Shown here in pieces: positions 1 to 64,000 of a DNA stretch of 64,000 nucleotides. Within the stretch, counting starts at the first letter, position 1; each line of letters starts with the position of its first letter. Origin of the DNA: Acidimicrobiaceae bacterium (GTDB lineage Bacteria; Actinomycetota; Acidimicrobiia; Acidimicrobiales; RAAP-2). The translations under genes and the position numbers were made by a program. The DNA lies in assembly GCA_003170315.1 (NCBI GenBank), contig PNAH01000026.1, positions 34,312 through 98,311 of the forward strand. Reading direction: 5' to 3'. The notes under the pieces are model-generated. The model made no database searches. It was not told where the DNA came from and saw nothing but the letters and a program-made list of their open reading frames with translations.

Positions 1-48
1 CAGGCGCCAGCCCAACCCAAGCCGGCCAAGGGGAGCGACGATGAGTGA
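1..48 (+). CDS. 3' end of an upstream gene (possibly uvrC)
   Basis: Frame 1 is open from the first base to a TGA at 46-48 and encodes a Pro/Ala/Lys-rich tail ending in KGSDDE. It overlaps the start of rapZ by 8 bases, which suggests translational coupling. In many actinobacteria uvrC lies directly before rapZ, so uvrC is the natural guess. The 15 visible residues carry no domain, so the identity is inferred from context only. Confidence 0.35.
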   Translation, partial: QAPAQPKPAKGSDDE

Positions 49-886
49 GGTCTTGCTGGTCACCGGGATGTCGGGGGCCGGCCGCTCGACCGTCTCGGCG
101 GCCCTGGAGGACATCGGCTGGTTCGTCATCGACAACCTGCCGATCGAACTGATCGCACGCGTTGGCGAGCTGGCCATCAGCGGCTCGCGCGAGTACGCCG
201 GGGTGGCCTTCATCGTCGGGCGTTCCGGGGGCGTGCAGCCCCACGACTGGCTGGGGGTGGAACGAGAGTTACGCCGGCTGCACGAGAACGCCAAGATCCT
301 CTTCCTGGACGCCCCCGACGACGTGCTCATCCACCGCTTCGAAGGCAACCGACGTCGTCACCCCTTCGCCGCAGCCACGCTGGCCGAGTCCATCAAGGGC
401 GAACGCGAACTGCTGCAGTCAATCCGCGACGGCGCCGACCTGGTCATCGACACCGGCTCGATCAACGCCAACCAGTTGCGTTCGCGCATCGTCGAGACCT
501 TCACCGAGATGGCCGGCCTGGGATCCTTGCGCGTGTCGCTGGTCTCCTTCGGCTACGCCAACGGCCTGCCGCGCGACGTCGACCTGGTCTTCGACTGCCG
601 CTTCCTGCCCAACCCCTACTGGGTGGACGAACTGCGACCGCTCTCGGGGCTCGACGAAGCGGTCGCCACCTACGTGCTCGACCAGGAAGCGGCCCAGCAC
701 TTCTTGTCCGACGTGGTGGCGATGTTGGAGTGGCAGATCCCGGAGTTTCAAAGAGAGGGCAAGTCGTACCTGTCGATCGCCATCGGCTGCACCGGGGGAC
801 GTCACCGCTCGGTGGCGATCGCCGAAGAGCTTCGTCGTCGCCTGCACCTCGAGCACGCCGTCTTTCACCGCGACATCGCTCGATGA
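41..886 (+). CDS. rapZ: RapZ/YvcJ family P-loop nucleotide-binding protein
   Basis: A cytosolic nucleotide-binding protein of 281 residues, the usual family length. In other bacteria RapZ links cell-wall precursor supply to small-RNA or enzyme control. The N-terminal P-loop is GMSGAGRST at residues 9-17; the Arg in place of the usual Lys is, as far as I know, common in actinobacterial members. The C-terminal RapZ signature GCTGGRHRS sits at residues 249-257, followed by a conserved HRD near the end. The ATG at 41 is preceded by AGGGGAG (29-35). The stop overlaps the yvcK start as ATGA, so the two are almost certainly co-translated. Family assignment is secure; the ligand in this organism is unknown. 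Confidence 0.95.
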   Translation: MSEVLLVTGMSGAGRSTVSAALEDIGWFVIDNLPIELIARVGELAISGSREYAGVAFIVGRSGGVQPHDWLGVERELRRLHENAKILFLDAPDDVLIHRFEGNRRRHPFAAATLAESIKGERELLQSIRDGADLVIDTGSINANQLRSRIVETFTEMAGLGSLRVSLVSFGYANGLPRDVDLVFDCRFLPNPYWVDELRPLSGLDEAVATYVLDQEAAQHFLSDVVAMLEWQIPEFQREGKSYLSIAIGCTGGRHRSVAIAEELRRRLHLEHAVFHRDIAR

Positions 887-1740
887 GGGTCGTGGCGGTC
901 GGTGGGGGCCACGGCACGGCCGTGTCGCTGCGTGCCCTTCGACTCGTCTCGGACGACGTGACCGGTGTCGTCTCGGTCGCCGACGACGGGGGATCGACCG
1001 GACGTCTTCGCGCGATGCTCAACGTCGCCGCCGTCGGGGACCTGCGCAAGTGCCTGGGCGCGCTGGCCGATCCCGATAATCCACTGACCGCGTCCTTCGA
1101 ACACCGCTTCAGCGTCGGAGAACTGAACGGACACGCCGTCGGCAATCTCTTGTTGGTCGGATTGATCGACGCCACCGGTGACCTGGAGGAGTCGGTGCGC
1201 GCGGTCGCCCGGGTTATGGGGGTGACCGGGGCGATCGTGCCGGCGAGCGCCGAGGGCGTCGTCCTAGTCGCATCGACCGAAGAGGGCGACACCCGGGGCC
1301 AGACCGCGGTCATGAAGTCCTCGTCGATCCGACGGATTCGCGTGGAGCCGACCAACGCGGCCACGCCCATCGCGGCCGTGGAGGCGATCGAGCGAGCCGA
1401 CGTGATCCTCATCGGACCGGGATCGCTGTTCACCAGCGTCCTCGCGGCCTGCGTGGTGCCCGGCGTGACCCAGGCGCTGGCCGGGACGGCGGCCAAGAAG
1501 ATCTACGTCGCCAATCTCCACGCCCAGATTCCCGAGACCGAGGGCTACACGCTTCAAGACCACGTCGACGCCTTAGTGCGCCACGGTGTCGTACCGGACG
1601 TGGTCCTGGCGGACCAGCGTTCGGAGTTTGCGTCGCAACAGTGTTCACTCCCCGTTCACATTGCGAACCTCTCGGGGAGAAATGGCCTGGTCCACGATGT
1701 GCAAAAATTGACCGAAGCGGTATTCGCCGAAGTGCGATAA
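883..1740 (+). CDS. yvcK: YvcK/CofD-like gluconeogenesis and cell-shape factor
   Basis: The product has 285 residues from the ATG at 883, which overlaps the rapZ stop. The Rossmann-like N terminus carries the motif GGGHGT (residues 7-12), followed by DDGGSTGRLR, both typical of the CofD/YvcK superfamily. Members bind UDP-sugars and act in carbon flux and cell-envelope homeostasis. A longer in-frame extension to 730 exists, but it lies entirely within rapZ and is not expected to be used. In most actinobacteria whiA follows this gene; here the next gene is gap, 26 bp on. Confidence 0.93.
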   Translation: MRVVAVGGGHGTAVSLRALRLVSDDVTGVVSVADDGGSTGRLRAMLNVAAVGDLRKCLGALADPDNPLTASFEHRFSVGELNGHAVGNLLLVGLIDATGDLEESVRAVARVMGVTGAIVPASAEGVVLVASTEEGDTRGQTAVMKSSSIRRIRVEPTNAATPIAAVEAIERADVILIGPGSLFTSVLAACVVPGVTQALAGTAAKKIYVANLHAQIPETEGYTLQDHVDALVRHGVVPDVVLADQRSEFASQQCSLPVHIANLSGRNGLVHDVQKLTEAVFAEVR

Positions 1741-1766
1741 CGAGGCCGACAACCAGAGGAGCAGCA

Positions 1767-2774
1767 GTGGCAATACGCGTGGCAATCAATGGGTTCGGAC
1801 GCATCGGTCGGGGCTATCTACGCGCGTCACTGTCGAACCCCGACATCGACGTCGTCGCCGTGAACGACCTGACCTCCCCCGAAGTCAACGCGCATCTCCT
1901 GCGTTACGACTCGACCCAGGGGAGCCTCGACGTCCCGGTCGCGCTCACCAACGACGGCATGATCGTGGGCACCAAGACCGTCAAGGTGTTGGCCGAACGA
2001 AACCCCGCCGAACTGCCCTGGGGCGAGCTGAACGTCGACGTCGTGATCGAGTCGACCGGGCGATTCACCACGCGCGAGAGCGCCGCCCAGCACCTCAGCG
2101 CCGGAGCGCGCAAGGTGATCATCTCGGCGCCGGCGACCGACGTCGACGCCACGTTCGTGATGGGCGTGAACGAGGACACCTACGATCCGGCCACGCATCA
2201 CGTCGTTTCCAACGCGTCGTGCACCACGAACTGCTTCGTGCCGATGGTCAAGGTGCTCGACGACGCCTTCGGCGTCACCACCGGACTGATGACGACCATT
2301 CACGCCTACACCAACGATCAGAACCTGCTCGACCTCGAACACAAGGACCTTCGTCGAGCCCGCGCGGCCGCCATCAACATCGTGCCCTCCTCGACCGGCG
2401 CCGCGCGCGCCACCAGTCTGGTACTGGCCTCCATGAAGGGTCGCCTCGACGGCACGTCGCTGCGCGTGCCGGTGCCGGTCGGCAGCATCACCGACTTCAC
2501 GGCGATCGTCTCGTCGACCACCGTCGACGCGGTAAATGAGGCCTTTCGCGCCGCCGCCGAAGGTCCGCTGAAGGGCGTGCTGGTCTACACCGAGGACTAC
2601 ATCGTCTCGTCGGACATCGTCGGCACGCCGGCCTCGTGCACCTTCGACTCGTTGATGACCATCGTCCAGCGCATCGACGACGACCAGAGCCTGGTGAAGA
2701 TCTTCGGATGGTACGACAACGAATGGGGTTACTCGAACCGCTTGGTGGACCTCAGCGTCCACATCGGGAAGTAG
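1767..2774 (+). CDS. gap: Glyceraldehyde-3-phosphate dehydrogenase, type I
   Basis: A glycolytic enzyme of 335 residues, oxidising glyceraldehyde 3-phosphate to 1,3-bisphosphoglycerate with NAD. The GTG at 1767 is chosen because AGAGGAG lies just upstream (1754-1760) and translation then begins directly with the NAD-binding INGFGRIGR (residues 7-15). The active-site motif SNASCTTNC places the catalytic cysteine at residue 152, and the C-terminal WYDNEWGYSNR is intact. The stop abuts pgk. First of the gap-pgk-tpiA triosephosphate block. Confidence 0.96.
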   Translation: MAIRVAINGFGRIGRGYLRASLSNPDIDVVAVNDLTSPEVNAHLLRYDSTQGSLDVPVALTNDGMIVGTKTVKVLAERNPAELPWGELNVDVVIESTGRFTTRESAAQHLSAGARKVIISAPATDVDATFVMGVNEDTYDPATHHVVSNASCTTNCFVPMVKVLDDAFGVTTGLMTTIHAYTNDQNLLDLEHKDLRRARAAAINIVPSSTGAARATSLVLASMKGRLDGTSLRVPVPVGSITDFTAIVSSTTVDAVNEAFRAAAEGPLKGVLVYTEDYIVSSDIVGTPASCTFDSLMTIVQRIDDDQSLVKIFGWYDNEWGYSNRLVDLSVHIGK

Positions 2775-2776
2775 TG

Positions 2777-3913
2777 GTGAACCCGCTGCCCTCCTACGAC
2801 CGCTGGGGCAGCCTCAAGGGAAAACGGATACTCGTTCGCGTTGACTTCAACACCCCGGTCGCCGAGGTCGACGGTCGTTTGGAAGTCACCGACGACTTTC
2901 GCATCCGTGCGACGCTGCCCCTCTTCGAAGAGCTGCTGTCGCGAGGCGCGGTGGTGGTGGCGTGCACGCACTTCGGCCGACCGCAGGGCCAGGTCGTGGA
3001 AAAGTACCGAGTCGATCCGGTGCGGCGCCGAATGAACGAACTCTGTCGCGACGTCGAGTTGCTGGAGAACCTTCGTTTCAATCCGGGCGAGGAGGGCAAC
3101 GACCCCGAGTTCGGGACCGCGCTGGTTGCCGGTTTCGACTACTACATCAACGAGGCCTTCGGTGCCTCGCACCGCGCACATGCCTCGATCATGGTGCCCC
3201 CGACGCTCATTCCCAGTGCCGCCGGTCTGAATTTGGCGCGCGAGACCGCGACGATCCTCGCACTGTTGGAGAACCCCGCCCGCCCCTTCGTCGCCATCAT
3301 CGGCGGCGCCAAGGTCGCCGACAAGTTGGCGATCACCAAGGTCTTGTGCGAAAAGGCCGACACGGTCATCGTCGGCGGCGGCATGGCTTACACGTTCCAG
3401 GCGGCGCTCGGCCACTCGGTCGGTTCGTCCCTCTTCGACGCCTCCTACGTCGAACAGTGCGCTCAGCTGTTGGCGGCCGGCAACGTGGTGATCCCCACTG
3501 ACGCCTGGGGCCTGCCCTCGGCCTCACCTTTCGGCGCCAACGCCGGCCACGAACCGGCGACGCTGTTCGGAGCCGACATCCCCGAAGGCTTCGTCGGTCT
3601 GGACATCGGCCCGGCCTCGGCCGAACACTTCGCCGACGTGATCGGCGAAGCCGCGACGATCCTGTGGAACGGACCGATGGGGGTCTTCGAAGACGAGCGC
3701 TTCGCCGGCGGCACCGAAACGGTGGCGCGCGCGGTCGCCAAGTCCGACGCCATCTCGGTGGTCGGGGGTGGCGACTCCGTCGCCGCGCTGCGAGCCTTCG
3801 AACTGGAAGGCGACGTCAGCTTCGTGTCGACCGGGGGAGGGGCCTCGCTCGAACTGGTCGAACTCGGCGACCTGCCGGGCCTGCGGGCGCTTCGCGAAAG
3901 TCCGTTCCACTGA
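2777..3913 (+). CDS. pgk: Phosphoglycerate kinase
   Basis: Transfers phosphate from 1,3-bisphosphoglycerate to ADP. The product has 378 residues, slightly short of the usual 390-400. The N-domain motif LVRVDFNTP (about residues 19-27), WNGPMGVFE in the C domain and the nucleotide-loop GGGDSVAAL are all present. The usual FGRPKG loop reads FGRPQGQ. The GTG at 2777 lies two bases after the gap stop; a GTG at 2774 is equally in frame. The stop overlaps the tpiA start (TGATG). Confidence 0.95.
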   Translation: MNPLPSYDRWGSLKGKRILVRVDFNTPVAEVDGRLEVTDDFRIRATLPLFEELLSRGAVVVACTHFGRPQGQVVEKYRVDPVRRRMNELCRDVELLENLRFNPGEEGNDPEFGTALVAGFDYYINEAFGASHRAHASIMVPPTLIPSAAGLNLARETATILALLENPARPFVAIIGGAKVADKLAITKVLCEKADTVIVGGGMAYTFQAALGHSVGSSLFDASYVEQCAQLLAAGNVVIPTDAWGLPSASPFGANAGHEPATLFGADIPEGFVGLDIGPASAEHFADVIGEAATILWNGPMGVFEDERFAGGTETVARAVAKSDAISVVGGGDSVAALRAFELEGDVSFVSTGGGASLELVELGDLPGLRALRESPFH

Positions 3914-4695
3914 TGGCGAACCTCAAGCCCCTGGTCATCGGCAACTGGAAGATGAACCTCGATTTCGTCGAGGCGGTGCACCTCGGTCAACAGATCGGTG
4001 TCTTGTTGAAGAACCGGCCGTCGGAACACACCGAGATCGTCGTGGCGCCGCCGTTCGTGGATCTGCGCAGCGTCGCCTCCATCGTGGACTCCGAGCGGAT
4101 TCCCATCGCCGTCGCGGCCCAGCACGTCAACGCGCACGAGAACGGCGCCCAAACCGGCGAGGTCAGTACGTCGATGCTCAAGCGTCTGGGCGTCACCTGG
4201 GTCCTGGTCGGACACTCCGAGCGACGCGCCCTCTACGCCATGGACGACACGGCGGTGAACTTGACGCTGCGCGCCGTCGTACGCTCGGGCCTGAAGGCCG
4301 TGCTCTGCGTCGGCGAGGCGCTCGAGGTGCGCGAAGACGGCGACCAGGACGAGTGGGTCCGTCATCAACTGCGCGGCGCCCTCGACGGACTCGACGAGCG
4401 ATTCGCCGAACAGATCACCGTCGCCTACGAACCGATCTGGGCGATCGGCACCGGCCTCACGGCCGACGCCGAACAGGTGCGCGCGATGATGACCCACGTG
4501 CGAACGGTCCTCGCCACGTTGAAGCTGCGTGACACCCGGGTCCTCTACGGCGGCTCGGTGAACGCCGACAACGCGGCGTCGCTCGTAGCCGAAGGTCGCG
4601 CCGACGGATTCTTAGTCGGGGGAGCGAGTCTCAAGGCGGAGTCGTTCCTTGCCATAATTCAGGCCTGTGACGACTGCTACGCTTTAAAGCGCTAA
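3913..4695 (+). CDS. tpiA: Triosephosphate isomerase
   Basis: Interconverts dihydroxyacetone phosphate and glyceraldehyde 3-phosphate. The product has 260 residues. The catalytic set is complete: Lys13 in GNWKMN, His101 in GHSERR and Glu173 in AYEPIWAIGTG, with the phosphate-binding YGGSVN near the C terminus. The ATG at 3913 shares its A with the pgk TGA, so the two are translationally coupled. Confidence 0.96.
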   Translation: MANLKPLVIGNWKMNLDFVEAVHLGQQIGVLLKNRPSEHTEIVVAPPFVDLRSVASIVDSERIPIAVAAQHVNAHENGAQTGEVSTSMLKRLGVTWVLVGHSERRALYAMDDTAVNLTLRAVVRSGLKAVLCVGEALEVREDGDQDEWVRHQLRGALDGLDERFAEQITVAYEPIWAIGTGLTADAEQVRAMMTHVRTVLATLKLRDTRVLYGGSVNADNAASLVAEGRADGFLVGGASLKAESFLAIIQACDDCYALKR

Positions 4696-4707
4696 TCGGA
4701 GGCATCG

Positions 4708-4938
4708 TTGTTCACCTGGACATTCATCACAATTGAGGCGTTGGCCGCCGTCGGGCTGGTCTTTTTGGTCCTGTTGCATTCGGGACGCGGCGGCGGCATC
4801 TCGGACCTCTTAGGTGGCTCCATGGGTTCGGCGGCGTCCGGTTCGACGGTCGTCGAGCGAAATCTCGACCGCATCACCATTGCCGTCGCGTTGATTTTCA
4901 CCTTCGCCACGCTGACGCTCGACCTGCGTTTGCAGTAG
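4708..4938 (+). CDS. secG: Preprotein translocase subunit SecG
   Basis: A small Sec translocon subunit of 76 residues with two membrane segments (about residues 6-24 and 54-72). They are separated by the conserved SecG loop of a Gly-rich stretch (HSGRGGGISDLLGGS). The start is a TTG at 4708, supported by CGGAGG at 4697-4702. Its position straight after tpiA is the standard actinobacterial order. It precedes a secreted binding protein by four bases. Confidence 0.9.
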   Translation: MFTWTFITIEALAAVGLVFLVLLHSGRGGGISDLLGGSMGSAASGSTVVERNLDRITIAVALIFTFATLTLDLRLQ

Positions 4939-4942
4939 CGGG

Positions 4943-6604
4943 ATGGTCCGGCGGGGATCAATCGGCCGGGGCGCGATTCTCGCCCTCTTCGCGTTCGCGA
5001 TCCTCATTCCGATCGGCCGCTCCGGCGCCACGTCGGTGAGGGCCAATTCGCTCAACGCCATGACCGTTGACGTCTCGCTTCCCGGGCCGTTCAACGGCTG
5101 CACCTACCTCGATCCCGGGGCGACGCCCACCTCGGACGCGATCAACGACCTGATCGTGCCCTCGGCCTTCCTCACCACCAGCGCCGGCAACCTGTACGGG
5201 GAGAGCGGTCCCATCGCCTCGGCCGAACTGACTTCGCTGTCGCCTGAGACCGTGAAGTACACCATCACCCCGAACGAGAAGTGGAGCAACGGCAACGCCT
5301 TCAACGGCAACGACCTCGAGGGTTGGTGGCTACGGGCCCGGGGACTTCGTACCGTCTTGAGCGACGGGTATCACGACATCAAGTCGCTCACGGTCTCCAA
5401 GGACGGCTACGGCGTGACGGCCGTCTTCGCCACCCCCTACGCCGACTGGAACCTTTTGTTCCGCGACGTCGAGGCCTTGGGCACCCAGGGCAGTTGCGCC
5501 CTCTCGTCACTGATCGCGCGTCCCTCGCTCGGGCCGTACTCGGTCACCAGTGCGACGGCCAGTCGCATCGTGCTCACCATGAACAGACGCTGGCCGGTCG
5601 ACACCGACCGATTTGGTCGAATCGTGATCACGGACGCCGGCGTCATGCCGTCGTCGATCGCCGCGCACTTCGTGAACTTCTCGCTCGTCGTCAATCGCTC
5701 TCTGGTCCAGGCCATCAGCTCGCATCCGAACGTGATGAGTCACATCGGCTTCTCGAGCAACCTCGAGGAGATTTCCTTCGCGTCCAACCGTCCTCTCATC
5801 AAGCGAATCGCCGTGCGCCAGGCGCTCAGCTGGTCCATCGGTCGTCAGGCGCTGATCAATCAACTCTGGGGCGCGGTGACCTTCTCGCCGTCGGTCGCGG
5901 CCTCGGCGCTGTACTCCCAGGGTCAGTCGAACTATCCCGGTCCGGCCGGGTCGTCACCGTCGGCGCAGACGACCACGACGACGATCGCCCCGAGTTCGTC
6001 GCACAATGGTCTCGGCGACTGTTGGCAGTGTGCGCTCGACGTCTTAGACCAAAGCGGATTCGTGCGCTCCACGTCCGGGTGGTCGACGGCGACGGGAACG
6101 CCGCTCGTTCTCACGATGGCGGTCGGTCCAAGTGGCCTCGATGAGACCGTCGCAGCTTCGATCGTGCGCGAGTGGGCGTCGATCGGCATCAAAGTGAAGG
6201 TCGTGGACGTGCGAAGCGACGTGGCGGCGGCGGTCGCGACCGCCACCAACGCCGAGGACCTGGCGATCTTCACCAGACCGACCATCACCGCGGTCTCGTT
6301 CGCGGCCCGTTCGTGGAGCGGACCGGGCTACTCCGATGTCTACCCCAGTGGGTGGCGCACCGTGGCCATCACCAAACTCTTCAATCAGGCCATCGCCAAC
6401 TTCAATCCGGTGACGGCCTCTTCCACGTGGCTACAAATGGACCAGAGGATTCAGAGTTCGTATTGGGCGCGACCCTTGTTTACGTCGCCATCACTCTTGG
6501 CGTGGTCTAACACCTTGACCGGAGTGACCACCAGTTTCTCGGTGCCCGGTCTGCTTGACGAAGTGCCAATCTGGTCCGTTGCACCACCGGCAGCGCTAGG
6601 TTGA
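4943..6604 (+). CDS. Family 5 extracellular solute-binding protein
   Basis: A secreted, 553-residue substrate-binding protein of the oligopeptide/nickel ABC-importer class (SBP_bac_5). The N terminus has a basic start (MVRRGSIGRG) and a hydrophobic stretch to about residue 25, a signal peptide without an obvious lipobox cysteine. The mature part contains TPNEKWSNG and a helix rich in R-Q-A-L-S-W-S (IAVRQALSWSIGR), both typical of the family. A Thr/Ser-rich loop lies near residues 335-350. No permease or ATPase genes follow, so either the importer is elsewhere or the protein works alone. It ends 45 bp before tRNA-Leu. Confidence 0.82.
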   Translation: MVRRGSIGRGAILALFAFAILIPIGRSGATSVRANSLNAMTVDVSLPGPFNGCTYLDPGATPTSDAINDLIVPSAFLTTSAGNLYGESGPIASAELTSLSPETVKYTITPNEKWSNGNAFNGNDLEGWWLRARGLRTVLSDGYHDIKSLTVSKDGYGVTAVFATPYADWNLLFRDVEALGTQGSCALSSLIARPSLGPYSVTSATASRIVLTMNRRWPVDTDRFGRIVITDAGVMPSSIAAHFVNFSLVVNRSLVQAISSHPNVMSHIGFSSNLEEISFASNRPLIKRIAVRQALSWSIGRQALINQLWGAVTFSPSVAASALYSQGQSNYPGPAGSSPSAQTTTTTIAPSSSHNGLGDCWQCALDVLDQSGFVRSTSGWSTATGTPLVLTMAVGPSGLDETVAASIVREWASIGIKVKVVDVRSDVAAAVATATNAEDLAIFTRPTITAVSFAARSWSGPGYSDVYPSGWRTVAITKLFNQAIANFNPVTASSTWLQMDQRIQSSYWARPLFTSPSLLAWSNTLTGVTTSFSVPGLLDEVPIWSVAPPAALG

Positions 6605-6649
6605 CTTGGAAAAATTGAGTGGAAAGCAGCGGCTAAAGTAGAACTTCGC

Positions 6650-6736
6650 GTCGGAGTGGCGGAATAGGCAGACGCGCCAGCTTGAGGGGCTGGTGCCCTC
6701 AGGGGCGTGCGGGTTCAAGTCCCGCCTCCGACACCA
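6650..6736 (+). tRNA. tRNA-Leu (anticodon GAG)
   Basis: A class II tRNA with an encoded CCA. The 7-bp acceptor pairs GTCGGAG (6650-6656) with CTCCGAC (6726-6732), followed by discriminator A and CCA. The anticodon arm is CCAGC-TTGAGGG-GCTGG, giving anticodon GAG. A long variable arm (TGCCC TCA GGGGC) and a normal T arm (GGTTCAAGTCC) complete it. Its 3' end is the likely source of the repeats found over the next 10.6 kb. Confidence 0.95.
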
Positions 6737-6859
6737 CGGGTTTACAACCCTGGCCAATCCGACCTCTTGGAGCGTCACCAAGAACGGTGGTGCAACGGCA
6801 ACGTGGACCGTCAATCGGTCGGGCAGGATGTTGACGGAGTCAACCAGGTCATCGATCAG
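6737..6859 (-). pseudogene. C-terminal tail of a site-specific recombinase
   Basis: Read on the minus strand from 6859, the frame gives LIDDLVDSVNILPDRLTVHV, then VAPPFLVTLQEVGL, and then runs into the tRNA-Leu. The pattern of L-V-x-x-V-x-x-x-P-D-x-L, then P-x-x-x-V-x-L-x-E-V-G-L, matches the end of actinobacterial site-specific recombinases as I remember them, most likely serine-type with a zinc ribbon. The upstream coding part is out of frame or missing. An integrase reading out towards its attachment tRNA would explain it. The family call rests on motif memory. Confidence 0.5.
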
Positions 6860-7051
6860 AATCCGTCACTCGGCGGGACTCGCCGCGATGCCGCTGTTCA
6901 CCAAGGTGACCATGCACCGCATCGACATCATCAGCTACTTCTGATCCGGTCAAAACCGTTAGGTCCTTAGGACGACCTTGGTGCGTCCCGTTAGCGCGGC
7001 GTCGGATCGCATACTCCAAGCGCCGAAGCACTTGAGAACGGGGCGCCCTAG
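6860..7051. other. Gap between recombinase tail and ABM-like gene
   Basis: No gene or clear signal was seen. Short out-of-frame pieces on the minus strand (for example about 6860-6950) may be further decayed recombinase sequence continuing the tail at 6737-6859. Confidence 0.3.
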
Positions 7052-7651
7052 TTATTTTGCGTCGAGTAACAGAATTTCTCGAATGCTGACGCTCTCGAAC
7101 GTGATGCCTCTCGCCGCAGCTGCTTCGCGGCGACTCGCCGCCGCGCCGGCCGCAGCACTTAAGGCGTCGGCGTCGCTGAATACCACTCCCACGATCGCCT
7201 GACCCGTTTCGCGATTGACTAGGTTGCGAACCGCCTGCACGCCGGGCGTCGCCAGCATCTCGGGTAAGGCGGTGGACTTGAAATAGTCGATATTTTCGTC
7301 GACCTGGTCGGGGCTCATGCTGAGTCGAGCCACTGAGAGGGCCGATCCGACCGTCGGCATCGCGACCGCTTCCAGCACCACTTGTTCGTAGTTCTCAACC
7401 GTGAACGATCCGCCAACGGCGTTGGCGACGTCGATTCGACTCTGGGCGAGCGCGTCATTGCTGGCTTCGCGGTCTTCGACGGTCTCCCACATGGTGATGA
7501 TGCCGACGAGAGAGTTCGCGCGGTCGGCGCTCACGGTTGTGCCAAGGTAACCCTTCTGCGCGTGGCAGATCGGCAAGACCTGATCGTGAATTAGGTCCAC
7601 CCCCGCATCGACATTAGTGACGCCCGTAATCGTGATTGCTCGAACCTGCAT
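7052..7651 (-). CDS. ABM/dimeric alpha-beta barrel domain protein
   Basis: A cytosolic protein of 199 residues with two tandem ferredoxin-like barrel modules. The first covers about residues 1-95 (MQVRAITITGV, GYLGTTVSADRANSLVGIITMWET). The second covers about 105-195 (VARLSMSPDQVDENIDYFKS, GVQAVRNLVNRETGQAIVGVVF). The arrangement resembles antibiotic-biosynthesis monooxygenase (ABM) and stress-responsive barrel proteins, which often act on small aromatic substrates or only bind them. No catalytic residue can be assigned. On the minus strand it ends near the recombinase remnant; it is part of the accessory zone. Confidence 0.65.
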   Translation of the reverse strand: MQVRAITITGVTNVDAGVDLIHDQVLPICHAQKGYLGTTVSADRANSLVGIITMWETVEDREASNDALAQSRIDVANAVGGSFTVENYEQVVLEAVAMPTVGSALSVARLSMSPDQVDENIDYFKSTALPEMLATPGVQAVRNLVNRETGQAIVGVVFSDADALSAAAGAAASRREAAAARGITFESVSIREILLLDAK

Positions 7652-7754
7652 TTCGCTTTCCCCTAATCGTTAAGTTGGCGCGATACTACGCCACTTCTTC
7701 GCGTGCTGCTCAACCCGTCCCATGATGGCGCTCGTCAAGAAACGTCACGATGTA

Positions 7755-7769
7755 CGTCGGGCCACGGTT
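7755..7769 (+). repeat. Degenerate copy of the tRNA-Leu-derived repeat
   Basis: CGTCGGGCCACGGTT matches the core of the repeat copy at 10363-10408 (CGTCGGGCCACAGTT), which also lacks the TCCGACACCA segment present in better copies. It is short, so it could be chance, but it lies in the same zone and on the same strand as the others. Confidence 0.35.
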
Positions 7770-7897
7770 GCAAAGAAATGTCTGTGGCACCAACCTCCAG
7801 TTGGATTGTTGAGGACCTCCCCGTTACTGATGAAACGGGGCAGTAGTGCAGGGCCTCGTCTCGTATGTCAGGCAATCGGAACTTGTATCCTTCAATA

Positions 7898-7993
7898 ATG
7901 TCGAAGGACACAACCTCGGTAGCTCTGGTAACTGGAACGTCGTCCGGGCTAGGTCGAGCCGTGGCCGAGCGCTTGGTGGAATTGGCCGCTCAA
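7898..7993 (+). pseudogene. N-terminal fragment of a short-chain dehydrogenase (SDR)
   Basis: From the ATG at 7898 the reading begins MSKDTTSVALVTGTSSGLGR and continues AVAERLVELAAQ. This is the classical SDR nucleotide-binding start (T-G-x3-G-x-G). Homology stops abruptly at about 7993, and the following sequence has no SDR features. It is a truncated gene start, cut by an insertion or deletion. Confidence 0.6.
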
Positions 7994-8083
7994 ATATGTC
8001 CGACGAACTGCATCGGGGCTGCCGAGGAGCCGCTCCCGGCCATCGGAACGCCAGTGGGTCCCGCCGCCGCGGCTCGCTCGTTC

Positions 8084-8434
8084 CTAAGTGTCCAAGGACA
8101 GTTCTCGGGCGGTGTCTGGTTGGCCCGACAGAGCGCCGACTTCGCCGAGGAGCCGCTGGAGGGCCCGGATCTCGTCGCGCAGTGCTCGCCGCCCTTTCGC
8201 GGTGATCTTTACCCAGGTGCGTGGGCGGCCATCGCCCGTTGTCCTGCTTTGGGCAACGAGGCCGGCCTCTTCCAGCGCCTGCAGGTGCCGGCCAAGGTTG
8301 CCGTCCGTAACACCGAGCGTCATCTTCAGGTGTCTGACGTCTGCTTTAGCGAGGCCGTTCAACGACGCAAGGATGCCGAGCCGTACCCGCTGATGCACAT
8401 CGTCGTCGATGTCATGGATCGGGTGCGGGGTCAT
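8084..8434 (-). CDS. Winged-helix transcriptional regulator
   Basis: A DNA-binding protein of 116 residues. The segment VHQRVRLGILASLNGLAKAD, then LKMTLGVTDGNLGRHLQALE and a wing ending GRPRTWVKITAKGRRAL, is the small winged-helix fold (MarR/HTH_34-like). The ATG at 8434 overlaps the stop of the upstream membrane protein gene as ATGA, so they form one operon. The divergent promoter region holds two copies of a dyad (9007-9052) that are good candidates for its own operators. Confidence 0.78.
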   Translation of the reverse strand: MTPHPIHDIDDDVHQRVRLGILASLNGLAKADVRHLKMTLGVTDGNLGRHLQALEEAGLVAQSRTTGDGRPRTWVKITAKGRRALRDEIRALQRLLGEVGALSGQPDTARELSLDT

Positions 8435-8985
8435 CGGCCAATCCTCGCTGATGCCACCATGAGCACCGCCGCGTATGCCGCGAGCTGAACCGCTACGGCC
8501 ACGTCGCCGCTGAGCGTGCCGGCGACGATGAACGAGATTGCGAGCATCGTCACCGCCGCGATTCCGATGGCTCGGCTGCGAACGAATCCAGCGAGAGCCA
8601 GCAACACGAGCGCGTTGACCACGAACGGGCCTGCGATATTCAGCCACGCTACGCCGTGATCGGTCCCGCTACGTGATGCAGCGGCGCCGCCGCCGAGTGC
8701 GATCACGGCGACCGCTAGCCACGGCCAGAGACGGGCCTGGACTCCGCGCTCGCGGGCGACCCGCCTGTACTGCACCCAGGCCAGTGCCGTGACAGCGAGC
8801 AGCGCTATCCCGACAGCAGGGCCGAGGTGATTGCGTCCGACCAGCAGCGCAATCGGGCACAGCACGATCCACGCGAGGGCTAGCAACCGTAAAGGCACGG
8901 CCATCGCGGTCCGCACCAGCCCGTCCACCCGGCTCTTGGCGGCGGCCGTTTCGGCCAGAGCCAGCTCAGCCGCGATCGGATCCAT
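8431..8985 (-). CDS. Multi-pass membrane protein paired with regulator
   Basis: 184 residues from the ATG at 8985, with AAGGAG a suitable distance upstream. The N terminus is cytosolic and acidic/basic (MDPIAAELALAETAAAKSR), followed by about five hydrophobic segments. No domain is recognised; such proteins often sit beside small winged-helix regulators and may be the controlled target. It overlaps the regulator by four bases. Confidence 0.68.
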   Translation of the reverse strand: MDPIAAELALAETAAAKSRVDGLVRTAMAVPLRLLALAWIVLCPIALLVGRNHLGPAVGIALLAVTALAWVQYRRVARERGVQARLWPWLAVAVIALGGGAAASRSGTDHGVAWLNIAGPFVVNALVLLALAGFVRSRAIGIAAVTMLAISFIVAGTLSGDVAVAVQLAAYAAVLMVASARIGR

Positions 8986-9006
8986 TCGAACTCCTTGACA
9001 AATCTG

Positions 9007-9052
9007 ACTCTGTGAGGCAGAGTTAACCCGAAACAACTCTGCCTCACAGAGT
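9007..9052. promoter_or_regulatory. Paired dyad operator in a divergent promoter
   Basis: Two 18-base arms (9007-9024 and 9035-9052) form a perfect inverted repeat around a 10-base centre. Each arm is itself a dyad of the form ACTCTG-N5-CAGAGT. It sits between the divergent starts at 8985 (minus) and 9076 (plus). Two identical dyads suit binding of two regulator dimers, probably the winged-helix protein at 8084-8434. A hairpin role is possible but less likely in this position. Confidence 0.7.
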
Positions 9053-9075
9053 ATCTAACGAAAGGGATTCACGCA

Positions 9076-9378
9076 ATGACAGCAATGATCGCTCTACCCA
9101 TGGCACTTCTCCTTGGGCTCCTATTTGGCTGGGGCTGGCGACAACTGCTCGCCGTTGGCGTGGTGTGGTACTGCGCCCTCGCCTTTCAGACGGCGTACAT
9201 CGCGCACGTCGGGCGTAACGCATTTGGCGGCAAAAGCGGCCTCGACACCGTCCACTGGTGGGTCTACTGGACGGCCCAACCAATCCTGCTAGCTGCCGCC
9301 GCCGGGCTGCTCTGGGGCGGTTCGAAGGCGCGTGAAGCTATCCGCCGCCGCGCCGCTCGGCGCTCCGACGTCGCGTAG
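9076..9378 (+). CDS. Small membrane protein
   Basis: 100 residues with three hydrophobic segments (about 5-20, 22-42 and 62-80) and a basic C-terminal tail (KAREAIRRRAARR). AAAGGGA lies at 9061-9067, ahead of the ATG at 9076. It is transcribed divergently from the membrane protein/regulator operon, with the double dyad between them, so it is probably under the same regulator. No family recognised. Confidence 0.6.
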   Translation: MTAMIALPMALLLGLLFGWGWRQLLAVGVVWYCALAFQTAYIAHVGRNAFGGKSGLDTVHWWVYWTAQPILLAAAAGLLWGGSKAREAIRRRAARRSDVA

Positions 9379-9438
9379 CGATTCAACTCGCGGTATACGC
9401 GGCGGCCGATTGTCAGTCGATCTCGTCTGCTGTTGCAG

Positions 9439-9483
9439 CCGCCAGTGCAAGGTTGCATATCTGTGGCGTCGGGCCTCCGACAC
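9439..9483 (+). repeat. tRNA-Leu-derived repeat, copy B
   Basis: The body begins CCGCCAGTGCAAGGTTGCA and ends with CGTCGGGCCTCCGACAC (9467-9483). The last 12 bases, CCTCCGACACxx in register, match the tRNA-Leu 3' acceptor end. The next gene starts 10 bases on. Confidence 0.7.
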
Positions 9484-9493
9484 TTGGCCCTTT

Positions 9494-10306
9494 TTAGTCC
9501 ACATTCAATGACATGTTGTCGCGCTCGGTGATACTCCAAAGTCTTTGAGGAACGTCAAAAAACCAGTTGTATTGGCGGAGCGTCGGATAGCCGAGAATCA
9601 TGTCCATGGGTGTGTCCAGTGTGCTGTTTGCCGAAGAAAGATCAACAACCGCGACATGGTGAGGAGCGAATCGACGACCGCCGATTGTCATGTCGCTGAC
9701 TTCGTAGGTGGTCGACGATCGTTGCGCTCCGGAGGCGTCGACGCCAATCGAATCTTCAATGGTCGTGAACAGGTTCCGGTTCGTTGACCAAAATGCTTCA
9801 TCTACGATCGACATACCCGCTCCGCTATCCCACACACAACTTGCAGTTGCTGTTGGCCATCTCGCTTCCAGGTAAAGGTGGTTGGCATCATCCAGTGCCA
9901 ACGAGTTAAACACGTATCCGAGAGGCGTTTCGTCGATGACCAGTACTTCGCGGTCGAAGAGAAAGTGGAGGCGATGCCTATACAAGAGGTCCATGCCGAT
10001 CAACGGGTGCATAGATTCAGAACGGGGCGCCACGGACGCCACGATCGCACCGCTTTCGAGCGGGCCAATCGCAATATTGGGAAGAAGGACAGTCCTTTGC
10101 GATGACAGCGCGAAGACTCCACGCGAACGATGTTCCCCTACTTTCTCGAGCGTATTAATGTAATCGTCGGCAACCACCTGGGTCCGAGATGCACCTGTGT
10201 CGAGAATGAATCGATAAGTTTGGTCCGCCACAAATGCATCGACGAACACAATGGTGCACTGTTGATCATCGGCGTCTATTTCAATGATCAGCGGAATTTC
10301 TGGCAT
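9494..10306 (-). CDS. Retropepsin-like aspartic protease
   Basis: 270 residues with two aspartic-protease-type halves. The first has FILDTGASRTQVVAD (about residues 33-47) and the flap-like LLPNIAIG. The second has CVWDSGAGMSIVDEAF (about 157-172). DTGA and DSGA are the catalytic loops of retropepsin or pepsin-like enzymes, so one chain may supply both aspartates. No signal peptide or membrane segment is visible, so it is probably cytosolic. It stands alone between two repeat copies. A binding-only role cannot be excluded. Confidence 0.75.
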   Translation of the reverse strand: MPEIPLIIEIDADDQQCTIVFVDAFVADQTYRFILDTGASRTQVVADDYINTLEKVGEHRSRGVFALSSQRTVLLPNIAIGPLESGAIVASVAPRSESMHPLIGMDLLYRHRLHFLFDREVLVIDETPLGYVFNSLALDDANHLYLEARWPTATASCVWDSGAGMSIVDEAFWSTNRNLFTTIEDSIGVDASGAQRSSTTYEVSDMTIGGRRFAPHHVAVVDLSSANSTLDTPMDMILGYPTLRQYNWFFDVPQRLWSITERDNMSLNVD

Positions 10307-10362
10307 GTCTAACAGTAGACATCGGGCTCACTCTTCAGAGGCACCCGACTAGTTTCGCGCGA

Positions 10363-10408
10363 CCAACCGCCGATGGCTGGTTGCAGAACTGTTGCGTCGG
10401 GCCACAGT
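10363..10408 (+). repeat. tRNA-Leu-derived repeat, copy C
   Basis: It has the repeat body (CAACCGCC, then TTGCAGAACTGTTGCG at 10381-10396) and CGTCGGGCC, but lacks TCCGACACCA. Just downstream, TGAACCCGCACG (from about 10411) is the reverse complement of part of the tRNA-Leu T arm. Confidence 0.65.
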
Positions 10409-10522
10409 TATGAACCCGCACGGTTCAAATCATATAGAGAATTGAACAACAAAAAGCCAACAGTTGAAGCGGGTTGGTTGTCTTACTCGGTACTCTTCGT
10501 CGTTTCCCCTTGAGAGTGACGG

Positions 10523-10774
10523 TTGATAGTCTTCGAACTGATGAGATATAACCGCCTGGCAATCGTTTCACTCATGCTGAGCGTCTCATGGCTTTTCTGG
10601 TTCGGTTCGATCCTTGCACTTGTTCTTGGCTATGCAGCAAGGTGGCAGGTCAAGGATCGCAATGAGCAAGGGAACGCACTCGCAGTGGCGGCGATCGTTA
10701 TTGGGTGGATCGGTGTTGGGGTGCTCCTCGTCATTTTGGGAATAATCTTTGTGCATGATCGAGGACAGACCTGA
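10523..10774 (+). CDS. DUF4190-like small membrane protein
   Basis: 83 residues with two hydrophobic helices (about 12-38 and 51-76) and a short basic loop containing ARWQVKDRNEQGNALAVAAI. This layout is typical of DUF4190-type proteins. The start may be the TTG at 10523 or the ATG at 10541; neither has a strong ribosome-binding site. It lies alone between repeat copies C and D. Confidence 0.55.
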   Translation: MIVFELMRYNRLAIVSLMLSVSWLFWFGSILALVLGYAARWQVKDRNEQGNALAVAAIVIGWIGVGVLLVILGIIFVHDRGQT

Positions 10775-10844
10775 GCCAATTGACGATTAGGGTCGACCGC
10801 CGACCTTCAGAATCACCCGGTCGCCACCTTGACCGTCACTAAAC

Positions 10845-10896
10845 AAGCCTCCAGTGAGAAGTGGCAGAACTGTTGACGTCGGCCCTCCGACACCAA
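10845..10896 (+). repeat. tRNA-Leu-derived repeat, copy D
   Basis: Contains CCAGTG, GTGGCAGAACTGTTGACGTC and CCTCCGACACCAA. Its last 12 bases equal the tRNA-Leu 3' end including CCA. A recombinase tail on the opposite strand begins immediately after it. Confidence 0.75.
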
Positions 10897-11215
10897 CAGT
10901 CTCCGACCCTTCAGTCCTACCTCTTCGAGCAGTACGTTCAATCGGGGCGCTCCTAGAACCGACACTTCCAAATGGTCAGGAAAAACCGTGACCCATTCGA
11001 CAAGCTCCTAGATCACAACGCGTCTCTCTCGGTCATTCGCTTCGATCCAGATGATCCCTAAATCCAACTTCGAGAGGGTTCGGACGACCTCTTCAAAACG
11101 GGCCGCCATGTCTTGATCCATGCGCTCGACTTCTCCTAACTCTGCTGATTGAAAATGGCAGCATTCGATTGCCGCAGCAATCCGGTCCTCCGCTTCCTTG
11201 AACAGGTCTCGAGCA
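10897..11215 (-). pseudogene. Degenerate C terminus of a site-specific recombinase
   Basis: Read from about 11215 downwards, the frame gives ARDLFKEAEDRIAAAIECC, then MDQDMAARFEEVVRTLSKLD, then IIWIEANDRERRVVI. An in-frame TAG follows at 11010-11008. After it, in the same frame, come ELVEWVTVFPDHLEVSV and GAPRLNVLLEEVGLKGRR. This fits the end of a serine-type recombinase, with E-R-R before the L-V-x-x-V-x-V-x-P-D-H-L strand. The stop codon and loss of everything upstream show it is dead. The permease stop at 11216 marks the left break. Confidence 0.6.
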
Positions 11216-13768
11216 CTATTCGGCTCTGAGCGCCAGTGCGGCTGATGTTCTCGCTGCGATCCGGCCGGGGACGGTGGCCACCAGGTTCGCAAAAATGAGC
11301 GAGCCGAGCACGACGAGGATTACCGAAACGGTCGGAACGGTCGGGTCAGGTACGGCGTTGATGCTGCGGGCGAACAGCGTCCACAGTTGGCGTCCGATGA
11401 GGATACCGAGCGGCACGCCCACTATTACTCCCGCGAGTGCGGTGACGGTTGCCTGCCAGGCCACGACGCGAGCGAGCTGTCGTGGGGTGAAGCCCAGTGC
11501 TTTGAGTAGGGCCAGGTCGCGTCGTCGGCGACGTACTGATGCCACCAAGGTGAGGGCCAGTGCGACGATAGCTCCCAGTGCGAGCGCCGATGCGAGGAAG
11601 ACCGGGGTCGAGCCAACACTGCGATAGTCAACGATCTGGGCGGGACGTTGGACGCCGCGAACTGCAACAACATTGCCTTGGCCGTTGGGATCGGCAGCGA
11701 ACGTCTGATCGGCGGCGGCGACAATGCGGAGTGAATTGGCGTGGCCTTGCGCCGCACTGACTCCCGCTCGCAGGCGCACGAAGACGAGTTCGGGGCCGTT
11801 AAAGTTTGGGTCCTTAGCGAGCGTGGCCTGATGGAACGCGGGCGGTTCAACTCCCACTGGGACGAGTGCGCCAGTGCCCATCGACGTGTGGTCCGCGATA
11901 AAACTGGACGATCCCACCGCGGGAAATGTTGCCGTGCCCACGATGACGAGGGGAGTGGGAGGAATGTAGATGGGGGCATCCTCGGGTGATCCGAACGAAA
12001 CCGTGACCGTGTCGCCGACCTTCTTGTGTAATTCGGCGAGCGTCGCTGATCCCAACACGATTTGATTGTTGGCGTCGAGTCCGTGGCCGCTCAAGATTGG
12101 TGGCGCGACTTTGGCGTGGGGATGGCCTATCAGAATTGGAACGTTCTGGCCCTCAATCTGCAAGCTGGCGTAACCGTTGTAACCGCTCCAGGCGGCGACG
12201 TCCGGGTCGTGGCTCAGCAAATTCAATGCGTGTGGTGGGACGTCGTTGCTTGGTAGCAGCATGTAGCTCCAATTCCAACCGTAGAGCGACGGATGCGAAA
12301 CTAGGGTGCTGAGACCACTGGAAAATGTGAGTGTGGATACCAGTAGAGTGACGGCCAGAACCGTGCCGATGAGTGTCGAGCGAACGGGAACCTCAGTGCG
12401 ACCCTGTCCTGGTTCGAGGGCGAAGCGTACGCCCACAAGCGCCGAGACGGGTAGTCCTAGCGATTCAGCACCGCGAGTAATCGTTGATCCTCGGTGCGAC
12501 GCGCGGCGACCGCCGCGTGCGCGGTGCGGGGACCGGCGAATTGAGATTCCGATAGTCGCGGCTCCGAGTGCGAGGATCAACACCAACAGACCAGCACCCA
12601 GCACCGTCCAATCAAATGCAATCCCGGGATGCGGGTACACATCGCGTACGGGACCTAGCGGCGCCAGAGGAGAGAGCAGCACCGCAACCGCGACGGCCAG
12701 TAATGCACCCAACACCACTGCCGACAGTGCGCCAATTAATCCGTCGCCGGCGATGGTCGCCGGACTCGCTCCGAGCGCCCACAGCACTCGCCGATCCTCG
12801 TCGCTCATCCGCAATTGGCGGGAGATTGCTTGGAGACCGAGGATCAGTGCCACGAGCGCCGCGATGGCGCCAAAGGCGCCCAGCGCCACGGACTCCGGCT
12901 TGATCGAAAGTTCAACTTGCGCGGTGGTTCTCGCGGTCACGTGAATCTCGTAGCCCGATTGCGGCGGGGTAGCGTTGATAAATTCGGTCTCCACTTTGGC
13001 CGCATCCAGGTTCCCGTGGTCGAGTTGCAAGTTGTACAGCGCCGGCGTGATTGAAGAAGGCGATATTGTGCCAATATGGCGGATCAGTGCTGGTGTCACC
13101 ACCATAAAACCGTACGATCGGTCGACGTCGTCTTGGACAACTTGGTTATTGAACACCACGATGCCCGTCAGCGTTGCCTCAATTCGAAGGCGCGGTTGCA
13201 CCTTGGCCGTGCCGAAACCCGCCGACTCCGTTTGCTTGGTGGTGAAAGCGCCGAGAGGGATCTGTTGGCCGACACGCAGGTGCAGGAAGTTAGCGGCACT
13301 GGCCGTCATTTCCACCTCGTCTACCCGGCTTGGATTTGTCAAATGTCCCTGGATGATCGTGAGGCGGTCCTGCTGGCTCAGTTCGCCGTCGAGGCTCCCG
13401 ACGGTCTGCAATACGTTGGCCAGTTCAAGACGTGCCGCGCCTTTTTTGGTGAGCGGGATGACGGTTGGCGCAATAAGGTCACGTACCCGTTTTACACCGG
13501 GCAGGTGCGAAATCTGCTTCGCTGAGACCCTCGACGAGCCACCGGGCGTAACGGGATTAAGAGAGCCCGCGGAAACAGTGAGGTCCGAGGGATTCGTGCT
13601 CGCAAGAAACGTTGGGTACGACGATTGGGTGCGTCGGGCACCGGCGAGCGAGGCCATCGCGAGCCCGCCGACCAGGCCCACCAGCAGAACGATAGAGAGA
13701 TAGCCGGGCAATCGGCGGCGCAGGGTTGATCGAAACCGATACCAGGCAACGGGCAGAACCTGGCTCAC
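11216..13768 (-). CDS. FtsX/MacB-type ABC transporter permease
   Basis: 850 residues from the GTG at 13768, which has AAGGAGGT eight bases upstream; an in-frame extension to 13807 is less likely. An N-terminal membrane helix (about 15-35) is followed by a large extracytosolic domain, a first FtsX-type helix group (about 295-420), a second extracytosolic domain, and a last helix group with RRRRRDLALLKALGFTPRQL. This duplicated FtsX layout is typical of macrolide or lipid exporters and adhesion-type permeases. No ATPase gene lies next to it, so the partner is encoded elsewhere or was lost on transfer. Confidence 0.85.
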   Translation of the reverse strand: MSQVLPVAWYRFRSTLRRRLPGYLSIVLLVGLVGGLAMASLAGARRTQSSYPTFLASTNPSDLTVSAGSLNPVTPGGSSRVSAKQISHLPGVKRVRDLIAPTVIPLTKKGAARLELANVLQTVGSLDGELSQQDRLTIIQGHLTNPSRVDEVEMTASAANFLHLRVGQQIPLGAFTTKQTESAGFGTAKVQPRLRIEATLTGIVVFNNQVVQDDVDRSYGFMVVTPALIRHIGTISPSSITPALYNLQLDHGNLDAAKVETEFINATPPQSGYEIHVTARTTAQVELSIKPESVALGAFGAIAALVALILGLQAISRQLRMSDEDRRVLWALGASPATIAGDGLIGALSAVVLGALLAVAVAVLLSPLAPLGPVRDVYPHPGIAFDWTVLGAGLLVLILALGAATIGISIRRSPHRARGGRRASHRGSTITRGAESLGLPVSALVGVRFALEPGQGRTEVPVRSTLIGTVLAVTLLVSTLTFSSGLSTLVSHPSLYGWNWSYMLLPSNDVPPHALNLLSHDPDVAAWSGYNGYASLQIEGQNVPILIGHPHAKVAPPILSGHGLDANNQIVLGSATLAELHKKVGDTVTVSFGSPEDAPIYIPPTPLVIVGTATFPAVGSSSFIADHTSMGTGALVPVGVEPPAFHQATLAKDPNFNGPELVFVRLRAGVSAAQGHANSLRIVAAADQTFAADPNGQGNVVAVRGVQRPAQIVDYRSVGSTPVFLASALALGAIVALALTLVASVRRRRRDLALLKALGFTPRQLARVVAWQATVTALAGVIVGVPLGILIGRQLWTLFARSINAVPDPTVPTVSVILVVLGSLIFANLVATVPGRIAARTSAALALRAE

Positions 13769-14281
13769 TTCGCCTGACCTCCTTGGATGTGGCAATTCGG
13801 TTGGCATCCTCTTAATTTTGATAGATATTCGTCACTTTGTCGCGGTGGGTAACCGCACGCGGTGACTTCGTACTACTACCCTCTGGATTTGCGCATTTGA
13901 AAGCATCCTGTACGTTTCACGTGGATAGGGAAGTGTATGAGTGGCTTTAACTGACAGGTGGTCCGCCCGGGTCTCGATTCCGGCACCTTGGGACTAAAAG
14001 AGGGATGCATATCGTCGGATTGGTCCTGTGTGTCGGATTGGTCTGTGGGATGAAATGTGGGAAATGTGATCGATCGCGGGTGTTCAGCGTGCGGGTTCAC
14101 GTCGGGCCTCCGACACCCGAGGTCCTAACTAAATTGTGGATGCATCCCAGAATTCAATGCCCGGGTTGCCTGAGCGCGCAGGAATCGACGTTCGTCGGCA
14201 AAGGAGGTACGGATGTGATATATCCTGCTGTCCAATGGGCTTTCTCACTTGCTGTGATGTGTGGCAACAATTGTTCTGGTC
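13769..14281. other. Intergenic region with tRNA-like fragments
   Basis: No gene was recognised. It holds the ribosome-binding site of the permease, a T-arm-like segment at about 13,966-13,985 (CCCGGGTCTCGATTCCGG), two copies of GTCGGATTGGTC (about 14,014 and 14,033), and repeat copy E at 14,089-14,117. Confidence 0.5.
14089..14117 (+). repeat. tRNA-Leu-derived repeat, copy E (closest to the tRNA)
   Basis: Twenty-six of 29 bases match the 3' end of tRNA-Leu (6705-6735). GTGCGGGTTCA and the terminal CCTCCGACACC are identical, with changes only in the T loop and T stem. It does not carry the separate body seen in copies B-D and F-H, so it links the repeat family to the tRNA gene. Confidence 0.8.
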
Positions 14282-15439
14282 ATGACCGATAGGGCAGATC
14301 CGCCGCCTTCGACAAACGAGTCGGAGCCGCGAACAAGTGCATCGAGCGACGTCGTCGATGCCGAGCGAACCGCTGAACGAATCGCTCTTGGGAATGCACT
14401 GGAAGATCGAACCGACGACATTGTCCGCTGGTGTCAGGAGGAGTTCGCAAAGCATTCGGGAGCCACGCTCGAAGAGGTGTCTGTAGCGCAGTCCGGATGG
14501 GCTACCACGTCGCTAGCGGTGCATTCGATCGCCAACTGGCTCAAGAGCGGAGTTTCGGCCAATCTTCTTGATCGCGAACAGATTGCCTCGTTAGGAAAAG
14601 CTGCGGCAAGGCGGCGAAGGTCGCCCGTGTTGCCAGCCCGAACCAACGAAGAATTGGATGCTGATCTCGGAGCGGGTCCCCTATCGCAAACCGAGTCGCC
14701 TTTGCAGTTGTCGGTCGCTCTCATCACCCGGCTCAACCTCTGGTGGAGCGAAGCCACTCGCGCCGTACTGGCCGAGGAGGCCAGTCGATTGAAGATCAGC
14801 GCCGCCACGCTGGACGAATCGTGCGAAATGGTGGTGAAGAGCTGTCACTCGAGTCTGGTGCGAATGGCGAAGCAGTTCGACGCAGAGTTCAAGGCCCTCT
14901 ACGAGCGGCTGTCAAACCTTGCGCTCCACGACTCGCTGACGGGCCTGGTCAATCGCGCCACGTTGATCGAATGGCTCGACCGTATCATTGCTCGATTGGC
15001 GCGCCAGCCCGGCGGGATAGTCGTGGCCTTCATGGACTTGGACAACTTCAAAGAAGTGAATGATGTTTACGGACATGCCTGCGGGGACGATGTGCTCGTT
15101 GAGCTGGCGTCGCGTCTGCTGGCCCAGATGCGCCCCTCGGATATGGTCGCCCGCATCGGCGGCGATGAGTTCGTCGCTGTTTTCGCTGACCTGTCCGATC
15201 CGCTCGACGCCGCTCAGAAGCTGGCAGAGCGCTTGCACTCCATCGTCACGGAGCCAGTAAGAGTCAATGGAATCGATCTTCACATGACTATCAGCATCGG
15301 GATCGCCGTCGTACTGGGACCCGAGTGCCATTCCGATGAGGTCCTCGCTCAGGCCGACTCGGCCATGTACTCGGTGAAGAAGACAGGCCTAAACAAGATC
15401 ATCACCGTGGAGGGGGGATCACCGAATCGACCGGTTTAG
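14282..15439 (+). CDS. GGDEF-domain diguanylate cyclase
   Basis: 385 residues from the ATG at 14282. The N-terminal 200 residues are helical and of unknown type (LEDRTDDIVRWCQEEFAKH, then RLNLWWSEATRAVLAEEASR). The C-terminal GGDEF domain starts near residue 220 with LALHDSLTGLVNRATLIEWL, has DLDNFKEVNDVYGH and the catalytic RIGGDEF. The RPSD five residues before GGDEF is a classical RxxD inhibitory site, so product feedback by cyclic di-GMP is likely. No membrane segment or EAL domain is seen. It is the only gene between repeat copies E and F. Confidence 0.9.
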   Translation: MTDRADPPPSTNESEPRTSASSDVVDAERTAERIALGNALEDRTDDIVRWCQEEFAKHSGATLEEVSVAQSGWATTSLAVHSIANWLKSGVSANLLDREQIASLGKAAARRRRSPVLPARTNEELDADLGAGPLSQTESPLQLSVALITRLNLWWSEATRAVLAEEASRLKISAATLDESCEMVVKSCHSSLVRMAKQFDAEFKALYERLSNLALHDSLTGLVNRATLIEWLDRIIARLARQPGGIVVAFMDLDNFKEVNDVYGHACGDDVLVELASRLLAQMRPSDMVARIGGDEFVAVFADLSDPLDAAQKLAERLHSIVTEPVRVNGIDLHMTISIGIAVVLGPECHSDEVLAQADSAMYSVKKTGLNKIITVEGGSPNRPV

Positions 15440-15774
15440 ACCTGGCGGTTTGGCACCACTTTGCTCCGGAGCGACGAACACCTCGATTCGTCAATCAACC
15501 CGAATTCACAACTCATAATCTCATTGTCGTTGTCCGAGGACTGATGCGTCGCGACTTCGACACGTGCCCAGTTCTAACTGTTCAACCGCCAATGCAGGGT
15601 TGCAATACTGTCACGTCGGGCCTCGGGCACCGACAATTTACGACTCTTTGAGTCTCACATCACGAAGTACACAGTTGAATTCATGAAGACTGTGCCGTTT
15701 GCGAGTGCTGGGATAAAGGTGTGGCACGACTGGGCGTATGGAAGACTCGTCGTAGGGAAAGTTGGTGATGCAAC
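15440..15774. other. Intergenic region with repeat copy F
   Basis: No gene was recognised. Repeat copy F lies at 15,583-15,632. On the minus strand just beyond it, about 15,633-15,690, a short stretch reads like the end of the recombinase tail (VLRDVRLKES then a stop), similar to VLLEEVGLKGRR beside copy D. Confidence 0.45.
15583..15632 (+). repeat. tRNA-Leu-derived repeat, copy F
   Basis: CAACCGCCAATGCAGGGTTG, then CAATACTGTCACGTCGGGCC, then CTCGGGCACC, a diverged form of the tRNA acceptor end. Same strand as the other copies. Confidence 0.65.
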
Positions 15775-16131
15775 GTGATCAAGGAACTCAATGACATGCC
15801 TCAAGGAGTCATTGGATTCGAGGCCGCTGGCATGCTCAAGGCTGAGGATTATCGAGATGTCGTTCTACCTGCCCTCGAAGTCGCGGCGGCAAGAGGCGAA
15901 GTCCGATTCGTCATTGTAATGAACGATTTCGACGGAATGACAGGTGGGGCTCTTTGGCAGGACCTCAAGATGGGCGTTGAGCATCTTCGAGCGTGGAAGC
16001 GAATTGCGTTGGTGACCGATATCGGGTGGATGCATCAACTGACTGACCTCTTTGGCTGGATGACTCCGGGAGAAACGAAGACCTTCCCGATCGCTGAGCG
16101 GGACGCGGCTATCGCCTGGGTCGCCGGCTGA
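15775..16131 (+). CDS. SpoIIAA-like (STAS-type) protein
   Basis: 118 residues, starting at a GTG. Features of the SpoIIAA-like family (PF11964 type) include the alternating strand-helix N terminus (GVIGFEAAGMLKAEDYRDVV), VRFVIVMNDFDGMTGGALWQD, and WKRIALVTDIGWMHQLTDLF followed by FPIAERDAAIAWV. Members are small soluble proteins of unclear function, probably lipid-binding or regulatory. It is the only gene between repeat copies F and G. Confidence 0.8.
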   Translation: MIKELNDMPQGVIGFEAAGMLKAEDYRDVVLPALEVAAARGEVRFVIVMNDFDGMTGGALWQDLKMGVEHLRAWKRIALVTDIGWMHQLTDLFGWMTPGETKTFPIAERDAAIAWVAG

Positions 16132-16652
16132 AGCAGCTTCAAATGCGGCCGAGCACAAAACCTCCAGTCGAGATTTGTGTGAGTCCTCCCACAGAGTTGA
16201 ATCCACACGGTCTAACCCAATCGCCAGTACGAGGTGGCATTTCTGTCAAGCCGGACCTCCGACACCAAGGGTTTTCGTGTGATACTGATCTCTCTTCGAC
16301 CCGTGATGTCGCCGTGCGAATCGCGTCCGAGGTAGACGCCGCGCTCGAAAGTCATCGTAAATCAATGGTCGCAATTAATTCCCGAAATGCTTGACTTGTG
16401 GTGACATAACGAGTGAACTTTTGTATGTCCTTCTGCGGAGGAGGTCAACGTTGTGCGTCGTTGTCGATGACGACGACGAGGAGTGCTCCTTCGCACTGGG
16501 ACCGTGCACTGCGAACGGTCGCCGCACAGCTGCGAAGTTGGGCGTGATACGGGCGAGTACACGATGTGTCAATGCGGTTCCAATGGTCGGGGCACCACGG
16601 TGGTGCGCTCGCGGTTCCCAGTTGATTCAACTATGAGTCCCAAGGAGGGAAT
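16132..16652. other. Intergenic region with repeat copy G
   Basis: Apart from repeat copy G (16,220-16,268) and a T-arm-like inverted segment TTGAATCCACACGG (about 16,197-16,210), no gene was recognised. The short open frames here lack family features. The right part must contain the promoter of the histone-like gene, but no clear -35/-10 pair stands out. Confidence 0.4.
16220..16268 (+). repeat. tRNA-Leu-derived repeat, copy G
   Basis: ATCGCCAGTACGAGGTGGCA, then TTTCTGTCAAGCCGG, then ACCTCCGACACCAA, whose last part equals the tRNA-Leu acceptor end with CCA. Confidence 0.7.
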
Positions 16653-16892
16653 GTGGTTGTCAAGAAGAAGGCCCCCGCTAAGAAGGCCGCGGCGAAGAAG
16701 GCTGTCCGCAAGGCTGCGGCCAAGAAGGGTGCCCGCAAGGTTGTAGCCAAGAAGGCTGTCCGCAAGGCTGCGGCCAAGAAGGGTGCCCGCAAGGTTGCAG
16801 CCAAGAAGGCTGTCCGCAAGGCTGCGGCCAAGAAGGGTGCCCGCAAGGTTGCCGCCAAGAAGGCTGTCCGCAAGGCTGCGGCCAAGAAGTAG
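16653..16892 (+). CDS. Histone-H1-like Lys/Ala repeat DNA-binding protein
   Basis: 79 residues made almost entirely of Ala, Lys, Arg and Val, with an 18-residue unit (AAKKAVRKAAAKKGARKV) repeated about 3.7 times. At the DNA level this is a 54-bp tandem repeat. The composition matches histone-H1-like proteins and the C-terminal tails of actinobacterial HupB, so nucleoid binding is likely. The GTG at 16653 is preceded by AAGGAGGGA. A strong hairpin follows the stop. The repeats make copy-number variation likely. Confidence 0.75.
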   Translation: MVVKKKAPAKKAAAKKAVRKAAAKKGARKVVAKKAVRKAAAKKGARKVAAKKAVRKAAAKKGARKVAAKKAVRKAAAKK

Positions 16893-16913
16893 CAGTTCCA
16901 CTCTCAGATTGAC

Positions 16914-16943
16914 GTTTGAGGGGGCTTTCGGGCCCCCTCAAAC
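16914..16943 (+). terminator. Strong hairpin after the histone-like gene
   Basis: A perfect 12-bp stem (GTTTGAGGGGGC with GCCCCCTCAAAC) around a 6-base loop, beginning 21 bases after the stop at 16892. There is no T-run after it, so it is an intrinsic-type terminator of the actinobacterial kind or a processing hairpin. Confidence 0.75.
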
Positions 16944-16960
16944 GCTGTCCGGAAGGTCTT

Positions 16961-17185
16961 TCAGGTCCTCGGCGTGATCCACATCACGGGTCCGTAGGCC
17001 CCCCGGAAATCACGTGCAGGACTAGTCCCAGACGGCGGGCCTCTTCGCGGTGCTGGCGCGCGCAGCTGACTGGGGCCACCTCCAATCAACACCTCGAGTC
17101 CAGAAGCGAACAGAGGTCGGGGCCTGAGATCTTGGAGCGCCGAGATGATTGAAGACTTCCCTGAACGGCTTGGTCCATTGAGCAC
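16961..17185 (-). pseudogene. Possible fragment of a P-loop phosphotransferase (CPT-like)
   Basis: Read from 17185 it begins MLNGPSRSGKSSIISALQDL, a P-loop start resembling chloramphenicol phosphotransferase-like proteins (LNGPS-x-GK-S/T). The sequence after about residue 38 is low in features and probably frameshifted. Only the N-terminal 35 residues are convincing. Confidence 0.35.
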
Positions 17186-17235
17186 AATGAGTGACGCCGA
17201 AATCCTGCGATTCTGGACTATCTGTCCTCAACCGT

Positions 17236-17286
17236 CAACCGCCAGTGTGTGGTGGCAGAACGGTGGCGTCGGGCCTCCGACACCAA
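17236..17286 (+). repeat. tRNA-Leu-derived repeat, copy H
   Basis: CAACCGCCAGTGTGTGGTGG, then CAGAACGGTGGCGTCGGG, then CCTCCGACACCAA. It is one of the two best-preserved copies and the last one in this zone. Confidence 0.78.
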
Positions 17287-17293
17287 TGGTTGT

Positions 17294-17512
17294 CTATGAC
17301 TTTCTTTCGTGCTCATCCAAGTAGTTCCGCATCCCGACCGAAAGTGGGGACTTCGGCCACGGGGGGTCTTCATTGATCTTCGGGTGCCTTCTCAAGTACC
17401 AGTGCCTTGCGATGAAGGCCCAGAACAGTAGCTCAATAAAGCAGAGCAGAATCCACAGGTGGAGCATTCCAGAGGTGATGACGTAGGTGTGATGGTTAAT
17501 GATGAAGGTCAT
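17294..17512 (-). CDS. Small membrane protein
   Basis: 72 residues from the ATG at 17512, with one long hydrophobic helix (about 15-35: MLHLWILLCFIELLFWAFIA) and a basic, proline-containing tail (RHPKINEDPPWPKS). No family recognised. Its stop lies next to repeat copy H. The ribosome-binding site is weak. Confidence 0.45.
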   Translation of the reverse strand: MTFIINHHTYVITSGMLHLWILLCFIELLFWAFIARHWYLRRHPKINEDPPWPKSPLSVGMRNYLDEHERKS

Positions 17513-17862
17513 CGTTCGCCATAGTTCGCGCCCAGTCGAAACTGTCGCGGAAGTCGTTTGGCGTGCTTGGAGGAGACTCGGGCATTGCATCTGGGCATAC
17601 GCGAAACCCGGCTCGTGCAAGCAATGGCGCCGGAGAGCCGACACGTTGATATGCAGGTAGTGTCCGTGACAACCCTCCGTCAGCCCCTGCAACAAGAGGT
17701 CTAGTTCGGTTGACGTAGCGTTGTCAAGAGCGAGTGAGACCGTTGTGAATGCCCATTCGAGTTATGGGAATGATTGAGAGTCTTGGGCCAACTGTGTGAT
17801 CCGCGTTCGACATGGACGCCGTGGTGAGTCGATACCCTGGAACTTCGAAGGGGATAGGACCT
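17513..17862. other. Intergenic region
   Basis: Nothing recognised. Minus-strand reading here is Arg-rich and featureless. The right end must hold the promoter of the secreted FN3 protein. Confidence 0.4.
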
Positions 17863-19056
17863 ATGAAGCAAAACACTTGGCGTCACGGACTTTTCGCGGG
17901 GGTCGCACTCACGGCAGTGACGTTGACGATGTCGATGCCGGCGGGTGTGGCGAGCGCGTCGCCGTCGCGACCAACCGCGCCCCGGTCGGTGCACGCGATC
18001 GCCAAGACGGCGTCGGCGAGGGTCCGTTGGTCTGCACCGGCGTCCAGTGGTGGATCGGCCGTGAAGCGTTACGTCGCCACGTCGCATCCCTTGAGTCGAA
18101 GCTGCACCACCGCGCGAAAGAGTTGTGTCGTGAAGGGTCTTAGGGCTGGGTCGGTCTACACCTTCACCGTCGTGGCGAAGAACGCCGCGGGCGCGGGCCC
18201 GCGTTCACGCTCGTCCAACCGCGTAATGACCTCAGTCTCGATTGCTTCGTCGCGCGCCAACTACTTCGCGGCGACCAATAGGTTCAACCGGGCGCTCGCG
18301 AGTGCTCAAGCAGCAATCGCGACGTGGGACGCGAGCACGCCGTTGTCAACCGAGACGACCGACCTGTCGAATCTGCGAGCGACGTTTAGGGCCTTCACAA
18401 ACTCGCTTCGCAAGGACAAATGGCCCGCTGCTGCTCGAGCCGCCATTGCGTCGTACATCACCATAACGACCGCTCTCGGCAAGGACTACGTGGGTCTCGC
18501 GAGTGCGTCGTCGGCGTCGAATGCTGCACTGCTGGTGAGCACCTTCTTCACGGACGGCAATGAGGAAGCGCAGCGCGACTACAAGGTCCGCGCCGATCTC
18601 AAGATGACACAACTCATCACTGGGCCGGTGGCGTCAACGTCCACACCGGTAGCGATCGGAACTTCGCAGACCGTGCACGACTTTTACGGAGACGTACTGA
18701 CGGTGACGATGAGCCAGATTCTCGATCCCGCCACTGCCGGTACTGGTTCGGGCCCCCCCGACGCTGGCTACCGGTTCGCGGCGGTGAAAGCAGATCTTTC
18801 CAACACAAGCAGCGGTGATGTGGGGGGCGACGCCAACCTCGCAATGACGGTCCGCGGATCGGATGGCAAGACATACCTGGCCAACTACGGCACAGTTGCC
18901 GAGTGCACGAACTACAGCTACGGCGAAATCGACGTACCGGCTGGCGGCACCTCGACAGGCTGTGTTGTCTTTCAGTTACCGACCGGTGTCATAGTGCAAT
19001 CGGTGTCGTTCTCCTTGGACTCGGGCTATCTCGACACCGCCGTCTGGAACGCCTAG
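17863..19056 (+). CDS. Secreted fibronectin type III protein
   Basis: 397 residues from the ATG at 17863, preceded by AGGGGATAGG. The signal peptide covers about residues 1-33 (KQNTWRHGLFAGVALTAVTL, ending ASASPS). A fibronectin type III domain follows at about 35-125 (PTAPRSVHAIAK, VRWSAPASSGGSAVKRYV, YTFTVVAKNAAGAGP). A middle alpha-helical, Ala/Ser-rich part and a beta-rich C-terminal domain (about 265-395, DUF4352-like, with YRFAAVKADLSNTSSG) complete it. It is likely an exported surface or carbohydrate-associated protein. Confidence 0.75.
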   Translation: MKQNTWRHGLFAGVALTAVTLTMSMPAGVASASPSRPTAPRSVHAIAKTASARVRWSAPASSGGSAVKRYVATSHPLSRSCTTARKSCVVKGLRAGSVYTFTVVAKNAAGAGPRSRSSNRVMTSVSIASSRANYFAATNRFNRALASAQAAIATWDASTPLSTETTDLSNLRATFRAFTNSLRKDKWPAAARAAIASYITITTALGKDYVGLASASSASNAALLVSTFFTDGNEEAQRDYKVRADLKMTQLITGPVASTSTPVAIGTSQTVHDFYGDVLTVTMSQILDPATAGTGSGPPDAGYRFAAVKADLSNTSSGDVGGDANLAMTVRGSDGKTYLANYGTVAECTNYSYGEIDVPAGGTSTGCVVFQLPTGVIVQSVSFSLDSGYLDTAVWNA

Positions 19057-19365
19057 CTCGTGACGGTGGCGACGCCCGGCTCGTGCGCGACGGTTTATGG
19101 GCCGCGTCGGCAGGCGAGCGGCGCCGCATATAAATGCGGTCGATTCAGAGTTTCTTCCTGAATTTCATGCGTGGACGCGCCGGGCTACGTACCTGAAGTG
19201 CCTTGGTGTCTTTGGTGTCTTGTAGCGTGACAACTAACATGTTGTCAGTTCACTATTGGGAATCAGGTGCCGTGGCCGTGTCAAGCGTGCGACGATGCGG
19301 GATCTTTGGAGATGCGAAATCACGACGGATTACCGTGGCGCCTTCAAATAGTTCGTCGGAGGCAA
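19057..19365. other. Intergenic region
   Basis: Nothing recognised apart from a short hairpin (CCGCAT-ATAA-ATGCGG, 19,124-19,139) after the FN3 gene, a possible weak terminator. A longer in-frame extension of acpS upstream to 19,267 carries no AcpS features. Confidence 0.4.
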
Positions 19366-19776
19366 GTGAGTATTCTCGTTGGAATTGACGTGCAAGCAAT
19401 CGACGAGGTTGAAGCGTCCATCAAGGAGTTTGGAGCGCGTTACACCCACCGACTCTTCACCGACTATGAGATTGCAAGTTGTGGCGACGGTCGGGGAGCG
19501 GCAAGCGGCTTCGCAGGACGCTTTGCCGCGAAAGAGGCCGTATTAAAGATTCTTGAACTGAACGAGACCGTACCGCGCTGGAAGTCCATCGAGGTACGTC
19601 GATCGTTGGGCGGGCGACCCGAAGTCGCGCTCCAAGGCGCAGCCGCCAAGATAGCTCGATCCCAAGGGATCGAGGAGATCTTTCTCAGCATCAGTCATGG
19701 CGGTGGAATCGCTAGCGCAACGGTCATTGCTCAAGTGACTCAAGGTCGGATTGGAGCACGTAAGTGGGCGACGTGA
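19366..19776 (+). CDS. acpS: Holo-[acyl-carrier-protein] synthase, AcpS type
   Basis: Transfers 4'-phosphopantetheine from CoA to a carrier protein. The product has 136 residues from the GTG at 19366, with GGAGG three bases upstream (a tight spacing). It has the AcpS metal-binding residues Asp8 in VGIDVQAIDEV and Glu57 in GRFAAKEAVLK, plus the C-terminal SISHGGGIASATVIA. It overlaps the following ACP gene by 13 bases, so the enzyme and its likely substrate are made together. It is probably a dedicated copy; the housekeeping one should be elsewhere. Confidence 0.88.
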   Translation: MSILVGIDVQAIDEVEASIKEFGARYTHRLFTDYEIASCGDGRGAASGFAGRFAAKEAVLKILELNETVPRWKSIEVRRSLGGRPEVALQGAAAKIARSQGIEEIFLSISHGGGIASATVIAQVTQGRIGARKWAT

Positions 19777-20024
19777 ACGTCACAATTCGAGACGTGCTCG
19801 AGGCGCATGGTCGCTTACTGGTCTCATTGTCGAACTTGAGCGATGACGACGATCTCTTCGAAAATGGACTGACATCTCACGCTAGCGTCAACGTGATGCT
19901 CGCCATAGAGGACGCGTTCGACGTCGAATTCCCCGATTCGCTTCTGACGAAAAGTACGTTCGAATCGATAAAGGCAATTCGTGAAGCCCTGGAGTCGATG
20001 GGAGTCGAAGCTCCTTCCGATTAG
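19764..20024 (+). CDS. Free-standing acyl carrier protein
   Basis: 86 residues with the acyl-carrier four-helix pattern. The phosphopantetheine site lies in DLFENGLTSHASVNVML, where Ser38 sits in the motif as TSH instead of the usual DSL. It is acidic overall. The GTG at 19764 has GGAG seven bases upstream; a GTG at 19773 is an alternative. It overlaps acpS. The unusual residue before the Ser may reflect a special partner. Confidence 0.83.
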   Translation: MGDVNVTIRDVLEAHGRLLVSLSNLSDDDDLFENGLTSHASVNVMLAIEDAFDVEFPDSLLTKSTFESIKAIREALESMGVEAPSD

Positions 20025-20248
20025 AACCCCAAACGACGAAAGTCCGTTCCGCTAGCCGAGCGCAGTCCAGTTGTCGAGTGAACATTGTTTGGCACGCACT
20101 GTGAGTACAAATTGTGTTCCGCCGATTCAGTGAGTAAGTACTAAACAGTTGTGCTTAAAATGAGGTGGAAGATTTGCGAATTGGGATCTCCACGATCCAC
20201 CTTCGACATAAGCACCACTCCATAAGACACTGATGGTTGAAAACGGGT

Positions 20249-20980
20249 ATGCCAAACTCTGAAGAAATTGAGACATTTCTTGCTTCGATCTACCAAGGCG
20301 AGTTCGGTGAATCTCCTCAGATCGCGAAACGGCTTGCCAAGGTATTGCTCCATCCCGTGTTGACCTGGTCGGCGATTCGTTACGTCGCGCGGTTTCCAAT
20401 TGTAGATATCGGAATTGCGGACTCCGAAAAGTCAAAAGCTCGTTGGATGTTCCATTCGCGACGCCCCTGGAGCGTCCGCGGATACATCTTGTCCTACATC
20501 GAACTTCCATCACCGCTTCATCTGTATTGGCAAGGTACGCCAAAGCAAAACCTCAGAACGCGAACGAACCAAGCTCGCGCCGCTGGCTATACGGTCAGTG
20601 CGGTTGAATCAACTGAGATCAGCGGTGTACTTGCACAAGTGTTCAGAGGTAGGGGATGGGATGAGAACTACATAGAAGAGACGCTGCGTCGCCTGCCGAG
20701 TTCACTCGAAGAAGTCGTTTGTGTTGGTGTGTTCGACCCAAGCGAACGCGCTGTCGCATTTTGCATCGGCACTCAGGCGGGTCAAGTCGTTCGAACTTTG
20801 TGGTCCGCTGCTTCAGAAAGAGGCACGGTACGATGGCTTTGCTTTAGTGGATACGTTGAACAAGTAAACGCTAGAGGCGCGCGGTTCATCATAGAGTCCC
20901 CACCATGGGCCCACATCGGAGAAAACAAGATTTTCGCTGGACACTTGGGATTCACGCCTGCAAGAATTCGTAGCCGTTAG
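20249..20980 (+). CDS. GNAT/FemAB-like acyltransferase
   Basis: 243 residues from the ATG at 20249 (a TTG at 20237 is an alternative). The region around LYWQGTPKQNLRTRTNQARA, then VFRGRGWDENYIEETLRRLP, and the late CFSGYVEQVNARGARFIIES suggest a GNAT- or FemAB-type acyl transfer fold, as in exosortase-linked or polysaccharide-modifying acyltransferases. No exact family can be named. Lying between the ACP and a double hydrolase, it may use an acyl-ACP donor. Confidence 0.5.
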   Translation: MPNSEEIETFLASIYQGEFGESPQIAKRLAKVLLHPVLTWSAIRYVARFPIVDIGIADSEKSKARWMFHSRRPWSVRGYILSYIELPSPLHLYWQGTPKQNLRTRTNQARAAGYTVSAVESTEISGVLAQVFRGRGWDENYIEETLRRLPSSLEEVVCVGVFDPSERAVAFCIGTQAGQVVRTLWSAASERGTVRWLCFSGYVEQVNARGARFIIESPPWAHIGENKIFAGHLGFTPARIRSR

Positions 20981-21017
20981 GAGTCGGATTTATACTGGCA
21001 GTCCGAAGAGGGTCCCT

Positions 21018-22712
21018 TCAAAGCGAGTCGTTGGCGAAAGTCTCGACAACGTGCCGATCGAGAATTGTGATGGCACGGCCCCGACCTAGGGTGCTGAGAA
21101 AATCGTGGTCCAAACCTGGGACTATCACGACGTTTATATTCTTCGATGAAATCAGTCGACGACCGACGAGCGAGCCGACGACTGGAATCGTATTGAAGGG
21201 CGAAACATCGTTCGGTCCTAACAACAAAAGCATCTCCGAATTGTTTTTGACGAGCGCTGACTTTACCTTCGGAGAGAAGGCGGACAAGAGCACTAGCCGA
21301 GACATCCGTTGAATCATCTCGTCAATGCTCAGGTGGCGTTTAAGTATCTTGTCGAAGCGCTGCGCGAACGATCGAACTGTTTCTCGGTCGGAGTTTCTCA
21401 AGCGGTTTGCACTTCGAACGACGCCAGCGCCAATTTGAGGGTTAATCGCATAGACACCGCGGTTCTTAAGTTCCAACGTGGCTTCAAGAGCTACCTGTGC
21501 CCCGGAACACAATCCGATGAATACCGATTCGGCTGGATTCTCCGGGTTGAGGGCTCGAACTGCGTCGCCGACGTCGGAACGTAGAGTCTTGTCGAACACG
21601 GGTCGATCGGGTTGACCCGGAAACCAAGGGCTCTCGCCCAGCTCATCGAAGTCGAATCGAACGCACCGCAGGCCCAACCCAGCCCATCGCCGGGAGAGAT
21701 CAACCCACAGTCGTGACGGTCCCACGTGGTCTTCGTTGATGCCGTTCACCATCACTATTAACGGTCCTCGAACGTCACTCACAGGTTCGCTCACCATGCC
21801 GAACATTCTCTGAGTCCCTAGCTCCACGACTCTTTCTCGCACCGGAAACGCGATGGACTCATTCTTGATCACCGCGTCAAGCGATTGGGGGACGATCAAG
21901 TACTCAGACTGCTGTGCCTCAGGAGCTGTCAGCCAAGCACGAATCTTTGCGATCGCCGATGCTGGCTGCACCGAGTCGGGTAGCTCCGTATCCAGCAAAG
22001 GTTCTTGTTCACAGGTCGTTGCCCAATCGACATGTTCGGAGTCCCATCGCTGCCGAAATTCCTTCGAGACGTTTCGACTGTCTCGAATGACAACAAGTAT
22101 TCGTTCCGCCGATGGTCGCGATGCGGGATCATTCAAATTGAACTGACCAATTCGGTTCGCGACCTCGTCGCTCAACGGGTATTCCAACATCGTGGTCGAC
22201 TCGCCCAACCCAATTGTGGCCACGTGTCGCCGTAGCTTGCCGAGTGCTCTCAACTCGCGGACGTAGGTGCGCCCTGAATCGCAGGGGTCCCACATTACGA
22301 ACGACGTAAGACTCATATCGTTCGCTGAGGCGGCCGCTCCTAGGATGGTCGCACCCATACGCATGCCGACCGCCGAAACGGAAGAGATTCCCCACGAACG
22401 AAGTAGTTCAACACCTTGTTTGACTCCCTCAACCCACTCACGGTCGAAGCCGCCATCGTCCATCGAGCCGCTCGAGTCGCCCGTTCCGAAGTGATCAAAA
22501 CGTAGCGATACATATCCGTCCATTGCCAAATAGATCGCCAGACTTCGCAGCGCGCGCCGGGCAAGTCGCGACTCTCGACCGATTGGTGGGGACAGGAGCA
22601 CGCCCCCCTTCGTAGTTTCGCCGACGGGCGTCGTTAGCCGGCCGAACAGTGGCTGATCAGTCGAGCCAAACCAGAGGCTCCCTTCGCGGATCTGCCCCTC
22701 GAGCATCGACAT
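21018..22712 (-). CDS. Protein with two alpha/beta hydrolase domains
   Basis: 564 residues from the ATG at 22712 (a TTG at 22721 is an alternative). The N-terminal hydrolase domain (about 10-260) has VLLSPPIGRESRLARRALRS and LRFDHFGTGDSSGS, with the nucleophile elbow replaced by VGMRMGATI. The C-terminal domain (about 290-560) has VMVNGINEDHVGPSRLWVDL, VRFDFDELGESPWF and an elbow FIGLCSGAQVA with Ser. So only the second half has a normal G-x-S-x-G-like nucleophile. This resembles hydrolases next to ACP in polysaccharide or exosortase loci; a thioesterase or transacylase role is inferred. Confidence 0.68.
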   Translation of the reverse strand: MSMLEGQIREGSLWFGSTDQPLFGRLTTPVGETTKGGVLLSPPIGRESRLARRALRSLAIYLAMDGYVSLRFDHFGTGDSSGSMDDGGFDREWVEGVKQGVELLRSWGISSVSAVGMRMGATILGAAASANDMSLTSFVMWDPCDSGRTYVRELRALGKLRRHVATIGLGESTTMLEYPLSDEVANRIGQFNLNDPASRPSAERILVVIRDSRNVSKEFRQRWDSEHVDWATTCEQEPLLDTELPDSVQPASAIAKIRAWLTAPEAQQSEYLIVPQSLDAVIKNESIAFPVRERVVELGTQRMFGMVSEPVSDVRGPLIVMVNGINEDHVGPSRLWVDLSRRWAGLGLRCVRFDFDELGESPWFPGQPDRPVFDKTLRSDVGDAVRALNPENPAESVFIGLCSGAQVALEATLELKNRGVYAINPQIGAGVVRSANRLRNSDRETVRSFAQRFDKILKRHLSIDEMIQRMSRLVLLSAFSPKVKSALVKNNSEMLLLLGPNDVSPFNTIPVVGSLVGRRLISSKNINVVIVPGLDHDFLSTLGRGRAITILDRHVVETFANDSL

Positions 22713-22848
22713 CGCTAACAAATCCCCAGCGGAGAGATGTACTCGACTGAAGGCCGACCGTTCTGAAACTTTTCAGACCCTGAATTCGCGAGGAAGTTCG
22801 AAGACGAGTTGACCAGCGGGTTGTGCACAATATCGTGCAGCCAGTTAT

Positions 22849-24033
22849 TCACTTTGAGGCGACGGCGTCGCGCGCCGCTGCACCGTCACGAAGCAGGGGC
22901 ACGAGACGCCTGCCAAAGTCAATTGCATCCGCCAGTGGATCGAAACCCTTGAGCAACAATGTGGTGATACCGAGGTCGCAGTAGCGCAGCATCGCCTCAG
23001 CAACCTGCGTTGGCGTACCGACCAGGGCGGTCGAGTTTCCGGCCGCGCCCGTGAGGTTGGCCACTTTCATCCAGAGTCGCTCGTCGTACACGTCCTTGTC
23101 GGCGGACATCTGAATTAACCGTTTGCGCCCGACGGATGTCGTTCCACTGGTCGCACGGTCGACGGAAAAGGTGGCGTTGCGCTGGCCGCCGAGGCCCGCA
23201 TAGGTGTCTTCGCGGCCTTTCATACGTTCCTTTGCTAGTTCGATCCGTGCCGCTGTCTCCGCGGCGATCCACTCCGCTTTTTCCCACGCCTCGTCTTCGG
23301 TGTCAGCGATGATTGGCCGTAGTGACAGGCTGTAGCGCAGCGTGCGACCGACTTTTGCCGCGGCGTTGTTGATAGTTTCCATGCGAGCGGCGACTTGATC
23401 ACGAGGCTCTCCCCAGAATGCATATACGTCCGCTTCCGCCGCGCCGACTTCGATCGCGGGCGCAGAAGCGCCAGCGAAATAGAAGGGAATGCCCTCTGGG
23501 GTGGCCGGCTTCACCGAACTAAAGGCGTTCTCGTAGTGGTAGAACTCTCCTTTGTAGTCAAAGGGTGCGTCCTCACGCCAGAGACGGCGCGCGACCGCCA
23601 TCATTTCGCGAGTTCGTCGATAGCGCGTGTCGTGCGGAACGAAGTCGCCCTCTCGACGCTGGTCCGCCTCATCGCCGCCGGTGATGAAGTGGATGGCGAT
23701 CCTCCCACCTCCGGTGAGGTGATCAAGAGTGGCCGCCATTCGAGCCAACACCACCGGCTGGATAAAACCAGGACGTTGGGCCACCAGTACTTTCAGTCTC
23801 TTCGTGCAGTTGAGCACCGTGCTGGCGACGGCCCAACCCTCGGGCCCGACGGCTCCGTATCCCACCAGGACGCGGTCGAAGCCCGCGTCCTGGTGAGCCT
23901 GCGAGATGTCGATCAGATAGTTGGGATCGATCACGGGACCGTCCATCCAGTCGACGACGGGACCATCCACCAGGGGCCCCTTTATTTCCGAAGCGTCCCT
24001 CGTGCCCACCATGCCTATGATCTCGACTGGCAT
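22849..24033 (-). CDS. LLM-class flavin-dependent alkanesulfonate-type monooxygenase
   Basis: 394 residues from the ATG at 24033; an ATG-like start at 24063 adds ten residues. The flavin-dependent TIM-barrel pattern includes LTGGGRIAIHFITGGDEADQ, FYFAGASAPAIEVGAAEADV and LVGTPTQVAEAMLRYCDLGI. The overall layout matches SsuD-type enzymes that release sulfite from sulfonates using FMNH2. In this family a flavin reductase is needed; none is next to it. Divergent to the ATP-grasp gene. Sulfonate use is a family inference. Confidence 0.82.
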   Translation of the reverse strand: MPVEIIGMVGTRDASEIKGPLVDGPVVDWMDGPVIDPNYLIDISQAHQDAGFDRVLVGYGAVGPEGWAVASTVLNCTKRLKVLVAQRPGFIQPVVLARMAATLDHLTGGGRIAIHFITGGDEADQRREGDFVPHDTRYRRTREMMAVARRLWREDAPFDYKGEFYHYENAFSSVKPATPEGIPFYFAGASAPAIEVGAAEADVYAFWGEPRDQVAARMETINNAAAKVGRTLRYSLSLRPIIADTEDEAWEKAEWIAAETAARIELAKERMKGREDTYAGLGGQRNATFSVDRATSGTTSVGRKRLIQMSADKDVYDERLWMKVANLTGAAGNSTALVGTPTQVAEAMLRYCDLGITTLLLKGFDPLADAIDFGRRLVPLLRDGAAARDAVASK

Positions 24034-24136
24034 CGCCTCGCGTCCTTCCGTCTCTGTCGCCAAAACCGGCGCTTAGAGCTTCGCAACCAGTGTTTGTCTT
24101 TAATCGAACGCCCAGTTGAACGCTAACATCCGGTTC

Positions 24137-25432
24137 ATGCCTGGGGACACGGTTGATGAATCGACCAGCGAGAAGCGGCCCCTTGTGGCCGTGGGATACG
24201 GACCCCGTTGTGTACCGGTCATGCAACTCACCGAGGCCGCTGCTGGTCTCTGTGAGTTGCTCTGGCTGATTGACGGGTCCATACCCGAGATGCGCCAGAT
24301 GACTGAACTCTTGCACCGATTTGGGCCAGTGGTGGACATCGATGGACTTCGGGTCGATCAGATCCTCGAAGAGCTGTCCTCGCCGTATCGACCCGTGGGG
24401 ATTGTCACGTACTTGGACGCCAATATGTCAACGTTCGCGCACGTCGCCGAGGCACTCGGTCTTCCTTTTCACTCCGTCGCCACGTCCATTGCGCTGACCG
24501 ACAAGACTGTTCAGAGGCAGACATTGAGGGATGCTGGCCTCTCGATGCCAACTTCCTTCGCGATTTCTCCTGATCAACCTGAGACGAGCCCGGTCGCCAT
24601 TGAGTCCGAGGTCGGCTGGCCCGCAGTCCTGAAGCCACGTTCGGCCCAGGGCAGCCGCTACACCTTTTTCGTGAAGGACGAACGGGACCTCATCGGGTTT
24701 CTTCGAGCGCTGGGGCCCACGCGCCCCGACATGGTTCTCGAGTCGTATCTCGCCGACGATCCGGAACGAGATGGCCAGCCCTTCGCCGACTACGTGTCCG
24801 TCGAAAGTGTTGTTGCGAATCGGGTCATTAGCCACTTGGCGTTGACGGGTCGATTTCCTCTCGCAGAAAACTTTCGCGAGACTGGTTTTTTCATTCCCGC
24901 CGACTTAAATGATGCAGACCAAGTAGCTGTTCAGGCTCTCGCAACATCCGCCATCGAGGCGCTTGGCGTGACGACTGGATGCCTGCACACCGAGATTAAG
25001 TTCACGCCTGACGGTCCTCGGATCATCGAGGTCAACGGTCGTGTCGGAGGCGGCGTCCCCGAAATGCTCTATCGCGCAGCGGGGGTCGCGTTGGTAGAGG
25101 TCACCCTGCGGGTAGCGCTTGGAGAAGCTGTTCATGTCGAGGGTCCCGTCGCAACGGAGCGCATTGGTTACCGGTTCTTCTTGCAGCCACCTCCCTTGTC
25201 AGCCACCGTCGAAGCGATCAATGGCATCGATGCCGTGACCGACTATCCGGGAGTAGACACAATTACGGTGCATCAGAGCCCTGGGGCGGTCCTTGACTGG
25301 AAGGACGGATCGCGCAATCACATCATGGCGGTAGTCGGATCCGCCGCTGACTACGACGAGTTGCGAGCTGTCGATCAACTACTTAATCATGAGGTTACGG
25401 TCACGTACGCCAACGTGAGCCACGACGGGTGA
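24137..25432 (+). CDS. ATP-grasp ligase
   Basis: 431 residues from the ATG at 24137 (a TTG at 24116 is an alternative; neither has a good ribosome-binding site, so leaderless expression is possible). The ATP-grasp domain spans about 110-330: WPAVLKPRSAQGSRYTFFVK, MVLESYLADDP, and the metal-binding TEIKFTPDGPRIIEVNGRVG with G-G-G-V-P after it. This matches amino acid or dipeptide ligases of the carnosine-synthase-like type. It joins a carboxylate, via acyl phosphate, to an amine. Its stop overlaps the MetA-like gene as GTGA. Confidence 0.83.
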   Translation: MPGDTVDESTSEKRPLVAVGYGPRCVPVMQLTEAAAGLCELLWLIDGSIPEMRQMTELLHRFGPVVDIDGLRVDQILEELSSPYRPVGIVTYLDANMSTFAHVAEALGLPFHSVATSIALTDKTVQRQTLRDAGLSMPTSFAISPDQPETSPVAIESEVGWPAVLKPRSAQGSRYTFFVKDERDLIGFLRALGPTRPDMVLESYLADDPERDGQPFADYVSVESVVANRVISHLALTGRFPLAENFRETGFFIPADLNDADQVAVQALATSAIEALGVTTGCLHTEIKFTPDGPRIIEVNGRVGGGVPEMLYRAAGVALVEVTLRVALGEAVHVEGPVATERIGYRFFLQPPPLSATVEAINGIDAVTDYPGVDTITVHQSPGAVLDWKDGSRNHIMAVVGSAADYDELRAVDQLLNHEVTVTYANVSHDG

Positions 25433-26403
25433 CAGTGCGTCTGCATCAGGGCTCGGCGAATGTCGAGTCCTCAGCCAACCGCGGCGAAAGTTCCGTTCAC
25501 TTGACGTGTGCCCTGGTCAACAACATGCCAGACGGCGCGTTTGACGCCACCGAACGTCAATACCTTGGACTAATCGATGAAGGCTCGGGTTCCAATGTAA
25601 TTGAACTGCGCCGATATGCCATGCCTGGCGTTCCGAGGGGAGTAAAGACGTCGGCTCGCATCGCCGAGCAGTACCAGCCCTTCAACAACATCTATCAGGA
25701 CTCTCCGGACTTCTTGATTGTCACGGGATCGAATCCGATCGAAGCGCGCATCGAAGACGAGCTCTACTGGTCTGATTTGGTCACGCTTCTCTCGTGGGCG
25801 CGAGAACGCGTCAGCTCGGTGCTCTTATCGTGCCTTTCGGCCCACGCGGCGCTCACAGTCTTTGATGGCGTCTCTCGGATCCGATTGCCGACGAAGTGCA
25901 CCGGAGTGTTTTCACAACACGTTGACGCCGACGAAGAACTCACCGCCGGAATCGAAACGGAAATCCTCCTTCCTCACTCGCGCTGGAATTCGGTGCCCCG
26001 AGAGGCTCTGGAACACGCCGGCTACAACGTTGTCGTCCACTCCGATGTGACTGGTTGGAGCGTGGCGACAAGACAAGAAGACGGGCGCCAACTCGTTCTC
26101 GTGCAAGGGCACCCTGAATACGATCCCTCGAGTCTGCTGCGCGAATACCGTCGCGATGCGGGACGATTCGTGCGCCACGAACGAGACGATCCGCCCTATC
26201 TTCCGTACCACTGCGTATCGCCCGAGGACTGGGCACCGCTTGTTCGGATGCATGACGAGATCATGGATGGCGTTCGCGAACCGTTCGTCATCGACCAGTA
26301 TCCCTTTGACGAGGTCGGGGACCGAGCCCCGTGGCCGTGGCGCTCGATGGCCACGCGCTTCTATTCCAACTGGTTGACTAGCGTCGAACACGAGAAGGAA
26401 TGA
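25429..26403 (+). CDS. MetA-like homoserine O-acyltransferase
   Basis: 324 residues of the class I glutamine-amidotransferase-like MetA family, which acylates the hydroxyl of L-homoserine (succinyl- or acetyl-CoA). The family signatures VNNMPD, LIVTGSNPI and LPHSRWNSVP are present. The catalytic set is complete: Cys135 in LLSCLSAHA and His228/Glu230 in VQGHPEYD. The GTG start overlaps the ATP-grasp stop; the end overlaps the MetY-like gene. The acyl donor specificity cannot be read from this alone. It differs from housekeeping copies by its setting. Confidence 0.83.
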   Translation: MTVRLHQGSANVESSANRGESSVHLTCALVNNMPDGAFDATERQYLGLIDEGSGSNVIELRRYAMPGVPRGVKTSARIAEQYQPFNNIYQDSPDFLIVTGSNPIEARIEDELYWSDLVTLLSWARERVSSVLLSCLSAHAALTVFDGVSRIRLPTKCTGVFSQHVDADEELTAGIETEILLPHSRWNSVPREALEHAGYNVVVHSDVTGWSVATRQEDGRQLVLVQGHPEYDPSSLLREYRRDAGRFVRHERDDPPYLPYHCVSPEDWAPLVRMHDEIMDGVREPFVIDQYPFDEVGDRAPWPWRSMATRFYSNWLTSVEHEKE

Positions 26404-26405
26404 CC

Positions 26406-27680
26406 ATGCACGACGAGACCATTGCTATCCATGCCGGCTACGAGGCCGACGGCACCCGTGCAGTCGCGGTGCCCATCTACATGACTGTCGCGAACGACTT
26501 CATCGACGCGGAGCACGCCAACTCGATTATGGACTTGGCAATACCGGGCTTTCACTACAACCGGATCAACAACCCCACGAATGATGTGTTAGAAAAGCGC
26601 CTCGCCGCCTTGGAGGACGGAACGGCGGCCCTCGTCGTGGCCTCAGGAATGGCGGCGGTGAGTTACGCGATCCTTACGGTAGCGACCGCGGGTTCGAACT
26701 TCGTCGTGGCTCCTCAGTTGTACGGCGCGACGTACACCTATTTCGCGCACGTGCTCTCGACCCTTGGAATTGAGGCACGCTTCGCGCCAGATGACCAAGC
26801 CCAGTCGATCGGAGCGTTGATCGACGATCGAACCTGTTGCGTGTTTCTCGAGTCAATCGGCAATCCGGCGGGCAACGTGGTCGACATTGAGGCCGTCGGG
26901 GACGTCGCGCACCGCTCCGGAGTGCCCCTGATCGTCGATAACACGGTGGCCACACCTTTGATGTTGAAGCCGCTGCATCACGGCGCTGACGTCGTCGTTC
27001 ACTCGCTGACGAAGTTCATTGGCGGTCACGGGACCACCCTTGGCGGCGCCATCATCGACGGCGGAAGTTTCCCATGGGCAGAAAACGCGGAGCGATTTCC
27101 GATGTTCAATCAGCCCGAGATTGCGTTTCACGACGTCGTCTTCGCTCGAGATTTCCCCGAGAGACCGTTTGTTGTTCGAGCTCGGTCAATTCAACTTCGC
27201 AACACTGGGGCCACACTCTCGCCGTTCAATGCCTTTCAACTCCTTCAAGGTCTCGAAACGTTGGCCATACGTCTCGATCGCCACGAGGCCAACGCCCGTG
27301 ACGTTGCCGCCTACCTGGCGAACGATCCGCGCGTTGAGTGGGTGAGTTTTGCCGGTTTTCCGGACAACCCCTACTACTCGCTGGTCCAGAAATACTTGAA
27401 AGGGAGAGTCCCGTCGATCATCACCTTTGGGGTGTCGGGCGGATACCAAGCAGGGATCACATTCTTCGATTCGGTCCAACTCTTCAAACGGCTCTTGAAC
27501 TTGGGTGACGCGAAGTCATTGGTGATTCACCCGGCGTCGACGACGCACCGTCAACTGAGCGAAGGTGAGTTGCTCGCGGCGGGGATTCGGCCTGAGACGA
27601 TCAGGCTCTCGATTGGACTCGAGCACATTGACGATCTCATCGATGACCTCGACCAGGCTCTGGCTAAGGCGACCGCGTAA
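26406..27680 (+). CDS. MetY-like O-acylhomoserine sulfhydrylase (PLP)
   Basis: A Cys/Met-metabolism PLP enzyme of 424 residues. The PLP lysine is Lys203 in VVHSLTKFIGGHGTTLGG; upstream are the family motifs YNRINNPTNDVLEKRLAALE and ASGMAAVSYA. The ATG at 26406 has AAGGA at optimal distance; the ATG at 26400, inside the MetA-like stop, is an alternative. With the MetA-like protein it forms an acyl-homoserine pair for sulfur or another nucleophile. Some family members make antibiotics or toxins rather than methionine. Confidence 0.87.
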   Translation: MHDETIAIHAGYEADGTRAVAVPIYMTVANDFIDAEHANSIMDLAIPGFHYNRINNPTNDVLEKRLAALEDGTAALVVASGMAAVSYAILTVATAGSNFVVAPQLYGATYTYFAHVLSTLGIEARFAPDDQAQSIGALIDDRTCCVFLESIGNPAGNVVDIEAVGDVAHRSGVPLIVDNTVATPLMLKPLHHGADVVVHSLTKFIGGHGTTLGGAIIDGGSFPWAENAERFPMFNQPEIAFHDVVFARDFPERPFVVRARSIQLRNTGATLSPFNAFQLLQGLETLAIRLDRHEANARDVAAYLANDPRVEWVSFAGFPDNPYYSLVQKYLKGRVPSIITFGVSGGYQAGITFFDSVQLFKRLLNLGDAKSLVIHPASTTHRQLSEGELLAAGIRPETIRLSIGLEHIDDLIDDLDQALAKATA

Positions 27681-27694
27681 GCAGCGCGTCGGCC

Positions 27695-29506
27695 TCAGCC
27701 GATGATTTCTTCCACTGTGGCCTGCGCGTCGTAGATGGCGCGAAGCCGGCTTCGTGGCGAGGGAAGGTAGTGCGTGAAGTAGCGAACGCCTTCAGTTAGG
27801 ACACCGAGGAGCGAGAGGCTCGTTTGAATTCGGCCTTCGGCGTCGAAGGGATGGAAGTTTTCACTGATCGCCACGCTGCCGACCGACGTGCCCCCGTAAC
27901 TGAACTGCGTGAGACGACCTTTCGCGTACAAACGACTGAGAAGGGGCGAACTGGATCGAGCAAGTGACGGCAGGTCCAGGTGGCCGCGCACGACGTGATT
28001 GACGGTGGTCTCGAATGACCGGGCGAGTCTGGTCGATCGAATGACTGCCGTACCGTTGTCCGCTGATATCTCTGGATGCGGTCCGAAGGGGACGTGCACG
28101 ACGCCAGCGTCGAGAAGCGCCAGGAGTTGTTGCGAGCGAATCGGTGGTGGACCAGCTTCGAGGCGGTTGATTCGGCCCCGGACATTGGACTGGAAATCAA
28201 TGAAGGACTGCATCGAAAGACCGCCGTATTCGATCACCGCGCGCATTTGATCACGAAGTATTCTCGTCACCTCTTGGGCCGCCTTGACCGGACTGCCACC
28301 GACGGCCAGTGCCTGATGGAGGTCGGTTTCGACCATCTGGTACACGTGTGACTGATAGGAGTCACTCGACTCGAAGCGCGCTCCCGCGTCGGCGAACACA
28401 ACGCTGGCCGGGTCGAAGTTCCCATAGGTCGCCTCCAAGTGATCCACTGCGCGAGCGAAGGTGCCGGCCGTCCAGTTGGAGTGGAGTTGATCTCGAACCA
28501 GCGACGCCGCTGACGGGCCACCATTGAGAAACGCCGAATGCACGTAGTAGCGAACCTGCATTTCTGCGAACAGTAGGGGTAGGAGATCATTTCGAAAGTC
28601 CACGCGTCGTCGCAGCGGTGAACCGGATGGATTGGTCATCTCCTTGAAGGCTTCTGGAGTACAGACGATCGGCTGATAGTCGCCTGTCGGGTCGACACCG
28701 TGCGCCGATTTTGCGCAGTAGGGAACGCCAGTTCTGGAGTAGAAGTAGATGTTGGGTTCGCGCCCGTTAGGTACATAGCGCAGTCGATCACCGACATCTT
28801 TGTACGTGCCGCCGCGCCCAATAGTCAGTGCCGTCACGAGGTCATATCCCACCAGGCCCATCCCGGCAATTGCGAGCGGCTCGTCCGGCGCCACGGTCGA
28901 GTCAAAGTGTTCAACGGGATATGGGCGTAAGTAGTGAACTTCACTTTCGTCGTCGACGCGCTCTTCGTTAAACGTGTGTCCGGAGGTCAGCACGACGTGA
29001 TCAACACTGATCTGCGTGCCATTCTCAAGCCATACGGTCTCGCGACCGCCGATCTCAGGTGTGATGTCGACTGCAGCGGAGTAGTGACGCACGATCTCAA
29101 GGTTCGCCGGTGCTTCCGCGACCAGTGCTTCGTAAAACCACGCCAGATATTCACCCATGAGCCGTCGAGGAAGATAGTCGGTCGCCAAGATCGCTTCGCC
29201 AGCGGAAGCGATTTTGTACTCGTAGCCGACGCGACGGTATCCCTTTTCGAGCGCCCACTCGTACAGACCCACGGCGTAGGCGGGGTCTTCGTCGTGGTCC
29301 GGTGCGGCGTAAAGGGAGAGCTGACCGCATGGGTTATTCAAGATTAAGTAGTCGGGCTGCGCCGCAGAGTAGACCCCACCACCGAGCTGGCCCGGTTCGA
29401 TGACGTGAATCAGGACGGACGTTTCGATGTGTCGTGCTCGGTTTACGGCGCGTTCTAAAACACAGAGCCCCCAAGAACCCAGTCCGACGATGGCGAACTC
29501 GCTCAT
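27695..29506 (-). CDS. FAD/NAD(P)-binding protein (PF13454 type)
   Basis: 603 residues from the ATG at 29506. The N-terminal dinucleotide site is FAIVGLGSWGLCVLERA (residues 3-19), followed by LILNNPCGQLS, LGGGVYSAAQPDYL and a second glycine-rich motif LAIAGMGLVGYDLVTALTIG near residue 215. This matches large FAD/NAD(P)-binding proteins related to amino-acid N-hydroxylases and to those found beside biosynthetic genes. Convergent with the MetY-like gene. Substrate unknown; an N- or S-oxidation is possible. Confidence 0.72.
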   Translation of the reverse strand: MSEFAIVGLGSWGLCVLERAVNRARHIETSVLIHVIEPGQLGGGVYSAAQPDYLILNNPCGQLSLYAAPDHDEDPAYAVGLYEWALEKGYRRVGYEYKIASAGEAILATDYLPRRLMGEYLAWFYEALVAEAPANLEIVRHYSAAVDITPEIGGRETVWLENGTQISVDHVVLTSGHTFNEERVDDESEVHYLRPYPVEHFDSTVAPDEPLAIAGMGLVGYDLVTALTIGRGGTYKDVGDRLRYVPNGREPNIYFYSRTGVPYCAKSAHGVDPTGDYQPIVCTPEAFKEMTNPSGSPLRRRVDFRNDLLPLLFAEMQVRYYVHSAFLNGGPSAASLVRDQLHSNWTAGTFARAVDHLEATYGNFDPASVVFADAGARFESSDSYQSHVYQMVETDLHQALAVGGSPVKAAQEVTRILRDQMRAVIEYGGLSMQSFIDFQSNVRGRINRLEAGPPPIRSQQLLALLDAGVVHVPFGPHPEISADNGTAVIRSTRLARSFETTVNHVVRGHLDLPSLARSSSPLLSRLYAKGRLTQFSYGGTSVGSVAISENFHPFDAEGRIQTSLSLLGVLTEGVRYFTHYLPSPRSRLRAIYDAQATVEEIIG

Positions 29507-29761
29507 CGCCGCGCGCTCGCTCCAACGTCGCCAGACCACGGATTCGCTGTCGACGTTAGTGCCCTCGCCATGTGACACCACAACTTCATGGTTCTGGCGG
29601 TCCCTTCCTTATTCACGCTGTAAAACTAGGTTACGCCACCGAGATGACGCCGGATTGCTCCGAGAGTGTCGCCATTGCGAGAGGTACGATGACGTAACTC
29701 GGATCCTCGTTTCGTCACGAGACGCGAGTCCCTTAGGGTAAGTATGAGCAGGAGAAGACTC

Positions 29762-30634
29762 ATGGTGAATGACGAGACACTTCAGTTTGGCTCGTTGAAC
29801 GTACGGCGCCTCGGTTTCGGAACGATGCAACTCACGGGTCCGGGTGTGTGGGGACCACCGAGCGATCACGAACGGGCTATAGAGGTCTTGCGTCACAGCG
29901 TCGAACTCGGTGTCAATCTGATTGACACCGCCGACTCCTATGGACCAAATGTCGCGGAGGAACTCGTTCGCGAGGCTCTTCATCCATACCCAGAAACGTT
30001 GACCATCGCCACCAAGGCCGGATTCACCAGGGCTGGTCCGAACCAGTGGGAGGAGTGTGGGCAACCCGACTACTTGCGTCAGCAGTGCGAGGGCAGCCTC
30101 CGGCGGCTCGGCGTCGAGCAGATCGATCTCTTCCAACTTCACCGAGTTGACCCGAACGTCGACGCCGACGAACAGTTTGGCCTCTTGAAAGCGCTGCGCG
30201 ATGAGGGCAAGGTCCGTGAAGTGGGGCTGTCCGCGGTCAACGTGGCTCAGGTGGAGGCGGCGAGACGGATCGTCCCGATCGCGAGCGTGCAGAACCTCTA
30301 CAACATTGCCCAACGCGAGGGCGACGACGTCGTTGACTACTGCCAACAACACCAGATCGGATTCATTCCGTGGTTTCCGTTGGGTAGCGGCAAACTATCC
30401 GTAGACGGTGGACCGCTCGAAGGGCTATCGTTGGAACTCGGTGCCACGGTGCCCCAGATCTGTCTCGCGTGGCTACTTCGTCGTTCGTCGGTCATGCTTC
30501 CCATACCCGGAACGTCATCGCTCGAGCATCTCAAAGAGAACTGCGAGGCTTCGAACGTCGCTCTCTCTGACGCCGCGTACGACAACTTGACTGATTCGCG
30601 CAGAGCGATACGCCGTTGGGCGATGAGTGGCTGA
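29762..30634 (+). CDS. Aldo/keto reductase
   Basis: 290 residues from the ATG at 29762, which has AGGAG seven bases upstream; the ATG at 29744 is an alternative. It has the AKR pattern: GFGTMQLTG, the catalytic Asp/Tyr motif NLIDTADSYGPNVAEELVRE, TIATKAGF, DLFQLHRVDP, and the late PIPGTSSLEHLKEN. Reduces carbonyls with NADPH. It ends 17 bp before the amidohydrolase, so the two are in one operon. Confidence 0.88.
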   Translation: MVNDETLQFGSLNVRRLGFGTMQLTGPGVWGPPSDHERAIEVLRHSVELGVNLIDTADSYGPNVAEELVREALHPYPETLTIATKAGFTRAGPNQWEECGQPDYLRQQCEGSLRRLGVEQIDLFQLHRVDPNVDADEQFGLLKALRDEGKVREVGLSAVNVAQVEAARRIVPIASVQNLYNIAQREGDDVVDYCQQHQIGFIPWFPLGSGKLSVDGGPLEGLSLELGATVPQICLAWLLRRSSVMLPIPGTSSLEHLKENCEASNVALSDAAYDNLTDSRRAIRRWAMSG

Positions 30635-30651
30635 ATGAACGAACCGCTTCG

Positions 30652-32400
30652 ATGAGTTCAGATTTGGTAATACGAAACGGTCTAGTCATCGACGGATCCG
30701 GGAACTCGGCGCGACGATGCGACGTCGCGATAGAGGGTCAACGGATCATCGACGTCGGCGATGACATCGGACGAGGTCACCGCGAAATCGACGCCGACGG
30801 ACTCGTCGTGACACCAGGATTCATTGACCCTCATACGCACTACGACGGACAGGCGACGTGGGACCCGTGGCTGGCGCCCTCGTCGCAACATGGCGTGACG
30901 ACCGTGGCGATGGGCAACTGCGGGGTCGGCTTCGCCCCCGTGGCACCGAGCTTTCACAACCAACTCATCGAAATGATGGAGGGTGTCGAGGACATTCCCG
31001 GCACCGCGTTGCACGAAGGACTTCGTTGGGACTGGGAGTCGTTCCCCGAGTACTTCGACGCACTTGATCGTCAAGAGCGCACGATCGACGTGGCCACCCA
31101 CGTCCCACACGCGGCACTGCGCGCGTACGTCATGGGCGAACGCGGTGGTGATTCCCTCGAACAACCCGAAGAACATGAACTCGAAAAGATGGCGCACCTT
31201 TTGGGCGAGGGACTCGAGGCTGGCGCGCTCGGCATCTCCACGTCGCGCACGGAACGGCACCGAACCAGCCGCGGCGAGAACCTCGGAACTCTTCGTGCTG
31301 GAGAACCAGAGCTACAGGCTCTGGCGTCGGTGTTGAAAATGAAAGGACGTGGGGTCTTTCAGCTCGTCTCCGACAGCTACCGAACTGCAGACGACGACTT
31401 CGCTCGCTCGGAGTTTTCGTTGATCTCAGAGATTGCCCGCACGAGTGGACGTCCGGTGAGTTTCACCGTTCAGCAGGACTTCGAAGCCCCCGAGAGGTGG
31501 CGCGACCTAATGGCGTTAGCGCAGTCGCTTCAACTCGAAGGACTCGATGTCAAGGCGCAAGTCGCTCCTCGACCCATCGGTGTGCTCCTCGGCCTCCAGG
31601 CGTCAGCCAATGTCTTCACGCCAGTTCGGGCGTACGCGCGCATCGCCCAACTGCCGCTCGCCGAACGGGTCATCGCGCTACACAACTCTGAACTTCGCCA
31701 GCAGATACTCAAGAGTCACGCGGCCCTAACCTCGGGCGATGACGCCTTCGAGGGTCATGCTTTCTTTGGCCGCTTCGACGAGATGTTCGTCCTCGCTGAG
31801 CCGGTCAACTACGACCTCGACCCCAGTCAATCTCTCGGCGCAACGGCTCGTCGACTAGGGGTCGACCCCCGAGAATATGCCTATGACTTGCAGTTGCAAC
31901 GAGAGGGTCGTCAGCTCATCTACACGCCTTTTTTCAACTTTGTCCGCGGCAACCTCGACGCGGTTCGCGAGATGATCACGTCGCCCGTCGCGATGTTTGG
32001 ACTCTCCGACGGGGGTGCGCACTGCGGTGCAATCTGTGACGCCAGTATGACCACGAGCTTCATGACACTGTGGGCACGCGGTCGAACCGATGAGACGAGA
32101 ATCCCTCTTGAGTCCGTCGTGCACCAGTTGACTCAGCGACCGGCGGCGCACTTTGGATGGATCGATCGAGGTCTCATCGCTCCAGGACTTCTTGCCGATC
32201 TCAACATCATTGACTTCGAGGGACTCGCCTGCGCATCGCCGCGCATCGTCACGGACTTGCCTGCGGGAGGACGTCGTCTCCTGCAGTCGGCTAGCGGGTA
32301 CCGCTACACCATGAAGCGCGGGTCTGTAACGTTCGAGGACGGAGTCGAGACCGGAAAGCTTCCCGGCAGATTGCTCCGTGGGTCCCAGAGCGGCAACTGA
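30652..32400 (+). CDS. D-aminoacylase / N-acyl-D-amino-acid deacylase-type amidohydrolase
   Basis: 582 residues from the ATG at 30652. It is a metal-dependent amidohydrolase of the D-aminoacylase branch: GFIDPHTHYDGQATWDPWL with the H-x-H metal site, TTVAMGNCGVGFAP, and a late GLSDGGAHCGAICDAS with the conserved Asp. The C-terminal beta-sandwich has GLIAPGLLADLNIIDFEGL. It removes N-acyl groups from amino acids, as a family inference. It fits a cluster with an ATP-grasp ligase and an adenylation enzyme. Confidence 0.85.
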   Translation: MSSDLVIRNGLVIDGSGNSARRCDVAIEGQRIIDVGDDIGRGHREIDADGLVVTPGFIDPHTHYDGQATWDPWLAPSSQHGVTTVAMGNCGVGFAPVAPSFHNQLIEMMEGVEDIPGTALHEGLRWDWESFPEYFDALDRQERTIDVATHVPHAALRAYVMGERGGDSLEQPEEHELEKMAHLLGEGLEAGALGISTSRTERHRTSRGENLGTLRAGEPELQALASVLKMKGRGVFQLVSDSYRTADDDFARSEFSLISEIARTSGRPVSFTVQQDFEAPERWRDLMALAQSLQLEGLDVKAQVAPRPIGVLLGLQASANVFTPVRAYARIAQLPLAERVIALHNSELRQQILKSHAALTSGDDAFEGHAFFGRFDEMFVLAEPVNYDLDPSQSLGATARRLGVDPREYAYDLQLQREGRQLIYTPFFNFVRGNLDAVREMITSPVAMFGLSDGGAHCGAICDASMTTSFMTLWARGRTDETRIPLESVVHQLTQRPAAHFGWIDRGLIAPGLLADLNIIDFEGLACASPRIVTDLPAGGRRLLQSASGYRYTMKRGSVTFEDGVETGKLPGRLLRGSQSGN

Positions 32401-32411
32401 GCGAAAGAACG

Positions 32412-33962
32412 ATGTTGACGAGCCACAGCGTGCTGCACGAGATCATCGATCGAGCGCTTGCCGATCCGAGCCACCCGGCGGCGACCGATCTCGATCGTGA
32501 GTTGAGTTACGCGGAACTTATTGATGAAGCAGCTCGTCTTGCCACCGGTCTTAACGATCATGGAGTAAGCGAGGGCGATCGCGTCGCTCTGCTCATCCCC
32601 AATTCAGTTGACTTCGTCGTCGCGGCGCTGGCCAGTTTGTGGGTCGGAGCCATCTTCGTTCCTTTGGCAATCACTGACCCGCCGTCGCGCTTGCAGATGA
32701 TCGTCGCCGATTGTGCGCCGGCACTCGTCATCACGTCTACACGAGAGGGCCACGAACCTCCCGCCTCACTAGGAGGCGTACAACCGGTGCCACTACAAGA
32801 ACTTCGTGTAGAGGGCCGGGCACCGGCACCAGAGTCGAACGTCTCTTCGAGCGTGGCGTACATGATCTACACCTCGGGCACAACGGGGAGCCCGAAGGGA
32901 GTCCAAATCGGCAACGCAGCGTTCTCCGCTGCGGTGAGATCAATAGCTGATTCACTTGGAATCGTCCGAACGACCAGGACATTGTGCGTGTCGCCTTTTC
33001 ACTTCGACGGTTCTTATGCCAATTTGTTCCCAACGTTGGTCGTAGGCGGAACCGTCATAATCCGCCCCCGAGAGGCGCTCTTATTTCCTCGAACGTTCTT
33101 CAACACGGTCGAGCAAGAGAAGATCACTTATTCGGGATTCACACCCAGCTATCTGCGATTGCTGCTCGCGAGCCCACAGGTGGGCAATCTCCGCAACTCA
33201 ACGCTCGAGATGATCGCTCTGGGCGGTGAGGTAATTTCAGTCACCGATCTTCGAGAGTTCTGGGCACGCTTGCCGTCGATTCGAGTGTTCAATCGCTATG
33301 GGCCGACCGAGACGACGATTGCGGTCACGAACGTCGAACTTACGCCAGACATGATCGAAGGCGGCACCGTCACGATTGGCCGACCACACCCGGGTGTCTC
33401 CTTCGTTCTGGTGGACGACCATGAACGGGTCATCGAAGCGGCTTACCAGACCGGAGAGTTATACATTGGAGGCGATCAACTCATGGACGGATACTGGACA
33501 AATCCTGAACTGACGAGTCACGTGATGCGCAGCGATCTCGTGCCAAACGTAAAGCTATACCGATCGGGAGATCTCGTCTACCACGACGAAGACGGGAATT
33601 ACGTATACGTGGACCGGACTGATCGGGTAATCAAACGAAGTGGCGTGCGCATTTCGCTCGTCGAACTGAGCGCGTCGATGAACAAAATCGACCACGTCGT
33701 GGCGGCAGCCTGCTTGACATTCGACCGTGACGGCGAACTCGGCATCGTCGCCTTCGTGATCTCCGAAGTAGAGCTCACCGCCATCGAAGCGCGCCGCGCG
33801 GCCAGCCAACTCATTCCCGAGAACATGCTGCCCGATCGAATTGAGTTTGTCGCTTCGATGCCGTTAAACACGTCAAATCAGCTGGACGAACCCCGATTAT
33901 TGGCGGCGGCCGGCCTTCGACCGTTTCAACCGATCACCGCACAACCCCCTGTCCCTACTTGA
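32412..33962 (+). CDS. Stand-alone amino-acid adenylation (NRPS-like) enzyme
   Basis: 516 residues with the adenylation motifs in order: A3 YMIYTSGTTGSPKGVQ, A5 FNRYGPTETTIA, A7 YRSGDLVYHDEDGNYVYVDR, A8 KRSGVRISLVELSASM. The A10 motif that normally reads P-L-x-x-x-G-K-x-D is PLNTSNQLDEP, so the catalytic Lys is Gln490. No carrier or condensation domain follows. It starts 11 bp after the amidohydrolase. It may activate an acid for a partner carrier protein or act as a proofreading half-enzyme; the missing lysine argues for weak or altered adenylation. Confidence 0.83.
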   Translation: MLTSHSVLHEIIDRALADPSHPAATDLDRELSYAELIDEAARLATGLNDHGVSEGDRVALLIPNSVDFVVAALASLWVGAIFVPLAITDPPSRLQMIVADCAPALVITSTREGHEPPASLGGVQPVPLQELRVEGRAPAPESNVSSSVAYMIYTSGTTGSPKGVQIGNAAFSAAVRSIADSLGIVRTTRTLCVSPFHFDGSYANLFPTLVVGGTVIIRPREALLFPRTFFNTVEQEKITYSGFTPSYLRLLLASPQVGNLRNSTLEMIALGGEVISVTDLREFWARLPSIRVFNRYGPTETTIAVTNVELTPDMIEGGTVTIGRPHPGVSFVLVDDHERVIEAAYQTGELYIGGDQLMDGYWTNPELTSHVMRSDLVPNVKLYRSGDLVYHDEDGNYVYVDRTDRVIKRSGVRISLVELSASMNKIDHVVAAACLTFDRDGELGIVAFVISEVELTAIEARRAASQLIPENMLPDRIEFVASMPLNTSNQLDEPRLLAAAGLRPFQPITAQPPVPT

Positions 33963-34058
33963 TTGCGAAGTGACGGTCGCTGTTGGTGCGAGACGATAAC
34001 GGAAGTGCGTGTCGCGTAGTCCCGCGAGACTCGTCACCGCTTAAGGAAAAACCATTCC

Positions 34059-34958
34059 CTACTTCGACGACGGAGAGTACGGCTCAGTTCGCTTCAATAA
34101 GGAACGAGCGCTGCGCCGATACGCGTAGTAGTCCGTCTGCACGGAGGGGAGATCGTACAGCCAGTCCAGCGGCTCTCTGACGTCATCGACGTAACCGAGC
34201 GCCACCGTACCGCGCTGGTATCCCATCAGTCGCAGTAAGCCTTCGGGGAGCGTACGGGCGATCTCCGGGGGGCAGGCCAAGTACTGGTTCTCTTCCTGAC
34301 GAAGCCACCCGAGCGAGTAACCAATATTGATACCAATGCGGTGGACGTTGGACCTATTCGCGCCGCCCCCGTGGTAGAGCGATCCGCCGTAGAGCAGAAC
34401 CGAGCCCTTGCTCATTACGGCACCGCTGGTCAATTCGGAGTCCAACTCTGAGAGATTGTCTTCCCATAGATTGCTCCCCACGATTACGCGAGTGGCCCCC
34501 ATCTCTTCCGTGAAATCAGTCAATGCCCACATCGTGGCGATCTCCGCCTCGAAGCCAGCTTGGAAGGGGTAGTGATCAAACGCCCATTGGTCACGATGGA
34601 TCATCTGTCCGGGTTCTCCGGGGCCAATGTCGATGAGTTGAGTTAGATCGACTTGGAACGTGCTGCCGTGGTCGCCGAGAGCGATGTCGAGTGTATTCAA
34701 AATCGTCGGGTCGGTGACCAGGGAGCGCACGCTCGGCGAGCGTGCGATAAGGGCACCGATACGTCGAGTCGCATGGCCCAAGAAGTCAGTGTCACCACCA
34801 CGGGTGGCAGCGATGTGCGGTTCGAGTTCGGAAAATATCTGATCCATCAATTCTGGAGCAGCGAGGTTCGAAATGATCACGCATCCGTCTTCGCGCAGGA
34901 CCCGCGCGATGTCACTCGCTGTGGCGTCTCGACTTAAGGTCGTCGCGTTCTTTGGCAC
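34059..34958 (-). CDS. Phytanoyl-CoA dioxygenase (PhyH) family oxygenase
   Basis: 299 residues from the GTG at 34958; a TACAAT box seven bases upstream would suit leaderless transcription. A longer frame reaching 35063 has a low-complexity start. It is a non-haem Fe(II)/2-oxoglutarate oxygenase: GCVIISNLAAPELMD near the start, the facial-triad H-x-D in MIHRDQWAFDHYP, and the distal His in LYHGGGANRSNVHRIGINI with the Arg that binds 2-oxoglutarate. It would hydroxylate an amino acid or small metabolite. Divergent to the LLM gene. Confidence 0.82.
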   Translation of the reverse strand: MPKNATTLSRDATASDIARVLREDGCVIISNLAAPELMDQIFSELEPHIAATRGGDTDFLGHATRRIGALIARSPSVRSLVTDPTILNTLDIALGDHGSTFQVDLTQLIDIGPGEPGQMIHRDQWAFDHYPFQAGFEAEIATMWALTDFTEEMGATRVIVGSNLWEDNLSELDSELTSGAVMSKGSVLLYGGSLYHGGGANRSNVHRIGINIGYSLGWLRQEENQYLACPPEIARTLPEGLLRLMGYQRGTVALGYVDDVREPLDWLYDLPSVQTDYYAYRRSARSLLKRTEPYSPSSK

Positions 34959-35068
34959 GGCGCCTATTGTACCTGGGGGGTGACGGTTTGCCGGGGTAGG
35001 AGTTTTGTTCTGCGTCTGCTGGTTCGCGTCCCGGATCCCATTAACGCACCCAGGAGGCTCCACAAAAC

Positions 35069-35983
35069 ATGCACCCGTTTCGATTCGCCCTGCAGACCTC
35101 AGTCGCCCCGACCATGTCCGCCTGGAGGGACCGTGCCCGGATGGCGGAAGGATTGGGTTACTCGTCGCTGTACGTGACGGATCACCTCGATGCCCAATTC
35201 GGCCCCCTGGTCGCGGCGACGGTGGCCGCCGAGGCGACTCGAACCCTCCATGTGGGGACGCTCGTTTTGAACAACGATCTGCGCAACCCGGTGCTTCTCG
35301 CCAAGGAGATCGCCTCCTTGGGACTGGCAGCAGAGGGCCGAATCGAATTGGGTCTCGGCGCCGGGTGGCTCCGCAACGACTACGAAGAATCGGGAATCGA
35401 GTACGACAATGCGAGTCAACGGGTAGAGAGGTTGGCGGAGAGCCTCACCATCATGAGACAGCTGTGGAGCGAGGACGAAGTGACGTTTGAGGGCAACTAC
35501 TACAGTGTGCGCGGCGCCCGATGCGTTCCTCGACCGGTTTCGCCACCCAGAGTCATCGTCGGGGGAGGGAGCAAACGAGTACTCACAGTGGCGGCCGAGC
35601 AGGCGGACATTGTTAACGCGAGCCTTCCCTCTGGTGAAAAGAGCGGCGACGCGGCGAGCAAAGCCACCGTTGATCACTTCGATCGCTGCGTGAATTGGGT
35701 ACGTGCGGCGGCGGGCGACCGTTTCAGCTCGCTCGAACTTCAGATCGCGGTCGTGGCCGTCATGGTGGTTGCGAGCCGGCGAGCCGCTGTTCGTAGCGCG
35801 ACGATGCTCGGATTCGCCGGTGAAGAAGCTCTCGATCTCCCGGTCCTTCTTATCGGAAGCGAGGACGAACTCTGTGAGCGCTTGATCGAGCGTCGCGAAA
35901 GGTGGGGCTTCAGTAGCGTCGTGATACCGGGCGAGTCAATGGAGGTCTTCACTCCTATCGTGTCCCGGTTGGCCGGTTCGTAG
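35069..35983 (+). CDS. F420-type LLM-class oxidoreductase
   Basis: 304 residues; AGGAGG lies about eleven bases before the ATG at 35069. The TIM-barrel LLM pattern includes RMAEGLGYSSLYVTDHLDAQ, GRIELGLGAGWLRNDYEESG and VGGGSKRVLTVAAEQADIV. It resembles the F420-dependent probable oxidoreductases of actinobacteria (TIGR03621-like). Second LLM enzyme of this region. Followed by a 9-bp-stem hairpin. Confidence 0.82.
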   Translation: MHPFRFALQTSVAPTMSAWRDRARMAEGLGYSSLYVTDHLDAQFGPLVAATVAAEATRTLHVGTLVLNNDLRNPVLLAKEIASLGLAAEGRIELGLGAGWLRNDYEESGIEYDNASQRVERLAESLTIMRQLWSEDEVTFEGNYYSVRGARCVPRPVSPPRVIVGGGSKRVLTVAAEQADIVNASLPSGEKSGDAASKATVDHFDRCVNWVRAAAGDRFSSLELQIAVVAVMVVASRRAAVRSATMLGFAGEEALDLPVLLIGSEDELCERLIERRERWGFSSVVIPGESMEVFTPIVSRLAGS

Positions 35984-36020
35984 CGCCCGTACGGGAATAC
36001 GAAGGGACCTCTCGGCATTG

Positions 36021-36051
36021 AAGACGTTGCGTCAACACGCCTCAACGTCTT
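36021..36051. terminator. Hairpin between convergent genes
   Basis: AAGACGTTG (36021-36029) pairs perfectly with CAACGTCTT (36043-36051) around a 13-base loop. It lies between the stop of the LLM gene and the stop of the minus-strand GT4 gene, the place of a bidirectional terminator. No T-run. Confidence 0.45.
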
Positions 36052-36075
36052 GGGCGCCGCCTTTGTTCCTCGCAA

Positions 36076-37167
36076 TTAGCGGCGACTTGCTTCTTTGTAA
36101 GTTTCGATAGTCTCGCGAGCGACATTCGTCCAATCGAATCTTGTCGCCCAGGCAAGTCCAGCAGCTCCCATATCTTGATAATCCGCCTCCGAAAGCATCT
36201 CAGCTTGCTGAAGGGCTTCGACGAGCGGTCCCACTCCGGGGTCGAATCGGATCGCGGCGTTATTGGGAATGTCGGTAAGAGCTGGCAATTTTGGAATCAC
36301 GATGGGTTTGCCGAAAGATTGAGCAAGCAGAAGAGAAGCGCTGTTGGTAATTGCGCGAAACGGAAATACAGCGACATCAGTGGCTTGAAAGTAGCGAGCA
36401 AGATCTTCGTCCGGCACCCACTCGAGCCTCGACACGGTTCTTCCTTGTGTCCCACTTATGAGTCGATTCACTTTCTCGCGGTAGTCCTGATCCGGACAAA
36501 AGCCAGCGATAAGCAACTTGATCCTCGACGACTCCGGGAGTTGCGCGATGGCCAGTAAGAGCAGATCTGCTCCCTTGTATTCTTCAATTCTCCCGATTAG
36601 AGCCACCACCACATCGTCACCACTGAATCCAAAGCTCGCGCGCGCTTCTTTCCGCGTGAGCGTCACCGGATAGCGATCGGCATACGGTCCAATCGGAATA
36701 ACCCGCACCAAGCGGGCACCCAATGCACGAAGCTCGGTCGCGGTTGCCTCCGAGAGTGCTATCACAACTTTTGCCTTGGACAGGAGGAGCTCTCGTGCCC
36801 GAACATCATCGGCAAATACTTGCTCGTGCGGCAACAGATCATGAGCCGTCCAAACGATGGCGTAACCCACTGATTGAGCCGTTCGAAGATACAAGCCGAA
36901 CCACCACTCCATGATCTGCCTGGCCCACTGTTGTCGTGGCGCCCACGGAAGTGAGAACTGATAGATCCAGTGGATGTGCAGAATGCGAGAGCCGCGTGCC
37001 CGGTGCCAGATCAAAAGGGCTGGTGCCAGGAGGATGTTGAGGGTTTGAGAAGGAGTGGGGCCGCGGGTGTAGCGAACTTGTATTCCCGAAGCCTCAATAT
37101 CTTGATAAAGGAGATCTTGATAGTGCCGAACACGTGGCGTGACCAACACCGACAGCCTCGAAGTCAC
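36076..37167 (-). CDS. Glycosyltransferase family 4
   Basis: 363 residues, GT-B fold. N-terminal domain with ILHIHWIYQFSLPW and WTAHDLLPHEQVFADD; C-terminal donor domain with VVALIGRIEEYKGADLLLLA, WVPDEDLARYFQATDVAVFP and a late E-x-x-like region (SLLLAQSFGKPIV) that is less classic than E-x7-E. The ATG at 37167 overlaps the stop of the GT2 gene, so they are co-translated. Adds a sugar to a growing glycan on the cytosolic face. Confidence 0.83.
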   Translation of the reverse strand: MTSRLSVLVTPRVRHYQDLLYQDIEASGIQVRYTRGPTPSQTLNILLAPALLIWHRARGSRILHIHWIYQFSLPWAPRQQWARQIMEWWFGLYLRTAQSVGYAIVWTAHDLLPHEQVFADDVRARELLLSKAKVVIALSEATATELRALGARLVRVIPIGPYADRYPVTLTRKEARASFGFSGDDVVVALIGRIEEYKGADLLLLAIAQLPESSRIKLLIAGFCPDQDYREKVNRLISGTQGRTVSRLEWVPDEDLARYFQATDVAVFPFRAITNSASLLLAQSFGKPIVIPKLPALTDIPNNAAIRFDPGVGPLVEALQQAEMLSEADYQDMGAAGLAWATRFDWTNVARETIETYKEASRR

Positions 37168-38141
37168 TTACCTGGTCTCACTAATTCGTGGAGTACTCCA
37201 GCTCCCATTGCCAGATGGTCGAGAAGCACAAGGCCCCGAAGTTCCTCGTTTCGATGACGCCACATAGGCCACAACAGCAGCAATGGATACCACCGCCATT
37301 TTAACGTCAACGGAAGGCCAATCAAAAAGATTGCGTAGGCGATGGGTGCCGAGTTCAGTTGCGCAGCTTCGCCGATCCGATGCGGATGCTTCCGAAGAAG
37401 CCGGCACTCTCCTTTTCCATAGAAAAAAGCTCTGCGAAGTTGTCGCGTCGGGGTGCCATAATCATGCATGACGACTGCGTCCGGCACCCACCGCAGGCGA
37501 TAGCCGCAATCAGTCAATCGCCAAGTGAAGTCGAGATCCTCCGCCGCCCCGAAGGACTCGTCGAATCCCCCCACGGCCTCGAAGGCCTCACGTCGAAAGG
37601 CCAAGTTGATCGTTGCCGCCATCGGTACGTAGTCAACGCGAGTGTCCGCGCCGGAAGACTGCACCCGCGAATAGACGCTCTTTCCAATCGCTCGTGCGGG
37701 GCCACAACAAACAATTTCGTTCTCGTCGAAAATTGGCGAGAGTAATCGCTCGAGCCAACCATCCTCCGGCAAGCAGCCGGAGTCGGTGAATACGATTACG
37801 TCGCCCTTAGCGCGTCGCACACCAACGTTTCGCTGATGAGCGATCGTAATGCTTACGCCCACTGGTTGGTCGTAGTCAATCCACTGCGCCCATTCATGAG
37901 ATTCCCGAATGTCATCAAGTGCGCCGCCGGACGCGTCGACAACCAAAACCTCATCGACAATATTCCCGACGAAAGGCTTGATGGCATCGAGCGTGTCACT
38001 CAAAAGTCGTTCGTTCTTGTTGACGATGACCAGGGATACCTCTACAAACCCGTTGTTAGTTTTCTTCAAGCGTGCACTCTCGTCAACCGCGCTATGACTC
38101 TTAACGACCCGCGAAGAAGTCTCTTCTGAATTATGGACCAT
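37164..38141 (-). CDS. Glycosyltransferase family 2 (membrane-associated)
   Basis: 325 residues from the ATG at 38141, which has AGGAG seven to eight bases upstream; a further in-frame extension to 38309 lacks features. GT-A fold: VSLVIVNKNERLLSDTLDAI, VVDASGG, VFTDSGCLPEDGWLERLLSP, and NLAFRREAFEAVGGFDESFG with EDLDFTWRL. The C terminus has two hydrophobic helices (IAYAIFLIGLPLTL, YPLLLLWPMW). Overlaps the GT4 gene. Confidence 0.82.
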   Translation of the reverse strand: MVHNSEETSSRVVKSHSAVDESARLKKTNNGFVEVSLVIVNKNERLLSDTLDAIKPFVGNIVDEVLVVDASGGALDDIRESHEWAQWIDYDQPVGVSITIAHQRNVGVRRAKGDVIVFTDSGCLPEDGWLERLLSPIFDENEIVCCGPARAIGKSVYSRVQSSGADTRVDYVPMAATINLAFRREAFEAVGGFDESFGAAEDLDFTWRLTDCGYRLRWVPDAVVMHDYGTPTRQLRRAFFYGKGECRLLRKHPHRIGEAAQLNSAPIAYAIFLIGLPLTLKWRWYPLLLLWPMWRHRNEELRGLVLLDHLAMGAGVLHELVRPGK

Positions 38142-38422
38142 CGGGCAACTCCTGAAGCTGGAAGAAGCATCTCGACACTCATCTTGATATGTACGTAATA
38201 GTAATCTACCGGTCAATACGTGTACTGACCAACCGTTGTCGCTCTCGCCACGAACTTTCTCTACGAGACCGCGGGACAACAAATGTGAGTACCTTATCCG
38301 GAGCGCCAATCCTCACGAGAGGTGTTGGCGATTGGAGAACTAGTGACGGAACAGTTGCCCAGAAAGGAAAGGGCCTCGTTTCGGCCTGAAGTATCTTTCG
38401 TGAATAAGGGACAGTTCCGTCG

Positions 38423-39577
38423 TTAAACCACGGCCCTAAGAATGCTTGCGTACGAAGCGGACACGGCGGCGGCCGTAAGTTCCGTGTGTTCGCTCAGAAA
38501 CGCAGAGACGCGATCGGAGCGCCGCGAATCGTCGTTCAACCAATATTCGGCGGCGTCAGCGAGAGCTTGAGCATCGAACGCCGGAACGAGCGAGCCAGTG
38601 GCCGGGCCGACCAGATCCGAAGACTCATTATCAGAGTGGTGAGCGCACACTACGGGAGTACCGAGAGCCAGCGATTCAGCCACCACCAGCCCAAATCCCT
38701 CTCGGACCGATGGTGCCAGTAGCACTTGGCTGCCTCGTATCAACGACCAAAGATCCTGTTGAGACTCAATCGCTTGGTAAAAAGTGACGCGGGCGCTGAG
38801 GCCTGATTCCGCGACCTGAGTCCTCAGGCGAGATTCCTCCGGTCCAACGCCGACGACACCTAGATGAACATCGTGGCCTCGTGCCGCGAGAATCTCCGTA
38901 GCTTCAATCGCCAATTTGGCTTGCTTGTGTTCAACGAGACGCCCAACGAAGAGAAGTTCAGGTGCTGATGCATCAGCGACGACGGCGTGGAGTTGTTCCA
39001 GGTCAAGGGCGTTGGGGACTACGTCGACGTGATCGCGCTTTGCGCCCAGCGCCACCAATTTGTCGGCAGTGCCAGCAGAGACCGCCACGATTCTGTCAGG
39101 CAATCGGATACAAACTCGCTCGAGGAGGGCCGCGGCGACGCCAATGCGCCCAATGTATTGACGCCAGGCGTCTTCGCCCCAGACTTCGTGCCACGTGATC
39201 ACGAGCGGAACGCGCTTTATCCAGGCGACGACGCGCAGGGGCAGCAGTTGGAGGTAGGGCATGTGATCCGCTTCGATCACGTCGAACTTGCGTGTCAGTA
39301 GACGTAGGGTAGAAACGGCAAAGAGTAAAGCCTGTGCAATGGACCGTTTTGCTCCTCGGTACATCGGCACGCGTGGACAGATGGCGCGGTACGTCAATGA
39401 CCCAAATGGAGACACGAGGACTTCAGGCGTTTCATCCCACCACTTCATCGAGTAGGCGACGACGTCCATCTCCTGTTCGGGTAGACCATTGAGAAGGTGG
39501 AGATATCGGATCTCCTTACCTCCCTTATGCCACGGATAAAGCGCGTCGCTCACAACTGCGACCCTCAAACGTTTCAC
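38423..39577 (-). CDS. Glycosyltransferase family 4
   Basis: 384 residues: VAVVSDALYPWHKGGKEIRY at the start, ITWHEVWGEDAW, ELLFVGRLVEHKQAKLAIEA and REGFGLVVAESLALGTPVVC (the E-x7-E donor motif). Its upstream neighbour is a GT2 gene; an inverted, decayed version of this pair occurs at 61.5-62.8 kb, where only an internally deleted fragment of this protein remains. Confidence 0.86.
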   Translation of the reverse strand: MKRLRVAVVSDALYPWHKGGKEIRYLHLLNGLPEQEMDVVAYSMKWWDETPEVLVSPFGSLTYRAICPRVPMYRGAKRSIAQALLFAVSTLRLLTRKFDVIEADHMPYLQLLPLRVVAWIKRVPLVITWHEVWGEDAWRQYIGRIGVAAALLERVCIRLPDRIVAVSAGTADKLVALGAKRDHVDVVPNALDLEQLHAVVADASAPELLFVGRLVEHKQAKLAIEATEILAARGHDVHLGVVGVGPEESRLRTQVAESGLSARVTFYQAIESQQDLWSLIRGSQVLLAPSVREGFGLVVAESLALGTPVVCAHHSDNESSDLVGPATGSLVPAFDAQALADAAEYWLNDDSRRSDRVSAFLSEHTELTAAAVSASYASILRAVV

Positions 39578-39651
39578 CGACTCAGGTTACTGGCAACCCA
39601 TGTTTCGGCAGGTTGCAGTCGTGCAATGTCTCGTTCGTGCTGTCGACGATC

Positions 39652-40446
39652 TCAACCTGGAGATATCGAAACCTGGGGTGCGAGATTCTTGTCTCGTTTT
39701 CCATACGAGGTAACGGGGCGAGCGCGGACTTTGGCGAGCACGTAGACGCATCGGAGCGCGTCGGTCAAACGTATCTTCTTTCCCTCTTCCTTGCTTCGCC
39801 CGACGTAACTGATGGGAACCTGGAACGGGCGAAATCCCGCGCGGAGTACTTCGGCGCTAATTTCGCTGTCCAAGCCGAATCCGCGCTCGCTGAGGTCAAA
39901 ACTCTTCAGCAGTGGCATCGGCACAAGCTTTAGACACGTGTGCAGATCCGAAATCGCTGAACCAAAGAGAAGGTTGGCAAGGAGCGTCATTGCCTTGTTG
40001 CCGATGGCATGCCAGAGGGACGGGTGCACGGTTCCGAACCCGGACATCCTGTTTCCGTAGACGACTTCGGCACGTCCCGTCAGGATCGGCGTTACGAGGC
40101 GGGGAATATCGGCCGTGTCGTACTCATGGTCAGCGTCAAAGATGAGTACGTGAGAGCCTTTGGCCGTTGCGATGCCGGTACGCACGGCTGCACCTTTACC
40201 GAGATTCGCGGCGTTGTGAATGAGGACGAGCCGAGAATCGTCAAAAGCATCGAGGAGCGCCTTGGTACCATCAGTTGACCCATCGTTGATCACGATTATT
40301 TCGAGCTCTTTGCCGGGTACATCCAATGAAAGTAGGGCGTCAAGCACATTTAGTATTGAGGATCGCTCGTTGTAGGACGGGACGATAATAGAGAGTCGAA
40401 ACGGCGCTAACTCGTCCGATGAGGCGGAATACATACCGTCTCTCAT
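39652..40446 (-). CDS. Glycosyltransferase family 2 (polyprenyl-phosphate sugar transferase-like)
   Basis: 264 residues from the ATG at 40446; a longer open frame to 40899 has no family features. It has LSIIVPSYNERSSILNVLDA, INDGSTDGT, NLGKGAAVRTGIATAKGSH, FDADHEYD and YGNRMSGFG, typical of dolichyl/polyprenyl-phosphate mannose or glucose synthases. The paralogue at 61517-62311 has the same length and about four in five identical residues by eye. Confidence 0.85.
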   Translation of the reverse strand: MRDGMYSASSDELAPFRLSIIVPSYNERSSILNVLDALLSLDVPGKELEIIVINDGSTDGTKALLDAFDDSRLVLIHNAANLGKGAAVRTGIATAKGSHVLIFDADHEYDTADIPRLVTPILTGRAEVVYGNRMSGFGTVHPSLWHAIGNKAMTLLANLLFGSAISDLHTCLKLVPMPLLKSFDLSERGFGLDSEISAEVLRAGFRPFQVPISYVGRSKEEGKKIRLTDALRCVYVLAKVRARPVTSYGKRDKNLAPQVSISPG

Positions 40447-40730
40447 ATCGAGACCCCAAGGGAAGTTTTCAAAGCCGCATCCTCCGAACTCGCCCTTGCG
40501 CCTGAGACTATTCCAGAATCTTGCAGATTTGTCAAGTGGTTGTGATTTCCTTGGGATTTCATTGACGTTTGCGTATTGGTGGCGGGAGGGCTTCTTGGGA
40601 GTCTGTTGTAAATATCTCGGTACAGCACGTTCGCCGTCAGAGCGTGTTGGCGGTAACTGCACGGGAAGACCTGGTCGGTAGGGTAAATTCACGACAAGTT
40701 CACGATCCATGAAGAGTAAATGAGGCATGT

Positions 40731-41804
40731 GTGACCACAGAATCCTTGAACTCTGGAACAGCGGAGCTACAGTCCAGAACTGGCAAAGGTGTCCTTCACG
40801 TCGTGGTAGGTCACGGTCTTCGAACTTATTTCTTGAATGCGGTGCGTTCCGTTCGATCGGTTGCACCGGACGACCAGATTTTGGTCGTCGACAACGCAAG
40901 TCCAGATCGCCAACTACGTGTGGAACTGTCTAATGTCGCTGCGGACGATCCCAAGATGAGGCTGCTGCTTAGGGATTCGAACGATCTTGCCAATGGCAAA
41001 GTTGGCGGATTGTACGATGCCTATAGCGACGCGTTTGAACTTGCCCTGCGAGAACAATTTGACTATGTGCACATCGTTCAAGGAGATATGCAAGTTCTCT
41101 GGTGGGATGACGAAGTCCTTTCGCGGGCCACAGAACTCTTCGCAGCAAATCCTCGCTGTGTGAATATCTTTATGTGCCTACTTTCGATGGATCGGGCGGT
41201 CGACGAGGAATTCCGCGAGCCTAGGACGGACCAGCCACCGAAGCTTCGCAACTTCGGTCTGACCGACACGGGTCTCTACGACCTTCATCGATGGGAGCAG
41301 TACGATATCTCTTTCGACGATGACGAGCTAGTGCACGCTAAGAGATACCTGTCCGAAGGCTTTAGTGTAATTTGCCATCCCTGGCCAACCGACGCCCAGA
41401 TTCCTTGGCCAGCGGTCGTTCGTAGCGGTGTTCAGTTGGGGCGGGAGGTGAACTTGGTGAAGCCATTCTTGCTGAAGCCAATGTCTTCGGCCGAGATCGT
41501 ACAGTTGAAGGCGCGTAACTGGACGTGGCTCGAAGACGTCTGCGTCCCTTGGGGCTGGTCGTGTATGACGCCAATGTGGACGACGCACTTAAATCCTGAC
41601 TATCTTGCAAACCGACGCCACGAAGCCTCGAGACGCGGATTTATAAAGAGCCTTCCGAAATGGGAGCGGCGCGGCTTGGAAGACAATTCGTGGCGTTCGG
41701 CACTACGCAGTCAACACCGGCCATCCTTGTGGAAATTGCTCGTGGTAGTACCGGTGCGCGAAATGTCGTCGAGGCTAAGAAGAAGATTGCGAAGAGCGAT
41801 CTGA
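40731..41804 (+). CDS. Glycosyltransferase family 2-like protein
   Basis: 357 residues from the GTG at 40731 with GAGG upstream. GT-A features: HVVVGHGLRTYFLNAVRSVR, ILVVDNASPDRQLR and a possible metal site VQGDMQVLWWDD. The C-terminal part (WTWLEDVCVPWGWSCMTPMW) is unusual and unassigned. Follows divergently from the GT2 gene and precedes the GT14-like gene. Confidence 0.65.
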   Translation: MTTESLNSGTAELQSRTGKGVLHVVVGHGLRTYFLNAVRSVRSVAPDDQILVVDNASPDRQLRVELSNVAADDPKMRLLLRDSNDLANGKVGGLYDAYSDAFELALREQFDYVHIVQGDMQVLWWDDEVLSRATELFAANPRCVNIFMCLLSMDRAVDEEFREPRTDQPPKLRNFGLTDTGLYDLHRWEQYDISFDDDELVHAKRYLSEGFSVICHPWPTDAQIPWPAVVRSGVQLGREVNLVKPFLLKPMSSAEIVQLKARNWTWLEDVCVPWGWSCMTPMWTTHLNPDYLANRRHEASRRGFIKSLPKWERRGLEDNSWRSALRSQHRPSLWKLLVVVPVREMSSRLRRRLRRAI

Positions 41805-41879
41805 ATGCACGCAATAGCATGCTTGACTAACGGCGCCACGGGCAATTGCACATCCCGACTTGAAGGCTAGGAGGCGAAG

Positions 41880-42734
41880 GTGAATGATGGGAATCACTCG
41901 TTTCTGATCCTCGCGCACGAGGACGCAGCAATGCTCCATCGACTTGTGAGGCGAATTGCACCTCTGGGTCCCGTTTACGTTCATGTTGATGCAAAGACCG
42001 ACATAACTGAGTGGCAACGTGAAGACCTTCCCTGCGTCTTTCTTTCGCGTCGAGTTCCCGTGTATTGGGGAGACTGGTCAATGGTCGAGGCCACAACGTG
42101 CTTGCTTGAGAGTGCGCTCGCTGATAGCTCCAATGGTCGTTTCACTCTTCTCTCTGGTGCTCACTACCCGATACTTTCGAATCAGGAGATTGCGCAGAAG
42201 GCGGGCGAACTCGGAATCCTTATCGGATCAAGAAGTGCACCAAATATGCCAGACGGCACCCGACCTGAATCTGAATATCTTCGCCGGTTCTATAGGACGA
42301 GAAAGCCAAACGGCCAATGGTCCTGGTTGAAGAATGGATTGATGAACCGGATTATCTACTTTCGCCGGCCACTCGACTGGAGATCGGTCGCTCCCGCTGC
42401 GGGAATGCGTGCTGGCGAGCAATACTGGTCTTTTGATCGCGAATTCGCAGAGTATTGCGTCTCGCAAATCCGAACGTCACCACCCCTAATCGATTACTTC
42501 AAGCAAATCGTCTGCAGCGACGAGAAAGTCTTTGCGACCCTCTACGGAGAGTATGGGCGAGAGATCTCACTCGAAGGTACGACATATTCGAAGTGGGCCG
42601 CCGGGATTAACCCAAACCCAATTGCGATTTCTCGCGATGACATAAAAATGGCCTTAGCCAAGAATCAGTTTTGGTTCGCAAGGAAGTTCAGATCGAGCGA
42701 CTCGACGATTCTCGACTGGCTCGACCAGCTCTGA
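41880..42734 (+). CDS. GT14-like (core-2/I-branching) glycosyltransferase
   Basis: 284 residues from the GTG at 41880, preceded by AGGAGG. It shows the Branch-family order: FLILAHEDAAMLHRLVRRI, VYVHVDAKTD, VYWGDWSMVEATTCLLESAL, FTLLSGAHYPILSNQEI, and late YWSFDREFAEYC with SDEKVFATL. Members transfer GlcNAc or Xyl in a beta-1,6 link. The family is less common in bacterial polysaccharide loci than GT2 or GT4. Confidence 0.8.
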   Translation: MNDGNHSFLILAHEDAAMLHRLVRRIAPLGPVYVHVDAKTDITEWQREDLPCVFLSRRVPVYWGDWSMVEATTCLLESALADSSNGRFTLLSGAHYPILSNQEIAQKAGELGILIGSRSAPNMPDGTRPESEYLRRFYRTRKPNGQWSWLKNGLMNRIIYFRRPLDWRSVAPAAGMRAGEQYWSFDREFAEYCVSQIRTSPPLIDYFKQIVCSDEKVFATLYGEYGREISLEGTTYSKWAAGINPNPIAISRDDIKMALAKNQFWFARKFRSSDSTILDWLDQL

Positions 42735-42872
42735 TCGAAGTCGAGCTCGTAGGGTATTTGGTCACGTGGGTGGAGAGGCGTGGCGCAGCGCCTGTCGTGC
42801 GCGGTGCGCGCTGTGTCCAATGACCCGGGCGTAGAGCCAGCCGTCGAGGGTTGTCACGGGAAGTACTTCAGG

Positions 42873-43889
42873 TCAGAGATCCTTGACCGGACGCGTTCGT
42901 GGTGCGAAAAGTTTTCCGAGACCCCACGTGCGACCGGCGAGATATGAAGCGACAAGGGGAAGACTCGCGATGGCGCTTGCTGCCCACCGTAGAGGATTTG
43001 GGCGAATGCGAAATCTTGAAAGTGTGTAGCCGAGGCTCATCAGGATCGTTACTCCTAACACGCTTAGAGTGCCAAGAGGCCACGACCACCATCCGACGAT
43101 GCTGGCGATCAGTGACAGCAGACACCAAAGAAACCAGATACCCCATGACATATCCGGAATTCGAATTATGCGAAATTCGAAGGGGTGCGCAGCAGCGTCG
43201 ACGCCTGTTTCCCACATGTACTTGATTGTCGCTCCGTACTTCTTCGTCTCTCGGTGTTCAACACTGAGATCGTCCAACACTTTTAATTTGTAGCCGCTTC
43301 GCATCAATCGCTGTGACAGGCGAAAATCTTCCCCCAACGTGAACTGAGCTTCAAATGGCTCAAGGCGGAGCACATCCGCATCGAAAATGACGTTGTTGCC
43401 GGTGATACCTGAGAAGCCGACTCGGAAACGAATGGCGGCGCCAAAGATGCGCCAAATGACCGCCGCGTCGCCGTCGGGAAGAGCTACTGCTGAGACCGCG
43501 CTGTGCTCGTTGAGAGCCTCTGTACATCGCTGCAGCCAATCCCGTGGGACGATGATGTCGGCATCAACGAAGGCGATGTGAGATGCCGTGGTTGAGTCCT
43601 GACCAGTTCGTCTCGCCGCTCCACGGCCGAGATTGACATCGTGACGAATGAGGCTCAGCCGGGGGTCAGACGCTCGAATCTTGTCAACAACTCCCGATGT
43701 ATTGTCCGTGGAACCGTCGTCGATGACCACGACTCCGTACTTCTGATTCGTAACCTGATTGAGAAGGGCGTACACGCAGTCGCCGATTCTTTCGGTTTCG
43801 TTGAATGCGACAACCACGATGACGACGTCCAGCGAGTTGTCGCTCGGTTTTGTCAATGCTACTTGCCCCCTTACTCGAATATTCACCAC
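42873..43889 (-). CDS. Glycosyltransferase family 2 with C-terminal membrane helices
   Basis: 338 residues: VVIVVVAFNETERIGDCVYA, VVIDDGSTDNTSG, FVDADIIVPRDWLQ, GNNVIFDADVLRLEPFEAQF and EDFRLSQRLMRSGYKL. The last 100 residues hold three hydrophobic segments (GIWFLWCLLSLIASIVGWWS and two others). A membrane-anchored GT-A transferase. Confidence 0.83.
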   Translation of the reverse strand: MVNIRVRGQVALTKPSDNSLDVVIVVVAFNETERIGDCVYALLNQVTNQKYGVVVIDDGSTDNTSGVVDKIRASDPRLSLIRHDVNLGRGAARRTGQDSTTASHIAFVDADIIVPRDWLQRCTEALNEHSAVSAVALPDGDAAVIWRIFGAAIRFRVGFSGITGNNVIFDADVLRLEPFEAQFTLGEDFRLSQRLMRSGYKLKVLDDLSVEHRETKKYGATIKYMWETGVDAAAHPFEFRIIRIPDMSWGIWFLWCLLSLIASIVGWWSWPLGTLSVLGVTILMSLGYTLSRFRIRPNPLRWAASAIASLPLVASYLAGRTWGLGKLFAPRTRPVKDL

Positions 43890-44434
43890 GATTCACTCAC
43901 TATTTATCCGCGACGGACTGGCATTACAATCTATTGGCATTCCAAAACTGACGCGACCCGATCATAATGACGTATCCTTTCGCGCCGGCGCGAATTCCGT
44001 GGTGATCCAATGGAGTTTTCATGAGACGCCACGATGTCGATCCGTGGAGAAGTGGCACCGTCGCGGAATCTGAACCTCTCAACTTGAATGAGAGACCACC
44101 ACAACGTTCGTTGTCTGCGGCGTCACCCGACCTGGTGCGTCGAACAACACCAGGGGTCTGCTGACGGTTTAGGTCTCATTGGCCTTTGGTCGCACCTCGC
44201 TCGCAGTAATTGGGCGTGTCGAGCATTTGCATAAGGCAACGTAAGAACCTGGGATTTACCATTCGGGGCCACTTCTTCAATCGAGCAACGACATACATGT
44301 GTCTGATTGTGTCGACAGATGTCACTATCGTGTTGAGAAATGTCCATCAGAGTTCCTCCATCGAGACTCGAAGCGAGGTCCGAAGTCTGTGCTAGCAGCG
44401 TGAAGAAGACTCATGGTGTGGCGAGGGAGTCCTG
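43890..44434. other. Intergenic region
   Basis: Nothing recognised between the divergent GT2 genes. It must hold both promoters. Short open frames lack family features. Confidence 0.4.
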
Positions 44435-45517
44435 GTGAGGTCGTCAGAGGACATCGCTGACCTTGGCGGAGTCATGTTCACTGTGGTGATTGGTACCTAT
44501 AACGGCGCGCGAACCTTGGGTAGGGCGCTGGACGCGCTGGAAGCGCAAATCACCGAGTTTTCGTATGAAATTCTCGTTATCAACGACGCGTCAACAGATT
44601 CGACGGCGGAGATTGCAAGCCGTCTGAGTATTCGACTGATCAATCTTGAACTGAACCAGGGACACGGTCATACGTTGAATGTAGGACTGGCGGAGGCGCG
44701 CGGGCAATATATGGCGATGATGGACGACGATTGCGTTCCTCATCAGCGATGGATTCAGCAACTTGGAATCGCGTGGAACAGCGTCGGACCGGACGTAACA
44801 ATGATCGGGGGTTTGGTGGAGCCCTTCGAGACGGACACGTTTAATCGGCGCTACGTAGCGTTTCGTCGCCCACTGAGACATCAAGAGGCACGGGTCAGCG
44901 AAGTTGCGGGATTCTGGACGCGATTGCGCTACCAATTTTCTCCACCCGATATACGGTCGGAACCACGTCCGGTCTACTTTACGGTTGGGGCCAACATGTC
45001 CGTGCGTGTGCAGTCCGCGCGGGAGGTCGGAGGGTTTTCCGAAATTCCTGGATCTGGCGAGGAAGAGTCATTGGCCCGACCGTTGCGATCGAGATTCGGA
45101 CCTCTCACGGTACAACTCTTTCCCAGTATCGTGATGCATCATAATTTTCATCCCTTACTTCGAGATACGTTTCGACGATCGCGCAGTTACGGTCGCGCAA
45201 GCGGGAGAGAGTGGGTGAGGGATCGAGACCTCCCATCACTGGCCCCACTGCTTCCCTGTGCGACGTTCGTCGCTGCCCTCGTAGCTGTTGTGAGTCCGGT
45301 GTCGTCGCTGGCAGTACTCATTCTTTCACCGTATATTCTTTATCGTCGCTGGTTCACGTGGTTCAGGGCGAGCGGATCCAGTGAAGCAATTGTCTATCCA
45401 TACGTTCAGGCGGTTGAAGACCTTGCCAATAATGTGGGATTCGCTCAGGGTGCGTGGCGCGAGCTTCGAATGCGGCGCCGTCTAAGCAACCGGTCGTCGC
45501 GCGGCTCTCTGAGCTGA
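44435..45517 (+). CDS. Glycosyltransferase family 2
   Basis: 360 residues from the GTG at 44435 (GGGAG about five bases upstream; an ATG at 44474 would start close to the fold). GT-A motifs: FTVVIGTYNGARTLGRALDA, VINDASTDST, YMAMMDDDCVPHQRWIQQLG and the acceptor-side GFSEIPGSGEEESLARPLRS. Two C-terminal hydrophobic segments. It is convergent with the GH26-like gene. Confidence 0.82.
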   Translation: MRSSEDIADLGGVMFTVVIGTYNGARTLGRALDALEAQITEFSYEILVINDASTDSTAEIASRLSIRLINLELNQGHGHTLNVGLAEARGQYMAMMDDDCVPHQRWIQQLGIAWNSVGPDVTMIGGLVEPFETDTFNRRYVAFRRPLRHQEARVSEVAGFWTRLRYQFSPPDIRSEPRPVYFTVGANMSVRVQSAREVGGFSEIPGSGEEESLARPLRSRFGPLTVQLFPSIVMHHNFHPLLRDTFRRSRSYGRASGREWVRDRDLPSLAPLLPCATFVAALVAVVSPVSSLAVLILSPYILYRRWFTWFRASGSSEAIVYPYVQAVEDLANNVGFAQGAWRELRMRRRLSNRSSRGSLS

Positions 45518-45663
45518 CCTAACAATGCCGCACGACGTAGATGCGGACGATGAACAGCGCAAGGGCTTGCTCACCCCATTGGCTCGGGTCAGTGGTGATC
45601 GCCGCCAGATTGTCTTACCGACGAACGTTCCGGACAGGGCTCGCGAGATCCTTCAATACGATG

Positions 45664-46830
45664 TCACTGTTTCGTTCCGAACCACTCTCGAAATGCAGCG
45701 TCGGAAAGTGGAGTACCAGGTCCGAGTGCCATCGCCTTAGAGTTTGGCCCTCCCGCCCCATCGAAATAACTTTCGAAGGCGAAGTCTTTGTTAGTAAAAG
45801 TCGAGCCAATGCCGTTGATATACGCCGGATCGTCACTCGCCGGGATTGTCGATAGTCCCCACTCGGGGAGACTCATCGGTTTACCCCTTGCCGCTGCGAA
45901 CGCCTCAAAGCGATTCAGTCCGGCTGGCTCACTCGCGAGCTGCGCGAACGTAAGTCGTGTGGTCGGAGTTTCGCAGCCGACGTCGTACAAATCGAGCCCG
46001 ATAATATCGACAAACTGATTCCCGGGGTAGAAGTTCTGATAGGGATAATTTCCGGTACACGCATTGACGTTCCAATCAAAGAGAAAGTGCTCACCCGCGA
46101 CGTGACGAAACGAAGTAACTTCCTTAGCAAAGCACTTCGCCCACAACTTCTGCTCTGTTTTCTTCGGCCCAATGAAATCAGACTCCCATACCCCGTTCAT
46201 CTCTGGTCCAAGGCGAATCACCGTATTCTCTAAACCGGCTGAGACCAGATTTGCACCTAGTTGCCTCGCGTAGGAGTTGTATGCCCCGGTCGCGCACGAC
46301 TTCTCCCATTTCATAGGATTTTTTACATTCTCAAGTTTATTTGGAATTAGGTTCACCGCTACGACCAGTTGGCGAGATTGAGGTTGCTGAGCAACCCACG
46401 AGGCAAAACCAACCTCCGTAGAGTCAACCCAGGGGTGTATCCATCCCGACCAAGTCTGTGCAACTGTATATACAGAAAGACAGGGCACGGTACTTCCCGT
46501 TACCGAATCGAAACTCGAAACCAAGGATTGTACGTAGGCGAGGCCGGATTTAGTTGAGTCCGGATTCAGCGTGACACATTGACTCCGAGATGGGCCTGCC
46601 GTAATCAATCCGTCCACCGGCGGTGAAGTTGTCGTAGTCGTTGAAGTCGTTGAAGACGACGCATTGGCACGGGCCGCAGAACTATCGGCGCGCGCGACCA
46701 GATGTTGATTCGTCGTTGCCCCTCCGGAAGGAACAGAGACCATAAATGAAAGAACCGCCATTGCGGCGACGGCAGCCGAGATAATCGCAGAATGCGCACC
46801 TCGCGTCTTAGCGGCGTTTTCTCTCTTCAT
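45664..46830 (-). CDS. Secreted GH26-like glycoside hydrolase
   Basis: 388 residues from the ATG at 46830. Signal peptide (SAIISAAVAAMAVLSFMVSV), then a Ser/Thr-rich linker (SSSTTSTTTTTSPP), then a TIM-barrel domain. Family GH26 features: RLGPEMNGVWESDF with the acid/base Glu, FDWNVNACTG, and LPEWGLSTIP with the nucleophile Glu. GH26 includes beta-mannanases and other endo-hydrolases. A paralogue is at 57329-58660. An enzyme that trims or releases the surface polysaccharide made by this locus is plausible. Confidence 0.75.
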   Translation of the reverse strand: MKRENAAKTRGAHSAIISAAVAAMAVLSFMVSVPSGGATTNQHLVARADSSAARANASSSTTSTTTTTSPPVDGLITAGPSRSQCVTLNPDSTKSGLAYVQSLVSSFDSVTGSTVPCLSVYTVAQTWSGWIHPWVDSTEVGFASWVAQQPQSRQLVVAVNLIPNKLENVKNPMKWEKSCATGAYNSYARQLGANLVSAGLENTVIRLGPEMNGVWESDFIGPKKTEQKLWAKCFAKEVTSFRHVAGEHFLFDWNVNACTGNYPYQNFYPGNQFVDIIGLDLYDVGCETPTTRLTFAQLASEPAGLNRFEAFAAARGKPMSLPEWGLSTIPASDDPAYINGIGSTFTNKDFAFESYFDGAGGPNSKAMALGPGTPLSDAAFREWFGTKQ

Positions 46831-47068
46831 TCGGGGGTATCCCTTTACTCGTCTCATTCTCAACATTTCGGAGTCGGGCGTCGACGACCTCACGACCATA
46901 ACTTTCAGTCAATCAGCAATAACCGCAAGAAAAAGTAAGCCTACCAGTCAAATCTGGATCGGCACTCCGCAGCGGTTCAGCTTCACATCAAATTCCATGA
47001 ATACGCTGATCCCACGTCGAGGAATTCGCCATTGAATGAATCCGGCACCGCTCTAACTGCCACGCTCT

Positions 47069-48883
47069 TTATGGCGCCACATCCTCGGCTGCCGTGTTAG
47101 CGACCTTTTGAAAGGCGGCGCGAGCCAAGACTTCCTTTCGGGGCCCAAAATCCGCTACTCGACCATTCTCGAGCACTAGGAGAAGGTCGCAATCCTCGAC
47201 GAGGGCGAGTCGATGCGAAATTATAATGCTCGTCATTTTTCCGCGAAGTTCGGTGATTGTCTGTCGAATCAAACTCTCTGAGAGACTATCGACGGCGCTA
47301 GTCGGCTCATCCATGACGAGCAGTCGAGGTGCACCGACAAGAGCTCGCGCAATCGCCAGCCGCTGGAGCTGACCTCCCGATAGGGCGGTGCCACCCTCGC
47401 CGACTTTGGTTTCGTACAGATCAGGCATCATCATTACGTCTTCATGAAGATGAGCTGCTCGCGATGCGGCTACAATCTCCTCGGGTTCAATATCTCTAAA
47501 GAGAGAGATATTGAACGCAATAGACCCTTCCAGTAGGACGAGGTCCTGAGCAACCAGCGCCACCGGACTCGACCTGCTTCCCTTTGCAATGCCGGTCGCC
47601 GGCACGCCCCCGACTAGGACGATGCCGCTTTCTGGCTCGAGCATTCCGAGGAGAATCTGACTCAGCGTGGTCTTTCCGCTGCCAGACCGCCCGACTATTC
47701 CCAGGATTTGACCGTCCGGGACGTGAAATGTTACTTGCTTCAGAACTCGTCCTCTGACGTCATAGGCGAACGACATACTGTTCACATCGAGATCGAATTT
47801 CGTCGGGAGTTCTCCGGAATCCACTTCGTATGGACTTTGGGAAAGACGGTCCAACTCCTGCGCCGTTGTATCCAGAAAGCCACCACTGGAACGTACCGCT
47901 TGAACACTGCTCTGCGTCCCAGACGCGTAAGACAGTGACCGCAGTATGAGGAGAAGCACGGCCGCTTTTTCACCAAGATTGTGCGTCGCATGGCCATTTA
48001 TGACCGCGAATGCGCAAATGAGGAAGAGCAGCGCCAGGGTTTGATAGACCACGGGGACCAGTAGTGACAAGAGCACTACTTGTCGCTGGGTGCGTGCGGC
48101 TGTTTCGTTACTCTCGACGAGTCCTGTTGTTGCTTCTTTTTCAACACCAAAGAGTCGAAACTCCCGAGCAAGTCTTATGTACTCGGTAACAAGTGTCGCC
48201 ATACCGAGGCTGTTGTCCGATAAGCGAGCGGAGGCTTTGCGGCCCCATGTGTTGAATGGATGCAAGACGAACGATAGCAATAGTCCAAAAACGAGGACGA
48301 TCATTGCAGCAATTGGGTTTACCAAGAATGCGACGAGAAGAAGTGCAATCAGCGTGAGCAGCGATTGGAGCCCCGACGCCATCGCTAATGTAATCGCGGC
48401 CGCCCTTTCACAGTCGAAGGTGAGTAACTGTTGGAGATGACCGATACGCTCCTGCGACTGCAGTCGCCAGGTCGTACGAAAGAAGGCATTGATCATCTTG
48501 GTTCGGATCGATGCCAAAGCCTTGGTAAATGTGGAACTGGTGCTGATACTGGCCGCAACACCGGTACCTAAATACACAATTAGGAGAACTATGCACAGGG
48601 CGATGGCGTCACGAGTTGAGAATGAATGGCCGTATAGTACGAAGTGATTTTTTCCTTGGGCGCTATTTACGGCAAACTCGCTTACTATCACCAAGATGCC
48701 GGCCTGCGCGAGGCCCGAGAAGAATGAACAGGTCGCAATCCAACTCAATTGCCGACCAAGTGAGGAACAGCCCATCGCTTTCAGCGTGGTCAGGATTCCA
48801 GCGATACTGCCTGTCGCGTTCTGCTCACGGGACTCGGAATCGTCTCCGTCTCGATGGAATCCCAATCTAAATCGTTTCGCCAC
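47069..48883 (-). CDS. ABC exporter (fused permease and ATPase)
   Basis: 604 residues. Six hydrophobic segments span about residues 40-320; the ATPase domain follows with Walker A GIVGRSGSGKTTLSQILLG, signature LSGGQLQRLAIARALV and Walker B RLLVMDEPTSAVDS, then SIIISHRLALVEDCD. Type I exporter layout (MsbA/lipid-linked glycan flippase-like). In this setting the likely cargo is a lipid-linked oligosaccharide or a polysaccharide. Homodimer expected. Confidence 0.88.
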   Translation of the reverse strand: MAKRFRLGFHRDGDDSESREQNATGSIAGILTTLKAMGCSSLGRQLSWIATCSFFSGLAQAGILVIVSEFAVNSAQGKNHFVLYGHSFSTRDAIALCIVLLIVYLGTGVAASISTSSTFTKALASIRTKMINAFFRTTWRLQSQERIGHLQQLLTFDCERAAAITLAMASGLQSLLTLIALLLVAFLVNPIAAMIVLVFGLLLSFVLHPFNTWGRKASARLSDNSLGMATLVTEYIRLAREFRLFGVEKEATTGLVESNETAARTQRQVVLLSLLVPVVYQTLALLFLICAFAVINGHATHNLGEKAAVLLLILRSLSYASGTQSSVQAVRSSGGFLDTTAQELDRLSQSPYEVDSGELPTKFDLDVNSMSFAYDVRGRVLKQVTFHVPDGQILGIVGRSGSGKTTLSQILLGMLEPESGIVLVGGVPATGIAKGSRSSPVALVAQDLVLLEGSIAFNISLFRDIEPEEIVAASRAAHLHEDVMMMPDLYETKVGEGGTALSGGQLQRLAIARALVGAPRLLVMDEPTSAVDSLSESLIRQTITELRGKMTSIIISHRLALVEDCDLLLVLENGRVADFGPRKEVLARAAFQKVANTAAEDVAP

Positions 48884-49230
48884 GTGATCCCTTGCTCGTT
48901 TTCTGGTTCAACTGCTCGTTATCTCTAGACTCACATTACGAGAAGATGGCGTTTGAACCGCCTCTAAGTCGGCAACGCTCACGAAACTGGGAGTAGGCGT
49001 AGCCGTCGGGGTGCAGTTCGCCGTATTTGAATCAAAACAACAATGCTCGATCTTTTCGACGACCAGGGCGCCAACGTTCCGGGTGCGTTTCGGGCAACAA
49101 CTACACCGAGCTCCGGAGAGCTCGAGACGCCTATCGATGAATCCTGCTTCGCGAAACAAGGGACCAATTGCCGAGCGCCATCCCGTCAGCCGACAAGTCC
49201 TGGTCCGTCGTCGGCAACTAGTCTGAGTCA
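48884..49230. other. Intergenic region
   Basis: Between the divergent exporter and small membrane protein genes. A minus-strand frame (CCPKRTRNVGALVVEKIE) looks coding-like but has no recognised family. Nothing else seen. Confidence 0.35.
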
Positions 49231-49641
49231 ATGCCTAGGATGGTTGCTTCTAATTCTAGTAGGCCCCTTTTAGCTCTTCTAATTGTCATCCTTTTGTTTG
49301 GGTTCACGCCGATCTCCCGAGTTCTGTTGCGGTCCGTAGACGGTAGTTTCGCTCCAAATCCATACAGCTCATTGGCGTTGGGTACTCCGTCACGTGCCGC
49401 CGTGGGATTTTTGGCGGGTGAGCCTGTGCCGGTACAGTTGACCAACCGAACGGGACACACCCAGACGTACCACTGGAGTGCCACACAGAATGGCGCTCTG
49501 ATCAGCCTCGGTGAAGACACATTGGACAGTGGACGGGCATCGACAGTATTCGTTCCATCCCGTGGTGCCGTCGCCGGCAAGTTGCGGATCGCACTTACTG
49601 GCACCGACATATTTGTCACCGTGCCCATTCGGAGCCCGTGA
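49231..49641 (+). CDS. Small single-pass membrane protein
   Basis: 136 residues: one N-terminal helix (about 10-26: SRPLLALLIVILLFGFT) and a beta-rich extracytosolic domain with VPVQLTNRTGHTQTYHW, resembling an Ig-like or cupredoxin-like fold. It overlaps the polytopic membrane protein as GTGA, so they should act together. No family recognised. Confidence 0.55.
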   Translation: MPRMVASNSSRPLLALLIVILLFGFTPISRVLLRSVDGSFAPNPYSSLALGTPSRAAVGFLAGEPVPVQLTNRTGHTQTYHWSATQNGALISLGEDTLDSGRASTVFVPSRGAVAGKLRIALTGTDIFVTVPIRSP

Positions 49642-52007
49642 GTACGAAATCTCCCGAGGCTAGGGAGAGCATTGAGATTGCGCCGAAGCTAACGTCGCGC
49701 CGGCTTTCAATCGGGGAGCTCTGGCCAAACGTTTCACCAACGGGGTTCTGGCTCGCCGCCGCTTTGCTGTTGTCTGTTGGTCTGGCTCTCTGTCACTCGC
49801 CACTGGTGCCGCTGCCGGGGGTCGTCACGCTCCTTCTTGTCCCGGGCGCAGCGGTGATGTCGGCCCTACGGGCGCGTCCAGCCAACATCGCTGGACGGCT
49901 GGTGCTGGCCGTATGCCTGAGCATGACGGTAATCATGATCGTGGGTGGTGTGGCCAGTCTGCTTGGCCCTCGGGTTGGTCTGGCACACCCGCTGAACGCA
50001 CTACCTGAGAGTGTGATCTGGGCCGTTCTCGCAATACTCATGCTGGCGGTTTGTGCAGTCAAGTACAGCGATCCAGTGACATGGATCTTTGAAGGTCTTC
50101 GGACTACGCACGCCGTTGGCGCGCTGGCGAGTGGCCTACTGGTTGTGCTTTCGATTCTTGGCGCCGCCCAACTGAACCACAGCGGCAACAATCACCTTGC
50201 GGTCTTCGCCACCACTCTCGACGTCGTCGTGCTGCTTGCTGGAATCGTGGGCGGATGGAGACGGACGAGCCGATGGCCCCTGAACTCCTTGCTCTACTTC
50301 GCCTCGTTGGCGCTCCTTGTGTCAACCAGTTTGCGTGGCGCACACCTCTACGGCTGGGATGTGCAACATGAGTTTGGCGTCGCTTCGGCTACGCTCCGCG
50401 CCGGAGTGTGGGTCGTACCCGCTAACCATGATGCCTACGCTTCGATGCTCTCGCTCACAGTTCTTCCGGCGATTCTTCACTCCTTAGTGAAGTTACGTCT
50501 CCTCGCTTTCTTTCAATTGGTTGTCCCCGCGATTTTTGCTCTACTACCCCTAGCGGTGTTCTCCACCGTTCGAGGCGTACCACGCTGGATCACCCACGGA
50601 CGGACCACACCTCGTCCCGGACTCGCGTTCGCAGTGGTAGTAGCCCTCATCGTTTCTAGTGTGGCATTCGCTTCCCAATTAATAAGCATTACTCGTCAAG
50701 CTATGGCTCTGACCATGATGGCCGCACTAGTGATGGTGCTCTTCGATCGCACTATGTTGAAGCGCCCTGCCCAAATTGTGATTGGTCTGCTACTTGTTGC
50801 CATTTCCATCACTCACTACTCGACTTCGTACCTTACGGCAGCCATATTGCTTTGCGCTTGGCCCGTGAGCTTGATGTGGTCCAGAGGACTGCTCGGAACA
50901 CCGAAAGAGAAGATTGATAGGCACCGTCGCGATACGCGATCGCGGAGCATCATAAACGGTACCCTCGTGGGCGTTGCTCTCATCGCCGCTTTCGGATGGA
51001 GTCTCGGGATCACTCGAAATAACGCCCTCACTAATCCCATAAGTGCCGTCATCGCCAAAGGATTTGGCTTTACGTCATCGACTCTGACAAGGAGTATTTC
51101 GCCTAGCCATTTTGAACAACTCTTTGTCCGTGAGTTAAGGAAAACTGATCGTTGGATAGTGCCAGTACCAAGTTCAAGCTCGGTTCATCTCGTGGCAGCC
51201 CCATACCTGAAGTCACCGGGGGTGGTCCCGATCCTCAACGCGTGGTGGCATGAGCTGAGCTATCTCACGATAGAAAGTCTGTGGCTCTTGCTCGGAGTGG
51301 CGCTGCTCTACGGGCTCTTTCGCCTCGGGCGTCGTCGCTCGTACGAGTACAGTTCCGATCTAGTGGGACTAGCTGCGGCCGGTCTAGTTCTTGGCGGAGT
51401 ATTACGCTTCTCTGGGACTTTCGCTGCCTACTTCGATCCCGACCGGGCGGCGATCGTTACGGCGATTCTGCTGGCCGCACCTCTCACCCTATTCCTCGAT
51501 GACATCGTGTCATTCCTTTACGGAGTGGGCAATTTTCGCCGTGATCGGGTGAGGCGAGCGTTGTTGGGCGCCGGAACCCTCGTGGTTGCGGTCCTTCTTA
51601 TCGGCGCCACCGGACTGGGCTACCTGTTCTTCGGTGGTAACGCGCCGGGATCGGTGACGGCGCGAGACGTAGGGGCCAAGGAGTTGACGGTTTCCACCCC
51701 TGAACTGGCGACAGCGGTGTGGCTACGGAACAATGTCAATTCTCCAAATATTGTCCAGAGCGATTTCCTCGGGCAAGTGATCTTGCTTTCCGAACCGGGG
51801 CGCTATGGGTTACTGCCTGAGATTGTGCCACCAGAGGTGGACCATGGGGCATACATTTACTTGTCAACACTTAACCTGGCCGGCGATCTTACTCAAGCTC
51901 AGGCGCCTGACGCCCCGTATCAGCTCGCGTACCGATCAACTATTGGATTCTTCAATCGAAACTTTTACATCGTTTATTCAACTGGTGCGACACGTGTTTA
52001 TCATTGA
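49638..52007 (+). CDS. Large polytopic membrane protein (polymerase or GT-C-like)
   Basis: 789 residues from a GTG that overlaps the upstream stop. About 14-16 hydrophobic segments run through residues 30-660, with a luminal-type loop ending FEQLFVRELRKTDRWIVPVP. The last 130 residues are soluble. This is the layout of polysaccharide polymerases or GT-C transferases; no catalytic motif could be assigned. In this locus polymerase is a reasonable guess. Confidence 0.62.
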   Translation: MSTKSPEARESIEIAPKLTSRRLSIGELWPNVSPTGFWLAAALLLSVGLALCHSPLVPLPGVVTLLLVPGAAVMSALRARPANIAGRLVLAVCLSMTVIMIVGGVASLLGPRVGLAHPLNALPESVIWAVLAILMLAVCAVKYSDPVTWIFEGLRTTHAVGALASGLLVVLSILGAAQLNHSGNNHLAVFATTLDVVVLLAGIVGGWRRTSRWPLNSLLYFASLALLVSTSLRGAHLYGWDVQHEFGVASATLRAGVWVVPANHDAYASMLSLTVLPAILHSLVKLRLLAFFQLVVPAIFALLPLAVFSTVRGVPRWITHGRTTPRPGLAFAVVVALIVSSVAFASQLISITRQAMALTMMAALVMVLFDRTMLKRPAQIVIGLLLVAISITHYSTSYLTAAILLCAWPVSLMWSRGLLGTPKEKIDRHRRDTRSRSIINGTLVGVALIAAFGWSLGITRNNALTNPISAVIAKGFGFTSSTLTRSISPSHFEQLFVRELRKTDRWIVPVPSSSSVHLVAAPYLKSPGVVPILNAWWHELSYLTIESLWLLLGVALLYGLFRLGRRRSYEYSSDLVGLAAAGLVLGGVLRFSGTFAAYFDPDRAAIVTAILLAAPLTLFLDDIVSFLYGVGNFRRDRVRRALLGAGTLVVAVLLIGATGLGYLFFGGNAPGSVTARDVGAKELTVSTPELATAVWLRNNVNSPNIVQSDFLGQVILLSEPGRYGLLPEIVPPEVDHGAYIYLSTLNLAGDLTQAQAPDAPYQLAYRSTIGFFNRNFYIVYSTGATRVYH

Positions 52008-52042
52008 GACGACGTCTTCATAGCACTTCGCGCTGTCGAACC

Positions 52043-52930
52043 TTAACGTTCTTGTCGCGCTGATCGAAACTCGTTGCGGATGGCTTGTTCGTCCATTGTT
52101 TCGAAGTTCTTGGTGGAGTGAATAATCGATTTGCCGAGTTCCAGTAACTCCTGCGGGGCCGCTGGGAGAGTCCTCCAGTCGACGCCCATGGGGAGGTCGT
52201 CGTATCTATTACCAAACTCACCGAGTTGATAGCCGATGGAATAAAGACACAGGCCAAAGATGTAGTCCTCCTGCAGTCCAGTCCTGAAAAGCTCGGCTCG
52301 CCCGAGAAGGCCGTTCTCATCCAGAGCCGCCACTGCCTCATAGCGGTAAATTGCCGCACCACCTTGGATTGAGTCACCGAGCATGTAACCGTGCTTACGG
52401 GCTCGTAGGAGGAGACCGACGAACTTATGCGCCGCCCGAGGATTGGTCCACGCGCGGACCGCCAGATAGAGAAGAATTCGCCGCTTGGCCCAGCCCGCGT
52501 TACGGACTCCAATACGGTCGTAGCCAACGCGAAATGAGCCAAGCGATCCTAGATGCGGGTCAGAGTCGAAGAGTTCTATTGCCTTGACCTCAAAATCAGA
52601 ACCCGCTATGAGCGCGTCAGTGTCGAGCCGGACGAGAATTCGGAAAGGCCGAGTGAGGGCTTCTTTAAACCCATCGGAGAGGTTCAGATAAAGTCCCCCA
52701 AATACACCGCGCGCACGAGCCTCCACGACAGTGAGTTGGTAGCGTTCTCCTAACTTGATCCCGAGACCACGCCGAGAATCGTCAACCAGGATGATCCGAG
52801 CCGTTGGTGCGAAGTAGCGAATGCTATCGATCGTGTCGGTGACGAAGTCTGGCCGACATTTCGGGCCAACAGGAATTACGAAGACCGAATCGGCGCCCAC
52901 GTTGCGCCGTTTCTCGGGATCTATGGACAT
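52043..52930 (-). CDS. GT-A fold glycosyltransferase-like protein
   Basis: 295 residues: VFVIPVGPKCRPDFVTDTID, ARIILVDDSRRG and LVRLDTDALIAGSDFEVKAI with a D-x-D-like site. The C-terminal half has LLLRARKHGYMLGDSIQGGA and EDYIFGLCLYSIGYQLGEFG. No membrane segment. The fold assignment is by motif. Confidence 0.62.
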   Translation of the reverse strand: MSIDPEKRRNVGADSVFVIPVGPKCRPDFVTDTIDSIRYFAPTARIILVDDSRRGLGIKLGERYQLTVVEARARGVFGGLYLNLSDGFKEALTRPFRILVRLDTDALIAGSDFEVKAIELFDSDPHLGSLGSFRVGYDRIGVRNAGWAKRRILLYLAVRAWTNPRAAHKFVGLLLRARKHGYMLGDSIQGGAAIYRYEAVAALDENGLLGRAELFRTGLQEDYIFGLCLYSIGYQLGEFGNRYDDLPMGVDWRTLPAAPQELLELGKSIIHSTKNFETMDEQAIRNEFRSARQER

Positions 52931-53039
52931 GGGCGGCGAGGCGTGATTGCAACGAGTTCCCTTGTCGGGAAGGAGGAGTCGTAATGGCCGCCATCAATGA
53001 ATTGTGATTTCTCAGGGTGGCTGATCATGACTCCCAAAA

Positions 53040-54197
53040 TCACGATACCCCGAGCATCTCGTCATAGAGCGATTCGTAGCCCTCGATCATCTTCGCGAGG
53101 CTGAAGCGCTCAAGGGCAACCGCCCGGGCTCTGGTACCGAAACGGCGACGAAGCTGAGGCTGGTCAATCAACTGTCTCAAAGCCGATGTCAAATCGATGA
53201 CGTCGTCACTTTTCACAACGAAGCCCGTCTCGCCATCCTGAACGGCCTCACGGACACTGCCAACGTCAGTTGCGACGACGGGGAGGCCCATCAACATCGC
53301 TTCGAGGATCGAGAGGGGGAAGCCCTCTGCACGCGACGGCAAGACAAAGACGTCAAAGGTCTTCATGAGCTCGGCAGGCGACTCGACCCAGTCGAGAATC
53401 TTTACCCGAGGCGCGACCCCGAGCGTTTCGGCCAGCTCCTCGAGTGCGGCACGCTCCTTGCCACGGCCAGCAACGACGAAGGTGGCACCTGGAAGATCGA
53501 CAAGAGATTCAAGAACAAGGTCGAGCCCCTTCAAATAGTCGAGCCTTGCCAAGCACCCGATGACCGTCGAACCCAAGGAATAGCGGTGCTCCTCGGCAGA
53601 GCCGTGATCGACAACACCGTTATAGATTGTCCGCACTGAGTTTCTGGGCAACATGGCGCGCAATTCGATGCTGCGCGCCGCAGCCACTCCAACAGCCACG
53701 TGTGCGTCAAGGCGCCGCGAGGTGAAGCACGTCATGATCCGGCTACGAGTTCCCGAGTTATCGATGGGCAGGTGTTCGACGGCGAGCAGCCGAAGTCCGA
53801 GGATGGTAGAGGCGGCCACGATCGCCTCTCTGCATGCCGGCAACCAGGTCAAGTTTGCCTGGAATATGTCGAGCTTCATAGCAGCGACTTCTCGACGATG
53901 TCGTGCAATGTTCCGGAAGTCGCGGATGCCTTTCGGAGCGGGAAGGACAACGGCTCGAGAGCCAGGTCGGTAAGCTGAGAGGTGCTCTACAGTTGTTTCG
54001 TCGACACCGATGATCGTCGCCCGGACGTGCTCATGGAGTCCTGCCAATAGCGTGCCGAGAGCAATTTCGGCACCGGCCCACTCGACCGAGTCGGAGTAAA
54101 AGCCCACGTTTATCGACGATCGAGAAGTAGTGATCTCCGTCTGCCCCTCTGATCGCGGGCGGCACAGGGCCATGTTCCCCTTGACTCCAATATCCAC
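53040..54197 (-). CDS. Glycosyltransferase family 4
   Basis: 385 residues. N-terminal domain with VGFYSDSVEWAGAEIALGTL; C-terminal domain with STVIGCLARLDYLKGLDLVL, ATFVVAGRGKERAALEELAE, DVFVLPSRAEGFPLSILEAM and LPVVATDVGSVREAVQDGET. The E-x7-E donor motif is intact. No close partner on the minus strand. Confidence 0.88.
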   Translation of the reverse strand: MDIGVKGNMALCRPRSEGQTEITTSRSSINVGFYSDSVEWAGAEIALGTLLAGLHEHVRATIIGVDETTVEHLSAYRPGSRAVVLPAPKGIRDFRNIARHRREVAAMKLDIFQANLTWLPACREAIVAASTILGLRLLAVEHLPIDNSGTRSRIMTCFTSRRLDAHVAVGVAAARSIELRAMLPRNSVRTIYNGVVDHGSAEEHRYSLGSTVIGCLARLDYLKGLDLVLESLVDLPGATFVVAGRGKERAALEELAETLGVAPRVKILDWVESPAELMKTFDVFVLPSRAEGFPLSILEAMLMGLPVVATDVGSVREAVQDGETGFVVKSDDVIDLTSALRQLIDQPQLRRRFGTRARAVALERFSLAKMIEGYESLYDEMLGVS

Positions 54198-54973
54198 TTG
54201 TCAGCTGCCGCGCCGTGCGCCCTATCCAGGCTCGGGCTCGTCACCCGAGTCTCTCCATTCTCCGCGAATCCCAAGGCCGCCCGGAGGCGATCCTCTTTGA
54301 CTCCACGTTCCTTGACGAACGATCCGGCTCGAACCGAGTGTGCTATCTGTGATACGACGGTCGGGGGCCCAGCCGCAACTATTCGGACAACCGATGAACG
54401 AAAGTGAGAACGGTGACGATCCGGTTGCCATGTGGCAACTCGGGGAGTGGGCGACTGCGGCGCGAAACGGCGGTCGGTGATGGTCACAAGGCCTCCACGG
54501 ATCATTTGTCGAAGATAGCGGTTGGCGGCATTGCATCTGCGTCAGGCTCGTAGCTCAATCTTGGCTTGGCTACCCTCAAGCTTCACCTGATCGTATCGCA
54601 CCCCGCGTGACTGACGTTTGTCTCGATATTTTAACTTTATGATGGCGGTGTCTCGGACGAAACTCGACATTTTTTGATCGTGAATTAGGTACAACATGCG
54701 GACGATTGACAGAAGCGACGTGCGATAGCAAGCCTGGGCGCGTCCACATGTCCTAATCCTCGCCCCACTTCAAAAAAGTTTACGAATCCGCCGGCTTCAT
54801 CCAGCGTCGACGCGCTCGCTCGATCGCAAGGCCGCGAAGGTCCGCATACGCCGTTCTCCCCAAAGCACGGACTGCTTCGCTCCCCATACAATGTAGCCCA
54901 GGCGACTTCCAGGGCTCATGGAGCGAGGCCGAGACGTCACAACAGAACACTCCGAGTGTTGAAGGGAACTGAC
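54198..54973. other. Intergenic region of about 775 bp
   Basis: Nothing recognised. The left part has a minus-strand open frame overlapping the GT4 start, without family features. The right part is AT-richer near 54,630-54,690. Both strands were read for transposase remnants; none was convincing. Confidence 0.4.
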
Positions 54974-56131
54974 GTGTCCACCAGCCAGTCAGTGAGGCTG
55001 TTGTCACTCAACCAGAATCTGGCGGGATCCGGAATGCTTGGTCACGAGACTGCCGAACGTCGGATGCGCCAAATTGGCGCATCCGACGTTCGGCTGCAAT
55101 CGCTCGTCACAAAGCTCCCCCCGCTGGGGCTGGCCGGCCGGGTTGCGGGGCGACCGCTCCCGTGGCTTTGGTACCTTGACCTTGATTGGCATCCGACCCG
55201 CTGGCAAATCGTCGAGAGCCTTCGCGGCCGCCACACCTTGAAGAAACTGTTGAGTACGTTCGACGCCAACGTGGTGCACGTGAGCACGCACACAGCTGCG
55301 CTGTTATGCGTCCGGTTAATGCGGCAGCGTCCCTTCATGATTTCTGTCGATGTGCCGATTTGGCCTTGGCATGAAATGGGTATATGGCGACCGGTTCGGT
55401 CCTATAGCCGAGCATCGCTGTGGCTTTCCGAACAACTTGAGCGACGAGCTTTTGGCAACGCAGCGTTAGTGCTTGCATACTCAGAGTGGGCGGCCCACCT
55501 GGTCCAGCAAGAGTGCCCGTCCGCTCGAGTTCGGATCTGGCATCCCGGTGTGGACGCAAACCGGTTTAGCCCCGCGTCCCAGCGGCCAGCAGGAGGCGGC
55601 CACATTCCCTATCGCCTGCTCTTTGTAGGCGCGCGCTTTGCAGCCAAGGGTGGCGAGGACCTCCTTGAGGCGGTCGGCCATCGATTGGGTCGCGATATTG
55701 AATTAGACATCGTGACGCCCGACCCGGTGGCAAGTAGGCCCGGGCTGCGGGTCCACCACCTGGAGCCCGGGGCGCCACAATTGGTAGATCTCTACCGTTC
55801 AGCAGACCTGTTGTGCCTACCGACGAGGGGTGATTCCTTCGGTTGGGTAGTGCTTGAGGCAATGAGTTGTGGTGTGCCTGTTATAGCCTCGAGAATGGGT
55901 GCTATACCCGAGTTGCTCCGACCAGGCACTGCCGAGGCAGCTGGAATTGTGGTGGATGCGCGCGATCCCGCAGCATTGGCACAGGCACTGGACGAGTTGC
56001 TAGCTGACCCAGAGCGGCGCAGAAGCTTGGGCGCAGCTGGTCGCAGAGCGGTCCTCGCACGCCACTCGAGTGAGGTTCAGATGAAGCGCTTCCTAGAACT
56101 TGTCGGCGAAGTATTGGAGTCCGCGAGCTGA
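54974..56131 (+). CDS. Glycosyltransferase family 4 (with internal palindrome)
   Basis: 385 residues from the GTG at 54974, preceded by AAGGGA; a GTG at 54956 adds six residues. GT-B signatures: YRLLFVGARFAAKGGEDLLE, LYRSADLLCLPTRGDSFGWV and VVLEAMSCGVPVIASRMGAI (E-x7-E). A perfect 43-bp palindrome lies at codons 27-40 (55052-55094). Surroundings carry more unusual codons than the block around 38-45 kb. Probably another sugar transferase of this locus. Confidence 0.85.
   Translation: MSTSQSVRLLSLNQNLAGSGMLGHETAERRMRQIGASDVRLQSLVTKLPPLGLAGRVAGRPLPWLWYLDLDWHPTRWQIVESLRGRHTLKKLLSTFDANVVHVSTHTAALLCVRLMRQRPFMISVDVPIWPWHEMGIWRPVRSYSRASLWLSEQLERRAFGNAALVLAYSEWAAHLVQQECPSARVRIWHPGVDANRFSPASQRPAGGGHIPYRLLFVGARFAAKGGEDLLEAVGHRLGRDIELDIVTPDPVASRPGLRVHHLEPGAPQLVDLYRSADLLCLPTRGDSFGWVVLEAMSCGVPVIASRMGAIPELLRPGTAEAAGIVVDARDPAALAQALDELLADPERRRSLGAAGRRAVLARHSSEVQMKRFLELVGEVLESAS
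55052..55094. repeat. Perfect 43-bp palindrome inside a GT4 gene
   Basis: Two 21-base arms (55052-55072 and 55074-55094) are exact reverse complements around the single base A at 55073. The left arm begins GCCGAACGTCGG and the right ends CCGACGTTCGGC. The bases outside (T and T) do not pair. It lies 79-121 bases into the coding sequence and encodes residues around ERRMRQIGASDV. Confidence 0.9.
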
Positions 56132-56475
56132 TTAGACCCTTGCGACATCGGAGCGGAAAACGGCGCTAAGCGTACAGAGGGGCTGTCTGCGAGGGTCGAC
56201 CCCGTGGACGGGGGCCTGGACTGGCCCCACGGCGTGGCTGTGCCCATCAAATGTTCCGCTCGGACGAGGATGCGGCCCTGTTCGGCCCCCGTGAAGTCAG
56301 CGGCGGTCATGCCCACATCGTGGCTGAACTTGAGGGAACTAAAAGGGTCGCGCTGAGAACTTCGAGACGTTAATGTAAGGCAGTCCGGCGCCAACTTGGC
56401 GGGCGCCGGGGATCGAGGAGCGCTGGGTCTAGATGCGGTACAAGTGATCGCATCTGCTGAGGAGTAGAAAAAGAG
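56132..56475. other. Intergenic region
   Basis: Nothing recognised. The GAGGAGTAGAAAAAGAG near 56,458-56,475 probably contains the ribosome-binding site of the next gene. Confidence 0.35.
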
Positions 56476-57282
56476 ATGAGCGTTGCCGATTTCATTCGGT
56501 GGGAGATACGAAATGCCCCAAGACGCGCCACACAAGCTCGGCGAGTTGCGATTGATGAATTCGACCGCGCGCCGCATCGGCTCCACAAGGCTGCAAAACG
56601 CTGGCCTCTGCCCTCGACTCAGTTGGTATGCGTCTATCGGTACAGCAATCATGCCCACGTCGAGGCGATACTTGACAATTATGAAGTCCGAGCGGCGCTG
56701 TGGGCCCTTGACAAGACGCATCCGGCACTTGCTTCCCAGACGTGTGGTAGTGGGCCCGGTGGTCGATTTGCTCTCCTCAACAGACTCATCGGCGAGCTAC
56801 CTGAGGACGGCAGCCACTTGGTCATCACGGACGATGATGTCACTTTCGCTCCAGGCAGTCTCGCAACGCTGGTGAAGACTTCGGCCCATTTCGGTATAGA
56901 CCTGGCTCAGCCGGCTCACGGTCCGCTCAGTCACTGCTCGTTCGACTACAACCGATTTCAGCGGGGCGTCATTGGGCGTCGCACCATGTGGGTCGAAATT
57001 GGACCGACAGTATTATTCGGCCCAAAAGCTCGCGACGAACTCTTGCCGCTTCCGGAGAATTCGACAATGGGGTGGGGCCAGGAGGCAGTGTGGCACCAAG
57101 CAGCGAAGAATGGCCTGGCACTCGGTATCATCGATGGCGTCCGAATGCGCCACCGAGGCTATGTCGCCGCTTCCTATGACCTGGAGACAGCGGCAGCGGA
57201 GGACGCTAGAGCGCTCGCGAAATACGGGTTGACATCGCAAAGCGAAATGCAGATAACCATCTCCGCCTTAGCCATCGACTAG
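56476..57282 (+). CDS. GT-A fold glycosyltransferase-like protein
   Basis: 268 residues, starting at ATG. QLVCVYRYSNHAHVEAILDN and LVITDDDVTFAPGSLATLVK give a GT-A-like fold with a D-x-D (DDD) site; later MGWGQEAVWHQAAKNGLALG and VRMRHRGYVAASYD resemble DUF707-type putative transferases. Cytosolic. Ends 47 bp from the convergent GH26-like gene. Confidence 0.6.
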   Translation: MSVADFIRWEIRNAPRRATQARRVAIDEFDRAPHRLHKAAKRWPLPSTQLVCVYRYSNHAHVEAILDNYEVRAALWALDKTHPALASQTCGSGPGGRFALLNRLIGELPEDGSHLVITDDDVTFAPGSLATLVKTSAHFGIDLAQPAHGPLSHCSFDYNRFQRGVIGRRTMWVEIGPTVLFGPKARDELLPLPENSTMGWGQEAVWHQAAKNGLALGIIDGVRMRHRGYVAASYDLETAAAEDARALAKYGLTSQSEMQITISALAID

Positions 57283-57328
57283 TTGACTATCCAACGGGGT
57301 GAAGGGTCACTGTCGGGTAAGACCCCTA

Positions 57329-58660
57329 TTAGTTGCCGAACTCCTGTTGGTACGCCGCGTTGGACAGTGGTGTGCTGGAGCCCAGCACCATGGTGTTGCC
57401 CGCGACCTCGTCGAAGTACTGCTGGAAGGCGAAGTTTCCATTGTTGACCGCAGATCCAATCCCGTCAATGTAGGCGGGGTCGTCGCCCGATGGACTCGAC
57501 ACCAGACCCCACTCGGGAAAACTCATGGGCTTTCCTTGGGCGGCAGCGAACGCCTCAAAAGTGATCAGACCTGCAGGAACACGGGCCAACTGTGAGAAAG
57601 GCACTGCGGTATTGGGGTTCATGCACGACTGGTCATAGACGTCCAACCCCATAATGTCCACATACGCATTGCCGGGGTAGTAGTTCGCGTAAGGAGTTGA
57701 CGCAGTGCAGGAGTTGGGATTCCAGTCGATGAGGAAGTGCTCGCCCGAAGCGGAACGCAGCGCGGTGACTTCGTTGTCGAAGCAGGTCGCCCACAGGCTC
57801 TGCTCTTGGGTGGTGGTGCCGATGAAATCGCCCTCCCACGACCCATTCATTTCCCAACCGAGACGAATCACTGAATTCTGTAGACCGGCGGCGACAAGAT
57901 TCGTGCCGAGTTCTGAAGCGTACGTGTTGAAGTCTCCCGCCGCGCACGACTGCTCCCAACCCAGTGGGTTACTCGAGTCGGCGATACTCGCAGGGATCAG
58001 ACTTATTCCCAACACCATTTGACGGACCTGGGGATCTGCGGCGATCCATGAGGTGTATCCGGCACCTGATGGGCCAGTAAACCAAGGATCCGTCCAATCG
58101 CTCCAGGCCAGGTCCGACCCATATGCTCCGAGGCACGTCACCGTAGAACTGGTCAGGGCATCATAGCTGGCGATTGTGGACTGAAGAGCGGAGAGACTCC
58201 ACCCGACGTTGCTGTTAGCGGTGAGGCATTCGCTTCGCGATGCACCTGCCGTGATGGGCCCACCCGAAGAGGAAGGAGTCGATGGTGCGGTCGTCGGCGC
58301 TGTCGGGTCGGTCGTGGTCGTCGTCGGAGGAGCCGTGGTCGTCGTTGTCACCGGAGGTGTGGTCGTCGTTGCCGCGCCGCCGCCGCCGCCGCCAGGCGCG
58401 ACCGTCGCACCGGTCGACGTGGAGCTGATTGGAGACTGGCGGTCAAGCCCGAATCTGATCAGCTGGCTGATACCCGACTCCGACACGAAGACGTACGCGT
58501 GAGTCGCCGTTCCCGCAACCGCGGGGGTTGACCCGCTGGCCGAAGCATCGACGGTGATCATCGCCACGAGTGCAAAGGAGGTGACAGCAAGAGTCACGCC
58601 CTTTAGAAAACGGTGCGTCGTCTCGCCCTTAACAAATTTTGTGATTGTGCCCTTATTCAT
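57329..58660 (-). CDS. Secreted GH26-like glycoside hydrolase with Thr/Pro linker
   Basis: 443 residues from the ATG at 58660; a TTG at 58693 adds 11 residues. Signal peptide LKGVTLAVTSFALVAMITVD, a short N-terminal segment, a Gly-rich then Thr/Pro-rich linker (about 85-130), and a catalytic domain with IRLGWEMNGSWEGDF (acid/base Glu) and FPEWGLVSSPSG (nucleophile Glu). It is a paralogue of the protein at 45664-46830. Beta-mannanase-like or related endo-hydrolase. Placed at the opposite end of the transferase block. Confidence 0.75.
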   Translation of the reverse strand: MNKGTITKFVKGETTHRFLKGVTLAVTSFALVAMITVDASASGSTPAVAGTATHAYVFVSESGISQLIRFGLDRQSPISSTSTGATVAPGGGGGGAATTTTPPVTTTTTAPPTTTTTDPTAPTTAPSTPSSSGGPITAGASRSECLTANSNVGWSLSALQSTIASYDALTSSTVTCLGAYGSDLAWSDWTDPWFTGPSGAGYTSWIAADPQVRQMVLGISLIPASIADSSNPLGWEQSCAAGDFNTYASELGTNLVAAGLQNSVIRLGWEMNGSWEGDFIGTTTQEQSLWATCFDNEVTALRSASGEHFLIDWNPNSCTASTPYANYYPGNAYVDIMGLDVYDQSCMNPNTAVPFSQLARVPAGLITFEAFAAAQGKPMSFPEWGLVSSPSGDDPAYIDGIGSAVNNGNFAFQQYFDEVAGNTMVLGSSTPLSNAAYQQEFGN

Positions 58661-58833
58661 GTTGTATAAATTCACAGGCGCAAATCGCGGCAACGCCTAC
58701 GGTCCCACAACATTCACCCAACTTGGTCAGACAACGCGGTTTACCAGGACTTTTGGGGAATCTTTTGTATTAAAAAGTTGCGTCTCATTGACGCCGCGTA
58801 ATCAATCAACGCCGCCGACATCGTTCACCGTCT
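58661..58833. other. Upstream region of the GH26-like gene
   Basis: Nothing recognised besides TATACA-like sequence directly before the ATG (58,661-58,670), possibly a leaderless promoter. Confidence 0.3.
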
Positions 58834-59113
58834 TGAGCAACCCGCCAGCGAGCGCGGTGCGCCACATTGCGTGCGCACTGATAATGGCCCGGAGTTCGTC
58901 GCGAACGCGCCCAACGAGTGGTGTCGCATCATCGGATCCAGATCTCTCTTAATAGATCTGGACTCACCCTGACAGAACGCCTGAAACGAATCGTTCAACG
59001 CTCGAATTCGTGACGAGTTCCCAAACGGCCGGCAGTTCGACAGTCTCTTCGAGGCAAAGGTCGTGCTCGAAGACTGGCAACATGAACACAATCACGACTC
59101 GTGGACGGATTAA
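58834..59113 (+). pseudogene. Decayed IS3-family transposase C terminus
   Basis: In one frame, from about 58834 to the TAA at 59111-59113, the reading gives ERGAPHCVRTDNGPEFVA with the DDE-type DNGPEF, then ESFNARIRDEFPNGRQFDS and LFEAKVVLEDWQHEHNHDSW, the conserved end of IS3-type OrfB. Two in-frame TGA codons interrupt it, where Trp and Tyr are expected (SPW-QNAY-x-ESFN). A 9-bp dyad (58937-58962) lies inside. No inverted terminal repeats were identified. Confidence 0.75.
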
Positions 59114-59220
59114 TCAGATCGTGGCGCACCGACGGCTGGAACTCCGAGTCGAAACGTAACGAAGGCCCGTCGGTTCGATAGTACGAGAGGTCGGTGCGCC
59201 AAAGATGTTGACGGATCGTT

Positions 59221-60705
59221 TCAGCGGCGATGAAAGTGAATCACGCCCACACCGCTAATCGATCCGCTTTTCACTCGAATGAATCCATGGCTTCTCAGGC
59301 TGGATATGAATCCCCCCGTCCCTTTCACACTCCCGTCGTTCACCACCCACACGTTGCTGGGTGCGACCACGAAGGCGCTCGCACTCTCACGTAAATCGAG
59401 ACCCTCGATGAACGACTGATTCGACACTTGCGGCCAGCGGCGTAGCGGCGAGCCAGCGCGCTCCAAGTAATACTCGACTGCGGTCGTAATGGAATGGTCC
59501 GGCAGTGCGACCTCGCTCGTTGGGCTGGCGTTGCGCATGATGTACTGCGCGGCGCTCTGTAGATTTTCGAATTGGGATCTCGAGACGGTGACCGAGTTCG
59601 CAAAGAGAATGACCAGGATAGCGATCATCGCCCCGATGACGATTATTTGCCTTCGAACCGTTAACCGAGCCCGTAGCGCTCGCAGCGCGTACGTGATGAG
59701 TAACGCTAACGCAATCGCCATCCCTGGCACCGACGCGGTCACGTAGCGGTCCACGTAGATGAGATGTACTGCGGTTATGAGAACGAGAATCGCCGTTGGC
59801 ACGACTGCCCAACAGAGGCAGACGACCAACCGGTCGACTTCGAAACGAGACAGGGCCAAGTTGCGCCGGCGCCATCCGAATACGCATCCGGCAACCGTGA
59901 GGAGTCCGATTACCGCGACGATAACTGGATAGATCAGGTGCCCGAGCGCCGAGGATGCCGGCCCTTCAATGTCTTCCAGAAACGATTTCGGAGTTAGAGC
60001 GCGGATCCACGCAACTTGGCCCTGTTGATGTGCCACGAACGCTAGGAATGTCACTACTGCCACGACCAGTATTCCGATCGGTGCCAGCAATCTGCGCCAC
60101 TGACGACGAAACAACTGAGACTTCATCGCGGCGCTAGCTCCTAGCACGCTGAGTGGCGCCAAGACCATGAACAGTTGCAGCATGAGCGTCACTATCGCAA
60201 GAAAACTGAACAGCCATACCCAACGGACTTCTCCTCGATCGAACCACCTCATGAGGGCTGCGACGGACAGGACGGAAGTCAACGTTGCAAGGGCGTAGGG
60301 ACGGGTGTTCAGCGCTTCGGTGATCATGAGCGGACTTGTGCACGTAATGACGACGGCGAGGAGTCCGCACCAGAAGCCAGCTACGCGGTTGGCGAGAACT
60401 CCAACGAAATATACGGTAAGACCGTATGCGAGTAACGAGAGGGCTCTCGCCCATTGAATGCTGTACGACGGCTCGAGCCAAAAATGAAGGAGCGCGTAGT
60501 AGATCACGACCACACGGTCAACGACGAGAGACTGATGCCACAAGGCAGTCCAACCCAAATGTGCGGAGTAGAGCGAAGCCCCCTCATCCCGCGATATCGA
60601 CTTATTGAGAAAGGGCAGTAGCGCCGCCGAGGACAAAATCGAGACGATTGCAAATATGGCATTCGAAGCGCTTCCTGGTGTGCGCGCCGTCTTCGGAGAA
60701 ACCAT
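59221..60705 (-). CDS. GT39/ArnT-like membrane glycosyltransferase
   Basis: 494 residues from the ATG at 60705. About 11 hydrophobic helices; the first lumenal loop has SRDEGASLYSAHLGW with the Asp-Glu pair typical of GT-C enzymes of the GT39/ArnT type, and YALLHFWLEPSYSIQWARAL and YVDRYVTASVPGMAIALALL later. The C-terminal soluble domain is about 90 residues. It would use a polyprenyl-phosphate sugar outside the membrane, and the polyprenyl-phosphate synthase-like GT2 proteins in this locus could supply it. Confidence 0.72.
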   Translation of the reverse strand: MVSPKTARTPGSASNAIFAIVSILSSAALLPFLNKSISRDEGASLYSAHLGWTALWHQSLVVDRVVVIYYALLHFWLEPSYSIQWARALSLLAYGLTVYFVGVLANRVAGFWCGLLAVVITCTSPLMITEALNTRPYALATLTSVLSVAALMRWFDRGEVRWVWLFSFLAIVTLMLQLFMVLAPLSVLGASAAMKSQLFRRQWRRLLAPIGILVVAVVTFLAFVAHQQGQVAWIRALTPKSFLEDIEGPASSALGHLIYPVIVAVIGLLTVAGCVFGWRRRNLALSRFEVDRLVVCLCWAVVPTAILVLITAVHLIYVDRYVTASVPGMAIALALLITYALRALRARLTVRRQIIVIGAMIAILVILFANSVTVSRSQFENLQSAAQYIMRNASPTSEVALPDHSITTAVEYYLERAGSPLRRWPQVSNQSFIEGLDLRESASAFVVAPSNVWVVNDGSVKGTGGFISSLRSHGFIRVKSGSISGVGVIHFHRR

Positions 60706-61516
60706 GATTTTCGCTTCACTTTCAAGAAAGAAAAACCGGCTGAAGGGTCGTGACGTCAGTGTTCTCGAAACCTTAATCAAATACCGGTGCGATTTCGTAC
60801 GTTCGCAGCGACGCAAGTCTTGGAGCGGGCGACGGGAATCGAACCCGCGTTCTCAGCTTGGGAAACTGAGATTCAGAAATGAATGTGATTGCAGAACTGT
60901 TGCGCATTAAGCACTTGAAAGGTCGCGAGTTCCAACAAATGCCGTTGGATTCGGCTGCGAGGCGGCAGTCATTGGAAGTTCTGGTAGGCGGGAGCTCCCG
61001 CAGTATGCGCTTGTAATCTCATTTAAAATCCGGGCGTCAGGCTTGGAGGTACTTTTGGCCAAGTGGACCAGTAATTTCCGAGCACGCGCCCGTGTCTCAA
61101 GGATTCCGAAGTTACAACACTAAGGAATCAATGATTTCGATCCTCCAATCGAGATCCTCAATTGCCATTGACGAATCGCGAAACCCACGTGCATCCCACT
61201 CATAATCATCCCGATTTAGGCGTCAGGAGCAACCCTGGAGAATCGCCCAACGAAGAGGCTGAACGTCGAATTAGGCACTGAATTGATAGTCGGGGAAGCG
61301 ATTATTTAATTTCCTAATCGTGACTATCTTTGCAATTTGTGTTCTGACGGTCCTGGTCCGAGCCACTAAATAAATCTTCGAAGCTCGCGGTGGCGCTCTT
61401 AGGGAATCACAACGGATTCACACCCACTTGACAACGCACTCAAAAACTGGGATGGTGTTTTTCGCAAGGGCATATTCGAAGGATACGGCTTTGAAAAATA
61501 GCTCTGCGATCTTGGT
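60706..61516. other. Intergenic region with tRNA-Gly fragment
   Basis: Besides the tRNA-Gly fragment, TTGCAGAACTGTTGCG (60889-60904) matches 16 of 16 bases with the repeat copy at 10381-10396. The rest has no gene recognised; the part after 61,460 is a diverged copy of the region upstream of the GT2 gene at 39652. Confidence 0.55.
60821..60871 (-). tRNA. 3' half of a tRNA-Gly (CCC), truncated
   Basis: Read on the minus strand, the anticodon arm TCAGT-TTCCCAA-GCTGA (anticodon CCC) is followed by a perfect T arm (CGGGTTCGATTCCCG) and GCCCGC TCCA. The expected 5' half (GCGGGCG...) is missing: upstream sequence does not fold. So this is not a working tRNA but a fragment, as left by integration at a tRNA gene. 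Confidence 0.8.
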
Positions 61517-62311
61517 TTGAGATCCGGAATGTTCACCGACTCAACAAGTGAGTTCACGCCATTCCGGCTTTCGATAATCGTCCCCTCCTACAACGAGCAT
61601 TTGACCATTCTCAGGGTGCTAGATGCACTTTTGTCTCTTGACATACCTGGGAAAGAACTTGAAATCATTGTGGTCAACGATGGTTCCACTGACGGCACGG
61701 CAGAATTGCTCGAGTCATTTGATGACTCCAGATGCGTCAAAGTCAGTCACGCGGTGAACCTTGGCAAAGGTGCTGCAGTGCGAACGGGAATCGCTTCCGC
61801 CCAGGGCTCGCACGCACTCATTTTCGACGCCGACCAAGAGTACGACGTCGCCGATATTCCGCGATTGGTTACACCGATCCTGTCGGGCAGAGCCGAAGTG
61901 GTGTACGGGAATCGGATGTCCGGCTTCGGGACCGTGCACCCGTCCCTCTGGCACTCCGTCGGTAACAAGGCGATGACATTTGTTGCAAACATCATGTTTG
62001 GCTCTGCAATTTCTGACTTGCACACTTGCCTCAAACTCATCCCCATGCCACTTCTTCGTAGTTTTAAGCTCGACGAAAATGGTTTCGGATTGGATACCGA
62101 AGTAAGCGCTGAAATGCTTCGCGCCGGATTTCGTCCTTTCGAAGTCCCAATTAGCTATGTGGGTCGTAGCAAAGAAGAAGGAAAGAAGATTCGACTCAAT
62201 GACGCACTTCGATGTGTCTTCGTGCTCGTCAAAGTTCGTCTCCGGCCCGTCACTCCGTACGGGCGGCGAAATCGCGCTCTGACGCCTCGGGTACACACTT
62301 CTACGGACTGA
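61517..62311 (+). CDS. Glycosyltransferase family 2, paralogue
   Basis: 264 residues from a TTG at 61517, matching the start of its paralogue (an ATG at 61529 is possible). Same motifs as the protein at 39652-40446: LSIIVPSYNEHLTILRVLDA, VNDGSTDGT, NLGKGAAVRTGIASAQGSH, FDADQEYD and YGNRMSGFG. In the other copy an in-frame extension exists; here an in-frame TAG lies before the start. Opposite strand to the first copy, so the pair is an inverted duplication. Confidence 0.82.
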   Translation: MRSGMFTDSTSEFTPFRLSIIVPSYNEHLTILRVLDALLSLDIPGKELEIIVVNDGSTDGTAELLESFDDSRCVKVSHAVNLGKGAAVRTGIASAQGSHALIFDADQEYDVADIPRLVTPILSGRAEVVYGNRMSGFGTVHPSLWHSVGNKAMTFVANIMFGSAISDLHTCLKLIPMPLLRSFKLDENGFGLDTEVSAEMLRAGFRPFEVPISYVGRSKEEGKKIRLNDALRCVFVLVKVRLRPVTPYGRRNRALTPRVHTSTD

Positions 62312-62570
62312 ACACGGTCAGAACGGCCGACTCGTCATGTTCACTCGCGTAGTCGAAGTTCGCGTTCGGTCCCTGCGTGGCTGGGATCGTGGAATTCAAA
62401 AGTGGTCCCATAACCCTGGACATCATCACGACTTGGAAGTCCGGCGACCCGGCTTACCAATTTTATGGGCGCACACTAGGGTCTTACAATGATCGACCGG
62501 CACCGAAGTTGAGATTCGCCTTTCTCTTGTTCTCAAAGTCACTCTTTTCGAGGTACTGCCGGATGACCCC
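62312..62570. other. Intergenic region
   Basis: A short frame (62,377-62,574: VEFKSGPITLDIITTWKSGD) has no family; it may be remnant sequence from the decay of the neighbouring GT4 copy. Confidence 0.35.
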
Positions 62571-62798
62571 GTGAGTCGTCTTCGGGTAGCCCACGTGACC
62601 GACGGGGACCGAGCGGTCTTTTCTCCAACCGATTCTCTTCGCCCTTTCGACGTTTCACCTGTCTTAATTCGCAAGTTTGACTTCATGGAGGCGGCTTACA
62701 TGCCTCGTCTACAGCTCCTTCCGCTTCGCCTGGGCACATGGATCCGACGAGTGCCGCTCGGTATCACTTGGAACGAAGTGAGGAATCGAGAAGGATGA
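62571..62798 (+). pseudogene. Internally deleted remnant of the GT4 gene
   Basis: 75 residues. The start MSRLRVAHVTDG matches MKRLRVAVVSDA of the GT4 at 38423-39577, and IRKFDFMEAAYMPRLQLLPL with RRVPLGITWNEV matches its residues around 96-133. About 80 residues between are missing, and nothing after the WNEV remains. Its stop overlaps the epimerase start as ATGA, so the remnant may still be translated and coupled. Confidence 0.75.
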
Positions 62799-63751
62799 GA
62801 GTTCTTGTGACTGGCGCCGCTGGATTTATCGGCTCGACGACCGCCGAACTATTGCTGTCAAATGGTGACGAAGTTGTCGCTTTCGACAGTTTGGTCACCG
62901 GTCGATTCGAGAACGTGCCGCCAGGAGCGACGTTTGTAGAAGGCGACTGTGGTGACGTTGAATTGGTGAGGTCGCTAGGTCACTTCGATGCATGCGTGCA
63001 TTTCGCGGCCCGAATTGAGCCGAGCGAATCGATGAAGAATCCTGAGGACTTCTTCTCCAATAACGTTGCGTCGAGCTTTCGCCTCCTCGACGCGCTCATT
63101 AAGTCGGGCGTTGAACGGTTCATTTTTTCATCGTCGTGCGCGGTCTACGGCGACCAGATCGAGATGCCGATTGACGAGACTCGTACGACCCAGCCTCAGA
63201 GTCCGTACGGTCAGTCCAAACTTATGGTGGAAGATGGTCTGAGATGGCTGGTATCTGCGGGCCGGTTACGCGCGGCATCAATGCGCTACTTCAATGCGGC
63301 GGGGGGTACTCTGGCGCACCCGGAACGCCACATTCCGGAAGGTCATCTCATACCCATTGCACTGGATGCCGCCGATGGTCATCGAGAGTATCTCGAGATC
63401 TTCGGTAATGACTATCCGACACCCGATGGCACGTGCATTCGAGACTACATCCACGTTAAGGATCTCGCCGAGGCCCACGTGCTCGCCATCACTGCGCTGG
63501 AGAATCATCGTGAACTGGTGTTAAATCTCGGTTCCGGTGTGGGATATTCCAATCGCCAAGTTGTCGAGACGGTAAAGAAGGTAACGCAGCGCGACTTTGA
63601 AATCCGCTACTCAGGGCGCCGATCTGGCGACCCCGCGGTGGCAGTTGCCAGCAATGAGCGAGCACGCGTGATGTTGGACTGGCAACCTGAGCAATCGGAC
63701 ATTGAAGTCATTGTCGCCGACGCGTGGGCGGCCCGTCAGGCTTTAGGTTGA
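62795..63751 (+). CDS. galE: UDP-glucose 4-epimerase-like NAD-dependent epimerase
   Basis: 318 residues from the ATG at 62795 with GAGAAGG upstream. The extended SDR pattern includes VTGAAGFIGSTTAELL (NAD site), FSSSCAVYGDQIEMPI, the catalytic YGQSK and ASMRYFNAAGGTLAHPE, then DYIHVKDLAEAH, all GalE-type. It makes UDP-galactose or a related sugar for the glycan. The family is large, so the exact sugar is not fixed. Confidence 0.85.
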   Translation: MRVLVTGAAGFIGSTTAELLLSNGDEVVAFDSLVTGRFENVPPGATFVEGDCGDVELVRSLGHFDACVHFAARIEPSESMKNPEDFFSNNVASSFRLLDALIKSGVERFIFSSSCAVYGDQIEMPIDETRTTQPQSPYGQSKLMVEDGLRWLVSAGRLRAASMRYFNAAGGTLAHPERHIPEGHLIPIALDAADGHREYLEIFGNDYPTPDGTCIRDYIHVKDLAEAHVLAITALENHRELVLNLGSGVGYSNRQVVETVKKVTQRDFEIRYSGRRSGDPAVAVASNERARVMLDWQPEQSDIEVIVADAWAARQALG

Positions 63752-63903
63752 TCTGCGAATTGTGAACTTCGCCCTCGACGATGTTCACGACGGCTGGACT
63801 CGATGAGGTTCGGATTCGTGCGCGCACGGTGATTTGCGGTGGCGTGTGAGACGCGATGAAAAATGTGCTTGACCGCAGGTCACCATCGATTGATAATGGC
63901 GGT

Positions 63904-64000
63904 ATGTCCAGCGAAGAGGTCACGGTGTACCTCAATGCGCTCGAGGAGCCCAAGCGCACCGCGCTGCAGAAGCTTCGCGAAACGATCCTTGAGGTGATCC
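63904..64000 (+). CDS. DUF1801-type protein, 5' part
   Basis: The gene runs off the window. The visible N terminus, MSSEEVTVYLNALEEPKRTA then LQKLRETILEVI, matches the start of the DUF1801 (YdhG-like) family. No promoter was assigned. Confidence 0.6.
   Translation, partial: MSSEEVTVYLNALEEPKRTALQKLRETILEVI

Follow-up and report, generated by a model that had tools for sequence, protein, structure and literature searches.

A perfect coding palindrome in a glycosyltransferase gene of an Acidimicrobiaceae bacterium: a probable scar of template switching during replication

In Escherichia coli, template switching at quasipalindromes perfects imperfect inverted repeats with the nascent strand as the template, as described for the thyA hotspot and the lacZ QP5/QP6 reporters (PMC7202029). 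In Saccharomyces cerevisiae, template switching put multi-base changes into 39 genes and the affected repeats were found to have short spacers; in REG2, 5-bp arms became perfect coding arms of 16 bp in one event that changed five amino acids (PMC8604942). Perfect repeats are also known from conserved coding regions of Nematomorpha mitochondria, where four small genomes hold 110 repeats of at least 15 bp and where codon phase 1 was the least constraining among the coding palindromes (PMC6649704).

In this work we looked at a palindrome inside a GT4 glycosyltransferase gene, found in a window of 64 kb (the whole stretch of DNA that was analysed) from an Acidimicrobiaceae bacterium. It resembles the E. 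coli cases as a perfected inverted repeat with a short spacer in a coding sequence of a bacterial chromosome, but it is known from its end product alone. With REG2 it shares a perfect repeat within the gene, a short spacer and several changed neighbouring amino acids, whereas the imperfect ancestors of the yeast repeats are known from sister strains. The Nematomorpha palindromes are similar in their perfect arms, their conserved coding surroundings and the low constraint of phase 1, yet those genomes carry many repeats and our window has just one long repeat, in a gene of a bacterium. We suggest that the palindrome is the scar of a replication template switch in which one arm, probably the left, was copied over the other and perfected a quasipalindrome; we give this reading a probability of about 0.65. 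The features of the locus are as follows.

54974..56131, plus strand: GT4 glycosyltransferase gene, 385 aa from GTG 54974, with full-length homology and an intact frame
55036..55051, plus strand: left flank, with weak, imperfect and non-significant complementarity to the right flank (~55095-55115)
55052..55072, plus strand: left arm, codons 27-33 (AERRMRQ), with a moderate fit to the family helix (E..(M/L)R); proposed template arm
55073, no strand: central unpaired base A, the first base of codon 34 (ATT, Ile)
55074..55094, plus strand: right arm, codons 34-41 (IGASDVRL), the part that fits the two nearest homologues least well; proposed as the arm that was overwritten

The 43 bases at 55052-55094 are the top hit of an inverted-repeat search of the window. 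The repeat is exact and reads GCCGAACGTCGGATGCGCCAA-A-TTGGCGCATCCGACGTTCGGC, with two arms of 21 nt that are 100% complementary around a 1-nt spacer, just as the original prediction had described it; such a spacer fits the short spacers of template-switch repeats. Counted from GTG 54974, the palindrome begins exactly at codon 27 and runs through codon 41 (nt 79-121), in frame and without a stop; its distance from the start and its open frame were also predicted correctly. Although the open frame extends up to GTG 54956, the better and likely start codon is GTG 54974, which has an AAGGGA ribosome-binding site six bases before it. A small inverted repeat, AACACTCCGAGTGTT, lies at 54946-54960 of the window, just 5' of this ribosome-binding site. 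The residues upstream of the palindrome (VRLLSLNQN...GH) can be aligned to strand beta-1 of the homologues and to their GH motif, and a true start further downstream, which would make the palindrome intergenic, was rejected for this reason. The protein matches the Pfam families Glycos_transf_1, Glyco_trans_1_4 and Glyco_transf_4 over most of its length, and within its N-terminal domain the palindrome falls where the first helix ends and the next loop follows. The single-sequence AlphaFold model was uninformative (mean pLDDT 34.9).

How unusual such arms are was judged from the coding sequences of the host genome. Hairpins were sought in about 1.2 Mb of this genome (about half) and in 0.6 Mb of G361, a genome of the same genus, and 0.79 Mb of confident host coding sequence served as the background set, from which the GT4 gene is absent because its codon usage is unlike that of the host. 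The set holds 33 perfect arms at 10 nt, 19 at 11, 2 at 12, 6 at 13 and 1 at 14, with none longer, a drop of ~3.5-fold per base. The expected number of arms of at least 21 nt in the same 0.79 Mb is ~4e-5 by extrapolation from synonymous shuffles and ~1e-4 by extrapolation from the observed tail. The perfect complementarity of the arms is thus far above chance for a coding sequence, as originally claimed, and a chance origin is unlikely even though the palindrome was picked out of a large scan. In both genus genomes perfect coding arms of at least 11 nt are ~2.2 times commoner than in synonymous shuffles (28 vs ~12.6 and 31 vs ~14.5), an excess that fits a general background of template-switch events and to which codon-pair effects could contribute.

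The codon phase of the palindrome pairs first positions with first and second with third. This phase (phase 1) restricts the protein least, and the same ordering of phases was found across host genes. Even so, 21-nt arms can be reached by synonymous change alone at just 4 of the 83,240 centres of this phase in host coding sequence, so the event probably changed amino acids as well.

Homologues were sought in 1361 genomes, and ~25 homologues, at 29-42% identity and from other families of the order and class, could be aligned over the palindrome region. The best match in this set had 42% identity, and none was a close orthologue that could show the ancestral quasipalindrome; the 98 other genomes of the genus gave one match, weak and partial, to the N-terminal domain. 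In nearly all of the ~25 homologues the number of residues from the GH motif to the following proline region is equal, and from this spacing it follows that the palindrome replaced family sequence in place and was not added to it as a foreign insertion. Comparison of the N terminus with these transferases also shows that the divergence is centred on the palindrome. Compared with L036 and L148, the nearest two homologues, its 15 residues are the most divergent query-specific 15-mer of the aligned protein (rank 1 of 316, roughly p = 0.05 given the overlap of windows; rank 16 of 316 when all homologues are compared). The two homologues agree well with each other across these residues (+3.7, vs -1.6 and -2.1 for the query).

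The direction of the proposed copying is suggested by the two arms. Among 7-residue windows compared with L036 and L148, the right arm diverges most (rank 1 of 324, with relatives that are only ~40% identical and a gapped alignment that is less clear), and the left arm retains the family pattern E..(M/L)R; together these are a modest indication that the left arm was the template and the right arm the copy. When gaps are allowed in the alignment with L036, the right arm regains a G..DV match, and the case for overwriting would then be weaker. The codon usage of the arms, 0.60 and 0.40 against a gene mean of 0.48 +/- 0.11, does not clearly separate them.

A mechanism that would fit these data is a template switch, by the nascent strand or by the polymerase, at a short and imperfect inverted repeat while the GT4 gene was being replicated. 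Synthesis would then have replaced one arm, probably the right, by the reverse complement of its partner before switching back, and the quasipalindrome would have become a perfect palindrome of 21-nt arms with no net change in length. Such a scar may have survived as the frame was kept, no stop was created and the end of the first helix with its loop is tolerant of substitution. The mRNA hairpin and a possible DNA cruciform would be by-products of the event and not its purpose. The original prediction had offered an inversion scar as one option, which is the closest of its ideas when narrowed to a replication template switch. If the reading is correct, the palindrome is a clean natural example in which one replication error could rewrite about seven adjacent codons of a bacterial enzyme, a change that would be mistaken for a burst of selection by substitution models.

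Another explanation is that the hairpin is a selected RNA element, in which a 20-bp stem formed by codons 27-41 tunes the expression of the transferase, either by slowing ribosomes or as a target of RNase III cleavage. The hairpin is indeed very stable, as predicted (-41.6 kcal/mol, z = -11), and it dominates the fold of the 5' region; RNase III could plausibly cut a perfect stem of ~20 bp. However, the start codon and the stem are 78 nt apart, which places the hairpin outside the initiation footprint; it lies too deep in the gene to cover the start and should not block initiation directly. In the homologues examined no comparable hairpin exists at the homologous position: 57-60 nt were folded and nearly all gave ordinary energies, with mildly low values in two homologues alone (L053 and L163), neither near the query. 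An Rfam search of the palindrome matched no family either, and these two results speak against a conserved structured mRNA element. The sequence is also single copy. Neither a T-run terminator nor a sigma-70-like promoter was found near the palindrome, and an intrinsic terminator was excluded by the missing T tail and by the position 78 nt into the gene. We therefore consider a selected RNA element unlikely, and the specific proposal that ribosome slowing or RNase III cutting was selected to control an acquired surface-polysaccharide transferase is very doubtful. The translation-control element of the original prediction is left unsupported by the distance from the start codon and by the homologues. 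A regulatory hairpin here would be an unusual control point if true, and nothing in our analysis supports regulation; the locus does show that a perfect 20-bp mRNA stem can occur within an intact-looking gene.

It is also improbable that one arm is not real and results from an assembly or consensus error. The genome is a metagenome-type draft of 36 contigs, which leaves room for such errors, but the frame, the length and the protein on both sides of the palindrome are kept. A chimeric fold-back read, the error considered in the original prediction, would give long arms, whereas here the complementarity ends at 21 nt and the unrelated flanks both encode the same conserved protein. Complementarity between the flanks is at chance level (p ~0.03 by alignment score, 0.09-0.14 by duplex energy), and a longer fold-back past the arms was rejected on this basis.

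A recognition site that happens to fall in the gene, such as a symmetric operator, a recombinase or telomere-resolvase site or a REP-like mobile palindrome, is highly improbable. Perfect symmetry is typical of protein-binding sites, and resolvase sites include large single palindromes. Yet this palindrome is single copy in the genome even when up to 3 mismatches are allowed, and nothing is inserted at its position relative to the homologues; the exact arm sequence was also not found in viral contigs. The copy number and the location inside a gene speak against a REP or other dispersed palindromic repeat, and the one base between the arms speaks against a phase-variable invertible element. The proposed role as a phase-variation or recombination point likewise gains no support from a single-copy sequence whose inversion alters the central base only (ATT Ile to TTT Phe). 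For the palindrome as a whole, regulation, phase variation and mobility are all without evidence. Least probable of all is that point mutations alone made the arms complementary. The permissive codon phase speaks for it, as do the many windows of the originating scan, in which rare events get picked; against it stands the expectation of ~4e-5 to 1e-4 such arm pairs per 0.8 Mb of coding sequence.

The gene itself appears foreign to its host. Its CAI-like score is 0.47, compared with 0.68 +/- 0.06 for the host, and lies below all 659 confident host coding sequences; the genes around it also score low, which suggests a horizontally acquired polysaccharide region. At a larger scale, window positions 46000-64000 hold glycosyltransferases and membrane proteins with a GC content of ~0.50-0.61, against 0.62 for the genome, and low coding scores, and this region is probably an acquired polysaccharide island.

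Perfect arms of 16-22 nt do exist elsewhere in the host and in G361, mostly in intergenic gaps, at the ends of genes or where divergent genes start, placed as terminators or operators are. Two hairpins of a same-genus genome, L081:15379-15423 and L080:10034-10072, have perfect arms of 22 and 19 nt, similar in length to those of the window palindrome and with the same 1-nt spacer, and are apparently terminators with no obvious T run. The genus hairpins of 16-22 bp sit at or just past gene ends in a terminator-like position, whereas the window palindrome is located inside a gene near its 5' end. The longest perfect arm in the confident coding sequence of G361 is 16 nt, with a 9-nt loop, at L107:9954-9994 in the PAS domain of a PAS-GGDEF gene, which adds a second and shorter coding palindrome for the genus. 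Within our window, 9007-9052, in the gap before the ORF at 9076, holds an inverted repeat whose perfect arms of 18 nt are separated by 10 nt. The ORFs that flank it gave no Pfam match; each of its arms is itself nearly palindromic (ACTCTGTGAGGCAGAGTT), and the repeat resembles a double operator placed between divergent genes.
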